Origin: Spinacia oleracea
Taxonomy: Eukaryota; Streptophyta; Magnoliopsida; Caryophyllales; Amaranthaceae
Direction: 5' to 3'
Assembly: GCF_020520425.1 (NCBI RefSeq)
Contig: NC_079490.1
Span: 40,308,723-40,372,722, forward strand
Length of the DNA stretch: 64,000 bases
Every line of letters starts with the position of its first letter. Position 1 is the stretch's first letter. Under the pieces are notes generated by a model, which was not told where the DNA came from, ran no database searches, and worked only from the letters and a program-made list of their open reading frames with translations. A program made the translations under genes and the position numbers. This document shows positions 1-64,000 of this stretch, piece after piece.

Positions 1-121
1 GTTATCACTCGGGGGCTCGTGAGACCCTCGCCAAAACAGGTCACCATGGCTTGTGCGACGCACTCCGTCTAATACTTTGACCATCGTCTTATTCCAAGAC
101 TCAGTCAAAGTGGGGGCTAAC
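1..121 (+). mobile_element. 3' end of Ty3/gypsy-type internal region with polypurine tract
   Basis: This short stretch ends in the purine-rich CAAAGTGGGGGCTAAC immediately before an LTR that opens with TGTAGACACC. That is the expected order polypurine tract then 3' LTR of a plus-strand LTR retrotransposon. The rest of the internal region lies left of the window, so family placement rests on LTR style only. No coding domain is visible. Confidence 0.55.
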
Positions 122-1599
122 TGTAGACACCTACTTTTGTCCCCATTCCCGAAAGGGAAGGTTCGATGATGAAAGCATAAATCTCCACTTGACAACGCAT
201 CTCCTATAAAATAAACGAATCTCAATTCCCCTTTTTATTTCGCCCGAAACCTGATATTTATAGAAAACTGCTATTTATGGAAACCTGCTAAAAATAGTAA
301 CTGCCGTAAAATGTAGCTTCTAAAAGTGGCAAATCATAAAGGATAGAAACCTGTCAGAATTAGGTGTTGCATTCCAACATAAATCCTAAATGAGATAGTA
401 GACTGCGAGAATCCTATTCCTAATATGATTCGGAAATAAGAGTTACGTATTAATTAAAATCCTAACGAGCCTAGAGTTCGTAACGGGCCCAGACGCATCC
501 CGTCGCAAGGTTAATACGCACTAAAAGACTCGATTAAGTCTCAAACTCTACGGATTTCAGGAATCCGAATCTGACTAAAGAAAACAGCCCAGGCCCTATT
601 TTCAACGCCTGGCTCTGGGCGCCGAAATCTTCGGCGCCCAGGCCTGGGCGCTGAAAATACCTGGGTACGTGTTTTTTCCTAATTCTTTATGGATTAGAAC
701 TCTGTAATTCTATATTTCCACGAAATCTTCCCTATAAATACAGCCCTAAATTCGACGTGAAAAGAACACACAACAACACAATTATATTCTGAGTATTGAC
801 TCCAACCCTTAGCCTAAGCCTCACGCTGCGAAACTGTTCACGCGTTCTGTCGCAATCGATCCATAAATCGAATAGAACGTATCTTGTCCCATAATTGAGA
901 TTCGTTAAATAAAAAGGAGAAATAGCAAAGTCAAAGTGGTTAGTTTTCTGAGAACCGTGACGCACCTCTCAAGGGTGCGTCGTAATGTGCCCCCTTCTCG
1001 ATGATTTAATTGCTTTCCTCGCCCTTTTTATGAACTGTTAAACTAACTAAATCTGATTGTTCAATCACGCCTAACAAATATAATATTTTTGGGAAATTGG
1101 ATTATCATGCTAGGTCCCTTAATGCAATCTAAATCAGATAATCGCGATCGATCTAGTATTATATGTTGCATATTGCTAAAATGAACTCAGATTAGTTTAA
1201 TAGTTAACGCATGTCCCTTCAATTATTTATGCTGAGCTAGTAAGGATATCCTGCCTCTGGAGTTATCGACGAGCGAAGTACTCCTCTCGGTAGTTACAGT
1301 CCCCCGAACCCTCAATCTCTACCTTGCGGGTGTATGTTGAGAGATCCCCCACACCAGGGATCACAAGGGAACCTACGGCCGTCGTGGTCAAACATAATTG
1401 CACTCCCTTTATGTCACGATAACCGGGTTTTGTCAGTTTTTCTCATTGTCGTTAAAAACTGAATGGCGACTCCTATATTACTAGTCAATTGGGTGTATAC
1501 TCACAGGAAATCCAATTACACTTGATTGAATAAAAGAATCGTCACACCCACGAGGGACGAGGTCACGCATTAGCCTCGTGCTTTTTCGACCCCCTCACA
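122..1599 (+). repeat. 3' LTR of a Ty3/gypsy-type retrotransposon
   Basis: The LTR starts TGTAGACACC after the polypurine tract and ends CCCCTCACA, about 1478 bp. A TATA-like CTATAAATAC lies near 731 and a GC-rich inverted repeat (GGCGCCGAAATCTTCGGCGCC) near 617-637. Immediately after it the sequence joins an older Copia-type element at a point that corresponds to the middle of the homologous copy near 9850, so this LTR marks the right end of an insertion into that element. CCTTT at 1600-1604 is the likely target duplication, but its partner is off-window. Fossil element, only one end visible. Confidence 0.55.
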
Positions 1600-4500
1600 C
1601 CTTTACATCAATCTAGTAATAGTTTTACGTTCAGCGAGGTGTTACTTATTGATCCTAAAGGGGTAAGGTACACAAATAATTGTGAGTACATGTTAGTTTT
1701 GGTGAAACTCAACGATATAAGTAAGGAGTCCTTTTATGTATTGGCAAAATTGATAGGTTTACCTAATAAGCTCTTAGACGTACCTATTAACCAAGAGTAG
1801 TTTCTAGACTATTAGAAAAAGGCTTTTGCTTACCTAAAAGATTTTAGAATTGAGTCTAAATACATAATGTGCTTAATTCTTCAATGGTTTTAGGGTCTTG
1901 GAATCATTTTATTCACACCTGCCGGAACAATAAATTTGAATAAAATGCTAATGACTTGTTTAAATTGCTTGATTGCTTTAATTTCAAGTTATTACTCATG
2001 ATAAATGTTTAGACTTTGCATGCTTCAATGTATGTTTTAATTATTGTTTATAATTAAATATCTTGCACTGCAATAAATCCTTTTAGAAAGGTAACAGTAA
2101 ATTTCCTCGATTGGTAGTGGATCCAAGAACGATTCACGAAAATGAGAGAAAGTGAGCAATTTAAAATGTACGTTTCTTTTAGCGACTTTTATGGTTGTTT
2201 TCGAATATCAAAGTCGAATGGCAAACCGATTGGTGCTTGTGAATTCAAAATACAATGTAGTTTTGAGATCATAAAGCATTGAGCTTAAACGCTTAGCTTT
2301 ACCAATGGTTAATAACCTAATATCTTTGTCCATTTAATTCTCAAATGAGTCTAGTCCCTAGACATCCGAATAGATCGATGCTTAGAGAACTTTAGAAGCT
2401 TCTGGTAAGATCATCTAGTTGAAATAAAATATTCAACATAAATAAAATGGTAAGAACTTTGTTGAGTGACATTGGACATGTCTAACCAAAGTAGAAAAGT
2501 CAACACTAAAGAATTCAATTCTTAAGACTATAAGAAAGGGTACAAGAAATAGGAAAACAAGGGACAAGTGAAAAGGAATTTACAATTCCGTTTCTACCTA
2601 TAAGTTTATGTTTAAAGAGAAGTGACCTAGCAATCAAACTTCCTTGGTATCATATACCGCTTGAGGTTCTTACTTCGGTAATAACTCAAACAATGGAAGC
2701 TAGGCTACACTAATGGCCTACAAGTGAAACATGGCAATGTTACATTAATTGTAGGGTCATCTAGTTTGTTTTAAGTCCTTTCAAAGGATGGAACTTAATG
2801 GCTATTTTGTTCCATAATCAACATACCTAAATTTCTGTTTTCAAACACAGAAAGACTCACATTCAAGAAAGACAAAAACAATGTTTGTTTTTTATTTGAA
2901 TGCAATGGTCATTTACGGGTTGAGTCAATATGCTTGATTAAAACAAACAACTCTTTGACAATAAGAACTTTACTAGGTTTAAATCAATCTCTTGATTTGA
3001 GTTCCACAAATCTTTGGCATTGTTTCTTAGACCATATCAACAAGTTAACATTAAAAAGCTCTATTTTGATGGACTTTTGAAAGTTGATTGATTTCTAGAT
3101 CAATTCAAGACAAGCTAGTCTTACTTGTTGAAAATAACAAAAGATATGAACTATTGTTAGAACGCCTAGACAATAGAGTTCAAAGCTAGAGAAATATTTT
3201 ATGACTTTATTATATCACCTGGATTTAAGTGAATATTGGTTTATTTACTAAATGTGATATAAGTTTGAATCAGTTTGGCTAGTTCAAAGATTCAGAAGTA
3301 TAAAATCCACTTGGCAGGAAATCATAAAGATCTAGGTTAGATCATGTTGATGATTACTTGAGACCAAAAATGATCATCAATGATTGTGTGTTGTAATTTC
3401 ACAATCTAGGTCCATAAGATATGGCATATCTAAGTTGGAATAATCGAAGTCAATTAATACTTGATTCGATCAATGATGAATCATAAAGACTTTTCCTATA
3501 ATTTCTAAAACAAAATGCTTAACTACCACCAAACTAAACCAAATTCGTCAAAGCTATTGAAAAGTAATTTCAGAATATCTTTTCATAATATATATCTAGG
3601 CAGTTGCTAAACTCAGTGGGAGCTTAGTGTTTGTCATTCGATAAACTAAGGCCCAAGTATAGATATATGTTTCATTGTGATTTATTCAAATGAGACACAA
3701 GGGTATTGTTTCTACCACGAATTTTTGAGAACATAATGTTTGTTTGCTCGAAATAATGTCCTTTTGGAGATTCGTTTCCAAAATGACAAGTGGAAGAAAA
3801 TAGACCTCGAAAGTCTTCGAGGCGAACAACAAACATAAACGGACATTCCGGAGGCTTTTCGAAGTTCTTTAGAAAATCCGAACACGTATTCTTTAAGGAC
3901 TTTAGAAGTGGCTTTAAAGAATAGACATCTCTTAGAAGACTTTACAAGTGCTTCAAGGAGAACAGAATATTCAAAAGACTTTGAAGTGTCTATTGATATT
4001 CTATTGTTTGATGTTCTATACCCAAGTAGGCATAGAGTTCAAGTCACTGAAACTATGAGATTCTTCTATTAGATAGTAAAGAAACACGGAGTTCAGGTCA
4101 CTGAAGCTATGAGATTCTTCTATTAGATAGTGAAGAAACCTACAACTTACAGTCAAACTATTATCATGTAGATTAATGAGTTTGTGGACTTGTAAGAAAG
4201 CTATGACGAAACCTAGATTCCCTAAAATGGTTAGAGGCCATATATAGACTTAATGTTTAATTGGTTAAAGGCGATAAAAACATACTCAATGTTCTGATGA
4301 CAAAATTAAAATTTTGTTGATTTGCAAGAATGATTTACATATATTGGTTGCAAATTGGTTTTAAGGATAAAAACCATCAAACATGGAATTGTATTCACAC
4401 ACAAAGCTAGATTAGTTGCTAAAGGTTACAAGAAAATTCATGGCATGGATTGTGTTGAAATCTCAAGCATAATCGTAATGCTCAAGTCTATAATTCAAGC

Positions 4501-6044
4501 AATAATTGCATATTGGTACATATGGAAATTGGATGACAAAACATCTTCCTCAATCAAATGTTGGAAGAAAATATGTACATGGAATGTCATAGGATTTGTG
4601 GATCCAAATAAATACTTGAAAAGGAAAGCTAACTTATGAAATCTAAGTACAGATATAAGCAAGCAATTGGGAATTAGAATTGTATTTTAGTGAAGCTAAT
4701 AAGTATTTTAGTTTCATAAAATGTACATGATTCTTATGTGTATCACACACATATCTCTCTATTGTGAAATAACATTCAAATGCTAATGACTTAGATTTGA
4801 AACTATTCATCAATGACGGACCAAGGCGAAACTTAGTGCATAATGGGTATTAAGAACTATTTACAAAGATCTTATGATATTGTTTTAGATCAAGTAATGG
4901 CATTTACTAAATCAAACACGAAAGACTCCATTGGAGATATTCGACCCATATGAATAAATCTAAGTAAAGAATGTTTGAACTATGTATAAGCATTTACTAA
5001 GTTAAACATCAAAGGATCTGAATAGATTCTTAACCTATATTATATGTCAAAGAATTTAGCTGGATTCAGTACCTACTGAAATTGAATGAGCTAAAGTTAC
5101 ATGAATAGAATTCAATTGGGAATTATTCTGCAAAGAATTTATCATGTATGATATAATATGAGGATCGCCAAAAATGTATCGTATGGCTTTAGGCATGACG
5201 AACATATACCAATCTCTATTGATCTAAGTGAACTTATGGTACATGAAAAAGTACATAGGAGTAGTTTTTGATTCAAGGAGATAAAGATATGCTAAATATT
5301 GATGTTACACGCATAAACACTGGCAAAGGTTTAAGCAAGATTCCTTTGGAGTTAACCATTGACAAGGACGAGCTAAAGAGCATCGTGTTTCGAAATGACA
5401 ACATGGATTGGAGACCATGAGTTGTTGCATGGGAAATTAAAATAATAATTTCTATGTTCTAAGATACAGCTGGAAAGTCTTCCACATATCCGTGAACTGC
5501 TTGGATAAGTAAATCCAAACCAAAGCATCACTAGCAACCTATACAGTTGAAGTAAAAGTACTTATTGCCTAAGAAGCAATAAAACAGGGTTGTTTATGTT
5601 AAAGAGTTCTTCACTGAACTTGGGTAGATCACATGTCTTTTGACTTAATGGTTCTTCATTGCAAAATGCGTAGAATCACTATTGTAGCAAGAAAGACTAG
5701 ATCCAAAATAAACATACTCAAAAGATCTTATCATCCTATCTCGAAGACATTCGATGAAAAGGATATTAAGATTAGCAAAGCATGATAACTAAACCTATGC
5801 AACAAGTGAGAAGCAACACTCACATTGTAGCACTGGAAATCAAAGCATAGCTTTGAATTCCATGAACTGTTTTAAAGATGGGTTTGAGGCCCATGGTTGT
5901 AAAACATTGGGGTTGAACATTTATCATATATGAAATGAATTTTCATATTCCATTTAATCTTGGTTTAGTATTAAATGATCAGTCCCTTCAATTTGACGAT
6001 ATATTCAAGATAGACTGTCAGGACCAGTCCTGTGACTAAGAAAT

Positions 6045-7430
6045 TGAAGGAAATAATGCCCTTGGTCCAAGTATGCATTCTATGTTAAGTCTAATAAATG
6101 CGGTTCAGTATTAATTAACAAGTTAATAATTCAGTGAGATCAAGTGAGCTGAATGCCTAGCTAGAGGCCGCTTCAGTTCAAGTGGAATTAATGATATTAA
6201 TCCACAGCTTACTCTTGACTGAACCCGTAGGGTCACACAAATAGTACGTAAACGGATCAAGTATTTAATGGCATTAAATACTCCATCTATGAATATTCGG
6301 AACCGACGGATCTTGGTTTCAGTGGGAGCTAAGATCGTCACAGGCAAGAAATGAATACTCCGGAAACGATGATATTGCCGGAAACGGAAATATGGATCGT
6401 ATCGGAAATATGAATATTATCCAAGTCGTAGATGTTGCCGGAAACGGAAACATGGTACGTATCGGAAAATATTATTGGAAATGGAAATATTACCAGAATC
6501 GGAAATATTACCGGAAACGGAAATATTGTCAGAATCGGAAATATTGCCGGAATCGGAAAATAATTCCGGAAACGGAAATATTAAATATTTGTTCGAAACG
6601 GAAATTAATTCCGGAATCGGAAATGTTAAATATTGTTCGTATCGGAAATAGATTCCGGAAATGGAAATTTAATCGGAAGCGTATCGTACGAATTAGCATC
6701 GGACGAGGCTTGCCGGACGAAGGCCCAGCACGAAGCCGGGGCCATCGCCCAGCAAGCATGCGCGCCACAAAGCCCAGCCAAGGCAGCGGCCAGGCCTACC
6801 GCAAGGCAGGCCCAGCGCGCGCCAAGAGGCCGCGGCTGCGTGGGCCGTGCTGCGCGGGCTGCTGCTCGCACGCGCATGGGCAGCCCTTGTGGCTGCCGTG
6901 TGTGTGTGAGTTTGTGCTCATGCGTGATTCCTGAATCTGCAAGAGTCAGTGTATGATTAAATGTCTATTCCTAATTGGATAAATTAATTAAATAGAATTC
7001 ATGTAGGATTCTAATTCCAATTAATTCGCATCCTACTAGGATTACGATTCCTTTTCCATAACTCTATAAATAAAGGCCTAGGGGTCATAATTTATACAGA
7101 AGTTTCAAAGTATTCAAAAGTGAGTTTTTGAGAGAAAATTAAAACACATCTTGCTCATAAAAGTGCCGAATTTTCTAAGTACCTTAAGGGCGATTCTAGT
7201 TGGTCAATCTTAAGGCGGATCCGGACGTGCTGTGGACTATCTACGGAGGGACGACACTTGGAGTCCTAAAAGACTTGTTCTTGTTCGGTTCGGGCGCAGC
7301 TAGGGAAGGCACGCAACAAAGAGTATGCATCTAATTATGCTATATGATTATGTGTAAATAATATGTTTCCTGGGTTAATGGTTGTTTCCGCATGATCTAT
7401 GTAAATTATCATATGTATCATAACCTAACA
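6045..7430 (+). repeat. 5' LTR of the young Copia element
   Basis: Begins TGAAGGAAATAATGCCC and ends ATCATAACCTAACA. U3 holds a CGGAAA-type minisatellite (about 6366-6680) and then a CpG-rich block (6690-6900). A TATA box (TATAAATA at 7065-7072) sits about 360 bp before the LTR end. Apparent open frames in this LTR are repeat- and GC-driven and recur in the other LTR, so they are not called as genes. Confidence 0.85.
6366..6680 (+). repeat. CGGAAA-based minisatellite inside the LTR U3
   Basis: Degenerate repeats of about 15-18 bp such as CGGAAACGGAAATATT, ATCGGAAATATTACCGG and TTCCGGAATCGGAAA fill roughly 300 bp. The same array is present in all four LTRs of this family in the window (near 6366, 15430, 18195 and, inverted, 62770-63100), so it is a family feature. 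Its place upstream of the TATA box makes an enhancer-like role plausible, which is inference. Confidence 0.75.
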
Positions 7431-7431
7431 G

Positions 7432-7444
7432 TGGTATCACGAGC
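7432..7444 (+). other. Primer-binding site, initiator Met-tRNA type
   Basis: TGGTATCACGAGC starts two bases after the 5' LTR. It resembles the usual plant Copia primer site TGGTATCAGAGC, complementary to the 3' end of initiator tRNA-Met. The position fits. The match is close but not perfect. Confidence 0.6.
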
Positions 7445-8149
7445 CCCTTATTATTTTCATAATCTAAATTGCATGAACATGGTTAAATATTACAAATTTG
7501 CAAGAATTAAAAGGGGTGATTAATTTTCGTAATTGTTAATTAATTGCAAATTGCGTTTATTTAATTATACGTACGCAGTTTTTCGGCAGTTTCTTCGTTA
7601 CTCATCCGAATTGAGTGATTTTTTTTGTCAATTCCGCATGTAAAAGGCATTCTAAAATTTTGACAAAAAAAGTATTTTTCTGCCGAACCCAGAATTCTCA
7701 AATTCGAAGCCTAACTATGACTTTTCGAAGGTTTTAGTTTTTCGAATGCAAAATTTCGTAAATTTAAGATGTTAAATTAAATATTTGCGATTCTTGTTGA
7801 TAAATCTTGAATTTTTGATTGACCTACTGCATATGTTTAACAAGTTTGAATGCCTAGTCTTGTTAATTATGCAATCTAATTTGTAATTATGATTAATTTG
7901 TTGAAAATTAGAATAATTTAGAATTAATTTGATTTTCATAATTAATTGTAATTTAATTAGAAACCTATGATTAAAAACCACCATAAAAATTGTAAATTTA
8001 CGATAAATTTTAAATTTTTATGACCTAGATTTGAATCCATATCAATCGGAAATCAATTGGATAATAAATTTTCGATTTTTTCGCCCTAAAATTATGAAAT
8101 TAATATTATTTATTAATTTGTCATTAATTTTAAATATAAATTTTAAATT

Positions 8150-8870
8150 TTTATGCGATTCGTTCAAATAACTTGCACGCACGAAGCAATGGACGCTTCG
8201 TGTTACCCTTAAGGGGTGTTGTATAATGCGGGCATGCGACGACGAGCAAGGGAGCTCGTCGCCCGTGCGGCACGAATGCAATGAGCAAGGGCGTAGTGCA
8301 CGAGCACAAGGCAGCAGCCCTGCCTTGTGTCGTGTGCCACGAGCAATGAACGAATGGGCATGGGCGAGGGGCGAGCCAAGGCAGTCGCGTGTGGGTAGCA
8401 AGCGAGCTGCGCCACAACGCGCGCTGCCTCGCACAAGTGCGCGCAGCCTCGCGCGCAGCGAGCGCAAGCTCGCGTGCCACGAGCGCTGCGCCCAGCACTA
8501 CTCGCGCGCACAGCGCGCGATGTCGCTCGCCCAGCGAGCGATGTCGCGCCCCAGCGAGCGATGGCTCGCGCGCACAGCGCGCGATGTCGCCCGCCCAGCG
8601 AGCGATGTCGCGCCCCAGCGAGCGATGGCTCGCGCGCACAGCGAGCGAGCCAGCGCGCCCAGCGAGCGATGTCGCGCGCCCAGCGAGCGATCTCGCGCGC
8701 ACGCACTGCGAGCGATAGCTCGCGTGCGATGGGGCGCTGTGCGGAGGCTTGCGATAGGACAGCAGCAGCTATGCGACGAGCGCATGGGCTGCGCGCACAT
8801 GGCCAGCAATGGCTGTGTGCGTACGGCCCATGGGCGTGCAACGCGTAGGGTGTTTGCGTTACGATTAGAT
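8150..8870 (+). repeat. CpG-rich tandem-repeat island within the young Copia
   Basis: About 700 bp of very GC-rich DNA in otherwise AT-rich flanks. Its core is a 64-bp tandem unit (copies start at 8517 and 8581) made of CAGCGAGCGATG and GCGCGCGATGTCGC blocks, followed by more CAGCGAGCGA repeats. It yields long open frames on both strands in several frames, a composition artefact, so no gene is called. It lies in the leader region between primer site and pol remnants and is absent from the visible part of the older copy. Confidence 0.65.
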
Positions 8871-11800
8871 CGTTTTGAATGTTTAATTTGAAAATTTCAG
8901 TTCACGTAATTTTAATTAATTTTAAAATTAATAATTTGAATTAATTTCTTGGATTTTAATTTTGAATATTATAATTATAATAAATGGAATTTATTCTAAT
9001 TATTTTACTAAAATTAAAATCATGAATTAATTTAAATGCGACTGAAATTAAATTAAACTTTTGGATTCAATTATAAATTTATATGAGCTTTAAATTTTAA
9101 TTAAATTTGTATGTTTCCGGTTAGACTAGAAATACAATTTTATGTTTAAAATTAGTAAAGCATATGAATTTATTGGTTTAAGTAGGAGCACTTTTTAGTC
9201 ATAAACTCTTGATTAGGTCTACAAATCCTTAAGGTTAAAACAACTCGATTAGAATTAATAAGGACTGAATAATTGGTAGATTATTGGTGCCCTTGATTAA
9301 TTGCAGCAAATGTTTACGTGATGCATAATGTGTTTTACTAACCAGCTATGTGGGCCATTCATGATAATGAATGGGTGAATGGTATATATTGTATATGTAC
9401 TGTTTTGCAGGTTATGAAGTGACTAGTATGGCCCAAATAGGATAGAAAATATGGTCTGCGTACCATTAATTTGAATGTAATTGGTCTAAAGTACCAAAGT
9501 TATTTTTCAATTCAAATATGGTCTGCGAACCATCAAATAGTTGTAATTAGTTATAGCTTATCCTATTTGAAGAAAATGGTGCCTCCCACGGAGATTTTCA
9601 AGACGGACTTTGAAGTCAAAGCTTCAAGATGAAGTCGGGCCATACTAGATCACATTTATCTTATGCATGTTTAAGTTATTTATTGCTTTAAATATGTCTT
9701 AAAATGCATGAGATCAAAAGCTTGATTATGTTGCATGATTAAGGATTTTAGTTCACTTAAAATCTAACCAACATAGTAAGAGCCTTAAGTTCCAAACTTA
9801 AAAATTGAGTTAAAAGGTGCCATGCCAAAATATACACTTGCTTGGATATCCTTTACATCAATCTAGTAATAGTTTTCGCTCAGCGAGGTGTTACTTATTG
9901 GTCCTAAAGGGGCAAGGTACACAAATAATTGTGAGTACATGTTAGTTTTGGTGAAACTCAACGATATAAGTAAGGAGTCCTTTTATGTCGTGGCAAATTC
10001 GATAGGTTTACCTAATAAGTTCTTAGACGTACCTATCAACCAAGAATAGTTTCTAGACTATTAGCAAAAGGCTTTTGCTTACCTAAGATGTTCTAGGATT
10101 AAGTCGACAAACTGTGCTTAGTTCTTCAATGATTTTAGGATCTTGGAATCATTTTATTCACACCTGCCGGAACAATAAAATCGAATAAAATGCTAATAAC
10201 TTGTTTGAATTGCATGGTTGCTTTAATTTCAAGTTATTATTCATGATAAATGTTTAGACTTTGCATGCTTCAATGTATGTTTTAATTATTGTTTATAATT
10301 AAATATCTTGCACTGCAATAAATCCTTTTAGAAAGGTAACAGTAAATTTCCTCGATTGGTAGTGAATCCAAGAACGATTCACGGAAAAGAGAGAAAGTGA
10401 GCAATTTAAAATGTACGTTTCTTATATCGACTTTTATGGTTGTTTTCGAATATCAAATTCGAATGGCAAACCAATTGGTGCTTGTGAATTCAAAATACAC
10501 TGTAGTTTTGAGATCATAAAGCATTGAGCTTAAACGCTCAGCTTTACCAATGGTTAACAACCTAATATCTTTGTCCATTTAATTCTCGAATGTGTCTAGT
10601 CCCTAGACATTCGAATAGATCGATGCTTAGAGAACTTTAGAAGCTTCTGGTAAGATCATCTAGTTGAAACAGAATATTCAACATAAATTAAAATGGTAAA
10701 GAACCTTGTTGGTGACATTGGACATGTCTAACAAAGTATAAAAGTCAACACTAAAGAATTCAATTCTTAAGACTATAAGAAAGGGTACAAGAAATAGGAA
10801 AACGAGGAACAAATGAAAGGAATTTACGATTCCGTTTCTACCTATAAGTTTATGTTTAAAGAGAAAGACCTAGCAATCAAACTTCCTTGGTATCATATAC
10901 CGCTTGAGGTTCTTACTTCGGTAATAACTCAAACAATGGAAGCTAGGATACACTAATGACCTACAAGTGGGAAATGAAGCATGGCAATGCTACATTAGTT
11001 GTAGGGTCATCTAGTTTGTTTTAAGTCCTTTCAAAGGCTGGAACTTAATGGCTATTTTGTTCCATAATCAGCATACCTAAATTTCTGCTTCAAACACAGA
11101 AAGACTCACATTCAAGAAAAACAAAAACAATGTTTGTTTGTTTATTTGAATGAAATGGTCAATTACAGGTTGAGTCAATATTCTTGATTAAAACAAACAA
11201 CTCTTTAAAGAACTTTACTAGGTTCAAATCAAACCCTTGATTTGAGTTCCATTAAATCTTTGGCATTGTTGCTTAGACCATATCAACAAGTTAACATTCA
11301 TAAGCTCTATTTTGATGGACTTTTGAAAGTTGGTTGATTTCTAGATCAACTTAAGACAAGCTAGTCTTACTTGTTGAAAGTAACAAAGAATATGAACTAT
11401 TGTTAGAACGCCTAGACGATAGAGTTCAAAGCTAAAGAAAAGTTTTATGACTTTATTATTTCACATGGATTTGAGTGAATGTAGGTTTATTTACTCAAAT
11501 GTGATATAAGTTGAATCTGTTTGGCTAGTTCAAAGATTCAGAAGTATAAAATCCACTCGGCAAGAAATCATAAAGATCTAGGTTAGATCATGTTGATGAT
11601 TACTTGAGACCAAATATGATCATCAATGATTGTGTGTTGTAATTTCACAATCTAGCTCCATAAGATATGGCATATCTACGTTGGAATGATCGAAGTCAAT
11701 TAGTACTTAATTCGATCAATGATGAATCATAAAGACTTTTCCTATAATTTCTAAAACAAAATGCTCTACTACCACCAAACTAAACCAAATTCGTCAAAGT

Positions 11801-12539
11801 TATTGAAAAGTAATTTCAGGATATCTTTTCAATTATATATATCTAAAAGAGTTGCTAAACTCAGTGGGAGCTTAGTGTTTGTTATTCAACAAACTAAGGC
11901 CCAAGTCTAGATATATGTTTCATTGTAATTTATTCAAATGAGACACAAGGGTATTGTTTCTACCACGAATTTTTGAGAACATAATGTTTGTTTGCTCGAA
12001 ATAATGTCCTTTTGGAGATTCGTTTCCAAAATGACAAGTGGGAGAAAATAGACCTCGAAAGTTTTCGAGGCGAACAACAAACATAAACGGACATTCCGGA
12101 GGCTTTTCGAAGTACTTCAGAAAATCCGAACTTATTCTTTAAGGACTTTAGAAGTGGCTTTAAAGAATAGACATCTCTTAGAAGACTTTACAAGTGCTTC
12201 AAGGAGAACAGAGAATATTCAAAGGACTTTCAAGTGGCTATTGATATTCTATTGTTTGATGTTCTATACCCAAGTAGGCATAGAGTTCAAGTCACTGGAA
12301 CTATGAGATTCTTCTATTAGATAGTAAGGAAACATAGAGTTCTGGTCAATGAAACTATGAGATTCTTCTATTCGATAGTGAAGAAACCTACAACTTGCAG
12401 TCAAACTATTATCATGTAGATTAATGAGTTTATGACTTGTAAGAAAGCTATGACGAAACCTAGATTCCCTAAAATGGTTAGAGGCCATATATAGACTCAA
12501 ATGTTTTAAATGGTTAGAGGCCATAAAACATACTCAATG

Positions 12540-12860
12540 TTTTGATGACAAAATTGAAATTTTGTTGATTTGCAAGAATAGTTTCACACCTATTGGTTGC
12601 AAGTTTGTTTTAAGGATAAAAACCATCAAACATGAAATTGTGTTCACACGCAAAGCTAGATTAGTTGCTAAAGGTTACAAGCAAATTCATGACATGGATT
12701 GTGTTGAAACCTCATGCATAATCGTAATGCTCAAGTCTATAATTCAAGCAATGATTGCATATTGGTACATATAGCAATTGGATGACAAAACGTATTCCTC
12801 AATCAAATGTTGGAATAAACTATGTACATGGTATGTCATAGGATTTGTGGATCCAAATAA
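12540..12860 (+). other. Copia reverse transcriptase remnant
   Basis: A short frame shows the Copia RT signature order GCKFVLRIKT, then KARLVAKGYKQ, then the residues around CVETS, resembling the conserved plant Copia stretch KARLVAKGYTQ. The same trace is in the older copy near 4355-4640. It is a fossil in a broken pol region and is noted only to place the element in Copia. Confidence 0.6.
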
Positions 12861-15093
12861 ATGCTTGAAAGAGAAAGCTAGCTTATAAAATCTAAGTACA
12901 GATTTAAGCAAGCAATTGGGAGTTGGAACTGTATTTTAGTGAAGCTAATAAGTATTTTAGTTTCATAAAATGTACATGATTCTTATAGATGTATAAGAAG
13001 TTTAGTGGGAGTACATAAAAACTTATTTGGTCCTATGTGTATCACACACATATCTCTCTATTGTGAAATAACATTCAAATGCTAATGACTTAGATTTGAA
13101 ATTATTCATCAATGATGGACCATGGCGAAACTTAGTACATATTGGGTATTAAGATCTATTTACAAAGATCTTATAATATTGTTTTAGATTAAGTAATGGC
13201 ATTTACTAAATCAAACACGAAAGTCTCCATTGGAGATATTCGACCCATGTGAATAAATCTAAGTAAAGAATGTTTGAACTATGTATAAGCATTTACTAAG
13301 TTAAACATCAAAGAGTCTAAATGAGATTCTTAACCTATATTATATGTCAAAGAATTTAGCTGGATTCAGTATCTACTAAAATTGAATGAGCTAAAGTTAC
13401 ATGAATAGAATTCAATTGGGAATTATTCTGCAAAAGAATTTATCATGTATGATATAATATGAGGATCGCCAAAAACGTATCGTATGACTTTAAGGCATGA
13501 CGAACATATACCAATCTCTATTGATCTAAGTGAAGATCAACTAGATTGAGACCAAGAATACTTATGGTACTTGAAAAGGTACATAGGAATAGTTCTTGAT
13601 TCAAGGAAATAAAGATACGCTAAATATTGATGCTACACGCATAAACACTGGCAAAGGATCAAGCAAGACCCTTTGGAGTTAACCATTGATAAGGACGAGC
13701 TATAGAGCATCGTGTTTTGAAATGGCAACATGGATTGGAGACCATGAGTTGTTGCGTGGGAAATTAAAATATTAATTTCTATGTTCTAAGATACAGCTGG
13801 AAAGTCTTCCACATATCTGTGAACTGCTTGGATAAGTAAATCCAAACAAAGCATCACTAGCAACCTAAACAGTTGAAGTAAAAGTAATTATTGCCTAAGA
13901 AGCAATAAAACAGGGTTGTTTAAAGTTCTTCACTGAACTTGGGTAGATCACCTGTCTGCTGGCTCGATGGTTCTTCATTGAAAAATGCGTAGAACCACTC
14001 TTGAAGCAAGAAAAACGTCTGCTAACTTGATGGTTCTTCATTGCAAAATGAGTAATACCACCATCGAAGTAAGAAAGACTAGATCACATAATAAACAAAC
14101 TCGAAAAGATCTTATCATCATATCTCGAAGAATATTCGATGAAAAGGATATTAAGATTGGCAAAGCATGATAACTAAACCTATGCAACAAGTGAGAAGCA
14201 ACACTCACGTTGTAGCACTGGAAATCAAGCATAGCTTTGAATTCCATGAATTGTTTTAGAAGATGGGTTTGAGGCCCATGGTTATAAAACATTGGGGTTG
14301 AACATTTATCATATATGAAATGTATTTTCATATTCCATTTAATCTTGGTTTAGTATTAAATGATGAGTCCCTTCAATTTGACGATATATTCAAGATAGAC
14401 TGTCAGGACCAGTCTTGTGACTAAGAAATGTCTATCAAGTGAACTTGAATGTCAAAGGTTGAAAATGGTCCCTAATCGGAGTTTTCCATAAAATTGGACG
14501 CATAGAAAACGTTAGACGATTAGAATGCAAGATGACTAGTAGTTCTGTTTCTTGAACTATGTGGACATGGCAATGTCATAATCATTTGCATAGATACTTA
14601 CTTTGGGAAGACTAGTATCGGACAAGACCTATGAAACTTTACTGTAAGAGATGAAAGTCTGTCATAAGTAAATTTCATTAAATTATTAGACACTAAATCC
14701 TCAAATACCTGAGTGATTTGAGATTACTTGTTTGAGAACTGGTTGCTTTGACGTTGACCAACCGTCGCACCGTAAAAGGAGGCTATAAAGGCAACGCTCA
14801 GGTAATCACCTATCAAACGAAGTCTAATCTCAAGATCGCAAGATTGGGATTGTCCTCCCATAAATCGGGAAGAGATGCTTAAAAGTTGTACAAGGCCACT
14901 CGGAGAGCTAGAAACTGTGAAATGCATGGCCGTGCTCGGATGAATCATAGGCTATGATTATCTGTTTATTTGATCAGTTGAACTCTGAAACCGAGGAACA
15001 CCTCTGGACATAATAAGGATGACAACTCTTACCTTATGTTCAAGAGCAAGCATCGAGCGACAAAGGAATTAGGAAATGCACACTTGTCCCTAA

Positions 15094-15108
15094 GGACAAG
15101 TGGGAGAC
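15094..15108 (+). other. Polypurine tract of the young Copia element
   Basis: AGGACAAGTGGGAGA directly precedes the 3' LTR, the purine run typical of Copia elements (AAGTGGGAGA). The older copy has the same tract just before 17892. Confidence 0.7.
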
Positions 15109-16494
15109 TGAAGGAAATAATGCCCTTGGTCCAAGTATGCATTCTATGTTAAGTCTAATAAATGCGGTTCAGTATTAATTAACAAGTTAATAATTCAGTG
15201 AGATCAAGTGAGCTGAATGCCTAGCTAGAGGCCGCTTCAGTTCAAGTGGAATTAATGATATTAATCCACAGCTTACTCTTGACTGAACCCGTAGGGTCAC
15301 ACAAATAGTACGTAAACGGATCAAGTATTTAATGGCATTAAATACTCCATCTATGAATATTCGGAACCGACGGATCTTGGTTTCAGTGGGAGCTAAGATC
15401 GTCACAGGCAAGAAATGAATACTCCGGAAACGATGATATTGCCGGAAACGGAAATATGGATCGTATCGGAAATATGAATATTATCCAAGTCGTAGATGTT
15501 GCCGGAAACGGAAACATGGTACGTATCGGAAAATATTATTGGAAATGGAAATATTACCAGAATCGGAAATATTACCGGAAACGGAAATATTGTCAGAATC
15601 GGAAATATTGCCGGAATCGGAAAATAATTCCGGAAACGGAAATATTAAATATTTGTTCGAAACGGAAATTAATTCCGGAATCGGAAATGTTAAATATTGT
15701 TCGTATCGGAAATAGATTCCGGAAATGGAAATTTAATCGGAAGCGTATCGTACGAATTAGCATCGGACGAGGCTTGCCGGACGAAGGCCCAGCACGAAGC
15801 CGGGGCCATCGCCCAGCAAGCATGCGCGCCACAAAGCCCAGCCAAGGCAGCGGCCAGGCCTACCGCAAGGCAGGCCCAGCGCGCGCCAAGAGGCCGCGGC
15901 TGCGTGGGCCGTGCTGCGCGGGCTGCTGCTCGCACGCGCATGGGCAGCCCTTGTGGCTGCCGTGTGTGTGTGAGTTTGTGCTCATGCGTGATTCCTGAAT
16001 CTGCAAGAGTCAGTGTATGATTAAATGTCTATTCCTAATTGGATAAATTAATTAAATAGAATTCATGTAGGATTCTAATTCCAATTAATTCGCATCCTAC
16101 TAGGATTACGATTCCTTTTCCATAACTCTATAAATAAAGGCCTAGGGGTCATAATTTATACAGAAGTTTCAAAGTATTCAAAAGTGAGTTTTTGAGAGAA
16201 AATTAAAACACATCTTGCTCATAAAAGTGCCGAATTTTCTAAGTACCTTAAGGGCGATTCTAGTTGGTCAATCTTAAGGCGGATCCGGACGTGCTGTGGA
16301 CTATCTACGGAGGGACGACACTTGGAGTCCTAAAAGACTTGTTCTTGTTCGGTTCGGGCGCAGCTAGGGAAGGCACGCAACAAAGAGTATGCATCTAATT
16401 ATGCTATATGATTATGTGTAAATAATATGTTTCCTGGGTTAATGGTTGTTTCCGCATGATCTATGTAAATTATCATATGTATCATAACCTAACA
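15109..16494 (+). repeat. 3' LTR of the young Copia element
   Basis: Same length (1386 bp) and, by eye, the same sequence as the LTR at 6045. Ends ACCTAACA, followed by the target duplication GAAAT and then the interrupted older element resuming with GTCTATCAAGTG. Confidence 0.85.
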
Positions 16495-16613
16495 GAAATG
16501 TCTATCAAGTGAACTTGAATGTCAAAAGTTGAAAATGGTCCCTGGTCGGAGTTTTCTATAAAGATAGACGCATAGAAAACGTTAGACGACTAGAATGCAA
16601 GATGACTAGTAGT

Positions 16614-17324
16614 TAGGGATGTCAATGAGCCGATACGCTTGTGAACAGCTCGTGAACAAGCTCGGTCAAAACTCGGCCAAAACTCGTTCAATAAATAAAT
16701 AAACGAGCTTGAACAAAAAATTTAAGCTCATTTAATAAATGATACTAGCTCGAACAACCTAGTGTTCGGCTCGTTTAGGCTCGCGAACAACTCGTTCATG
16801 TTCATTTCCAAGCTCGTTCGTGTGTTCGTTTATAAGCTCGTTTAAAAGCTTTTTCAAGCTCGTTTATATTAAATTTCTAAAAAACATATGACAAATTTTT
16901 ATTTATAAGTAAATATAAGTTGCAATTATTTCGTTAGATTTTGATTTTTAGGATATTATAATTTATGAAATAGTATTAGTTAGTATACTGTGCTAACTTT
17001 TTATTTGGGTATGGTTATGTTTTTATGTTTTATACGGAGTAATTTTTTAAAAATAATATTTTATATTTAAATTCGATCTTGCTTGTTTATTAAGGCTTGT
17101 TTGTTAAAAGCTCGTTTGTTAATAGCTCGACTCGGCTCGAGCTTGAACTTAAACAAGCTACTCGTGAGCTAAGCTCGAATAACGAAAAACTTAAACGAGC
17201 CAAGCTCGAACAGGGAAAATGAAAGCTCGGTTAAGCTCGGCTCGAGCTCGAGCTCGAAAATTTGTTATCAAGCCTAGCTCGAACAACCAAATACTCGGCT
17301 CGGCTCGACTCGTTGACATCCCTA
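16614..17324. mobile_element. Non-autonomous hAT element rich in AGCTCG words
   Basis: A 711-bp insert with perfect 12-bp terminal inverted repeats TAGGGATGTCAA / TTGACATCCCTA and an 8-bp target duplication CTAGTAGT (16606-16613 and 17325-17332), the hallmark of hAT transposons. The interrupted Copia sequence reads continuously once the insert is set aside. The subterminal regions are packed with AGCTCGTTC / GAGCTCG repeats in both orientations, probably transposase-binding words. No coding capacity. Confidence 0.85.
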
Positions 17325-17891
17325 CTAGTAGTTCTGTTTCTTGAACTATGAGGACATGGCAATGTCGTAATCATTTGCATAGATACTTACTTTGGGAAGA
17401 CTAGTATCGGACAGACCTATGAAACTTTACTGTAAGAGATGAAAATCTGTCATAAGTAAATTTCATTAAAATTATTACACTAATCCTCAATACCTGAGTG
17501 ATTTGAGATTACTTGTTTGAGAACTGCTTACTTTGACGTTGTCAACCGTCGCACCGTAAAAGGAGGCTATAAAGGCAACACTCAGGTAATCACCTATCAA
17601 ACGAAGTCTAATCTCAAGATCGCAAGATTGGGATTGTCTTCCCATAAATCGGGATGAGATGCTAAAAGTTGTACAAGGCCACTCGGAGAGCTAGAAACTG
17701 TAAAATGCATGGCCGTGCTCAGATGAATCATAGGCTATGATTATCTGTTTATTTGATCAGTTGAACTCTGAAACCGAGAAACACCTCTGGACATAATAAG
17801 GATGACAACTCTTACGTTATGTTCAAGAGCAAGCATCGAGCGACAAAGGAATTAAGAAATGCACACTTGTCCCTAAGGACAAGTGGGAGAC

Positions 17892-19303
17892 TGAAGGTAA
17901 TAATGCCCTTGGTCCAAGTATGCATTTAATGTTAAGTCTATTAATGCGGTTCAGTATTAATTAACAAGTTAATAATTCAGTGAGCTTAATGCCTAGCTAG
18001 AGGCCGCTTCAGTTCAAGTGGAATTAATGATATTAATCCACAACTTACTCTTGACTGAACCCGTAGGGTCACACAAATAGTACGTAAACGGATCAAGTAT
18101 TTAATGGCATTAAATACTCCATCTTTGGATATTCGGAATCGACGGATCTTGGTTTCAGTGGGAGCTGAGATCGTCAAAGGCAAGAAATGAATACTCCGGA
18201 AACGATGATATTGCCGGAAACGGAAATATGGATCGTATCGGAAATATAAATATTATCCAAGTCGTAGATGTTGCCGGAAATGGAAACATGGTACGTATCG
18301 GAAAATATTATCGGAAATGGAAATATTACCGTAATCGGAAATATTGTCGGAAACGGAAATATTGTCAGAATCGGAAATATTATCGGAATCGAAAAATAAT
18401 TCCGGAAACGGAAATATTAAATATTTGCTCGAAACGGAAATTAATTCCGGAATTAGGAAATGTTAAATATTGTTCGTATCGGAAATGAATTCCGGAATCG
18501 GGAATTTATTCGGAAAGCGTATCGTACGAATTAGCATCGGACGAGGCTTGCTAGACGAAGGCCCAACACGAAGCCAGGCCGACGCCCAGCAAGCCACACG
18601 CATCCAACAACACGCCAAGGCCTCGACCAGGCCCAGCGCAAGGCCAAGGCTCATCCAAGGCTTGGCGCGCGCGACAGGCTCAGCGATGGGCTGCGACAGT
18701 GGGCCTTAGCGCTGTGCGCTGTGCGTGGGCCGCGAGACTTGCGCATGGGCGTGCGGTGCTCGGGCGCTACGTGCGTGCGTGCTATACGAATCCTAAAGCT
18801 ATCGGAATTCGTGCATTGATTAAATCCTAATCCTAAAAGATTAAATTAATTACTTAGAGTTCTAAAAGGATTCTAATTAATTAATTAATTAGTATTCTAA
18901 CAGGATTCGAAATCCTTTCCATGGTTCTATAAATATATGCCTAGGGTCATAAATTTATAACACGAGTTTTTCAACAAGTATTCATACAATAGAACAGTGA
19001 TTTTTGAGCAGAAAAATCTGTCACATTCTTGCCCATAATTAGCCGAAAATTATAGTACCGTAAGGGCGATTCTAGTTGGTCAATCTTAAGGCGGATCCGG
19101 ACGTGTTGTGGACTATCTACGGAGGGACGACACTTGGAGTCCTAAAGACTTGTTCTTGTTCGGTTCGGGCGCAGCTAGGGAGGGCACGCTACAAAGTGTA
19201 TGCACCTAAATTATGCTAAATAATTATGTGTAAATAATATGTTTCCTGGCATTAAGGTTTTTCCGCATGATTTATGTTTTGTCATATGTATCATAACCTA
19301 ACA
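17892..19303 (+). repeat. 3' LTR of the older Copia element
   Basis: Preceded by the purine tract CAAGTGGGAGAC, begins TGAAGGTAATAATGCCC and ends CATAACCTAACA, 1412 bp. It aligns along its length with the 1386-bp LTRs but differs in the CpG-rich block and leader. It is closer in length to the solo LTR at 62003 (1410 bp), so two LTR subfamilies are present. Confidence 0.8.
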
Positions 19304-19370
19304 GTATCTAGGGTTTGTAGACAGTGATTTCACTAGAGACCTTTACGGGTCTTTGTATAAGGATAGGCTT

Positions 19371-19500
19371 GGATAGCCTAGACATTGGTGTAGATGTTGA
19401 ATACCTGCTTTGGCATGGGTAGCATAGGCGTTGGTGTAGACCTTGAATCCCTGGTTCGGCATGGATAGCCTAGGTGTTGGTGTTGAACTTGTATACCCGC
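19371..19500. repeat. 46-bp tandem repeat, about 2.8 copies
   Basis: Units start at 19371, 19417 and 19463 with the common frame GGATAGCCTAG...TTGGTGTAGA. The third unit is incomplete. Function unknown. It directly follows the older Copia 3' LTR and precedes hAT-like DNA. Confidence 0.6.
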
Positions 19501-21235
19501 CACGACACAGACCCACCCCACCGAACACACGAACCCAACCCAGCCCACCCCAACACACGAACCCAACCCGCGAAACTCATCCTAATTTAAACAGTTCTTT
19601 ATGTTTAAAATGCTAATAAATTCTAATTTTATTGTGTAAATATACATTAATCACATTTATGTGAGTAAGTGCATAACATAAAAATTAATTAATTTAAGTT
19701 CATACAAATTTTATAACTTTTTATCGCTTGATTAATCGTCCAAACCCACCTGATCCGAATCAGTTTCTAAAATTCATGTAAACCCACCAAACCCACGTAA
19801 CCTATCGGAATCACATATGTCGTAACCCACCAAACCCATGAGACCCACCCGACCCGCACAACCCACCTCGACCCACGACACACATAACCCACGACCCATC
19901 ATGTATTGTGTCCATTTTTCCAACATAGCCCACGACACAACCCACCCTAGTTTAACTGAGGCGGGTCGTGTGTCAATTATCCCCGACCCACGACCAGGGG
20001 CGGACCCAGGAATTATAAAATGGGGGTCCAAAATTAAATACAACTTCATTGCAAAAAATATATTAAAAGTTAACTATAAAAGTCAAAATTAAAAGTCAAT
20101 TATAAATTTGAAAACTCAAAATAATAAATTCGTTCATAAGATACAATAAAACTAATGAAAATATAAAATAAAAAAAAAAATTACATTTTCCCTTGAAGAT
20201 TTTAATCAATTTTAATTCAATCACTAAAAATAAATTCACAAATTCAAAAATTCACAATCACTACAAATAAATTCAATCAATTTTAAATAAATTCAGTAAT
20301 TCAATTAAATATTTAATAATCAAGTATTCAGTAATTCACATAATATTTAATAATCAAGTATTCATTAATTGAAATAATCAAGTATTCAATAATTCCAATA
20401 ATTCAATTAAATATTTAAATTCAATACTCAATACTCAATAATCCAAACAATCATACACTACCAATTAATTCTATTTTATTATTAAAATCACTCAAAATCT
20501 CATTTACAAAAAAGAAGAACCTAATTAAAATTGAACCATATAAATTAATTAATTGAAAAATTAAGAGTTGAGACTTGAGAGGACCGCAATTACCAAGAGC
20601 CGAAGAGCAACCGGCGTGGCGGCGTCTGGGAATATCGGAGTCTCAGAGACTTGGAGCCGCATCCACTGGTCCAGGACTCCAGGCGTTCAGAGATTCAGGC
20701 GGTGCCGCGGCCTGCGGAGCAGCAGCGACGCAGCGTAGAGCAGTGAGCACGGCGACAGGCAGTCCGGCAACAATTTATTGCTGTGAGAAACTGAGAATGT
20801 GAGAGATTATTTTCAAAAACCCATTATTTGTGAATTGTGAGAGATTTTGAGATTCATGGAAAAGCTTGAGAAAATTGAAAAGCAAACGGCCGTTGGTAAA
20901 GCAAGAAAGAGTTGGGTTATAATTTTTTTTTTAATTTAATAATTAATGAGTTTTGGAAGTATTCAATTTGGGAACTAGGAAAAGGCCAAATTTATTAACT
21001 CTCTTTATTGTTTCATGTGATTTATTTTGAAAGTTGGGAATCTTGTTCCACCTTTTCTCTCTCATATTATTGCTGACTTATTTGGGGATCACAAATACAA
21101 TTTTTTTTTTTTAAAAAAAATTACAAATACTCTCTAATTTTTTTATAAAAATAATGGGGGTCCCTATGGACCCTACCGGGTAACCATAGGTCCGCCCCTG
21201 CCCACGACCCTAACCCGCCACGTTAGCCATCTCTA
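19490..21235. mobile_element. Fragment of a CGACCC-rich hAT-like element
   Basis: Dense CCCACGACC / GGGTCG words at 19490-19994 resume at 21201 after a nested insertion and end CGTTAGCCATCTCTA. Read from the right, TAGAGATGGCTAACG looks like a plant hAT terminus, with CTCCGTAT as possible 8-bp target sequence. No matching left terminus was found, so the left side is probably truncated. No coding frame. Confidence 0.4.
19995..21200. mobile_element. Non-autonomous hAT element, CAGGGGCGG ends
   Basis: A 1206-bp insert with inverted ends CAGGGGCGGACC / GGTCCGCCCCTG and an exact 8-bp target duplication CCCACGAC (19987-19994 and 21201-21208). Mostly AT-rich, apart from a GC-rich block at about 20575-20790 that reads open on the plus strand for 75 codons. 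I do not recognise that peptide and treat it as either a captured piece or leader sequence. No transposase is visible. Confidence 0.85.
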
Positions 21236-22352
21236 CTCCGTATATATCATAAAAATTGCAATAATAAAGGACATGTGCAACGCAACCAGTAATACTAAAA
21301 GCACATACATTGTTGACTTGTGCTTGCTGTCAAGTGGTGTTTGACCTCTCAAAATACCCACAATGTTAACTTAAGCTTGTTGTCAAGTTGAATAATAACT
21401 TGACAGAGGTCACATATGTGACCCCTTGGTCATTTGGCTTCCTTGAGGTAATGATTAGTGGGGGAATGTGCAAAGATGAATTAGATGATTTTAATTATTT
21501 TTGGATGGGAAAATCGAATACAAAATATGTTATTGGCGGTTAGTCATAGTGTTAATTATTTTGCCAAAATTTTCTGATTAATTAATTGCTACTTAATTTA
21601 TGCTCATTATTTGATAATAGTATTTAAAAGTAAATGCTAATCGCCTCATTTTACTTGTTTCATTTAACTAATTTTGTGAGAGTTTCTTATTTAACATGGG
21701 GGAAAAAATGAGACAAATAGAGTAACGATAATGTCAACTAATAATATAAAAGATGAATAATTTTTTTTATCATTATCGATATTGTGTGTTAATGATAAAT
21801 TATAGGGATGGTTAAAATTATTAATTGTGCAGGTGAGAGAATTTGATGTAGGATTTATGTAAAAAGTAGGTGAGAGAGTATTTGTGAGTCAAGGTTGTGG
21901 AAGAAAAATAAGGGTTTAAAGTAAGAGGTGAGTCAGGTTAGTGGAAAGTGAGGTGAAAAAATATGAAGGATGAGAGAGAAATTGTTTTACCTTGACCGTA
22001 GGTCAATAATGCACATGGTCTAAGTGTCTTTAATCCACCGAGCAAATGACCAGCAGTGCAACTACTATCACGTACCGCATATCTTGGCACCTCATCTGTC
22101 AATCTGGCATCCATCATCCATGTGTCCAGAATTATGTCTTCTCCAATATTTTATACGATTAAGATTTTTCTGTATATTTTCCCCTGTCGTGGGATGTGAA
22201 TGACAATTTCGTCCATTACACAAATTTTCTGATATCTCCATAAAATCTGTTTGTTTTTGTTTGAAAACAGCTAGAAATCTTGTCCAATACCAATATATAA
22301 TTATAACACCACTCGAGAATAGTCTCAATTAAGCTTCAGCTTCTTTGAAAAA
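21236..22352. other. Intergenic and upstream region of the DJ-1D gene
   Basis: AT-rich, no convincing coding. A short region (about 21310-21420) repeats the word TGTCAAGTtG and carries the palindrome GGTCACATATGTGACC. The final 60 bp before the DJ-1D start hold a TATA-like word. Nothing else is recognised. Confidence 0.4.
22294..22300 (+). promoter_or_regulatory. Candidate TATA box of the DJ-1D gene
   Basis: TATATAA lies 53 bp before the start codon, which would give a transcription start near 22325 and a short leader. Based on sequence and spacing only. Confidence 0.35.
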
Positions 22353-25300
22353 ATGGCGGATTCCAGAGCTCAGAAAAGAGTCCTAATAATATGCGGCGAT
22401 TACATGGAAGATTACGAGGTTCATTTGTTCTTTCCTATTTCTCGCTCTAGATTTATTTTATTATTAATCTTTTCAGTTTGATTAGTCGCTCGATATATAA
22501 GGAAAGAAAATTAGGCGGAGCATCTGAATCATTGTTTTCGAGTGACTCCAAGATAATAATGAATGAATAATGAAATGGGGTGTGTTTTGTTGTAGGTGAT
22601 GGTACCATTTCAGGCACTATTGGCTTACGGTGTGGCAGTTGATGCCGTTTGTCCTGATAAAAAAGCTGGGGATGTTTGTCGCACTGCTATCCACCAACTT
22701 GCTACTCATCAGGTATGTGTGTTCAGAATTCACTTAATTTAATTGCTGTTTTTCAAGTGTTAAAATTTGATCATCTTGATGGAATTGCTACTTTTAAGTG
22801 TTGAATTGATCAATTTGATTAAATTCTTCTTGTTTTGTTATTAATTTTTGCCGATATGAACTTCAACCTATTACCTATACGCACGCTTAATTGATTTGGT
22901 TGATCAACTTTTGTGTGTTTTCTACACTAATTACCATTTCAAGTTTCAACTATTAGAACGTGATTGCTACTAATGTGAAATATAGCTGGGGCATGGTCTT
23001 TGGAGGAATGGGTATGTCATTGTTTTCGGAATTGGCTATATATTGACAATAGATGAGTTTGTAGAGTTAAAAGTCGGATGATGAAGAAAAACAGTAGGCT
23101 TAGTGTTCAACCTTGGAGTGGAGAAGAAATAAGGTTATATTTTTTTAGCATTACAATGAATAGTAGTTTTTCCCTTCCTTATGTAGCCAGAAGAAATGGG
23201 AACTGTTGAGTAGAGAAGTGATGTGAATGTGACCGAAGGAGAGGACAAGGAGAGCGCATCATTGAGCATAGCAGATACTAAAAGACCGGGGAAGGTAAGA
23301 ACAATACTTTGAAGATGGTGAGAAAGGAGATAATGGAAACTAACCACTCAACAGTGGATAGAGACTTTGAAAGAATTTTAAGAGGAAACTGGCAGTGTTT
23401 TTCTATGTTTTGATTAGTGATTAGGAGGGAAAAAGTCACTTGTAATCAAGTATCTGTATTCGTATACGACCTCCAGTTTCCAATGAACTTTGATGCATGC
23501 CATCATCTTGTTCGAACTTGTATTTTCACATTAAAAAACCCCTAAAAGGCTTAAAATACTTAAGCCACTACAAGAAGCATTCAAGTAAACCTAGAACGAC
23601 TGCTTTTTTACCTCATTTTCATTGACGATGTTAAGATAGGAGCATGTCATGATTCATAATATTGTCTCTTCTTTGTTATCTTTTTTGCCTGCAGAAGAAT
23701 GGCACAAGTTAGGATCTTTGCCCCTTAAAGAAAAAAGTTTCGTTCCAATAAGTTCATTATGCGGCATAATGGATAATAAGTTTTAAAAAAAATCATTTCA
23801 CAACTAAAAATAAGTTTAAACCTTAAGGTTTAGAAGTTTAAACTTGGTTTAGGTAATTTTAGATCAGATAAGCTCAGGGGTTCTTTGGGTGAAATCATCA
23901 TAGCCTTTGCCTTAGATAAGTCGTTGTAGTTTCTTACAAGTTTGTTTTGGGTTTAGTTGTATTATATTCTGTTGATGTATATTTCTTCCTCCTTCCCCCC
24001 ACCCTCTTTTGGTTTATTTTTTCACATTCCATCTTCTTTATGTGGTCAGCAGAGTTGCATCTAAATGTACAGCCTCATCTTTCACAGGTATAAGGCCGTA
24101 ACCATCCAACTCTCCCCACCTTGCCTAGGCAGGATCCTCTTAGACACTAGGGGATGGGGAGTAATGTTCACGTATGTTGTCATGTTGATATATATTTTAT
24201 AGGGCTTGCATTTAACAATTTTTTAAGTTAATTCAGCAATGCATACATCAATATGATTTTCCATTTCATGAGTTTGTTCGTTGCTTGCAGACTTACTCTG
24301 AAACAAGAGGACACAACTTCACCCTGAATGCAACTTTTGACGAGATAGATGCAAGCGTATATGATGGGTTGGTACTTCCAGGGGGGAGGGCCCCTGAATA
24401 TCTTGCAATGAATGAATCTGTTCTGGATGTTGTACGTAAATTTTCTGCATCCAGGAAGCCAATCGCTTCTATATGCCATGGGCAGTTGATCTTGGCTGCT
24501 GCAGATTGTGTTAAAGGTCGTAAGTGTACAGCATTTCCGTCTGTGAAGCCTGTACTTATTGCAGCTGGGGCTCATTGGATAGAAAATGCAGACATGGGAG
24601 CTTGTGTAGTTGATGAAAATCTAGTAACAGCTGCTACCTATGTTGGACATCCTGAGTTCATTCAACTGTTTGTAAAAGCACTAGGAGGCATCATAAGTGG
24701 GTCAGATAAAAGAATCCTGTTCCTTTGCGGGGTAAGTAATGTTATACCCTTCAACCCTTAATTAGTGAGTTACTGTTAGTTTTGATATCCAACAACAATT
24801 TAGCGTACTCTAGAAAGGGTCAATGTTACTGATATCTTAGCAGATTTTGAAGCTTTTTTTCAGTGTTGGCAGTGGGAAGGGATAGAAGTAACCCAAATAG
24901 GGATGGGTGAATGAAGAGAAGAATAGGGTAGATCAGAAATATGACACTGCCTTGATCTGCAAAAAGGATCAGGGGTCATAGATTTTCAGTCTCAAAATGT
25001 CTCCTGTTCAGATTTTAGTTCCAAATGCAAAGGGAAATCAACTTGATATAATATTCATATGGCATGGTTGTCAGTTTTATACATGGACAGCTATTTGACA
25101 TACGCTCATTATATTTTTTCTTTTGGAATAGGATTTCATGGAAGATTATGAGGTTATGGTCCCTTTCCAGTCCCTACAAGCTCTAGGGTGTCATGTTGAT
25201 GCCGTATGTCCTAAGAAGCAGAAAGGGGATACTTGCCCAACTGCTGTGCATGATTTTGAAGGTGATCAAACATACAGTGAAAAGCCTGGTCATGATTTTA

Positions 25301-25874
25301 CATTGAATGCCACCTTTGAAGGTATAGATGCCTCAAGTTATGATGGTCTTGTGATTCCTGGAGGCCGAGCACCAGAGTACCTTGCGTTAGATGAGAATGT
25401 TATTGCCATTGTGAAGAGTTTCATGAAAGCTGAAAAACCAGTTGCATCTATTTGCCACGGCCAACAGATTTTATCTGCAGCTGGTGTGCTCAAGGTGATT
25501 TCTTTTTCTCCCTTAAAACGTTGTCCTTTCCTCTATTAGTTTATGTCACATTCTCACCTTAACAATTAGGAACGTTTTTTTAAATGCCTGTTACAAATAT
25601 ATGTTTAGGGTAATTAAGCATTAAAAAGATCTGTTACAAATGCTCATTTGTTGAAGATTCTAAAAGTTAGTGAATTTATCTGCAGGGGATGAAATGTACT
25701 GCATACCCTGCTGTGAAGCTGAATGTGGTACTAGGAGGGGCAACTTGGTTGGAGCCTGACCCAATAAATCGTTGCTTCACGGATGGGAATTTGGTTACAG
25801 GAGCTGCTTGGCCAGGGCACCCTGAGTTCGTTTCACAGTTCATGTCACTACTTGATGTTCGTGTATCATTTTGA
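22353..25874 (+). CDS. DJ1D: DJ-1 homolog D, glutathione-independent glyoxalase (DJ-1/PfpI family)
   Basis: Five exons with GT-AG introns: 22353-22418, 22596-22712, 24291-24731, 25132-25494, 25686-25874. Together they encode 391 aa, close to Arabidopsis DJ1D (388). The protein is two DJ-1/PfpI domains in tandem. Each opens with a [11 protein letters not shown] motif holding the conserved Glu. Each has the nucleophile elbow ASICHGQ, placing the reactive cysteines at about residues 123 and 316. The family converts methylglyoxal or glyoxal to lactate or glycolate without glutathione, and acts in carbonyl-stress defence, probably in the cytosol. Phases agree across all junctions, no stop interrupts the frame and both nucleophiles are kept, so the gene looks functional. 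Intron 2 is 1578 bp and contains no recognised gene. The start is the first ATG after a TATA-like site. Confidence 0.92.
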
Positions 25875-26897
25875 ACAATTTTATGATCTAACTGGATCCT
25901 AGTAATGTTTGTGGTGAATAATGTGTCTCAAGTGTTTCAGCTTTCCTGGACGTTGTTTTACATTTTATGGGATATGGGTGGATCGCTGGTTGACCTATTT
26001 TACAAATCATGATAAATAAATACATCAAAATGTATTGGTAATTCCAGATGCAGCTGTGTAAAATGACCTTTACCAAAATGACCTTTACCAAAATGCCCCA
26101 TTTTAATCTTTCTCCCTTTTCCTCAAAAAAAAGAAGGTAAATACACTCTTTAACGTCATTAATCAATACAACCTTTTAAAATTCGATATTCTTCCTCAGC
26201 TCAATACATATTTGATCAAAATACAGGTAATCCATAAAAGTGAAAATATTAATTAAGTTCATCAACTACACATGTACACTACGATATTTATCATGCCAAG
26301 TAATTTTTTAAATTCGATCATCTCACATTCATTTAATTTATTTTCTAATGAAATTAAGTGATGCAAACTAATAAACACCAAATTAGATACATACAGGGTA
26401 TTTATATTGTTTATGCTTATGCGACTTATAATATCATGTTTAGTTCATGGTTTAAAAAAATCTCTATTTTAATCGTAGGTACTAAATATAGTACAAAAGA
26501 ACTTAAATGCAAGATAATTTAATAATATTAAAGAATTCTAAATGACCAACATAACCTTTTTTTATAGCTTTCCAAGTTCCAATACACCGTTCTCCAACCC
26601 AATATGCAATTTGTGCTTTATGCACCCGGGTGTACAGTGTTTACAGTGCACCCTGTTTTTAAATGAAAGAATATTGGAGACAATTACAAAGAACATAGAT
26701 AATAGGAAGAACATAAAGACAAAATACAAAGAACTCCGAGAAAATCGCCCGACAGTTGTTTAGAGGCTCCGAATCTGCCATCCGGTAATTGCCTGATAAC
26801 TACAACAACATTCTGCCACAGGTGTTCATCGCTTTGGAAAAATTATTGGTGGCTTGTCAACACTTTCAAGATTTGTTTCAGGTATTTGTTACTGTTA
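25875..26897. other. Region downstream of DJ-1D, no gene
   Basis: 3' UTR and AT-rich intergenic DNA. A 17-18-bp word (AAAATGACCTTTACC) is repeated in tandem at about 26058-26095. A mixed stretch at 26600-26820 contains GCACCCGGGTGTACAGTG, resembling a decayed transposon end. The 73-codon open frame at 26542 has no recognisable product. Confidence 0.35.
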
Positions 26898-27836
26898 GGC
26901 CCTGTTCTTTAGAGTTGAACTGAACTGAATTGAACTGAACTGGACTGAACTGAATGCTCCTAAACTGAACTGAACTGAACTGAATGCTCCTGAACTGAAC
27001 TGAACTGGACTTAACTTAACTTAACTGAACTTAACAAAATATATTAACGAAATAAATAATAAATAATAAATAATAAATAATAAATAATAAATAATAAATA
27101 ATAAATAATAAATAATAAATAATAAATAATAAATAATAAATAATAAATAATAAATAATAAATAATAAATAATAAATAATAAATAATAAATAATAAATGAT
27201 AAATAATAAATAATAAATAATAAATAATAAATAATAAACAATAAATAATAAATAATAAATAATAAATAATAAATAACTATATAATAAATAATAAATAAAT
27301 AACTATATAATAAATAATAAATAATAACTAAATAATAAATAATAATAATAATCAGTAATTGATTACTCAATAATTACAATAAATGATAAATATAAATAAT
27401 AATAATAATTCATATTTAATAACTAATAACTAAATAATTAATAACTAATAATCCGTAAATAATTAATAATAATAATAAATTATATTAATTATTAATAAAT
27501 AATAAATAATTTATAATAATAAGTAATATAATAATATAAATATAAATATAAATAATAAGTAATATAATAATATAAATATAAATATAAATAATAAGTAATA
27601 TAATATAAATATAAATAATAATATAAGTAATAGTAATAATAATAATGATAATAATAATAATAACAATAATAATAATAATAATAATAATAATAATTATTAT
27701 TATTATTATTAAATTGAATTGAATTAAACTGAATTAAATTGAACTGAACTTAATGCTCCTTAACTGAACTGAACTGAACTGAACTGAACTGCCAAATAAG
27801 TCCTGAAACTAAAATTAAGCCAAAAAGAACAGGGCC
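26898..27836. mobile_element. Tourist-like (PIF/Harbinger) MITE expanded by microsatellites
   Basis: Inverted ends GGCCCTGTTCTTT / AAAGAACAGGGCC (the right one preceded by AAA) and a TTA target duplication (26895-26897, 27837-27839) are diagnostic of Tourist MITEs. Subterminal arrays of TGAACTGAACTGAAC flank a core of TAAATAA and TAATAA repeats. At 939 bp it is much longer than a usual Tourist MITE (100-500 bp), apparently through growth of the internal repeats. Confidence 0.8.
27048..27720. repeat. Microsatellite core: (TAAATAA)n then mixed TAA/TATAAA arrays
   Basis: A nearly pure 7-bp TAAATAA array runs from about 27048 to 27290, followed by less regular TAA, AAATATAAAT and (AAT)n blocks. 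It opens long artefactual frames of I, Y and L codons on the minus strand, which are rejected as genes. Confidence 0.85.
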
Positions 27837-27859
27837 TTAGAATATGCCTTCAATTGGTC

Positions 27860-28190
27860 AAGCCCCTTACTGCAACGCCCCACCATGGGGATCTGTTATT
27901 GTACACTAGGGTTATCTGTTTTGGGCCTATTTTAATATATAAATTAATTCCCTATGTCATAACCTAGTTGTATTCTGTAATCTGTACTCTTCAAGATCAA
28001 TAAAACTTTCACCCGCTCTGCTTGTGGACGTAGCTAACACATTGTTAGTGCACCAGGTTAAATCTCTACGTTCTTTATTACGTTAATGAATCTTTCTTTG
28101 CATCCGTTATAGCAGTTACGCAAGTTCAAGAATTGAATTGGGTTGTTTTTGTTGGTATAAATAGATTTTTAACAATTCCAACGACAAATT
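27860..28190 (+). repeat. Possible Copia-type LTR remnant
   Basis: A polyadenylation-like AATAAAACTTTC is followed by CTTGTGGACGTAGCTAACAC, ATTGTTAGTG and GTTAAATCTCTACG. That order resembles the R-U5 part of several plant Copia LTRs. No second LTR, primer site or target duplication is seen, so this is a fossil fragment at most. Confidence 0.35.
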
Positions 28191-28257
28191 ATGTAAAATA
28201 CAATTCGTTGCAATAACGTTAGTCTCGTGAGTCTTGAGGTATAGTTTTAATTTTGGA

Positions 28258-28290
28258 CTAGTATAGTACCCGTGCGATGCACGATTTATA
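28258..28290 (-). other. Helitron-type 3' terminus
   Basis: On the minus strand a stem-loop CGTGC-ATC-GCACG is followed by GGTACTATACTAG and then T, matching the plant Helitron 3' end rule (hairpin shortly before CTRR, then T). The element would extend toward higher coordinates. Its 5' end was not identified, but it may end before the second terminus at 29182. Confidence 0.5.
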
Positions 28291-29405
28291 ATCTTAATAT
28301 AAATTTGTGTGAAATTTAGTAGACAATTATCATTAAAATAGAGCTTATATATATTATCCTAATTAAAATAATGACGGATAAGTTTGTTATTACCCATTTC
28401 GTTGTCTTATTTATAAAAAAAAAAGTTAAAACGAATAAGGGTACATGGATAGAATTATTTTCATCTCCATTCATCACCTCTGTCAAGCAAGAAGGTACCA
28501 CATCCACCCTTATCTTCGGTAGTTATACCTACTTAATATTTGCCTCATTTATCTCATTACCTGGCCAATTAACTCCTACTTACACCATTTACTTTATTCA
28601 TCATATAATTGTCTTTGAGGTGGGGTGAGGCCTCCACACCAGTATCCGCCTAAAATTCTCATATACATCCCTGACATGCACTCATATGGGAATGGTAACA
28701 CCCTCCCAATCCTCGCCTCGAGGGGTACAAAATAAAATTAATTTCACGCTCGATCACCTACCCGTATATCCACATCCGCCTCAGACCCATCCCTAGACTC
28801 GACTATTTTTTTCATTAAAATAATTTTGAATTTGAAACTCTATTCTAGAGTCTCCGACAATTCGGTTGTCTGATTAGAGTAATTGAGTAAATAAATAAAA
28901 TATTATAATATGTACATTAGTAATTATTTAATTTTGATATATTTATAATCAATTAGAGCAAAGAAAAGGGACGCGGGTGGGTCCAATCTAAAATTCATCC
29001 TCCCCCTATCACCTACTACAGATAATTTTTTAACTCCATCACCATCAAACTTAATTTCCTCCATTCCCGCCCTCTTGTGAGGATGATGCGCAGGAGATCT
29101 CACAAAGAGGACGTACAACCTGACATCTCTGTATTTGGTAAATAAGCCACTTGCTCTTCAACGTACTAACTTTTGTATATACTAGTGGTAGGCCGCGCGC
29201 GTTGCGCGCGGTGTAGCTAGGTATTTCAGTTAGAGCGCTAATGATGTTCTAGTGCTTATGAATATATGGAGTAAGAACTTATTTACTATGCACAAACACT
29301 TAGTTATATCATAAAGTTTACAAAATTAAGGGATTAACATTCCCTAAATCAAACCAAAGGTAGTTTGTTAATGTCTACAAAATTATTGGGCCAACATTCC
29401 CTAAA

Positions 29406-29762
29406 TCAAACCACTCTAAGGTGGTTTGTTACATGATATCCAACTACTATAATAGGTACAAGTCTGACATAGTGTTGCAAGGAGTAGTTGATGCATTTCT
29501 CATTTGGCCTTGAAGTTGCAACTTGATTGGTTTTGCTGCCTACCCCTGTATTTTGAGATGATATTCTTTCCCCAGAATCTGAACCCAATGGTTGAGAGGA
29601 TTTACGTTTGTTGTTGTTGCCTGGTGAAGTAGAGCTAGTGACTGGAGTAATCATCCCAGGTGAGAAAGCATACTTTTCAGTAGCTATGGGCTTTAATATT
29701 TTGCATAGATCATCATAAAGTGGACATCCATACTTTCTGTAAGGTGCAGCTTCAGGATGCAC
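29406..29762 (-). pseudogene. C-terminal exon fragment, Myb/SANT-like domain protein
   Basis: Open from a perfect TTATGCAG| acceptor at 29763 to a stop, 118 aa. The N-terminal motif HPEAAPYRKYGCPLYDDLC followed by KYAFSPG resembles the segment just after the Myb/SANT-like domain of plant L10-interacting-MYB-type proteins. The rest is low-complexity, Ser/Asn/Lys-rich. No upstream exon with the SANT domain is visible, so I read it as a captured 3' exon. Family assignment is tentative. Confidence 0.35.
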
Positions 29763-30060
29763 CTGCATAAGACCAATACATATTCAGTTCATCTAATTCA
29801 GTTGGTAGAGTAATTTATCTCATATTATTTCGGATTTTGGATCGATAATTTGTATTCAAGACCCTAACTATTTGAGCTGTAACAAAAAGGGTTTCCTAAT
29901 AATATTGGGGAATTTCAACTAAAAGCATAGAGGTTCTGTGGAACCATACTAATGGCCACAAGTTTACCTTCATGTCAGAAATCTGCAGGACAAATATGCA
30001 ATATTACCTGAATGTCAAACAATACAAGAATGATGCTGAAAATGCATAAACATGCAGCAC

Positions 30061-30217
30061 CTGGTCAACTGTCATTTTCGTGAAACCAAAACGATCTGTC
30101 CAGATAGTTCCTGCCTCCTCGGCTGCTGGAAGGACTGATGTCTTAACTTTGAGGAATGACAAGAGTATCTCGACACATGAAAATAGTGTCTGTAAATAAC
30201 CCTTACCCTTGACGACC
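30061..30217 (-). pseudogene. Fragment of an IDM1-like PHD-finger acetyltransferase
   Basis: About 50 codons match the C-terminal GNAT acetyltransferase part of plant INCREASED DNA METHYLATION 1-type proteins: KGKGYLQTLFSCVE, then LKVKTSVLPAAEEA, then IWTDRFGFTKMT. The stretch ends CAG|GTGCTG, a usable donor, so it equals one exon. PHD fingers, the Jas-like part and the remaining acetyltransferase are absent. In the full protein this domain acetylates histone H3 and counters DNA methylation. Here it can only be a relic, lying between two unrelated fragments on the same strand. Confidence 0.6.
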
Positions 30218-30528
30218 ATTCAGAACACCTAATTATCAGGAAACGCATAACATCACCCATTTCAAATACTTCCAAATTAAACAAATTCAACCAGTTCTAT
30301 CTAATTGCCAATGAACCAAATTCATTCTACGATCCGATTCAAGAATCGAATTTGAAGGATGTTCATGAATCATATGATTGTTTGATATTTTGTTTCCCTA
30401 AATAAATGTTTCTTTCAATGCAGATACTCGTATTATAGTTTGATTTATCAGATTCTGATATTCTTGATAGATTGGAGTTTTCTAACAAAACAAATAAACT
30501 TCCAAATTAATTCTAATTTTGTTTTCCT

Positions 30529-31593
30529 TCAAAGAGAGAATTCACATGTAATTAATAATCCGAAAACTGCTTTATTCTGAGAATAATTCTTAGAAATTTC
30601 CTCCTGTCTAGAAGAATTATCACATTGGCTAATGAATTCATCAGCTGAAAGTTGAAGATCAAGTGGTTTCTGCATAGACATAGACACAGGAGGCTGTTTC
30701 TGTAACTCGCAATCCAAACTGAATTTTTCAAATTGCATGTATTCCGCCTGAAAACATTTATTTCAGACCGTCACATTTCTTGCAAAGGAACAAGGAAATA
30801 TCCAGTATGAAATTGTTTCAAGTTCAAATACACATAAATCATTATACCAAGATTAAATCGCATACTGCCAAAAAAATATTCAAAAAAAAAACTAAAGGAG
30901 CAGAAACAGAAAAGATAAAAGTAAAATTGCCATCTATGTGAAGTGACATTGAACAGGAGATAGCATCAAGCTTACCATTGAACATTTTAATTGATTGATC
31001 TGGTTTACGGGCACTGGAGTCAAGCCTCCTTTACGCAAATTGTAGTTATCTAAACCCTTCTGTTTTAAGTTCTCCATTATAGCTGTTTGTTTTCTGTAGA
31101 GTTCATGAAGTTCAAAGACCTGAAGAAAAAGTAGTGGAAAATGATTCACAAGTGGAGTTAACATGTCCTGCATTTTAGGTGATAGTCAGATACTACGACA
31201 AATAACCTTGGATCGCTAAAGAATTTAGAAAATAAAACGAGATTTTTGCTTGATACAGTTATGAATCCATAAAGATATTTCTGGTCCTGCTGACTGTAAG
31301 AAGAGTATATATAAATATAGCAAACAACGTAATCAACCAGAGTTTTAAGCTTTGTACAGAAATTATACCTGTCTCCTAAAAACAAGCTCTTGGTCTAGCA
31401 TTGTCTCCTTAAATAAATCTCTTGAGCTTTGAACAGAATTTAGATCAAGATCACCTCGGTCGAGCATTTTCCCCTTGAGGACATTAGAGAAATAGGTTGC
31501 TCTTGCACTTAATTCCACACTTCCCCATTCCTGCATAACTCTCACACTTTTAGAAGAAGAACTCTGTACGATAAGAGAAATCTGAGGCTGCAA
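30529..31593 (-). pseudogene. Three-exon fragment, DUF863-like N-terminal region
   Basis: Exons at about 31593-31369, 31119-30976 and 30747-30529 join in phase through GT-AG introns. They encode the DUF863-type signature MLDQELVFRRQ / VFELHELYRKQ (the junction falls between Q and V), followed by a short tail and a stop. In plant DUF863 proteins this motif (LELHRLYR-type) is near the N terminus of a 600-1100 aa protein. Here it ends after about 190 aa, so the frame is a truncated copy. The 5' end is unclear because the first exon has a possible acceptor (TTTGCAG) and no early ATG. Splicing signals look preserved, so transcription of a small product cannot be excluded. Family call is moderate. 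Confidence 0.45.
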
Positions 31594-34510
31594 ATTGGCC
31601 TATATAAACTAAAAATAAAGATAAGACATGCATTTAGTGTTCAGTAGTCAGTACTGATCTATTGCCAATAATGATATAGAATACTTCATAGATCAGAGGA
31701 AAATCATGGTCAAAGGTTGGTGTCTTAATTAATTGCAACAGCCAAAGATTTCCAGGAATTTTTTTCTTGAAATGAGGAACTAAGGTAACTGATTGGTAAC
31801 ATACTTTGCAAATAATCTAACCGGGCTGTAACCTTCCATTTTTCAATCAACCAAAATTTGTTTAGCTAATTAAAGAGTGTGTGAAACAAATTACTATATT
31901 TGCTGTATATCAAGTGAATGGCACAAAAGGTGAAAAGCATTCCATCTGAAAAAACTCTCAGAATTTAGAACTGAAAGGACTTACATTACAGCCCCTACCC
32001 CTATTCTATTTCAATATTTTTAATTGAGCCTGGTTTTAGAAATTAGTTTTTACAATGGACTCCAGCAGTCCTACCAGAGTTGAAAGCAAAACAAAATCAT
32101 TATGTATCAACAAAAACCAGCCAGTGAATTGGAGCAAGCACAAGCAGGTGACTGGTTGTGATCAAACTAAATTGTGGCCCCAAAAGCAGTCTAGTATATC
32201 GACCTCAATGAGGTTCCATTCCAAAACCATTGAGCAACAAGACAAGTAAGCAATGAAAGTTAGTACTAAAATACTCACAGATGTACTGAACAATTCTAAT
32301 GGTTTTTACATAATTATAATCAATAAGTTAAAAAGTTCAATCAAAACCTTGCCCCTACTTATAATTGCATACCACATTTTATTTTGTTTAAAGATAAAAA
32401 TTTCAGCCATAATTGATCTGATGGAAAAATCAAGAAAAAAAACTTACAATGATCTACGAACTCGATTTTGTTCATACACAAAAAAGGTATATTCAATTAC
32501 TCCGTACTGTAATAACTAATAACATTCCACTTTCCCAAGAAATGTACTGCATTAAGTTTAAGAATCCAATTTGAGTACACAGATGAACAGAATATCAAGT
32601 ACTGGAAAAATAAACCCAGATAATCTTTGCATATGTAGAGAATATATTGAATCAGGAAATAATCTGAAACACATACTCCGTACTCCATATAACGACGGTA
32701 TTGAGCATGTATATTTAAGAAACAGTATAATATCCGTAGTTGGTATGTAACAGTAAAATGGAGGAACATAAACAAAAGGAAAAACTGAAATCAAATCCAG
32801 AAAAACCCACACAATGTAAACTATCACCTAATTATTTATTTATTTAGCAAGCATGATATTTAAAATGCTCCGTAATAAGAAGATGAAGCTAATTCGCTAA
32901 AGTAAAAATAAAGTAACCCAGAAGATATTTGATTAGAGAGAGAAGAATAGTACCAGGATCTGAAAGATGTACGGAAGGGAAGAAGAACGAAGAAAGTGTG
33001 GAGGTCTCCTCCACTCACAAGCAACCAAACATTGTTGTTCAATGCTTCCAAAGACGTCGCAATTATATTATTATATGGAATAATTATTGTTAATAGTACA
33101 ATAATACGGAGTATTCCGTATTAATTAACATGAAAATATTCTCCCTCCCTACTCCCTAATTCCCTATTCCTCCTCCTCTTAAAAACATTCGAATCTGATA
33201 GTAATTCGATCAGAGAGGACAGAAGAGGAAGAAGAAGGAGAATTAAGGTCTTGTAGCTGAAACTGCTGAAAATATTGATGCACGTATTAACACAAATTAA
33301 TATTCACAAAGATTGAAATGCTTCATAAGATGTCAGAACCATACAAAAGAACGAAAACACACCCACCTCTTATGTGTCTCTCTTTTCCCAGTTGCTCAAC
33401 ATGATTAGTAGCCTTGACAATTGCTATATCTAACTCCTAAACCGAAAAATTGTATTAAGAAAACAATGACTGATTAAACATGAAAAAGATCATAGAAACA
33501 AACGACTGAATACCTTGTAGCTAACTATTTACTTTAGCCAAGCTAATGGTGGTGATATCCTTGATGGATCCCAAATATTTCCTCAAACTACTATTTGTGT
33601 CGTCACCTCCTCCTCATGCTCCCCTTATCTCCCTGAAACAAAAATTCTTCAAAATCCCACTTCTATGATCCAATAAAATTAATCTAAAAACACTAAAAAT
33701 CGCACTACTATCTCCTAGTCATCTCTTGGCATCATCATGCTTGAAAACAAGCACCATAGATTAAAAACCCTTGCTTCAGTGACACTGTGACAGATAAACT
33801 CAACAAAAAAAGGCATCAAATTTTATGACAATATCCAGAAGAAAAAAAAAAGGAAAAAAAGAACCAACACCCTTCCACATAATTCAAATTTTATGACTTG
33901 CTTAATGCTTTTACGAGAAACAGCTAATTCAAAACTAAAACTGAAGATGGACAGCTAGTAAATTAACAAAATGAACACATCCAACTCCACATGAGATATG
34001 ATATTGCAACAATTATTTTTATTAAATTAATAAATAAATAAAATAACTAAGCTTCTTCAAAATTAAGCTGGAATTCACTAAAAATAACAACAAATTCAAA
34101 CTCTACAGCCTTAATTTCACAAGTAAGGATCCCAAAACCCAATTACCTAGAAATCATAATTGAATATTTCCATCAAATTTAAGCTCTATTCATGAAATTA
34201 TTCAAAATTGAAGTTGAACTATTCAGTAAACTACATAAGAATTACGGAGTAGATTATAAAAATTAAAAAAGAAAAAGAAAAACCCAACTCACCTCAAACT
34301 CAAATCCCGCAATTATGATTATTACCCAGAAAAAAAAAAAGGAAAAAAAAGAGGAAAGAAATAGGAGAGAGAATGGGCGCCTGCAAGCAATGAAAATTCG
34401 ACCTACCCAGAAGAAGGAGGAGAAGAAGATTGCTTGAATTCATGCATGAATCAATCTCCCATGGATGACGGAGGATTCGAGGAGAGAGAATAGCGAGGGC
34501 GAAAGAAATT
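31594..34510. other. Non-coding stretch between gene fragments and MULE 1
   Basis: AT-rich DNA with only short spurious frames. It contains A-rich runs, several TACTCCGTA words (near 32500, 32690, 33107, 34245) and a pyrimidine-rich block at 33140-33180. It may include leader or intron sequence of the DUF863-like fragment and the unseen Helitron 5' end. Nothing else supported. Confidence 0.3.
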
Positions 34511-34556
34511 CACGGTTGCTATTCGCAACCTTTATTTACTTTAGCGCACCCCCGTA
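34511..34556 (+). repeat. Left terminal inverted repeat of MULE 1
   Basis: Starts CACGGTTGCTATTCGCAACC and continues through TTTACTTTAGCGCACCCC. It pairs imperfectly with the right end at 43152-43197. A pyrimidine-rich, leader-like sequence follows. Confidence 0.55.
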
Positions 34557-37500
34557 AAAAACCAAAAGTACCCTTTAGTCTATTTTTCGATCTCTCCCGC
34601 TACCGGAATCTCTCTCTGAAATTGAAACACTCTCAAACTCTCCATACTTTTGGGTTCCTCAGTTCGTGAAAATTGAAAAACGAGAACGGGGATTGAAGAA
34701 CCATAATTGAAGAAACGTCTTCAACACCAATCTCAACCTAAATATCGGCTACAAGGTTTGTCTTCAAACACCAATCAATCTCGTATAACTACAAGGTGTG
34801 TGTTGTTTTGCATTTTCATGATAAAAAATTGAATTAGGTTTTCAGGGTCATTAATTAGCATAATTGATTTCAGAGTTTGAATTAATGAATTGAATTATGA
34901 AATTGGGAATTTGAATTAGGAATTCAAATAAGGAATTAGGTTTCATAGAATTGGTTGAATTAGGAATTCGAATTGGGAATTAGGTTTCAAAGAATTGGTT
35001 GAATTAGTAATTCGAATTGGGAATTAGGTCTAATGGTGTTCACGAATTGTTTGAAAAATCTGTGTGAATTCCTTAAAAAAAATAAAAAAAAATTGATAGA
35101 TTACAAATTGATTTCACATATTCCGGTATTTTCTTGATTTTTTTTCATTGTTTCTTGTATTATATTGATTCATGTATTTGGGCCATAAAAGAGGGAGTTG
35201 TTTCATGTTGTTGGGATGGAATAGATTACAACTTTTGTGTGGTTGGGTTGTAATAGAGTAGTATATTTTGTGTAGTTGGGACGAAATAGTACATCTAATT
35301 TCATGTGTTATGTCTAAAGTAGATAATTCTATTTCATATGACCTATCCGAAATAGGCTAGGTAACTTCATATGCTTCATCCGAATTAGACAAACAAACAA
35401 CAGGAGCATCTATACGATATATTCACCTGTTTGTATCTGCAGTTCTGGTTTATTAGTTGGAGCAAGAAATTCATTAAACTAGATAAACCAGTGTGATGAC
35501 TATGTTAAGTTGAGAACATGGAAGTTAGTGGTCCAAGCTAGATTTGAGTTGTATACTGCATACACAAGTCACAATGTCCCTGGCTGATACGGACATTGGA
35601 GTTTAGACATAGGGCTGGGTCTGAATATCTTTTGACAAGACGCCTAAGGGCCAAAGCTGCGAAGGGGCCAAAAAAACAAGTTGGGGTGTAGGTGAAGTAG
35701 TTTTTAAGTTCATCTTAATTGCACTGACAACTCCCTCTCCATTTTCTCTCTAACAGAAAATGCAGACCACATCACATTCAGAATAAAAAGGTTAGACATA
35801 CCTGGATTCCGGCTGACAATTCTGTCTCTTCAGAAGAAGTAAGAAGCCTAGAGGAGTTGGTGGCTTCTCTTAAGTAACATCAGTGAAGCCTGCAAGTCAC
35901 CCTCTCCTAGGATATTGAATAACACCATAACTGCGACCTGTGAGAATGTTTTGCTGCATAAGAGAGAAACGTTTTAGATGGGTTAGATAATAGATTAGTT
36001 GGTAAGGGCTGCAGAAGAATGAAGATCAGTTATGCATAACTTTCAATGCATACAAAATTGATCAGTTATGCTTATGGGTTGGGATTGTTTGCAATGCATA
36101 CAAAATTGAAAAGTCATGTCTTGTCACTTAAGTGTCTTAAATGGTTGTTTGACCCCTGATGACTTTTGTTATAATACAACTAGTTATTAGCATTTAATTC
36201 TCAAAGGTGAAATAGTGTTTAAATTTTCTGGTGTTTGAACTTATTTTAATTACAACTAGTGTTTAAATACAACTAGTTACATAATCTTTTAATTTAATTC
36301 TGGTGAAATAGTGTTTAAATACAACTAGTTACATAATCTTTGAACTTAGTAACATAGTAAATACAGAAACACCCATTTATAAATGGGCTTAGTAACATAG
36401 TAAATACAGAAACACCCATGCTTGATGCTAAATTTGTGGTTTATGTGATGCAACGAGGCACCAGTGAGAGAATGAGAATGATTGTTGTAGCCTGCAGGGG
36501 TAAAATTGATTATTTTCTGCTGCATATGGAAGTTTTAGGTTTAATTTACTAGTATTAGATTGGTATTGAGAACATTGTAGACCAATAAACAAGCATCAGG
36601 TATTCCTGCAGGGAGTGTTTCATGTCTGCTAGTCCGTTTACATTTCAGACATATTGGAATGATATATGTACCAAGTAATACTTCTAGTCAATCTTTCCCT
36701 TTGTTTGTCATTGACTCATTTGTATACAGACAGTCTTAGAGGATAGGGAGAAGATGATTTTGGGAGCGAAAAACAAACACTGATTTAGGTAACTTCTTAC
36801 CTTAGTAACACTTCAAGTGTTCCACATTTCTACACAGGAAGTATACATTATGGGGAGTGTTATACTGAATTCGGAAACCAGATTGGTTCATAGTAACTCT
36901 ACTAATTATTTATGGGTTCAGTTCCTTTATTAGAAAGCTTTAATTTTCTTCGAATTCATGTTCATTCCTGGCTTCCGTTCCCCATGTTCTAGTTCATAGG
37001 GATATTAGATGAGATTGGTGTTCATGCTAATTATCAGTACATGCTGCTTGTTCGATTAGCAGTTTCTGGGAACTTTTCATTCTCTAGAATTGGCTTCAGC
37101 TATTTAGTTTTATTAATACTACTAATCTTGAAAAGAGTTATCACGCAAAAACCGGTGGCACATCTGTACCCCTTGCACCCACACGGCCACACTGCTGTCT
37201 GAAATTGATCTGAACTTACTGTCTGAAATAAATCGAACAGATTAGGGCCTAAAGAAAAATTCCATGTCTCATATTATTGTTGGTTTGATGTATTAAAATA
37301 TTTCATGGCATTAGCTATATTGTAATTTTGCAACATTAGTATAAACCAGAACCCAATAAGCTAAACAGTAGCATACCCAAATTGAAACATTCTGTGAGTC
37401 TTTCACTAGGTTTAGACTTTTGGTATGTAAGGGATTAGTCTCATAAGAATTGATTTCCCCAGACCCCGCCATGACAAAATCGATACTAGGTGATTGCTGT

Positions 37501-37949
37501 TGTAGACTAAACACTCCCATTGAAAAAGAAATAGAAATCTTGATAGAACAACGGCTGTCATCAAAGAGATAACAACCCCACATTTCTTGGAGACATGACT
37601 CAAATCCATCATTCTTTTTATATTGACTCACTAGAAAAGAAAAACGGATAAAGATTTAAGTAATACCTTCTGGAAAAACTTGACCAACTTGTCCACATAA
37701 GGAATCACTTGACCAATATGTCCAAGAAGAACAGAGATCAAATTCAAAACCTGGACTTGGTAGAAGACCAGCAATAACAGCAGAACAGAATCAACACTTA
37801 TTCTGGGATCCAACGCCAAATCTTGCATCACAGCCAAAAGAATATCACAAAAGTGTAACAAACCTCTTATACAGTAGAATACTAACAGAAAATCTGTAAG
37901 TTTAACATGAAAAGATTTTGGAGACATAATTATTGTTCATAGCCTAATC
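34557..37949. other. Left non-coding arm of MULE 1
   Basis: AT-rich DNA upstream of the PMD gene. It holds a leader-like TC-rich segment (34580-34680), a duplicated word around GAATTGGGAATTAGGTTTC (34900-35035), a direct duplication of CTTAGTAACATAGTAAATAC (about 36344-36420) and duplicated TAGTGTTTAAATACAAC words (36240-36340). Two minus-strand frames near 37311-37927 have no recognisable product. Probably promoter, leader introns and spacer. Confidence 0.35.
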
Positions 37950-38662
37950 ATGAAAACCATAATGCAGATGGCAAACGGGAGTAAAAGTCGATTGCATAAT
38001 AGGGCTATTACTATCTCTTCTAGGTCAAAGCGCGTTGCTAGGAGGTCATCTCAAGGTCGGGAAACTCAGAACAACAATAACCAAGTTGTGAGAACAGAAC
38101 CCGACAATAACGTAGAACTTGGTAACAATGGTCAATTGGGTAACAATACTCAAAGCACTACTGACTTACAAGATGAGGAACTCGATGGAAATAATGATAT
38201 TGAACAACCGAGTAAGAAAAGCGCATGGAAGAAAAGACCTCGTACCTTTGATTGGAAATTGACTGCTGCAGCACCTGGTGGTCCATTATCGACTGAGTTG
38301 CTTCGTGGTTATTGTGGCCATGTCGCGTGCGATATTTGGGAGAACAATGTAAGTCTTTTTTGTAAGTGCAACCATCTCTTTAATTATGTTTGTAAGATTC
38401 TTATTCCTTTTTTTTTGTATAGAATGAACGTGGATGTTTGGTAATACAATCACGAACACAAGCTCTTGATCTTTTTGAGTTTGATGCAACAAATGCTTGG
38501 TGTTTATTGGTGAAAAGCACTGGATTAAGTCATTTACGTAATTGTGTGTTTCCTCATCACAATTCACCTTTAATTTCTGCTTTTGTTGAGAGATGGCATC
38601 CAGAAACTAATAGTTTTCATTTACCATTTGGAGAAATGACCACGAATATTGCTTTACTTTAA
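37950..38662 (+). CDS. Plant mobile domain (PMD) protein, MAIN-like, short form
   Basis: Exons 37950-38348 and 38423-38662 join in phase across a GTAAGT...TATAG intron and encode 212 aa. The N-terminal 95 residues are basic, then Asn/Gln-rich. The PMD begins around ELLRGYCGHVACDIWEN and continues with TGLSHLRNC, INSPLI-like NSPLISAFVERW and HLPFGEMT, the usual order of plant mobile domains (MAIN/MAIL1 family, meristem maintenance and silencing; also found inside TEs). The frame stops just after GEMT, where full PMDs continue for 200 or more residues, so the domain is incomplete. A further exon-like block follows at 38715. Lying in a MULE, it is most likely element cargo rather than a free host gene. 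Confidence 0.65.
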
Positions 38663-38714
38663 ATTTTAATTACATAATCTTTTGTAATCTGACAGTTGGT
38701 ATTTTTTTTATTAG

Positions 38715-38888
38715 TTACTCCACTTGATTGCTCATTATCTACGTCCGGTGTATCCCGAGACACGTTCACGGTTGACCTTGGAGCAACAATATCACTATTT
38801 TGACCGTGCCATCAACGTGTTAAGAGACTTTGAGAATACTCAGATTATAGAACCGCAACATGCACAAGGACAATGTCGTCGAAAGTAA
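38715..38888 (+). CDS. Probable additional exon downstream of the PMD gene
   Basis: Follows a TTATTAG acceptor-like site and stays open for 57 codons to TAA. The peptide (HYLRPVYPETRSRLTLEQ, then YFDRAINVLRDFE) looks protein-like rather than random. It is not in a frame that continues from the preceding exon's stop, so it may be the last exon of an alternative transcript or the end of a separate cargo gene. Not recognised with confidence. Confidence 0.35.
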   Translation, partial: LLHLIAHYLRPVYPETRSRLTLEQQYHYFDRAINVLRDFENTQIIEPQHAQGQCRRK

Positions 38889-39464
38889 ATTTATTTTTTT
38901 GATTGATAGAGTTGTTTATAGGAATAAAAGAGTGTTTCTAGCATTGTTTTTAAAGCCCATAGTAGTTTAATGGACTAATATAGAGAATAGATGGTTTAGT
39001 TATAGTTCATGTGGTAGTTGGTACCTTATTTTTCTGTTTTGGGTTAAAGGGTATATGATTTCTTTTGTGTCTACTGTTATTTGAGGATATTTGAGGAATT
39101 TGAGGATATTTGAGGATAACAGGGATCCACTTTTTGAGAATGCAATAACATTTATAGACAATTGAAGTTTCATTACTCTGCATATTTTTCCAGAATATTC
39201 TTTTTCTTGTGTCTTGTAGTTAAGAAGATATCTAGATACTCCTGATGATTGTATACTTTTACATTTTCTAGACTCATTAGGTATTGTAGAGACTGTGAAA
39301 TAAATAACTTCTAGAAAGTTCATAAAGAAGAAAGCTAAGTCTATATATTCATGTTCTTTGTCTTCCCGTTTACATTATTCATTCCTTAAACACAAACTTT
39401 AGAAGGTATCTTTTTCCTAAACTCATCAAAACTTAATAATCCTATAGAAACAATAAACACGAGT

Positions 39465-42400
39465 CTAGTCAATATTAATTGAATCACCCCTCCTATTTTG
39501 TGTAGCACTTGGACGATGTTGATGTAAACGCTGCCATTGTTCAATTCTGGATTCTAGAGGAATGTTCCATCCATCGACGCTAGATTGATGAAAACGGCGC
39601 CAATATGGACAAATTGGTGGTAGTGGAAAATCTTCTTTCATCTCAATCTGTTCGATACATAAACCATTTAGATAAAAGTAAATTAAAAATTAAGTAAAGA
39701 TTGAATTAATAGCGTACACATACCATGATAAAGTGTCCCATGCGTTGTATAAAACCAAGTGTAAAGATCTGATTAAGATAGCTTTTCCCTTTTTCCGCAA
39801 ACAAAGGAAGGAAAGTCAATGATTGAGATATCGAGAAACAAACAACCACAACATTGTACTTAGTAGCGATGATAGTACCCGTTTCGAATAAACTCATCCA
39901 ATGAACTTTAGGCGCAGGTCCAGCATAATGTTTAATAGAGGTTAAAGTACCCAGACCGTCATGTAAGACATTACTGTAAAAGGCAAAATTGTTTTCAAGT
40001 TCTGTAGCTAATTCCTGCCGAATCGTAGGCCATCTATGTTCATCCCCATATGTCCACCGAGCAATAACTCTATACCCACAATTTCCATCTCCGATAACAT
40101 CGTGGATATAGTTGATGTGAGGCACAATATAAAATGGGAGATCACTAACCCATGGAGCAATATTCGGAGAAATACCTTTATTATTCTTAGATCGTGTATC
40201 AGGTGAAGGAGATTGTCCACGACCATCAACAGAGGGGTTACCACGTCCACAAGAAGAAACCTTTGAAGAATTAGATCGTGCCTGACCACGAACAGAAATA
40301 TTACCACGTCCACGAGAAGGAACATGTGAAGGGGGACGTCCGCGACCACGAACCGAGGTATGCGCATACTGTTGAGGAGTCTTTCCACGCCTATTGTATG
40401 CGGTCCGAGCATATTTAGCGCATTCCTGTTCAGTAAACTCCCAACTGCATAGATCTCTTTTTGTGGAATTTTTAGTCGACGGACGACCTTTAGGCTGAGC
40501 AGTGGGAACTGGTTCCTTCAATCTTGTATAATGAGGATGAATCATTTTCTCTAACTGGGATGCCCATTGTTTTTTTTCTTTCTTCCGATTGATTTAAAAT
40601 ATCTGCAAAATATGAGTGTAGTACCTTGTCTATATCATGTCTGCACTGAAATACAAATTTGTCCGAAGAATTGTCTTGAGGGGAATACTCTCCAACTTTA
40701 AAGGTCTTCCAAAATGGGTGAATATCACAAAGGCCAATACTCCTACTATCAGCCTCCATTTCCATCATCTCATGAGCGCATGGAAGACCGTGAGTATATC
40801 TCATATAGCACCCACACAAATTAGGGTCTTTACGAACTTCATCAACCCTTTTATATTCATTATCAAGTAAGCGTAATGCTTTGTGTGTAACTCGACCTTT
40901 TAACCACATAAAAATCCGTAAAATTGTCATATGTGGATCCTTATTTTGCGACCGTTGAAATGCAGCTTTTATTTCAGTCATCTGTGATTCTAGAAAAGAA
41001 TGAATCTTAGGCCAAATGGTATCCAAACTTCCTGTCGATGTCTTTAGCCACGCTTTCAATGCTGCATGTGCACTTTCTACCCTATATTACAAATCAAAAT
41101 ATAACAAACGTAAATTATGGCAATTTTCATTAATATTAATTACATTAATAAAATTATGGCAATAAAATAGTTACCTATTGGTCATCCTGTTCCCCAAATG
41201 TAAAACATTCATCGTATAGGCACGAACAAATCTATTTCTATATTTCTCAATCCACGATGATCTTACGTAATTCAGTACTGCTGGCATTCTAGCAAATGCT
41301 TTAACCATTTCTCTATACCTTTTCCTATACATTTCGATCGTATCAGCTTCCACTACTCTTTGCCACCTTTTTATAAAAGATTTCACAATAAGCTTGTTTT
41401 TTGTGATTTTCAACACATAGTTCTCGATATTTTTCTGAATATGTCTTGTACATAAAAGATGGGACGAAGTAGGAAACACAATATCGATAGCATTCATTAG
41501 AGCCAATTCCCTATCAGTTACAATTGCAACTGGCAACTTCTCTGGATCAAATAATTGTCTTACACAGCCAAGAGCCCATTCATAACTCCCTTGTTGCTCG
41601 TCTTTCAACCATGCAAATCCAATAGCAAAAAAATTTCCAGTGGGAAGCACACCAACTATTTCTAAAAATGGCATCCTATATTTGTTTGTTTTATAAGTGC
41701 AATCAATTAATATGACATGAGGAAATAAACGCACCAACTCAATAGCACTTGGGTGTGCAAAAAATATGTCCCTTACCACGTCTGTTCCAACTTCTTCCCG
41801 ATGGTACTACACATAATTATTATCAACAATGAGTTTCATAAGTTGTTGCATCACTGACCGACCTCCCATTGTTTCAGTTTTTAACTTTTGACGAGCATTG
41901 TAAATATGTTTTACTGTAGTTAATATTCGAGGATCCAAATTCTTCAAAATAGCCATAATCATGTTTGGCTTGACATGACTAGTCGACAGTTCTTTCACTA
42001 TAGACAACTGATGTGGTTTCAACTTTGCAATAATCGCACGACCCTCGTTGTAATTAGGAAGATCATGATTGTGCATACCATGACGAACAACTACACTCCA
42101 TCCGCCACCAACATGCTCCTTTGCTTGAAGTCTAAAGGGACACGACATCTTTTTTGTTCCAGTAAATTTTTCCACATCTATTGCAACTTTCGACTTGCTA
42201 AGCCTATATTTTCCAGCTCTCTCACAAGTAAGGGTAGCTTTCGCCGTTCCAAAACCAAGACCATCCCCACCTTCAGACCGAGCAATGATAATAACAATAT
42301 TATGCATTTTACCCACTTCAATCACCCAATCAAGCATTTCCCTTCGAGTAGCAAACACTGTAGTGGTTGTAAAAAATTCTGTATAATCAGTGGCATTCTC

Positions 42401-43001
42401 ACTAACTTTTTCAATGTATGCACCATCCTACAAAACAAGTTTTTTTAAAGGATTTATTAAGACAAAAACAAAGGAATAAAATAAAATTCACGAATATAAC
42501 GTGCTTCAATCAATTTTCAAATATCAATTACTTTGACCATCTTCTGTAATATATATGTTAATATGTGATTTTGTAAGATTCGTATCGAATATTGTTCATA
42601 ATACCATTTTTTTCAATTTGTGCATAATGACATGTTCTATATTGTTCGTTGTACATGAAATCTTGTGTACTATTACATGTATTATGAGTGAAATATGGTA
42701 AACCATTTCGTCCAACGTATACAAAATATTTAATTAGGTTTTGTTCGATTTGTATGGAATATTTAGTTCTGTTATGTTCAATCTGTAGGAAATAGTAAAA
42801 TCTATTTTGTTCAATCTATACGAAATAGTTTGTTCCATTATGTTCAATATATACGAAATAGTAAATTCTATTCTGTTCAATCTGTACAAAACAGAAGTGT
42901 GTATTTCATACAAGTTGCAAGAAATCACTCGAAAAAATAGAAAAAAAAAAACGAATATTACCTCAATTCCAAGGTCTTCCAAGTCAAAAAAAATCGTCCA
43001 T
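39465..43001 (-). CDS. MULE transposase with C-terminal OTU cysteine protease (broken)
   Basis: Minus-strand exons about 43001-42962 (start), 42427-41175, 41081-39724 and 39647-39465. Order: FAR1/zinc-finger-like N terminus (CPFRLQA...HNHDLP), MULE DDE domain with Asp in LIDCTYKTNKY, Asp in VTDRELALMN and Glu in RVESAHAALK (across an intron), SWIM finger CGCYMRYTHGLPCAH, an Arg/Gly/Pro-rich linker, then an OTU protease with GDGNCGYR (catalytic Cys) and GHFIM (catalytic His). OTU enzymes cleave ubiquitin chains; their job in MULEs is unknown. Lesions: a TAG inside exon 2 (41807-41809), a frame change at an A8 run (40570-40577) between SWIM and OTU parts, and a T8 run that puts the apparent MDDF start out of frame with exon 2. 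Probably a decayed transposase-OTU fusion. Confidence 0.7.
42731..42895. repeat. 33-bp minisatellite in the transposase-OTU intron 1
   Basis: About five degenerate copies of TGTTCAATCTGTACGAAATA followed by GTAAATTCTAT. It lies between the first and second exons of the MULE 1 transposase, so it is intronic. Confidence 0.6.
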
Positions 43002-43151
43002 TTCAATCCAAATATGTATTTTAATTGTATTAGGAACACGTTAAACTAAAAAAATTCAAGTTTGCGTGAAACAAAATAATACGAAAAAAAGGTAGAGAGA
43101 AAATAATAAAAGTGGGTGTTAGGGTTTTTTTCAGAATGAAAAAATGAAAGA

Positions 43152-43197
43152 AAAAAGGGTTGCGTCAAGTAAAAGAAGGTTGCGTTTAGCACCCCCC
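43152..43197 (-). repeat. Right terminal inverted repeat of MULE 1
   Basis: Read inward on the minus strand: GGGGGGTGCTAAACGCAACC then TTCTTTTACTTGACGCAACCC. It aligns gap-free with the left end. AAGAAATT follows outside at 43198-43205. Confidence 0.55.
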
Positions 43198-45127
43198 AAG
43201 AAATTAGATGAACTACGAATGAGAGGAGAGAGAGAAACGAGCAGTGAATTGTAAGTTGCAAAATAGGAGGAAACGAATCGTTTCAGGAGGAAACGAATCG
43301 TTTGAGATTACTGTAGATAAGCTACAGTAGGCTTGTTCCCACTTTTAAAGGTTAAAGATTGACATAAGTGTATTATTAAAATTAATGGTATTAACTATAA
43401 TTTTGATAAAAATATTTAAAGGTGACAAATGTTCTAAATTCAAGATTCAAATTTGCCTCATCGCCAAGGTGGGTACATGTTATTTTTATCCCCGCAAACC
43501 ATCATCAAATCTTTATTTATTAGTCAATATTAGTCAATCATCGACGTTTATTTTTGTCGTCAGACCAATCTTAAATCCAAACTCGCCCCATCATCAAGAT
43601 TTGATGTTGGTTTACATAAGAAAATGTTATTTTTCACGGTTTACATATGAAAATGTTAATTTTGCACGAAATTTTATAGATACGGAGTAAGTGATATTAA
43701 AATCTTTTACAATAACATATAAACAATATTTATGTTGTTGCAAACATAATAAAAAAAACTTAATCACTTAGATTCTATGACTTAAGAAATAGTTGATTAC
43801 GATATATTAGTAAATAAAAGTTAATCGACATGACCTTAAGACTTCAATAATACTCCGTATAAGAGAATAAATTATTATTCATGCTCCATATAAAAATATT
43901 ACCATAACTACTCTGTATAATATTGCCAAAATTTATTTTTGATTTTTAAAATAAAGTATAGGATTTTGCCACTATTTTTTTTTTTTTCATGTCTTAAATA
44001 CTTGCATGTATGTCAATAATAAAAATTCGTTACATATAGTGATGATCAAGATTCATAAGTTATCTTTGTTAGACATATTTTTTGGGTACTATTTAAAAGT
44101 ATCTTTTTAGACACGTTTTTAGGGTACTATTAAAAGGTAACATCCTAATATGGTATTGAAATGAAATATATAATTCGTATACCGGATTTGTTTAATTAGG
44201 AAGGAAATAAAGAAGCGGAAAATATTTATAGGAGGTTTATTATCAACAAAATATTTAGGATTTATAATGACAATCAATAATATTTTTCCTTAATTAAAAT
44301 ATTTATTTAGGTATTTTTTTTAATTAAAAGAAAGGGGATCAATGAGTGACATTTATCATCACACCATTGATTTTATGTCTTTTAGTATACTCCGTATTAT
44401 ATAGATAAAAAGTATCTTTTTAGACATGTTTTTAGGGTACTATTAAAAGGTAACATCCCAATATGAATTCGTATAATGAATTTGTTATTAGTGATTTTGA
44501 AAAAATATTTTTTTATTAAAATAGAACTTTTATCACTATAAAATAGATAACTTTTATACATATAAAGCTAACTTTTAAGCATTTTGAGTTAACTTTTACT
44601 CCGATATATAATAAATTTATTGTAAATCATGTGCGTGCAAGACCGTTCTATAGTTGTCATGAATATTAATATAATCCTCTTTACTTTACGACAAAACATT
44701 TGGAATTCGGTACTCCAAACGTTGTTTCTAGGAAAGATGTAATTTAAAATAGAGAGCGATATAGGAAGAATAAAATTCTAATGATATGAACTATTAAATT
44801 ATTCTGCATTTAGCAGTTTAGCACCTCCATTTTAAATTATTGTAACTAAACATGTCAACTTTGTCAATTAAATTAAGATAATAGTGAACCAAAAGCAAAT
44901 ATGACCCTATACTTTAGAGCCTTGAGGTAGAGGGAGCATACATGAACTTGTCACGAAAATTACAAATTTCTGGCTTGTGAGCCCTTATGCAGTGCAATAT
45001 GAAGAACACAATTCTTGGATTAGTGAGGTCAGGTCACAGAAAAATTGTGTAAATTAATTCATCCAAACTCTGTCTGTGTACCTGGATTGTGACAAAAATA
45101 AGTATCAATAAAAACACGCGAGCTCAA
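43198..45127. other. AT-rich intergenic region, no gene
   Basis: No supported coding. A 20-bp word (GGAGGAAACGAATCGTTT) is repeated in tandem at 43268-43302. A segment of about 55 bp containing TTTTTAGGGTACTATTAAAA and GGTAACATCC occurs as direct repeats at 44098-44152 and 44411-44465, suggesting ends or pieces of an unidentified small repeat. Several TACTCCGTAT words are present. Confidence 0.4.
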
Positions 45128-45877
45128 CTACTGAGTCTTTGTATCATTACAAGATTTAGTATATGTTTTCTTTTCACGAGTTTGCTCTGGAATCCATCTA
45201 GAGATCGTTCGTGTTTCTATATCGTAATTCTTCAAGCATACCGGAGAATTAGTGTCGTTAGTGTTATTATTGCCCAAAACATGTAAAACTAGCAATGTCT
45301 TAGCAACGCCACCACAAAGCCGAATTGTACCATACAAATCAGACCATAACTTTAGCCGTCCACTAGAATTACCACTATCTTTTCTTCCTGATAGTACAAG
45401 AATTGCATATTCTGAATGGACCAAGGCTGGATGGTGGCGATAAGCAACATAATCAACTCCATATTGAGATCCTGACTTCACAACCCAGTTATTCATTCTT
45501 AGATGAGTGTATGCTTTGAAAAACTCGGGAAACATTTCAATTTCTGAAATTATCAAGCGCCACAACTCTTCATAAGTTTTCACAACGCCATCGCCTCCCT
45601 CAATCTTCAAACATTTCAACATATAGCACAAATAGAAAGCCTCTTGTAAAGTAAGTTCATACCAATGTTTATCCTTCTGACTGGCTCGGCCAAAACATGC
45701 ACGGTTCAGAAGCTCAGATTGTTCTGTATCTGCTTTAAACAAAACCCTGCTTCCAAATAACAACCCCTTGCAATCTGATGTGGTTAGGCATGTTTGAAGT
45801 GCTAATACAATTTCTGACATTGGTTCTGCAAGGGCTTTTGCTTCAGCACCCTTCCCCTTCCATCTTGGACCCATCAA
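45128..45877 (-). CDS. SEN2: tRNA-splicing endonuclease catalytic subunit, Sen2 type
   Basis: A single 249-aa frame starting MMGPRWKGKGAEAKALAEPM, which matches the N terminus of plant Sen2-type subunits (Arabidopsis SEN1/SEN2, about 240-250 aa). The catalytic triad is at the expected spacing: Tyr146 in DYVAYRHHP, His154 in ALVHSEY, Lys193 in GVAKTLL (8 and 39 residues apart, as in human Sen2). The protein cuts the 5' exon-intron junction of intron-containing pre-tRNAs in the SEN complex. Full length and uninterrupted. Two adjacent ATGs make the exact start ambiguous by one codon. The leader probably extends right, possibly with an intron, since 2 kb without coding follows. Good candidate for a functional host gene. 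Confidence 0.9.
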   Translation of the reverse strand: MMGPRWKGKGAEAKALAEPMSEIVLALQTCLTTSDCKGLLFGSRVLFKADTEQSELLNRACFGRASQKDKHWYELTLQEAFYLCYMLKCLKIEGGDGVVKTYEELWRLIISEIEMFPEFFKAYTHLRMNNWVVKSGSQYGVDYVAYRHHPALVHSEYAILVLSGRKDSGNSSGRLKLWSDLYGTIRLCGGVAKTLLVLHVLGNNNTNDTNSPVCLKNYDIETRTISRWIPEQTREKKTYTKSCNDTKTQ

Positions 45878-47877
45878 GTCTCTCTTCAGAATAAGAGTTC
45901 AGTCACGTGCATTCACTACTAGCTATTCAAAAATCACAATCTTGAACAGACATCCAATTCATCTAGCTGCAAATGGACAAAGCATTCAAAGTACATTAAC
46001 GTTTACGGCTTTAGATTATAAATCACCAGCAACTAAAATTAATGTGAGAAAATTAAACATTGAAATACAGATTTCAAACTTATATCATCAGCAAACAAGA
46101 TTAGTAGCAGGTAGGCAATCATACATACTAAAACAAGTCTCCAAGGATAGAAGTGCTAATTGCCTAAAACATAACAACTTACAAGTTACAACCATCTAAT
46201 GCAACTCCACATCTTAAACTCCTCTCAACAATCCACAATCTAGGATAAAATATACTCCAGCACCAAATGATTCAGAATTAGAGCCAAGCACCCCAAAATC
46301 TAAATCCTTGAAAGTGGAGATGATAAAGAAGACAACTTTTTGTGACTTTACTCCACGTTCCTCCAAATTATACTAAATGCACAATCCAACCAAAATCCAC
46401 ACCATAACCTAAAGGACCAAATTTGATTGCCTAATATAAGTATGAACTATCCAATATAAATCCATCACATTGAAAACAATCCAGTTAATCATATGAATTT
46501 GTCAGTTGGTCTAACAAGTTATCTTCTTAATTGACTAATTTATTTTTTAAGTTTTTAATTACCCTTTTTTGTGGAAATATCAATAGACTACTCTAAAGTC
46601 CAATCAATGAATTCTTATAAGTGGAAAACAGAAAGTTAACAGTATGCTGAGCCTGGCAGGCAGGTTAATTGTGGTTAGAGGATATTAGGCAGGTGAACAC
46701 CAGGTGAGGTGAGGCGAGGCGTGGCGCGTAGGTGAGGCGAGGGCGCAAGTATCGAGGTAGAACCGTCATCGGCTTCTTGCTAATTTAAAGCTTGGTTTCA
46801 ACAGAGATATCCAATTTCATTAATTTGGAAAAATCCGATGGCCTGACAGTATTAAATTAAGATTCAGGTGAGCGAGGGTGTGAGGCTGACAGGCAAGATA
46901 AGTTTAAGTTTGGCAATAATTCTCATTCCCCATAATTTTTGAATTCAGTAATTCACACTTAGCCTTTTAGCTTCATTCTAAAACATTCAAAAAAGTTCAC
47001 CCTAGGCCAAAATTTTGCAATCGAGGAACATTTATTTTATACCCTGTAACAACTAACAACGCGTATATAAAGTACTTAACTATTACCAAAAGAGACACTT
47101 ATCTCTATAATATAAATAAATAAATTAACAAAACTCCTTTAAACACACTATTGAAAGTGAAGGCGTGTAAAACATTATATATCCTCCGTTATTCACGCTT
47201 GTTGCAAACAAATTTCCTTATTGGAATCCTAATTATGCTTTGTTAGTCACAACTTACAAGTATGAAAAGACTCATCATTTCCTGTTCTCCCTTGTTAATT
47301 TGGTTCTTTTTAAATAAACGCATTGTAGTGACTAGTGAGAAGATGCTAACATAGTTAAGCTCTATTTTGTTCACTTTATTTCCACTTATTTCAAGAAAAA
47401 CACATTCAGTTATTTCCACTTATAAGATAAGTTCAGGAAAAAAACAAGTTAAAATCAAGTGAATAGAACACCCTTAATAATCCAACCAATAATTTAGCCA
47501 AATATTTTTGATGTCACGACAATGATGACCTACGAATCAACAGTTTCAGAAGAATAATCCTGAATTCCTTTCATAATTTTAAACATTTTTATATTACAAT
47601 GCATGAAACAATTACCTATAAATACCTTTTTGAACAAACAATGCTTATTCGTACAAAAGTTAACGATTGCCATACCTTGCAAGTTCGGTCTAAAACGACA
47701 CAAAGCACGTGGATCAAACTGTAAAAAAATTTGAAATGAAAAACCAAAACAATCTCATCTTATTTATCCGAGAACATAGACAAAAGCTCGGGGCCAGCTA
47801 GCTATTCTTGGGAATCAAAAGGCCTAACCTGATCTATCTCCAAAATCCAACCAAGAGCTATGCGCCTATGCATATTG
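45878..47877. other. Non-coding stretch upstream of the Sen2-type gene
   Basis: No recognised coding. Includes a GC-rich GTGAGGCGAGG repeat patch at about 46690-46750. May hold the leader or a leader intron of the Sen2-type gene. Confidence 0.35.
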
Positions 47878-48381
47878 TCACAGGTAACTTGCAGGAATCA
47901 AATGAGTCGGTACTATCAATTCATCTCCAATTTCAATTACACCAGTCTCTTCGAATTTCGAAAGTTCGTATACAAAGACTACGACAGGTGAACCAGTATA
48001 CCACCTATGAAAAAACCATTTCCCATCTGAATCTTCATCAAAACATTTACCCAACCCAGTCATATGTTCTATACTTGTATCATGTTGCAACCCTAAAATA
48101 GAACTCCATTGTTGTAACTATCTGTCACTATTTCTTTCTGACTATAGCTCAAAAACCAAATTCAATCGATCGATAAAGGCAGCAAAATCGAATATTATAA
48201 ACCCTAAAATTGCGCAATGTAAATAGCTAAAACTGAGAGAATAAATTAAAATCGACAAATTTAACTACAAAATCATAAAATCAAAATTGATCTAAAATCA
48301 AAATTAGAAACAAACTAGCAACAGCGTACCATATATTAAGAGGTAGTGAGCCAGTTTGGGTGGCCGGTGTTTCTCCAGCAT
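47878..48381 (-). CDS. Small unrecognised two-exon gene
   Basis: Exons 48381-48330 and 48092-47878 join in phase (donor TATG|GTACGC, acceptor TATTTTAG|GG) to give 88 aa starting MLEKHRPPKL, with central KWFFHRWYTGSPVVVFVYE and C-terminal GVIEIGDELIVPTHL. Composition and splice sites look genuine, but I do not recognise the family. It could also be the 5' part of a longer transcript running into the Sen2-type gene on the same strand. Its start lies about 150 bp from the left end of MULE 2, so its promoter region abuts or was interrupted by the transposon. Confidence 0.4.
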
Positions 48382-48525
48382 ACAAAACTAAAATATGGGA
48401 GACAACGGCGGCTGTTGTTTGCACTGAGTGACTGAGCAGCGCGGTAGCGGCAAGTTGAACCGGAAGAGGGAGATAGAAACAGAAATAGACGGGAGAGGAA
48501 CGATTAGAGATTCAATTCCGCTTGC

Positions 48526-48566
48526 ATGGACCCGGTCCACCATTAAGGTTATCATGGACCAGGGTA
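48526..48566 (+). repeat. Left end of MULE 2, interrupted palindrome
   Basis: GGACCCGGTCCACC is followed 14 bp later by ATGGACCAGGGTAATT. The inner word matches the inverted right end. Pairing of GGTCCA with TGGACC inside one end gives a foldback structure. Confidence 0.45.
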
Positions 48567-48727
48567 ATTAGGTAATTTGCAGCGCTGAACCGTTTGAAAT
48601 CACGTGTTCCAAAATAACAGAATGCGCGAAACCCTAAAATTGAAATCTCTCTCCTCCAGCAGCAGCTTCTCTCTCTTACAGCAACTTCTCTCTCCTCCAA
48701 CAGCTTCTCTCTCTTCGAGCTTCAACA

Positions 48728-51700
48728 ATGGAGGACGATTTAATCGATTTGAATATCGATTTAAATCGCGCAATAGAAGAAAAATTGTATAATTATGACG
48801 GTAATATTCGAATCCTAATAACTAACTACGAAGAAAATTATAGTAACTTTCATACTCATTGAGTAATTATTATTATTTTAGAAAACTTTGAGAATCATAG
48901 AGAAGTATATGATGTTGAAGATGAAGATGAAGGCACATCTCAGCAAGTTATGGTTGCAAATCAATGTATTGAAGAAGGTATGATATAGTATCTTTTAATA
49001 TATATATAGTAACTGTTATATTGATATAGTTAACATATTATAATTGCAGTAGTGTAACTAACATAGAAAGAGGAATTATATTTAACGCAGAGTAACTATA
49101 ACATACAAAGAGAAACTATGTTTAATGTAGAGTAACTATCTCATATAGACAGGACTTATAGTAACTGTAGAGTAACTATAAACTATGGAGACTAACTATA
49201 TAAAATGAAGAGTAACTATCACATATAAAGAAGAACTATATACTGTAGAGTAACTATCACATATAAACAAGAGTTATATAAGTGTGAGTAACTATAATAT
49301 ATAAACAGTAACTATATAAAATAAAGAGTAACTATCACATATAATGATAACTATATTTAAAATAAAGTAACTATAATTTATGAATGGTAACTATATTAAT
49401 TATAGAGTAAGTATGTTAAATATAGAGTAACTATTACATGTAAAGAGTAACTATATGAACTGTAGAGTAACTATAACAATCAATAGATCTTAAGTAACAA
49501 TGTTAAATATAGAGTAACTATAACATATAAAAAGTAACTATATAAAATGCAGAGTAACTATCACATATAAAGAAGAACTATATACTGTAGAGTAACTATA
49601 ACTTATAAAAAGGAGTTATAGTAACTATAATATATAAACATTAACTGTATAAAATGAAGAGTAACTATCCCATATAATGATAACTATATTTATAATAAAG
49701 TAACTATAATTTATGAAAGGTAACTATATTAATTATAGAGTAACTTCACATAACGAAATAATCTATATAAGCAATAAACTACATTTAACTTATAGTAACT
49801 ATAACATATAAAGAGTAACTATATTAACTGTAGAGTAACTATAACAATCAATAGATCCTAAGTAAGTATGTTAAATATAGAATAACTATTACATGTAAAG
49901 AGTAACTATATGAACTGTAGAGTAACTATAACAATCAATAGATCTTAAGTAACAATGTTAAATATAGAGTAACTATAACATATAAAAAGTAACTATATAA
50001 AATGAAGAGTAACTATCACATATAAAGAAGAACTATATACTGTAGAGTAACTATAACATATAAAAAGGAGTTATATTAACTGTGAGTAACTATAATATAT
50101 AAACAGTAACTGTATAAAATGAAGAGTAACTATCCCATATAATGATAACTATATTTATAATAAAGTAACTATAATTTATGAAAGGTAACTATATTAATTA
50201 TAGAGTAACTTCACATAACGAAATAATCTATATAAGCAATAAACTACATTTAACTTATAGTAACTATAACATATAAAGAATAACTATATTAACTGTAGAG
50301 TAACTATAACAATCAATAGATCCTAAGTAACTATGTTAATTATATAGTAACTATAAAATATAACGAGTAACTATATAAATATTAAGAGTAACTATCACAT
50401 TTAATGATAACTATATTTGTATTTGTACAGGTTCAATAATACATTCAATTGATACAAACCACAACATCTTTGAAAATCCAAATAATGAGCAGGAAGAAAA
50501 CATTGATAAAGAATTAGATGGCAGTTTAATTGGAGAAGCAAGGAAAATAACCGATGAGATTTATGATCTATATTGCAAACATGCTGCTATTATTGGTTTT
50601 AGTGTACGAAAAGGGAAGAATAGATATAAAGAAGGAACCACAATTGTTAATGGAAAATACTTCTACTGCTCTGCTGCTGGAATAAGAGACCCTCCTAAAA
50701 ACAAAGAACTCAAAAATGAAGATGATCAATCAGATGCAAAAAAGAAAGAAAGGAGAAAGAGGGTTATGATAACAAGAACAAAATGTCAAGCTCAAATATT
50801 TGCAAAGAAGAATGAAAATAGAGATTTTGAAATAGAAAAGCATGTAGTGGTACATAATCACCCATTGACAAGAGAAATAAGTAATTATCTCCACCGATCG
50901 GAACGATAAATGACAGAACCTAAAAAAGAAGCTATTGAGGCAATGTCAGAATGTGGTCTAAGACCAATGGAGTCTTATAGGTATATGTCAACAGAAACTG
51001 GCGGAGACGACTGTGTAGGTCATACGATGATTGATCATCTAAACTACTGCTACAAGTTAAAAATGAAGCAAATTGATGGCAAGGATTCACAAACACTAGT
51101 GAACAAACTGTATGACATACAATCAATAGATCCCGAGTTCTTTTTCAGAGTAAGACTCAATGCTGAAGGAAAAGTCGAGTGCCTATTTTGGAGGGATTCT
51201 ATGATGAGAGAAGATTACAAAATATATGGAGATGTTCTAGTTTTTGATACTACATTCAGAACCAATAAGTACAATCTCATATGTGCTCCATTTGTTGGTA
51301 TCAATAACCATTGGAAAAACACAATGTTTGCTTGTGCTTTCATTGGGGATGAAACCACAGAATCTTTCGTTTGGGTGTTTGAAACTTTTCTGAAGGCTAT
51401 GGGAGGAAAGCACCCTATATCAATTTTCACTGATCAAGATGCAGCTATTGCTGCTGGAATAGAACAGGTACCTCTTCATATATTATAGTTACTATTTTGA
51501 CAATATAGTAACTCTTTATAAAATATAGTTACTATTTTAACAATATAGTATCTCTTTATAAAATATAGTTACTATTTTGACAATATAGTAACTCTTAATT
51601 CAATATAGTTACTATTCTAAAATTATAGTAACACTTTATAAAGTATAGTTACTATTTTGACAATATAGTAACACTTTATAAAGTATAGTTACTATTTTGA

Positions 51701-53256
51701 AAATATAGAAACTCTTATTAAAATATAGTTAATATTTTGACAATATAGTAATTCTTTATAAAGTATAGTAACTCTTTATAAAATATAGTTACTATTTTGT
51801 GGAACTATATATATTCATTATTGTTTTTCAGGTTTTTCCTTCTTCAAGACACAGGTTATGCTTGTGGCACTTGAGTAAAAATGCAAACAGTAGGTTTGGT
51901 TTATTGAAGTCTGATAAAAACTTCAAAAACGCATTCTACAAGTGTTTAAGTGGGTGTATAACACCAAATGATTTTGAAGAAACTTGGAAATCTATGATCA
52001 ACACTTTTAAGCTGGAAAAAGATGACTGGTTCAACAGATTGTATGGTCTTAAAGAAAAATGGTGTACAGCTTTAAGTAAAGATTTTTTTTCTGCCGGTAT
52101 ACTTTCTTCACAAAGAAGTGAAAGTACAAACCATGCTGTTGGTTTTAAAGCAAATAAAAGTACAACATTAACAGAGTTCTATAGTATTTTTCAAGCTACA
52201 ATAAATCGATGGAGAAAAACCGAAGAAAAAGACGACTTTGACTGTACAAGGGGAATACCAACTTCAGAGCTAAGTATGAGTGCTATATTAAAACAGGCAG
52301 CAAATGTATACACGATAACACTTTTTCGTGATTTTGAAGAAGAGTTCAAGCTTTCTGTGGCAAGTAGTACAATGTTCAAGGGAAGTGTAGGAAGAACAGT
52401 GTTTTTTGAAGTGTGGATAGAAGGAATAACAGGTAAAAAAACTATAAATCTTTATTTATTATTTAGAGTAGATGTTCTTTTGAATAATATTACATTATAT
52501 GTAAATAATCTAACAGGATCAAGGCAAGAAGTTCAATACAAAATGGAAGATTCAACCGTCACTTGCACATGCAAAAACTTTGAAGAATCTGGATGGTTGT
52601 GCTTCCATTGTTTAAGAATATTGCATATACATTCAATCAATACAATTCCAGATCGTTACATAACAACAAGATGGACTAGATATGCAAAGAAACAGATATG
52701 GGAAAGGGTTGATACAATAAAAAGGGAGAAAGGTGAAATCAACAATTTTACTGGTTGGAGATTACATATGATCAGAAGGTAATTTTTTCAATATACATTA
52801 GTTCATTTTCATATATTTACAATTACAGTTGATATTTTACTTAACACTTAAACTCTATACCACAGATACTATAACTTAATTTTGAAAGGGCATAAGATAG
52901 CAAAGGCCAGAAAATTTATCGAGGAGAAGTTTAAAATGGATAATAAAGCAGTTGATGAAATCATAAAAAAGGAAGAAGAAAGGAAGGCAAAAGAAGAAGC
53001 TGCAAAGATAGCAGAACAAGAAAAGGCAAAAGCTGAAGCACAACGAGAAACACAAGACGGGGAATCAACTAATTCTGAAATAACAATTGTGCTTGATCCT
53101 GATCGTGCTAATACTAAAGGAAAGAGTAAGAAGAGAATAAAGGGTCAATATGACAATTACAAGCAGCCATCAAAGAAAGGAAAAAAGAAACACAAAGAAT
53201 TTGGATCCAAGACACCCAATATTCAATTATTTACACCTAAAGAACAACTATTTTAG
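48728..53256 (+). CDS. FAR1/Jittery-like MULE transposase, one in-frame stop
   Basis: Exons 48728-48800, 48882-48977, 50431-51467, 51832-52432, 52517-52778 and 52866-53256 join in phase through GT-AG introns, about 820 codons. Order: acidic N terminus; FAR1-type zinc-binding region (TKCQAQIFAKK ... HNHPLTREI); MULE DDE domain with Asp in LVFDTTFRTNKYN, Asp in SIFTDQDAAIA and Glu in SSQRSESTNHAV; SWIM finger CTCKNFEESGWLCFHC; then a Lys/Glu-rich coiled-coil-like tail (EEERKAKEEAAKIAEQEKA) and a basic end. All three catalytic acids remain. The only lesion seen is a TAA at 50907-50909, between the zinc region and the DDE domain. Introns 2 and 3 consist largely of the palindrome arrays. Could be recently inactivated, or start downstream at the ATG right after the stop. 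Confidence 0.75.
48995..50425 (+). repeat. GTAACTAT array in transposase intron 2
   Basis: About 1.4 kb in which GTAACTAT recurs every 15-30 bp, mostly in plus orientation, with spacers such as AACATATAAAGA. Larger-scale duplication is visible: blocks of several hundred bp near 49440-49790 and 49890-50220 repeat the same order of units. It lies within one intron. Confidence 0.85.
51475..51800. repeat. ATAGTTACTAT array in transposase intron 3
   Basis: Alternating ATAGTTACTATTTTGACA and ATAGTAACTCTTTATAAA, so both orientations of the palindrome half alternate with a period of about 50-55 bp. Fills nearly the whole 364-bp intron. Confidence 0.85.
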
Positions 53257-53269
53257 TGATGTTCTTGTT

Positions 53270-54190
53270 TTATTATCATATACAGTTACTTCAACATTTT
53301 TAAACAAATTTATTGAGTGTTTATACTATAGTTCTCCTTTACAATACATAGTTACTATACATTCAGTATAGTAACTCTTTATAAACACACAATTTTTATT
53401 TATAGTAACTCGTTATAAAATAGTTACTATTTTGACAATATAGTATCTCTTAATACAATATAGTTACTATTCTGAAAATATAGTAACTCTTTATAAAATA
53501 TAGTTACTATTTTGACAATATAGTAACTCTTAATAAAATATAGTTACTATTCTGATAATATAGTAACTCTTTATAAAATATACTTACTTTTTTTACAATA
53601 TAGTAACTTTTTATAAAATATAGTTACTATTTAAAAAATATAGTAACTCTTAGAACAATATAGTTACTATTCTAAAAAAATATAGTAACGTTTTTTATGC
53701 AATCAAAATGACTTATAGTAACTATATGTTACTCAAAAATAAAATACCATAAAAAAGAGAGTAATTGTATCTTATTAAAGATAACTATATCTGTAAGATA
53801 GTAACTATTTGAATTTATACACAAAATTATTCACTTTTTATATATACCAACTCTTCACATTTAGTGGTCACCCTTCTTTACATATAGTAACTCTATATAA
53901 AATATAGTTACTATTTTGATAATATAGTAACTTTCGTTATGCCATCATATGACTTACAAATTTATAAGAGTAACTATATTTGAAGAAAGGTAACTATTTC
54001 ATTCAAATAGAAACTATATTTAAAATAAGTAAATTGAACAATATCACACAAATACTGCAAAAGTTATAATTACTCTCATATATCAAACAATTAAAAATCA
54101 TTGAGAGTAACTATATCAAACTTAGAATTCGACTACATACAAACACAAAAAATTATTTGAACAGTAACTATATCAAACTTAGAATTGTAC
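53270..54190. repeat. TAACTAT arrays in the spacer between the convergent genes
   Basis: The 1-kb spacer between the two stop codons of MULE 2 is filled with the same words in both orientations, denser on the transposase side (53330-53700) and looser toward the protease gene. Any shared polyadenylation signals must lie within this repeat. Confidence 0.8.
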
Positions 54191-54255
54191 ATTCTAAGTA
54201 GTAATTCGACTACATACAAACACAAAAAATTAAATTGTTTTTTCAGCAATAATTA

Positions 54256-57200
54256 TTAACCACGTGAAGCACCTCGTCCACGTGCCTTCCCGCGTCTGCC
54301 TCCTCGGGTGCGTCTCCCGCCTTTGCCACGTCCTTTCCCTTCAACATTGACATCTGTCTCAGCTTCATCTTCTGTTTCAACATGTTTGGATTTCCTTGCT
54401 GAACTATTTCTTGCAACAATTTCAATTTTTGAAGCATCATTCATGTATTTCTGCGTCAACTCTTCCCTTTGTTTAATTAGGGCATCCAAAACATCTTGTT
54501 TCCTGTATTTCCTGAATGCAACCATTCGTTTCAGATATTCATCTCTGTAACAATTCAAATCTGACAACACAATGGTGCCACAAATACAAGCCCTGAGAAA
54601 CTTCCTGAAATCTTCCTGCAAATATTTGAACAGTAACTATTAGAATAAAAACAGTAACTATGATAACAAAACAATAACTATAAAGAATGAAAAGAAAAAT
54701 ATGAATAACATTAATTATTTTTAACACAAAAACTTACATCTGCCAAGGGATCAAAGTCAAAAATCCCAACACCATCTTGTACCGTTTCAACACCATGAAA
54801 AACCATCATTAACATCATCAAATAGACACAACAGTCTTTGTCATAAGCACGTCGCTTCCAATTACCACCGACCGGGATAAATTTGAAGCTTTTAATATCT
54901 TCATGATGAATGTTATCCATATTTTTCAGTAGTTTTTCCAATGAAGAACACTGTACAAAACATATAGTAGGTATTATCAACATATAGTAACCTTTGAAAT
55001 CATATAGTAACTATTACCAACATATAGTAAGAATTAAAATCATATAGTAACTATTAAAATCATATAGTAACTATTACCAGTTGGTTAAAAATCATATAGT
55101 AACTATTAAAATTATATAGTAACCATTAAAATCATATAGTAACTATTAAAATCATATAGTAACTATTAGAATCATATAGGAACCATTAAAATCATATAGT
55201 AACCATTACCAACATATAGTAACCTTTGGAATCATATAGTAACTATTTTATAACGATAGTAACTATTTTAAAAACATAGTTACTGTTTTAAACAAATAGT
55301 AACCTTGTCAAAAATATAGTTCCTCTAAAAAAGAAAGACTAATATAAAGGTAACTATAACATTTATAGAGTAACTACAACAACAAAAAAGGTAACTATGA
55401 AAAAAACTTACCAAGACAGAATAAGCTTTCTTCCTTTGTTCCATCTCTTTTGGTTCCAGAAGCATATTATCAAAGAAATAGACACTTTTGTCTTTCATAC
55501 TAATGACAAACAGGTAATAATGCTTCGGGTCTTCAATTAGAACAGGAGCAAAAATCTATATAAAAAAGAAAAACAACAGATTACAACTACAAGAAAGGAG
55601 ACAAAAAAAAGAAGATAATATGGTTATATAAAGAAAATATAAATCATACCATATTACAATCTTTCAACGATTGAACTCCATTTACATCTTTCACACCATA
55701 ATTAAGACAAACACACAATTCAGACAAGATTTTTTCATTGCCTGGTTTCTCAATCAAATCAGCAACATATTTCTGCAAATCAATATTAAAAGAAAAATTA
55801 AACAAAGGCCAAAAAAATTTAAAATAATTAACATTTTATATTATTAAAAATATAACTTACACAATATGTGCCACCTAAAAACAGATTCTGAGGAGAACCA
55901 GCAGGATTCCTTTCATTTTCATTCAATAAAAAAGCCCAAGCTTCAATATGAATCAAAAGAATATCAAATGTGGAAGGAAGGGTCCACATGTCATCTCTTC
56001 CTACCGCAATAAAATGATTGTATTCTATAACTTTATCACTGAAAAACATAAAAAAGAAACAATAAATATGTCAGAAGAATTATAAAGGTTACTATAATAA
56101 ATAAAAGGTAACAATAGAATATAAAAGGTAAATATAGTAAACAAAAGGATACTATAGTATACAAATAGTAACTATATTATATGAAAGGTTACTATAAAGT
56201 TAGGGCAACAACTTCACTTTTAAGAAAGGTAACTATATTATATGAAAGGTAACTATATTATATGAAGGGTTACTATAAATAATAAAAAGTAACTATATTA
56301 TATGAAAGGTAACTACATTATATGAAAGGTAACTATATTATATGAAAGGTAACTATAATATATGAAAGGTAACTATAATATATGAATGGTAACTATATTA
56401 TTTGAAAGGTAACTATAAATTATTAAATGAGAAAACTTCTACTTACTTAGTCAAAATACCCTCTCCATCAGTCAGAGCAGCAAAGTCCACAGCTTCTTGA
56501 ACAAATGCTGGAAGATGCCTCATTAAATCTTCAAATGCTATCATAAACGGAGACATAAACATCACATTTTCCTCTATGCCATAGACACTGACATTCACTC
56601 TTGATACAGCATGGTTGTTAATGATGCATTTTTGAAATCCAGCCCACACGCGCTCATATTCTTCTATTTCTTCATCATCATCCTCCGTAATTTCTTTATC
56701 TTTGCTTTTCAAAGAATCAAGAACTGCATTTATTTGAGTGTCAGGATCAACTTCTCGAATAATTGCTTCGGTAGATGTTGTTGCATCAACAACAGCAGCT
56801 GTAACAACTGCAGGCTCAGTTGGAACAACGGCAGAAGGTTGAGGGGCAGCAGTAACAACTGGATTGTTACTTGAACCAAAAATGTCATCCCAACCATTTG
56901 GTAGATTCTTCACCAACTGATGAATCTCCACCAACTCATCAACCATCTTTTGATAAGTGGAATTTTCCAAAATATCATCGCCATGGTTCTGCGAAGGCAT
57001 TGAAGCCTTTAATTTGAACAGCTCTTCAGCATGGATGGCTGAAACTACATCCAGATCTCTCTTCATCAACAACCACTGACCATGAAAATCCTAATAACAA
57101 AATACATAAATTTAAATATGGAACATAATATGAAAATTTAACTAAAAATACAAAAAATATTATAAGAAAAGGTATCTATAGTATATAAAGATAACTGTAT

Positions 57201-60200
57201 AAAAGTTAACTATAGTATATGAAAAGTAACTATAGAATATAAAAGATAACTATAGAAAATAAAAGATAACTATAGTATATAAAAGATATCTATAGTATAC
57301 ACAAGATAACTATAGTACATAAAACATATAGTAACTATTTATACCATATAGTAACTGTTTAAAACATATAGTTACTATTTGTTAAAACAAAGTAATGGTA
57401 ACATAGTATGTGAAAGATAACTATAGTACAGAAAAGATAACTATAGAATATAAAAGATAATTATATATACCTACATTTACTAAACCAAAGATAATGATAA
57501 CAATAGTGTATAAAAGATAACTATAGCATATAAAAAATAACTATACTATATATTGACAAATATATCAATAATAAAATAAACTTACATCAGTGGCTTTAGA
57601 GAAAATTTCTTCATCTGTAGGATGAGAATTAGGGATTTCAAACTGAAGAATCCTAGGACGCCGACTTGGAATTCGACGCCCAACATAGGGCTGTTCAGCT
57701 CTTCCCCCACTGCTGCCTGCTTCATTTTCTTTCGAAATAGATTTGATTTGGGTCAAATCTATTTGACCATCAACAAAAACAAACTTTTTGGAAATTGGAT
57801 ACTTCCCCTTCTCCAATATACCAGAACCATATAATGCACTCATATTGGCATTTTCAGCATGAATCCGATCGGTTACCATCTTCGATGTCCAATGCTGAAT
57901 AAGAGGTAATTGATCAGGAATACCACTGGAATTCCTAAACTTAATCCTCTGAAAATACACAAGTTGCAAAAACACAACACAGCCTCCAAATGTCTTTTGA
58001 TCTTTGCCTTTCAATAAACTATTTTTAAATTTCACTGTTTCCTCACATAATACGTCAAGAACGTATTTACACCAATTGTATTTGGAAATCATTTTAGGAT
58101 CTTCCAAAGCCTTAGCCAATCTCAAATCTACAGTCCTATTGGCTGTTGGAGTAAAAAATGTAGAGAAAGCAACAAAAACAAATAATTGTTTAAACAGATC
58201 ACCACCATCTGTCAACAATTTAATCTTGTCCTCAAGCAACCTTATAGGAATTTGAGCATTGACCTCTTCAAAACCGAACTCTTTTCTCCACTTGATCTTC
58301 AAATCAAAATCAGGATTAGTGGAATTGCGCCCACGTTTAACCCCTTCAACCTCCAGCTCAGAAAGGGGGAGCATAAACAAATCGTACACATCATAATCAG
58401 TGATTTCAAATTTCTTGGAATCACTGATTGTAAACAGAGAACTCACACCATCAAAGCACTTGATGCACCAGTACATCATCTGAGTGTTTTTTCGACTTAA
58501 TTGAAGGCCTAACAATCCTCCAAACCCTATCTCTTGAACAGCTGCCTTTTGATCAGGAGAGAAGTCTTTAATTAATTTACACAATGATCCTCCTGAACAT
58601 TGTGTATCAAAATTAAACCTGAAAAAAATGAATAATGAAAGTAAGTCAGCTTTATATATCATATAGTAACTATTTAGAACATATAGTAACTGTTTAAAAC
58701 ATGTAGTAACTATTAGAAACATATAGTTACTATTTAGAAAATATAGTAACTGTTTAAAACATATAGTAACCTTTCAAATAATATAGTACCTATACTACAC
58801 ATAGAACCTATTTATAACATATAGTAATTATTTAGAAGATATAGTAACTGTTTAAAACATAAAGTAACTATTTAGAACATATAGTAACCTTTGATATAGT
58901 CAATATTGTAAACATAGTACACATAGAACCTATTTAGAACATATAGTAACTGTTTAAAACATATAGTAACCTTTGGAGTCATATAGTAACTATTGTAAAC
59001 ATAGTACACATAGAACCTATTTAGAACATATTTCAAAACATATAGTAACTATTTAAAACATATAGTAACCTTTGGAATCATATAGTAACTATTTAAAACA
59101 TGTAGTAACCTTTGGAATCATATAGTAACTGTTTACAACATATAGTAACCTTTGGAATCATATAGTAACTGTTTACAACATATAGTAACTATTTTAAAAA
59201 ATATAGTAACTATTTAGAACATAGTAACTATTTTGAACATATAGTAACTATTTAGAACAATTAACTAAATTAAACTAACACTTACACGATAGGCAGGCCA
59301 TCAGCGCCAACTTCTTTCAAAACTTGTGAATGAAGTTGATGAGATTCAGGCTGTGGAACGTCAACCAGAGAAGAATTTTGTAAAACTAGTTGATTAGGTT
59401 GTTCTTCTTCAATTGGTTCTTTTTCAGATACAAGCGCAATTGCTTTTGATTTCGGACTGCCAGCCTTTTTGTTCTTCTTTATAGACACAGATTCCTTAGC
59501 AACTGAAACAAAACAATTATAAAACAAAATATTACTATATAGTAACCATTACAATCACATAGTAACCAATAAAATCATATAGTAACCTTTCAAATAATAT
59601 AATAAATACATAAACATAAAGTATCCATTTAAATCAGATAGTAGCTATTTATTAGACATAGTAACTGTTTAATTTTATAATAACATTTAAGAAAGATAGT
59701 AACTATTTATAACACATAGTTACTGTTTTAAAGTTATATTTACTTTCTAAAAACGATAGTAACTATTTATAACACATAGTTCCTATTTTAAAGTTTATTT
59801 ACTTTCTAAAAACACAGTAACTATTTATAACACATATTTACTGTTTTAAAGTTATATTTACTTTCTAAAAAAGATAGTAACTAATTATAACACATAGTTA
59901 CTATTTTAAAGTTAATTTACTTTCTAAAAAGACAGTAACTATTTTAAAAACATAGTTACTGTTTTAGAAATATAGTAACCTTTTAAAAATATAATTACTC
60001 TAAAAAACTACGAACAAACCAGTCACTAATAAAAACACTTAAAAACTTCGTAACATAAAATAAAAAGTAACTATATCTTTGAAACAGTAACTTCAAACAA
60101 AAACCACAAACATTTCAATAATTCAAAATCAAACAAAAAATAAGTTCGAATTACTAGAAATTTCTTCAGAAACAGCAAATAAAAGGTAACTATATCTTTG

Positions 60201-60582
60201 AAACAGTAACTGCATGAAACACTAAACCTAATTTCAGCAAAAACCACAAACATTTCAATAATTCAAAATCAAACAAAAAATAAGTTCGAATTAACAGGAA
60301 TTTCTTCAGAAACAGCAAATAAAAGGTAACTATATCTTTGAAACAGTAACTGCATAAAACACTAAACCTAATTTCAGCAAAAACCACAAACATTTCAATA
60401 ATTCAAAATCAAACAAAAAATAAGTTCGAATTACCAGGAATTTCTTCAGAAACAGCATTTGGCCTTCTTCCTCGCCTTCGAGGAGCTTCAACAGCCATTT
60501 CAGCGACGGAATTGTCGAATTCAAGTTTCTTCGCTGCCGGTTTCTTCGCTGCCGGATTCTTCGGTGCCGCTTTCTTCACCAT
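54256..60582 (-). CDS. ULP1-like C48 cysteine protease carried by MULE 2, intact
   Basis: Nine exons on the minus strand: 60582-60435, 59502-59286, 58618-57586, 57090-56447, 56038-55861, 55772-55650, 55555-55412, 54950-54738, 54615-54256. All junctions are GT-AG and in phase and no stop interrupts: 1019 aa. N terminus: PAAKKPAAKK repeats and an AT-hook-like PRRRGRRP. The middle (exons 3-4) is a long region of the kind found in plant ULP-like TE proteins. The C48 protease fold is in exons 5-8, with His in KHYYLFVI (about 793), Asp in VYFFDN (about 810) and Cys in YDKDCCVYLM (about 869), matching the His-Asp-Cys order. The usual oxyanion Gln is not obvious. C terminus: Gly/Arg-rich, RGG-like. 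The family cleaves SUMO or related precursors; its role in MULEs is unknown. Intactness over nine exons suggests selection or youth. Confidence 0.8.
54960..55400. repeat. ATAGTAACTATT array in ULP1 gene intron 7
   Basis: Dense ATCATATAGTAACTATTAAA units between exon 8 and exon 7. The intron lengths (461 bp here) are set mostly by the array. A few copies (CAGTAACTATTAGAA) are also in the small intron 8 at 54616-54737. Confidence 0.8.
56070..56430. repeat. GGTAACTATATTATATGAAA array in ULP1 gene intron 4
   Basis: A regular 20-bp period of GGTAACTATATTATATGAAA, more homogeneous than the other arrays. Bounded closely by exon 5 (from 56038) and exon 4 (to 56447). Confidence 0.85.
57160..57575. 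repeat. GATAACTATAGTATATAAAA array in ULP1 gene intron 3
   Basis: Recurring GATAACTATAGTATATAAAA with interspersed ATATAGTAACTATTT. Fills the 495-bp intron between exons 4 and 3. Confidence 0.8.
58655..59275. repeat. ACATATAGTAACTATTTAGA array in ULP1 gene intron 2
   Basis: Unit of about 20 bp, ACATATAGTAACTATTTAGA, with variants GTAACCTTTGGAATCATATA arranged in higher-order dimers near 58960-59180. Fills most of a 667-bp intron. Confidence 0.85.
59535..60000. repeat. Degenerate TAACTATTTATAACACATAG array in ULP1 gene intron 1
   Basis: Looser copies with a 60-65-bp higher-order period (GTAACTATTTATAACACATA then TACTGTTTTAAAG). Adjoins the 140-bp tandem repeat at 60060. Confidence 0.75.
60060..60470 (-). 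repeat. 140-bp tandem repeat spanning the ULP1 exon 1 donor
   Basis: Three copies with the landmark TAAGTTCGAATTA at 60141, 60281 and 60421, exactly 140 bp apart. The rightmost copy includes the last coding bases of exon 1 and its splice donor (CCTG|GTAATTCG). The other two copies repeat that exon end inside intron 1. Confidence 0.85.
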
Positions 60583-60824
60583 TTTTTAGAAAAAAGAAGA
60601 TCGGAAGAGTAATTTGATGCAAATGGATGAAAATAATCACTGAAATTAAATTTGAAATGGAGAGAGAAATTCAGAGAGAAGTTGGGAAACAGTTTAGAGA
60701 GAGAAGTTGAGTGAGAAGTTCAAAAGCCGGGAAAAAGGAAATTAAAAAAAAAACATATATATAATTAGGAAAGCACGTGACAGTTACAAACAACTTCTCG
60801 CACGCAACAACGCAAAGACTATAA

Positions 60825-60855
60825 TACCCTGGTCCATAGCATGGACCAGGTTTAC
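60825..60855 (-). repeat. Right end of MULE 2, near-perfect palindrome
   Basis: CCTGGTCCAT-AGC-ATGGACCAGG forms a 10-bp stem with a 3-base loop. Read inward on the minus strand, ATGGACCAGGGTAT matches the left end. Confidence 0.45.
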
Positions 60856-60919
60856 TATAGTGTAATTTAGAGTATTCCAGTTTGTCACTCACGAAGAAGT
60901 TTTAGCTTCAATTGGCTTT

Positions 60920-60923
<4 letters not shown>

Positions 60924-60953
<30 letters not shown>
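60924..60953 (-). other. LINE poly(A) tail (A30 on minus strand)
   Basis: An uninterrupted run of 30 T on the plus strand at the 3' border of the LINE. Such pure tails shorten and mutate quickly, so a long pure run suggests a fairly recent insertion. Confidence 0.8.
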
Positions 60954-60957
<4 letters not shown>

Positions 60958-60974
60958 GGAAAAAAAACCAAGTT

Positions 60975-61553
60975 AACCCCTTTGAAAGGAAAACCTAACT
61001 CATCCTTTCGGATGATGAGGGAAAGGGAATGATCAAAAGACGAAAACCACAGTGACATAATAGGACAAGAGTTTCCTTTTGCCGCCAAGAAATCCGCCGC
61101 TTGATTGGCTTCCCGATAACAAATAGTGACAGAAAATGAATCCAAATTTGATAAATCCCGACTAGCATCCTCAACGAGCCCACTAATCTCCCACGGGACC
61201 TGCCAAATCTTGTTCATTGAATTGACCACCACCAAATTATCCCCTTCAATAATGAGATTTTTGCACCCCATTGCCACCGCACTTTTGATTCCTTCTCGAA
61301 GTGCCGAAACTTCAGCAAATAGGATGGAGTCCTCCGGGTGAAGAGCCTTGGCTCCCGCCACTAACAATGCTCCCTTCTCATCGCGAATAATAAACCCCAA
61401 ACTTTTGGTAGAAGTTCCTCTTTTGGCACCATCGAAATTTAATTTGAAGAAACCGGTAGGAGGACGGTTCCACGCCACTTGCTTTTTAGCATGACTAACA
61501 CTTTTTTTAGGAATAGAGGAAGGATAATCTTGCTCTTCGACTGTAGACCACAT
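60975..61553 (-). CDS. LINE RNase H domain (RVT_3 type)
   Basis: A plant-type RNase H fold: FKLNFDGAKRG (first Asp), FAEVSALREGI (Glu), IIEGDNLVVV (Asp) and YREANQAADFLA (last Asp) occur in order over about 130 residues. It removes RNA from RNA-DNA hybrids during target-primed reverse transcription. The frame differs from the preceding zinc-finger block, with a shift near 61555, so this copy is not intact. Confidence 0.8.
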
Positions 61554-61555
61554 CT

Positions 61556-62002
61556 TTATGTGGTGTTAATGATTAAGCAACTAATTTCTGTGACTGATCT
61601 TGATTCATTTCTAAACACTATTGCATTTCTAGTATACCAGATATACCACCAAACTGTAGCTATTTTTTCTATGGAAGCCCACCCCAAGGAATCCTTAATG
61701 TGAATTAAGTTATCAATCAATGATTTATCGGGATCAGGGGAAGTGAGACACCAACCATGTGAATGGTTGAGATGGCTAAGCAGATCCTCTCCAAATGGGC
61801 AAGAGAGGAACAAATGCTCACTAGATTCTGTATGGTGGGAGCAAAATTGACACTGGAGAGGAACCGAAACATGACTTCTAAAAATTATTTCCTTTGATGG
61901 AAGAGCATCACTACAAATTTTCCATAGAAATTTTTTAATTTTTGGGGCTACATTTAGTTTCCAAATCCAGTTGAAAGGAACTCTATTCTCTGTTGCTAGA
62001 GA
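61556..62002 (-). CDS. LINE reverse-transcriptase zinc-binding domain (zf-RVT)
   Basis: FNWIWKLNVAPKIKKFLWK leads into CQFC...SSEHLFLSCPF, the CxxC...H...C pattern of zf-RVT. It continues a frame interrupted by the solo LTR on its 5' side and ends at a stop before the RNase H block. Confidence 0.8.
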   Translation of the reverse strand, partial: SLATENRVPFNWIWKLNVAPKIKKFLWKICSDALPSKEIIFRSHVSVPLQCQFCSHHTESSEHLFLSCPFGEDLLSHLNHSHGWCLTSPDPDKSLIDNLIHIKDSLGWASIEKIATVWWYIWYTRNAIVFRNESRSVTEISCLIINTT

Positions 62003-63412
62003 TGTTAGGTTATGATACATATGACAATTCATAAATCATGCGGAAAAACCATAAAGCCAGGAAAGCATATTATTTACACATAATCATTTAGCATAGTTTA
62101 GATGCATACTCTTTGTTGCGTGCCTTCCCTAGCTGCGCCCGAACCGAACAAGAACAAGTCTTTAGGACTCCAAGTGTCGTCCCTCCGTAGATAGTCCACA
62201 GCACGTCCGGATCCGCCTTAAGCTTGACCAACTAGGATCGCCCTTAAGGTACTTAGAATTTTCGGCACTTATAGGCAATTGTGTGACTGAATTTTTGCTC
62301 TCAAAAATCACTTTGAATACTTGAATACTCGATGAAAAACTCGTTTATAAATTTATGACCCTAGGCATATATTTATAGAACCTTAGAAAGGATTTCGAAT
62401 CCTGTTAGAATACTAATTAATTAATTAGAATCCTATTAGAACTCTAAATAATTAATTTAATCTTTTAGGATTAGGATTTAATCTATGCACGAATTCCGAT
62501 AGCTTTAGGATTCGTATAGCACGTGCACACGCACCGCACGAGCATCGCACGCCCATGCGTAAGCCTTGCGGCCCACGCTGTGCGCACGGCGCACAGGCCC
62601 ACTGCCCGCAGCCCATTTGTGCGCGCGCGCCAGCCTTGGCTGGGACTGGCCTTGCGCTGGGCCTGGTTGAGGCATTGGCGTGTTGTTGGATGCGTGTGGC
62701 TTGCTGGGCGATGGCCTGGCTTCGTGCTGGGCCCTCGTCCGGCAGGCCTCGTCCGATGCTTATTCGTACGATACGCTTCCGATTAAATTCCCGGTTCCGG
62801 AATTCATTTCCGATACGAACAATATTTAACATTTCCGATTCCGGAATCAATTTCCGTTTCGAACAAATATTTAATATTTCCGTTTCCGGAATTATTTTCC
62901 GATTCCGATAATATTTCCGATTCTGACAATATTTCCGTTTCCGGCAATATTTCCGATTCCGGCAATATTTCCATTTCCGATAATATTTTCCGATACGTAC
63001 CATGTTTCCGTTTCCGGCAACATCTACGACTTGGATAATATTTATATTTCCGATACGATCCATATTTCCGTTTCCGGCAATATCATCGTTTCCGGAGTAT
63101 TCATTTCTTGCCTGTGACGATCTCAGCTCCCACTGAAACCAAGATCCGTGGATTCCAAATATCCATAGATTGAGTATTTAATGCTATTAAAATACTTGAT
63201 CCGTTTACGTACTATTTGTGTGACCCTACGGGTTCAGTCAAGAGTAAGCTGTGGATTAATATCATTAATTCCACTTGAACTGAAGCGGCCTCTAGCTAGG
63301 CATTCAGCTCACTTGATCTCACTGAATTATTAACTTGTTAATTAATACTGAACCGCATTTATTAGACTTTAACATAGAATGCATACTTGGACCAAGGGCA
63401 TTATTTCCTTCA
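62003..63412 (-). repeat. Solo LTR of the Copia family at the window's left
   Basis: Minus-strand TGAAGGAAATAATGCCC...AACCTAACA, 1410 bp, flanked by the 5-bp duplication AGAGA (61998-62002 and 63413-63417). It has the same CGGAAA minisatellite and CpG-rich block. No internal region or partner LTR, so it formed by recombination between two LTRs. Length and GC block are closer to the older LTR at 17892 than to the 1386-bp LTRs. Confidence 0.85.
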
Positions 63413-64000
63413 AGAGAAAGACCTTGCACTAAGCATGCAGCTGTTTTGGTTGAAAAGTGACCACTTGGGTCAAGGCCCCAGAACATTTTATCTTCAATGT
63501 CATTTCTAGGGATGGGGATTGCCATTATTTTAGATGTTGTAGAAGGGGAAACAACTTGTCTTAATTTATGTTCATCCCATTGCTTATCGAAGGTTATGAA
63601 ATCTGAAACTTTTTGTTTTTCTTGTGGTTGCTGACTAGTAGATAATTTTCTAATGGGGTAGGGAAAAACCCAATTATCTTCCCAAAAGTCAATGTTCGAT
63701 CCTTTCCCTACTTGCCACCGAATTCCTTTTTTAAGGGTGGGTCTTAGCTTCATTAGATTACACCATTGCCAGAACACATTTGAGGATGGTATGTAATCTA
63801 ACAATGAGGCATTTTTAAGATATTTCTTCTTAACAAGTTGTACCCAAAGGTTTTCTGGGGAAGAAAGAATCCTCCATATGAGCTTTAGTTGCATGGCTTT
63901 ATTGTTGACTTCTGCTTTCCTAAATCCTAAGCCTCCTAAGCACTTTGGTTTGCAAAATCTATCCCAACTTACCAAATTCGGTGATTTTGAGCTAGGGTCC
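63413..64000 (-). CDS. LINE ORF2, reverse-transcriptase C-terminal part (incomplete)
   Basis: Open from the window edge on the minus strand: VSWDRFCKPKCLGGLGFRK, then LKLIWRILSSPENLWVQ, IRWQVGKGSNIDFWEDNW and MFWGLDPSGHFSTKTA. This is the standard stretch between the RT palm and the zinc finger of plant LINEs. Truncated by the window on its 5' side and by the solo LTR on its 3' side. Confidence 0.8.

What the first reader, a model, noticed from the sequence alone, without database searches (positions are those of the whole stretch)
48990..60070. Intron- and spacer-restricted arrays of an 11-bp near-palindrome in MULE 2
ATAGT(A/T)ACTAT is a palindrome except at its central base. By eye there are on the order of 150-200 full or partial copies (not counted exactly). 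They fill two introns of the transposase, the spacer between the genes and most introns of the ULP1 gene. Exons contain essentially none, and the two short transposase introns 4 and 5 also lack them. Each intron has its own spacer flavour and period, so the arrays grew locally from a shared seed. A repeated palindrome suggests binding sites for a dimeric protein, perhaps one encoded by the element. I know of no described plant transposon with this layout.
Basis: partly seen in the sequence, partly recalled or inferred. Interest (0 to 1): 0.85.

Follow-up and report, generated by a model that had tools for sequence, protein, structure and literature searches.

The report
Transposon carrying its protector's landing arrays
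A plant jumping gene fills its own introns with roughly two hundred full or near copies of a short DNA word, most likely landing sites for a protein it encodes that keeps the host from silencing it, and relatives in the same genome use different words at nearly the same spacing.

Summary
ATAGTWACTAT occurs 44 times exactly, 122 times with up to 1 mismatch and 197 times with up to 2 in the element's 6.8 kb of non-coding DNA, and 0, 0 and 1 times in 5.5 kb of exons. The main pitch is 20 bp. All 30 genomic copies whose intron 2 was read carry the array. Related families in the same genome carry other motifs with little cross-occurrence: dense arrays in B and C (21 bp pitch), sparse ones in D1 and D2. 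The second gene ends in a Ulp1 domain; a model of its central domain has, as top PDB hit, VANC21 bound to its target DNA (probability 1.00), and a poor model from another family gives the same top hit. Sequence searches did not find that link. Motif positions vary less between copies than spacer positions. Best reading: target sites of an element-encoded, VANC-type, sequence-specific anti-silencing protein, as in Arabidopsis VANDAL elements, but beside a FAR1-type transposase. Binding and loss of methylation are inferred, not shown.

The parts
48513..60868 (+). whole element (about 12.36 kb), ends set by where homology with other genomic copies stops; no terminal inverted repeat at the very ends, short sub-terminal inverted GGTCCA...TGGACCAGGG stretches
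   Evidence: 9-bp target duplications exact in 4 of 5 other copies with both ends printed, 8 of 9 bases in the fifth; imperfect (about 7 of 9) in the window copy (read by eye)
48728..53256 (+). transposase gene: exons 48728-48800, 48882-48977, 50431-51467, 51832-52432, 52517-52778, 52866-53256; FAR1 + MULE + SWIM domains; premature stop in exon 3 of this copy
   Evidence: 28 of 30 copies read lack a stop at that place
54255..60582 (-). VANC-like/ULP gene: exons 60435-60582, 59286-59502, 57586-58618, 56447-57090, 55861-56038, 55650-55772, 55412-55555, 54738-54950, 54255-54615; 1019 codons, open
   Evidence: Peptidase_C48 residues 774-880, E 2.1e-6, 28.2 bits over the 20.7 cut-off; DUF1985 below cut-off
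57586..58618 (-). exon for the DUF1985-like domain; AlphaFold model matches VANC21-DNA crystal structure 9lnj
48978..50430 (+). transposase intron 2 array: 4 exact, 36 with up to 1 and 60 with up to 2 mismatches
51468..51831 (+). transposase intron 3 array: 7, 11, 16
   Evidence: length 244-484 bp in other copies
53257..54254 (.). spacer between the genes: 10, 22, 28
54951..55411 (-). ULP-gene intron 7 array: 8, 11, 21
56039..56446 (-). ULP-gene intron 4 array, degenerate: 1, 3, 12
57091..57585 (-). ULP-gene intron 3, degenerate: 2, 4, 5; still a 20-bp tandem repeat
58619..59285 (-). ULP-gene intron 2 array: 9, 19, 28
59503..60434 (-). ULP-gene intron 1 array: 3, 13, 22, followed by 140-bp repeats

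Best explanation
The arrays are target sites of the element's own second protein, a distant relative of VANC (DUF1985-like DNA-binding domain plus a C-terminal Ulp1-like domain). The protein reads the short motif where it is dense and in phase on the DNA helix (about two turns, 20-22 bp), gathers on the introns and spacer, and removes or blocks silent chromatin over the whole copy so that its genes stay expressed. The motif is kept out of exons because exons are constrained by coding. Each family has shifted protein and motif together, so each protects its own copies. Shown here: arrays, exon exclusion, family-specific motifs, pitch, lower diversity in motif positions, fold match of the central domain. 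Inferred: binding of this protein to this motif, and loss of silencing.
For: Arrays confined to non-coding DNA. All 30 copies read in intron 2 keep them (18-26 sites with up to 1 mismatch per 1020 bp) while intron 3 ranges from 244 to 484 bp in the 28 of 30 measurable. Motif diversity 0.043 against 0.076 elsewhere for the 25 best sites, lowest exactly in register. B, C, D1 and D2 each have an alignable second gene (31-44% identity in the central exon; tblastn) and a different motif with little cross-occurrence. Foldseek top hit of 350,542 chains for the window domain: VANC21 with target DNA, E 1.1e-3, probability 1.00, next best E 0.77. Same top hit from the D1 model, E 0.13, probability 0.80. 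A 2.6-kb copy lacking most of both genes keeps 27 sites with up to 1 mismatch. VANC21 and VANC6 targets are described as tandem-repeated short motifs in non-coding VANDAL DNA (PMC5735166).
Against: No binding, methylation, small-RNA or expression data exist here. Sequence search of the PDB did not find VANC21, and Pfam DUF1985 matches are all below its cut-off or absent. D1 and D2 arrays are sparse (17 and 8 seed sites), and D1's pitch rests on 2 gaps in a duplicated stretch. Families C and D1 have 3 of 75 and 2 of 17 seed sites inside annotated exons.
Confidence: 0.8

Rival explanations
1. Transposase binding sites: the FAR1 domain of the transposase binds the arrays to help transposition or self-regulation.
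For: All families carry a FAR1 DNA-binding domain (A, B, C, D1 over the Pfam cut-off), and a family-specific transposase could co-vary with a motif.
Against: The first 201 bp and last 278 bp hold no motif, whereas transposase sites normally lie at the ends (established knowledge). The 28-35% larger part of the arrays lies in introns and spacer far from the ends. It does not use the VANC21-like fold of the other protein.
Confidence: 0.1
2. Neutral short-period satellite that grows by slippage wherever coding does not forbid it.
For: Lengths change in unit steps between near-identical copies; AT-rich introns tolerate repeats.
Against: Different motifs in related families but nearly the same 20-22 bp pitch; within each unit the motif is the low-diversity part (37 of 37 pseudo-motifs overlapping it by under half have ratio 1.02 or more, against 0.71); the same motif in most separate introns and the spacer.
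Confidence: 0.07
3. Arrays act in RNA: splicing regulation, intron-mediated enhancement or small-RNA production in the host's favour.
For: They sit in introns; tandem repeats can feed RNA-directed DNA methylation (PMC10398659, passages).
Against: They also fill the spacer between the genes and occur in both gene orientations with the same orientation on the DNA rather than on the transcript (AGTAAC against AGTTAC on the window's + strand 44:0 in transposase intron 2; 14:1 and 22:1 by the GTTACT counts in ULP introns 7 and 2).
Confidence: 0.03

Closest known systems
VANDAL21 (Hiun)/VANC21 and VANDAL6/VANC6 sequence-specific anti-silencing systems, Arabidopsis
   Same: MULE with 9-bp target duplications and degenerate ends; second protein whose domain model has VANC21 as best fold match; short motif in dense tandem arrays in introns and intergenic DNA, mostly one orientation per array; related families with different motifs
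   Different: Different motifs (YAGTATTAY; AGTTGTCC/AGTTGTAC in PMC5735166); FAR1-type transposase instead of the SWIM/CCHC plus PMD/DUF set listed for the VANDAL group in PMC6446971 (passages); two genes here, three named in Hiun (VANA, VANB, VANC); DUF1985 not detectable over the Pfam cut-off; other plant
Ulp1-bearing VANC (Kaonashi/KIU-type) non-TIR MULEs
   Same: VANC-like protein with a Ulp1 peptidase-like C-terminal part (review passages PMC13317346)
   Different: Catalytic Cys looks kept in A and B but replaced in D1 and D2 (read by eye); FAR1-type transposase
Jittery-type (FAR1) MULEs, group 36 of PMC6446971
   Same: FAR1 N-terminal and SWIM C-terminal domains around the MULE domain
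   Different: The table passage seen lists no PMD/DUF/Ulp1 gene for that group; no phylogeny was built here

Membership tests
Mutator-like elements (MULE) | MULE transposase domain | tested here: met
   PF10551 E 1.8e-18, 67.2 bits, cut-off 27.6
Mutator-like elements (MULE) | 8-11 bp target site duplication, typically 9 | tested here: met
   9 bp exact in 4 of 5 copies with both ends printed, 8 of 9 in the fifth; window copy imperfect (by eye)
VANDAL group | absent or degenerate terminal inverted repeats | tested here: met
   terminal bases of the two ends are not inverted copies; only short sub-terminal inverted stretches
VANDAL group | transposase of the VANDAL clade (SWIM/CCHC, no FAR1 listed) | tested here: not met
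   FAR1 domain over cut-off in A, B, C, D1; judged by domain content against the table in PMC6446971, not by a tree
VANC-type anti-silencing system | VANC-like DNA-binding protein encoded by the element | tested here: met
   top Foldseek hit VANC21-DNA 9lnj for two models; Pfam DUF1985 below cut-off and PDB sequence search negative, so met by fold only
VANC-type anti-silencing system | short motif in dense tandem arrays in the element's non-coding DNA | tested here: met
   for the window element; for relatives
VANC-type anti-silencing system | motif differs between related families | tested here: met
   dense in A, B, C, sparse in D1, D2
VANC-type anti-silencing system | protein binds the motif and strips DNA methylation in trans | not testable with these tools
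   needs binding assay and methylomes
Ulp1-bearing VANC (KIU type) | Ulp1 peptidase domain in the second protein | tested here: met
   A 28.2 bits and B 30.5 bits over the 20.7 cut-off; D1 18.0 bits below it; the C and D2 exons scanned gave no C48 match
Jittery/FAR1-type MULE | FAR1 N-terminal and SWIM C-terminal domains | tested here: met
   placement by tree not tested

The most novel reading that the evidence does not exclude
The VANC-type anti-silencing cassette (DNA-reading protein plus its motif arrays) is not a VANDAL peculiarity but a module that also runs in a FAR1/Jittery-type MULE lineage, where it has radiated into at least five private motif codes in one genome, all tied to a pitch of about two helical turns, while the attached Ulp1 domain is free to lose its catalytic cysteine. 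The pitch would then be the conserved part of the code and the motif the evolving part.
Probability: 0.55. Interest if true: 0.75.

Novelty: new variant of a known kind. Interest (0 to 1): 0.62.

Why it matters
It gives a second, distant system in which to ask how a transposon protein recognises only its own family and how protein and target change together. Five motif families with homologous proteins in one genome form a natural set for matching protein changes to motif changes, with a solved VANC21-DNA structure as template. If the transposase really belongs to another MULE lineage, it also says that anti-silencing can travel between transposon lineages as a module. Recalled, not read: a 2022 EMBO Journal study of eudicot anti-silencing systems reports that motif sequence, density and helical periodicity set specificity, so pitch as such is not claimed as new.

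Tried and rejected
Local microsatellite: rejected, since copies and related families carry arrays. Palindrome as proof of a dimer: set aside, since relatives' motifs are not palindromic. Canonical DUF1985 hits as close relatives: PF09331 gave 149 matches (150 of 893 candidates scored) in this genome, none at the places of A, B, C or D by eye; one such locus, 6 kb, holds none of the motifs A-D. PDB sequence searches of the domain found no VANC21; the two profile searches gave only one DNA-repair phosphohydrolase at E 0.005 and 0.002, taken as chance. A second AlphaFold model (from D1) was poor. VIA-align was not available. Where the 10,572 genome-wide exact sites lie is not settled: the first listed clusters on C1 are not at scored transposase matches, and the one read (C1:2489757-2494864) has 6, 32 and 47 sites, no match to either protein at E below 0.25, and a sub-terminal CTGGTCCA...TGGACCAGGG stretch like the element's ends, so a non-autonomous relative is likely but unproven. 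In the pseudo-motif control, 47 of 157 pseudo-motifs scored as low as the motif; those at the low end overlap it by half or more, and the 37 overlapping by under half all scored 1.02 or more.

Full report
Observation. In the window (G000:C4:40308723-40372722; 894-Mb plant assembly with six large contigs, by inference spinach, the name coming from no call) ATAGTWACTAT is found 44 times exactly, all inside the element. With up to 1 and 2 mismatches there are 122 and 197 sites in 6812 bp of non-coding element DNA against shuffle means of 2.7 and 23.6, and 0 and 1 in 5522 bp of exons. The rest of the window has 0, 1 and 36. Introns under about 100 bp have at most one site. The pitch is 20 bp, with 40 second. 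Most arrays keep one orientation on the + strand (AGTAAC against GTTACT 44:0 in transposase intron 2; in ULP introns 7 and 2 the same + strand orientation 14:1 and 22:1), while intron 3 and the spacer alternate.

The element. Homology between copies starts at 48513 and ends near 60865-60868, giving about 12.36 kb. Nine-base duplications flank other copies: exact in 4 of 5 with both ends printed, 8 of 9 bases in the fifth, imperfect in the window copy (read by eye). The very ends are not inverted repeats. The + strand gene has FAR1, MULE and SWIM domains and a premature stop in this copy; 28 of 30 copies read lack a stop at that place. The - strand gene is open over nine exons and 1019 codons, with Peptidase_C48 at 774-880 (E 2.1e-6) and a DUF1985 match below cut-off.

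Copies. Of 1256 first-look candidates 150 were scored against the MULE exon; about 70 are 88% identical or more, counted by eye. In the 30 loci fetched, exon identity is 98.4-100%, the intron 2 stretch has 18-26 sites with up to 1 mismatch in all 30, and intron 3, measurable in 28 of 30, is 244, 304, 364 (14 copies), 404-405 (6) or 482-484 bp (6) with 10-23 sites. So the arrays persist but change length by units. A 2578-bp copy (C1:115883070-115885647) without most of either gene keeps 8 exact, 27 and 43 sites.

Related families. Families at 58-71% identity in the MULE exon carry other motifs: B, AATTAGTTAACTT, 21 bp; C, (C)TTAACTTTAAC, 21 bp; D1, ATAGTGACC, sparse; D2, TATAAGTTYACC, 22 bp, sparse. 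One locus per family was read. Across loci the motifs barely overlap (the palindromic A motif is counted on both strands there): A 88 in the window element and 0 in B, C, D1, D2; B 110 in B, 0 in A, 1 in D2; C 49 in C and 0 elsewhere; D1 11 in D1, 0 elsewhere; D2 8 in D2, 1 in the C1:2.49-Mb cluster and 2 in the rest of the window. Seed sites in annotated exons: B 0 of 292 (67.7 expected if uniform), C 3 of 75 (18.8), D1 2 of 17 (3.9), D2 0 of 8 (2.6); exon annotation of these is partial. Genome-wide, B's 13-mer occurs 1246 and 1178 times on the two strands against 91 and 105 for the reversed control, C's 14-mer 500 and 488 against 64 and 75.

The second protein. Its central exon aligns over A, B, C, D1 and D2 at 31-44% identity to A. 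The AlphaFold model from six sequences has pLDDT 60.7 and pTM 0.63. Foldseek against 350,542 PDB chains ranks 9lnj_A, VANC21 with its target DNA, first: E 1.1e-3, probability 1.00, 259 columns, TM-scores 0.42 and 0.40; second place has E 0.77 and probability 0.03. The D1 model is poor (pLDDT 40.5), yet 9lnj_A is again first at E 0.13, probability 0.80, next E 3.6. Sequence methods did not find the link. Pfam gives DUF1985 E 0.0012 in D1 and PMD E 1.4e-8 in D2, just under its cut-off, and nothing in the B and C exons. In the Ulp1 part the catalytic cysteine appears as DCC in A and DCG in B, DDA in D1 and DSG in D2 (by eye), so peptidase activity may be dispensable.

Constraint. In the aligned intron 2 stretch of 30 copies, motif columns have diversity 0.043 against 0.076 elsewhere for the 25 best sites, with the minimum in register; for 43 sites with up to 2 mismatches 0.055 against 0.077. 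The effect holds for A/T columns (0.0435 against 0.0636) and C/G columns (0.0927 against 0.1369) apart. Of 157 pseudo-motifs from the same consensus, 47 score as low as the motif; the 37 that overlap it by under half all score 1.02 or more, median 1.38. The copies are related and repeats can be homogenised, so this is support, not proof.

Comparison with print. PMC5735166 (text parts 1-4 of 6 read) shows that VANC21 and VANC6 act on tandem-repeated short motifs in non-coding VANDAL DNA, that VANC21 binds YAGTATTAY, and that motifs differ between families. PMC10398659 (part 1 and passages) and PMC13317346 (passages: Ulp1-bearing VANC genes) agree. The 2022 EMBO Journal paper is not held; what I say of it is recalled. 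PMC6446971 (passages) lists FAR1 for the Jittery group and PMD/DUF for the separate VANDAL group. In ten searches of the open library I saw no listing that describes such arrays in a FAR1-type MULE or in spinach; the library lacks most subscription papers, so prior description is possible. A shared look of the motifs (AGT, a few bases, then AC in A, B, D1, D2 and in the two printed Arabidopsis motifs) is suggestive only.

Verdict. The arrays most likely serve as landing sites of a VANC-type anti-silencing protein. It works like the VANDAL system and its protein has the VANC fold as best match, but I do not file the element as a VANDAL, because the transposase domain set differs.

Noticed in passing
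window 1600-7431 and 9850-16495; 17892-19311; 61996-63412: Large direct repeat (92-100% identical pieces, 6045-7431 identical to 15109-16495) with related copies at 17892-19311 and, inverted, at 61996-63412; they hold 18-bp CGGAAATATTACC-type tandem repeats.
   Followed up: partly
window 39709-42427 (-): A second, unrelated MULE (MULE domain E 6e-24, AFT-like domain) without the motif arrays.
   Followed up: partly
window 27051-27694: 640-bp AATAAAT microsatellite.
   Followed up: no
window 60098-60457: 140-bp repeat, 2.6 copies at 97%, in intron 1 of the second gene, each with AGTAACT-type sites.
   Followed up: no
window 60888-61565 (-): Reverse-transcriptase-like RNase H reading frame directly beyond the right end of the element.
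   Followed up: no
window 24216-24758 (+) and 45131-45898 (-): Host-type frames: DJ-1/PfpI family, and tRNA intron endonuclease.
   Followed up: no
L001-L004 (C1:2489757-2494864): Same motif in arrays (6 exact, 32 with up to 1 mismatch) without either gene, next to an end-like CTGGTCCA...TGGACCAGGG stretch.
   Followed up: partly
L066:2312-2410: 18-bp in-frame repeat coding an Ala/Ser-rich run in the family B second gene, a variable protein region.
   Followed up: no
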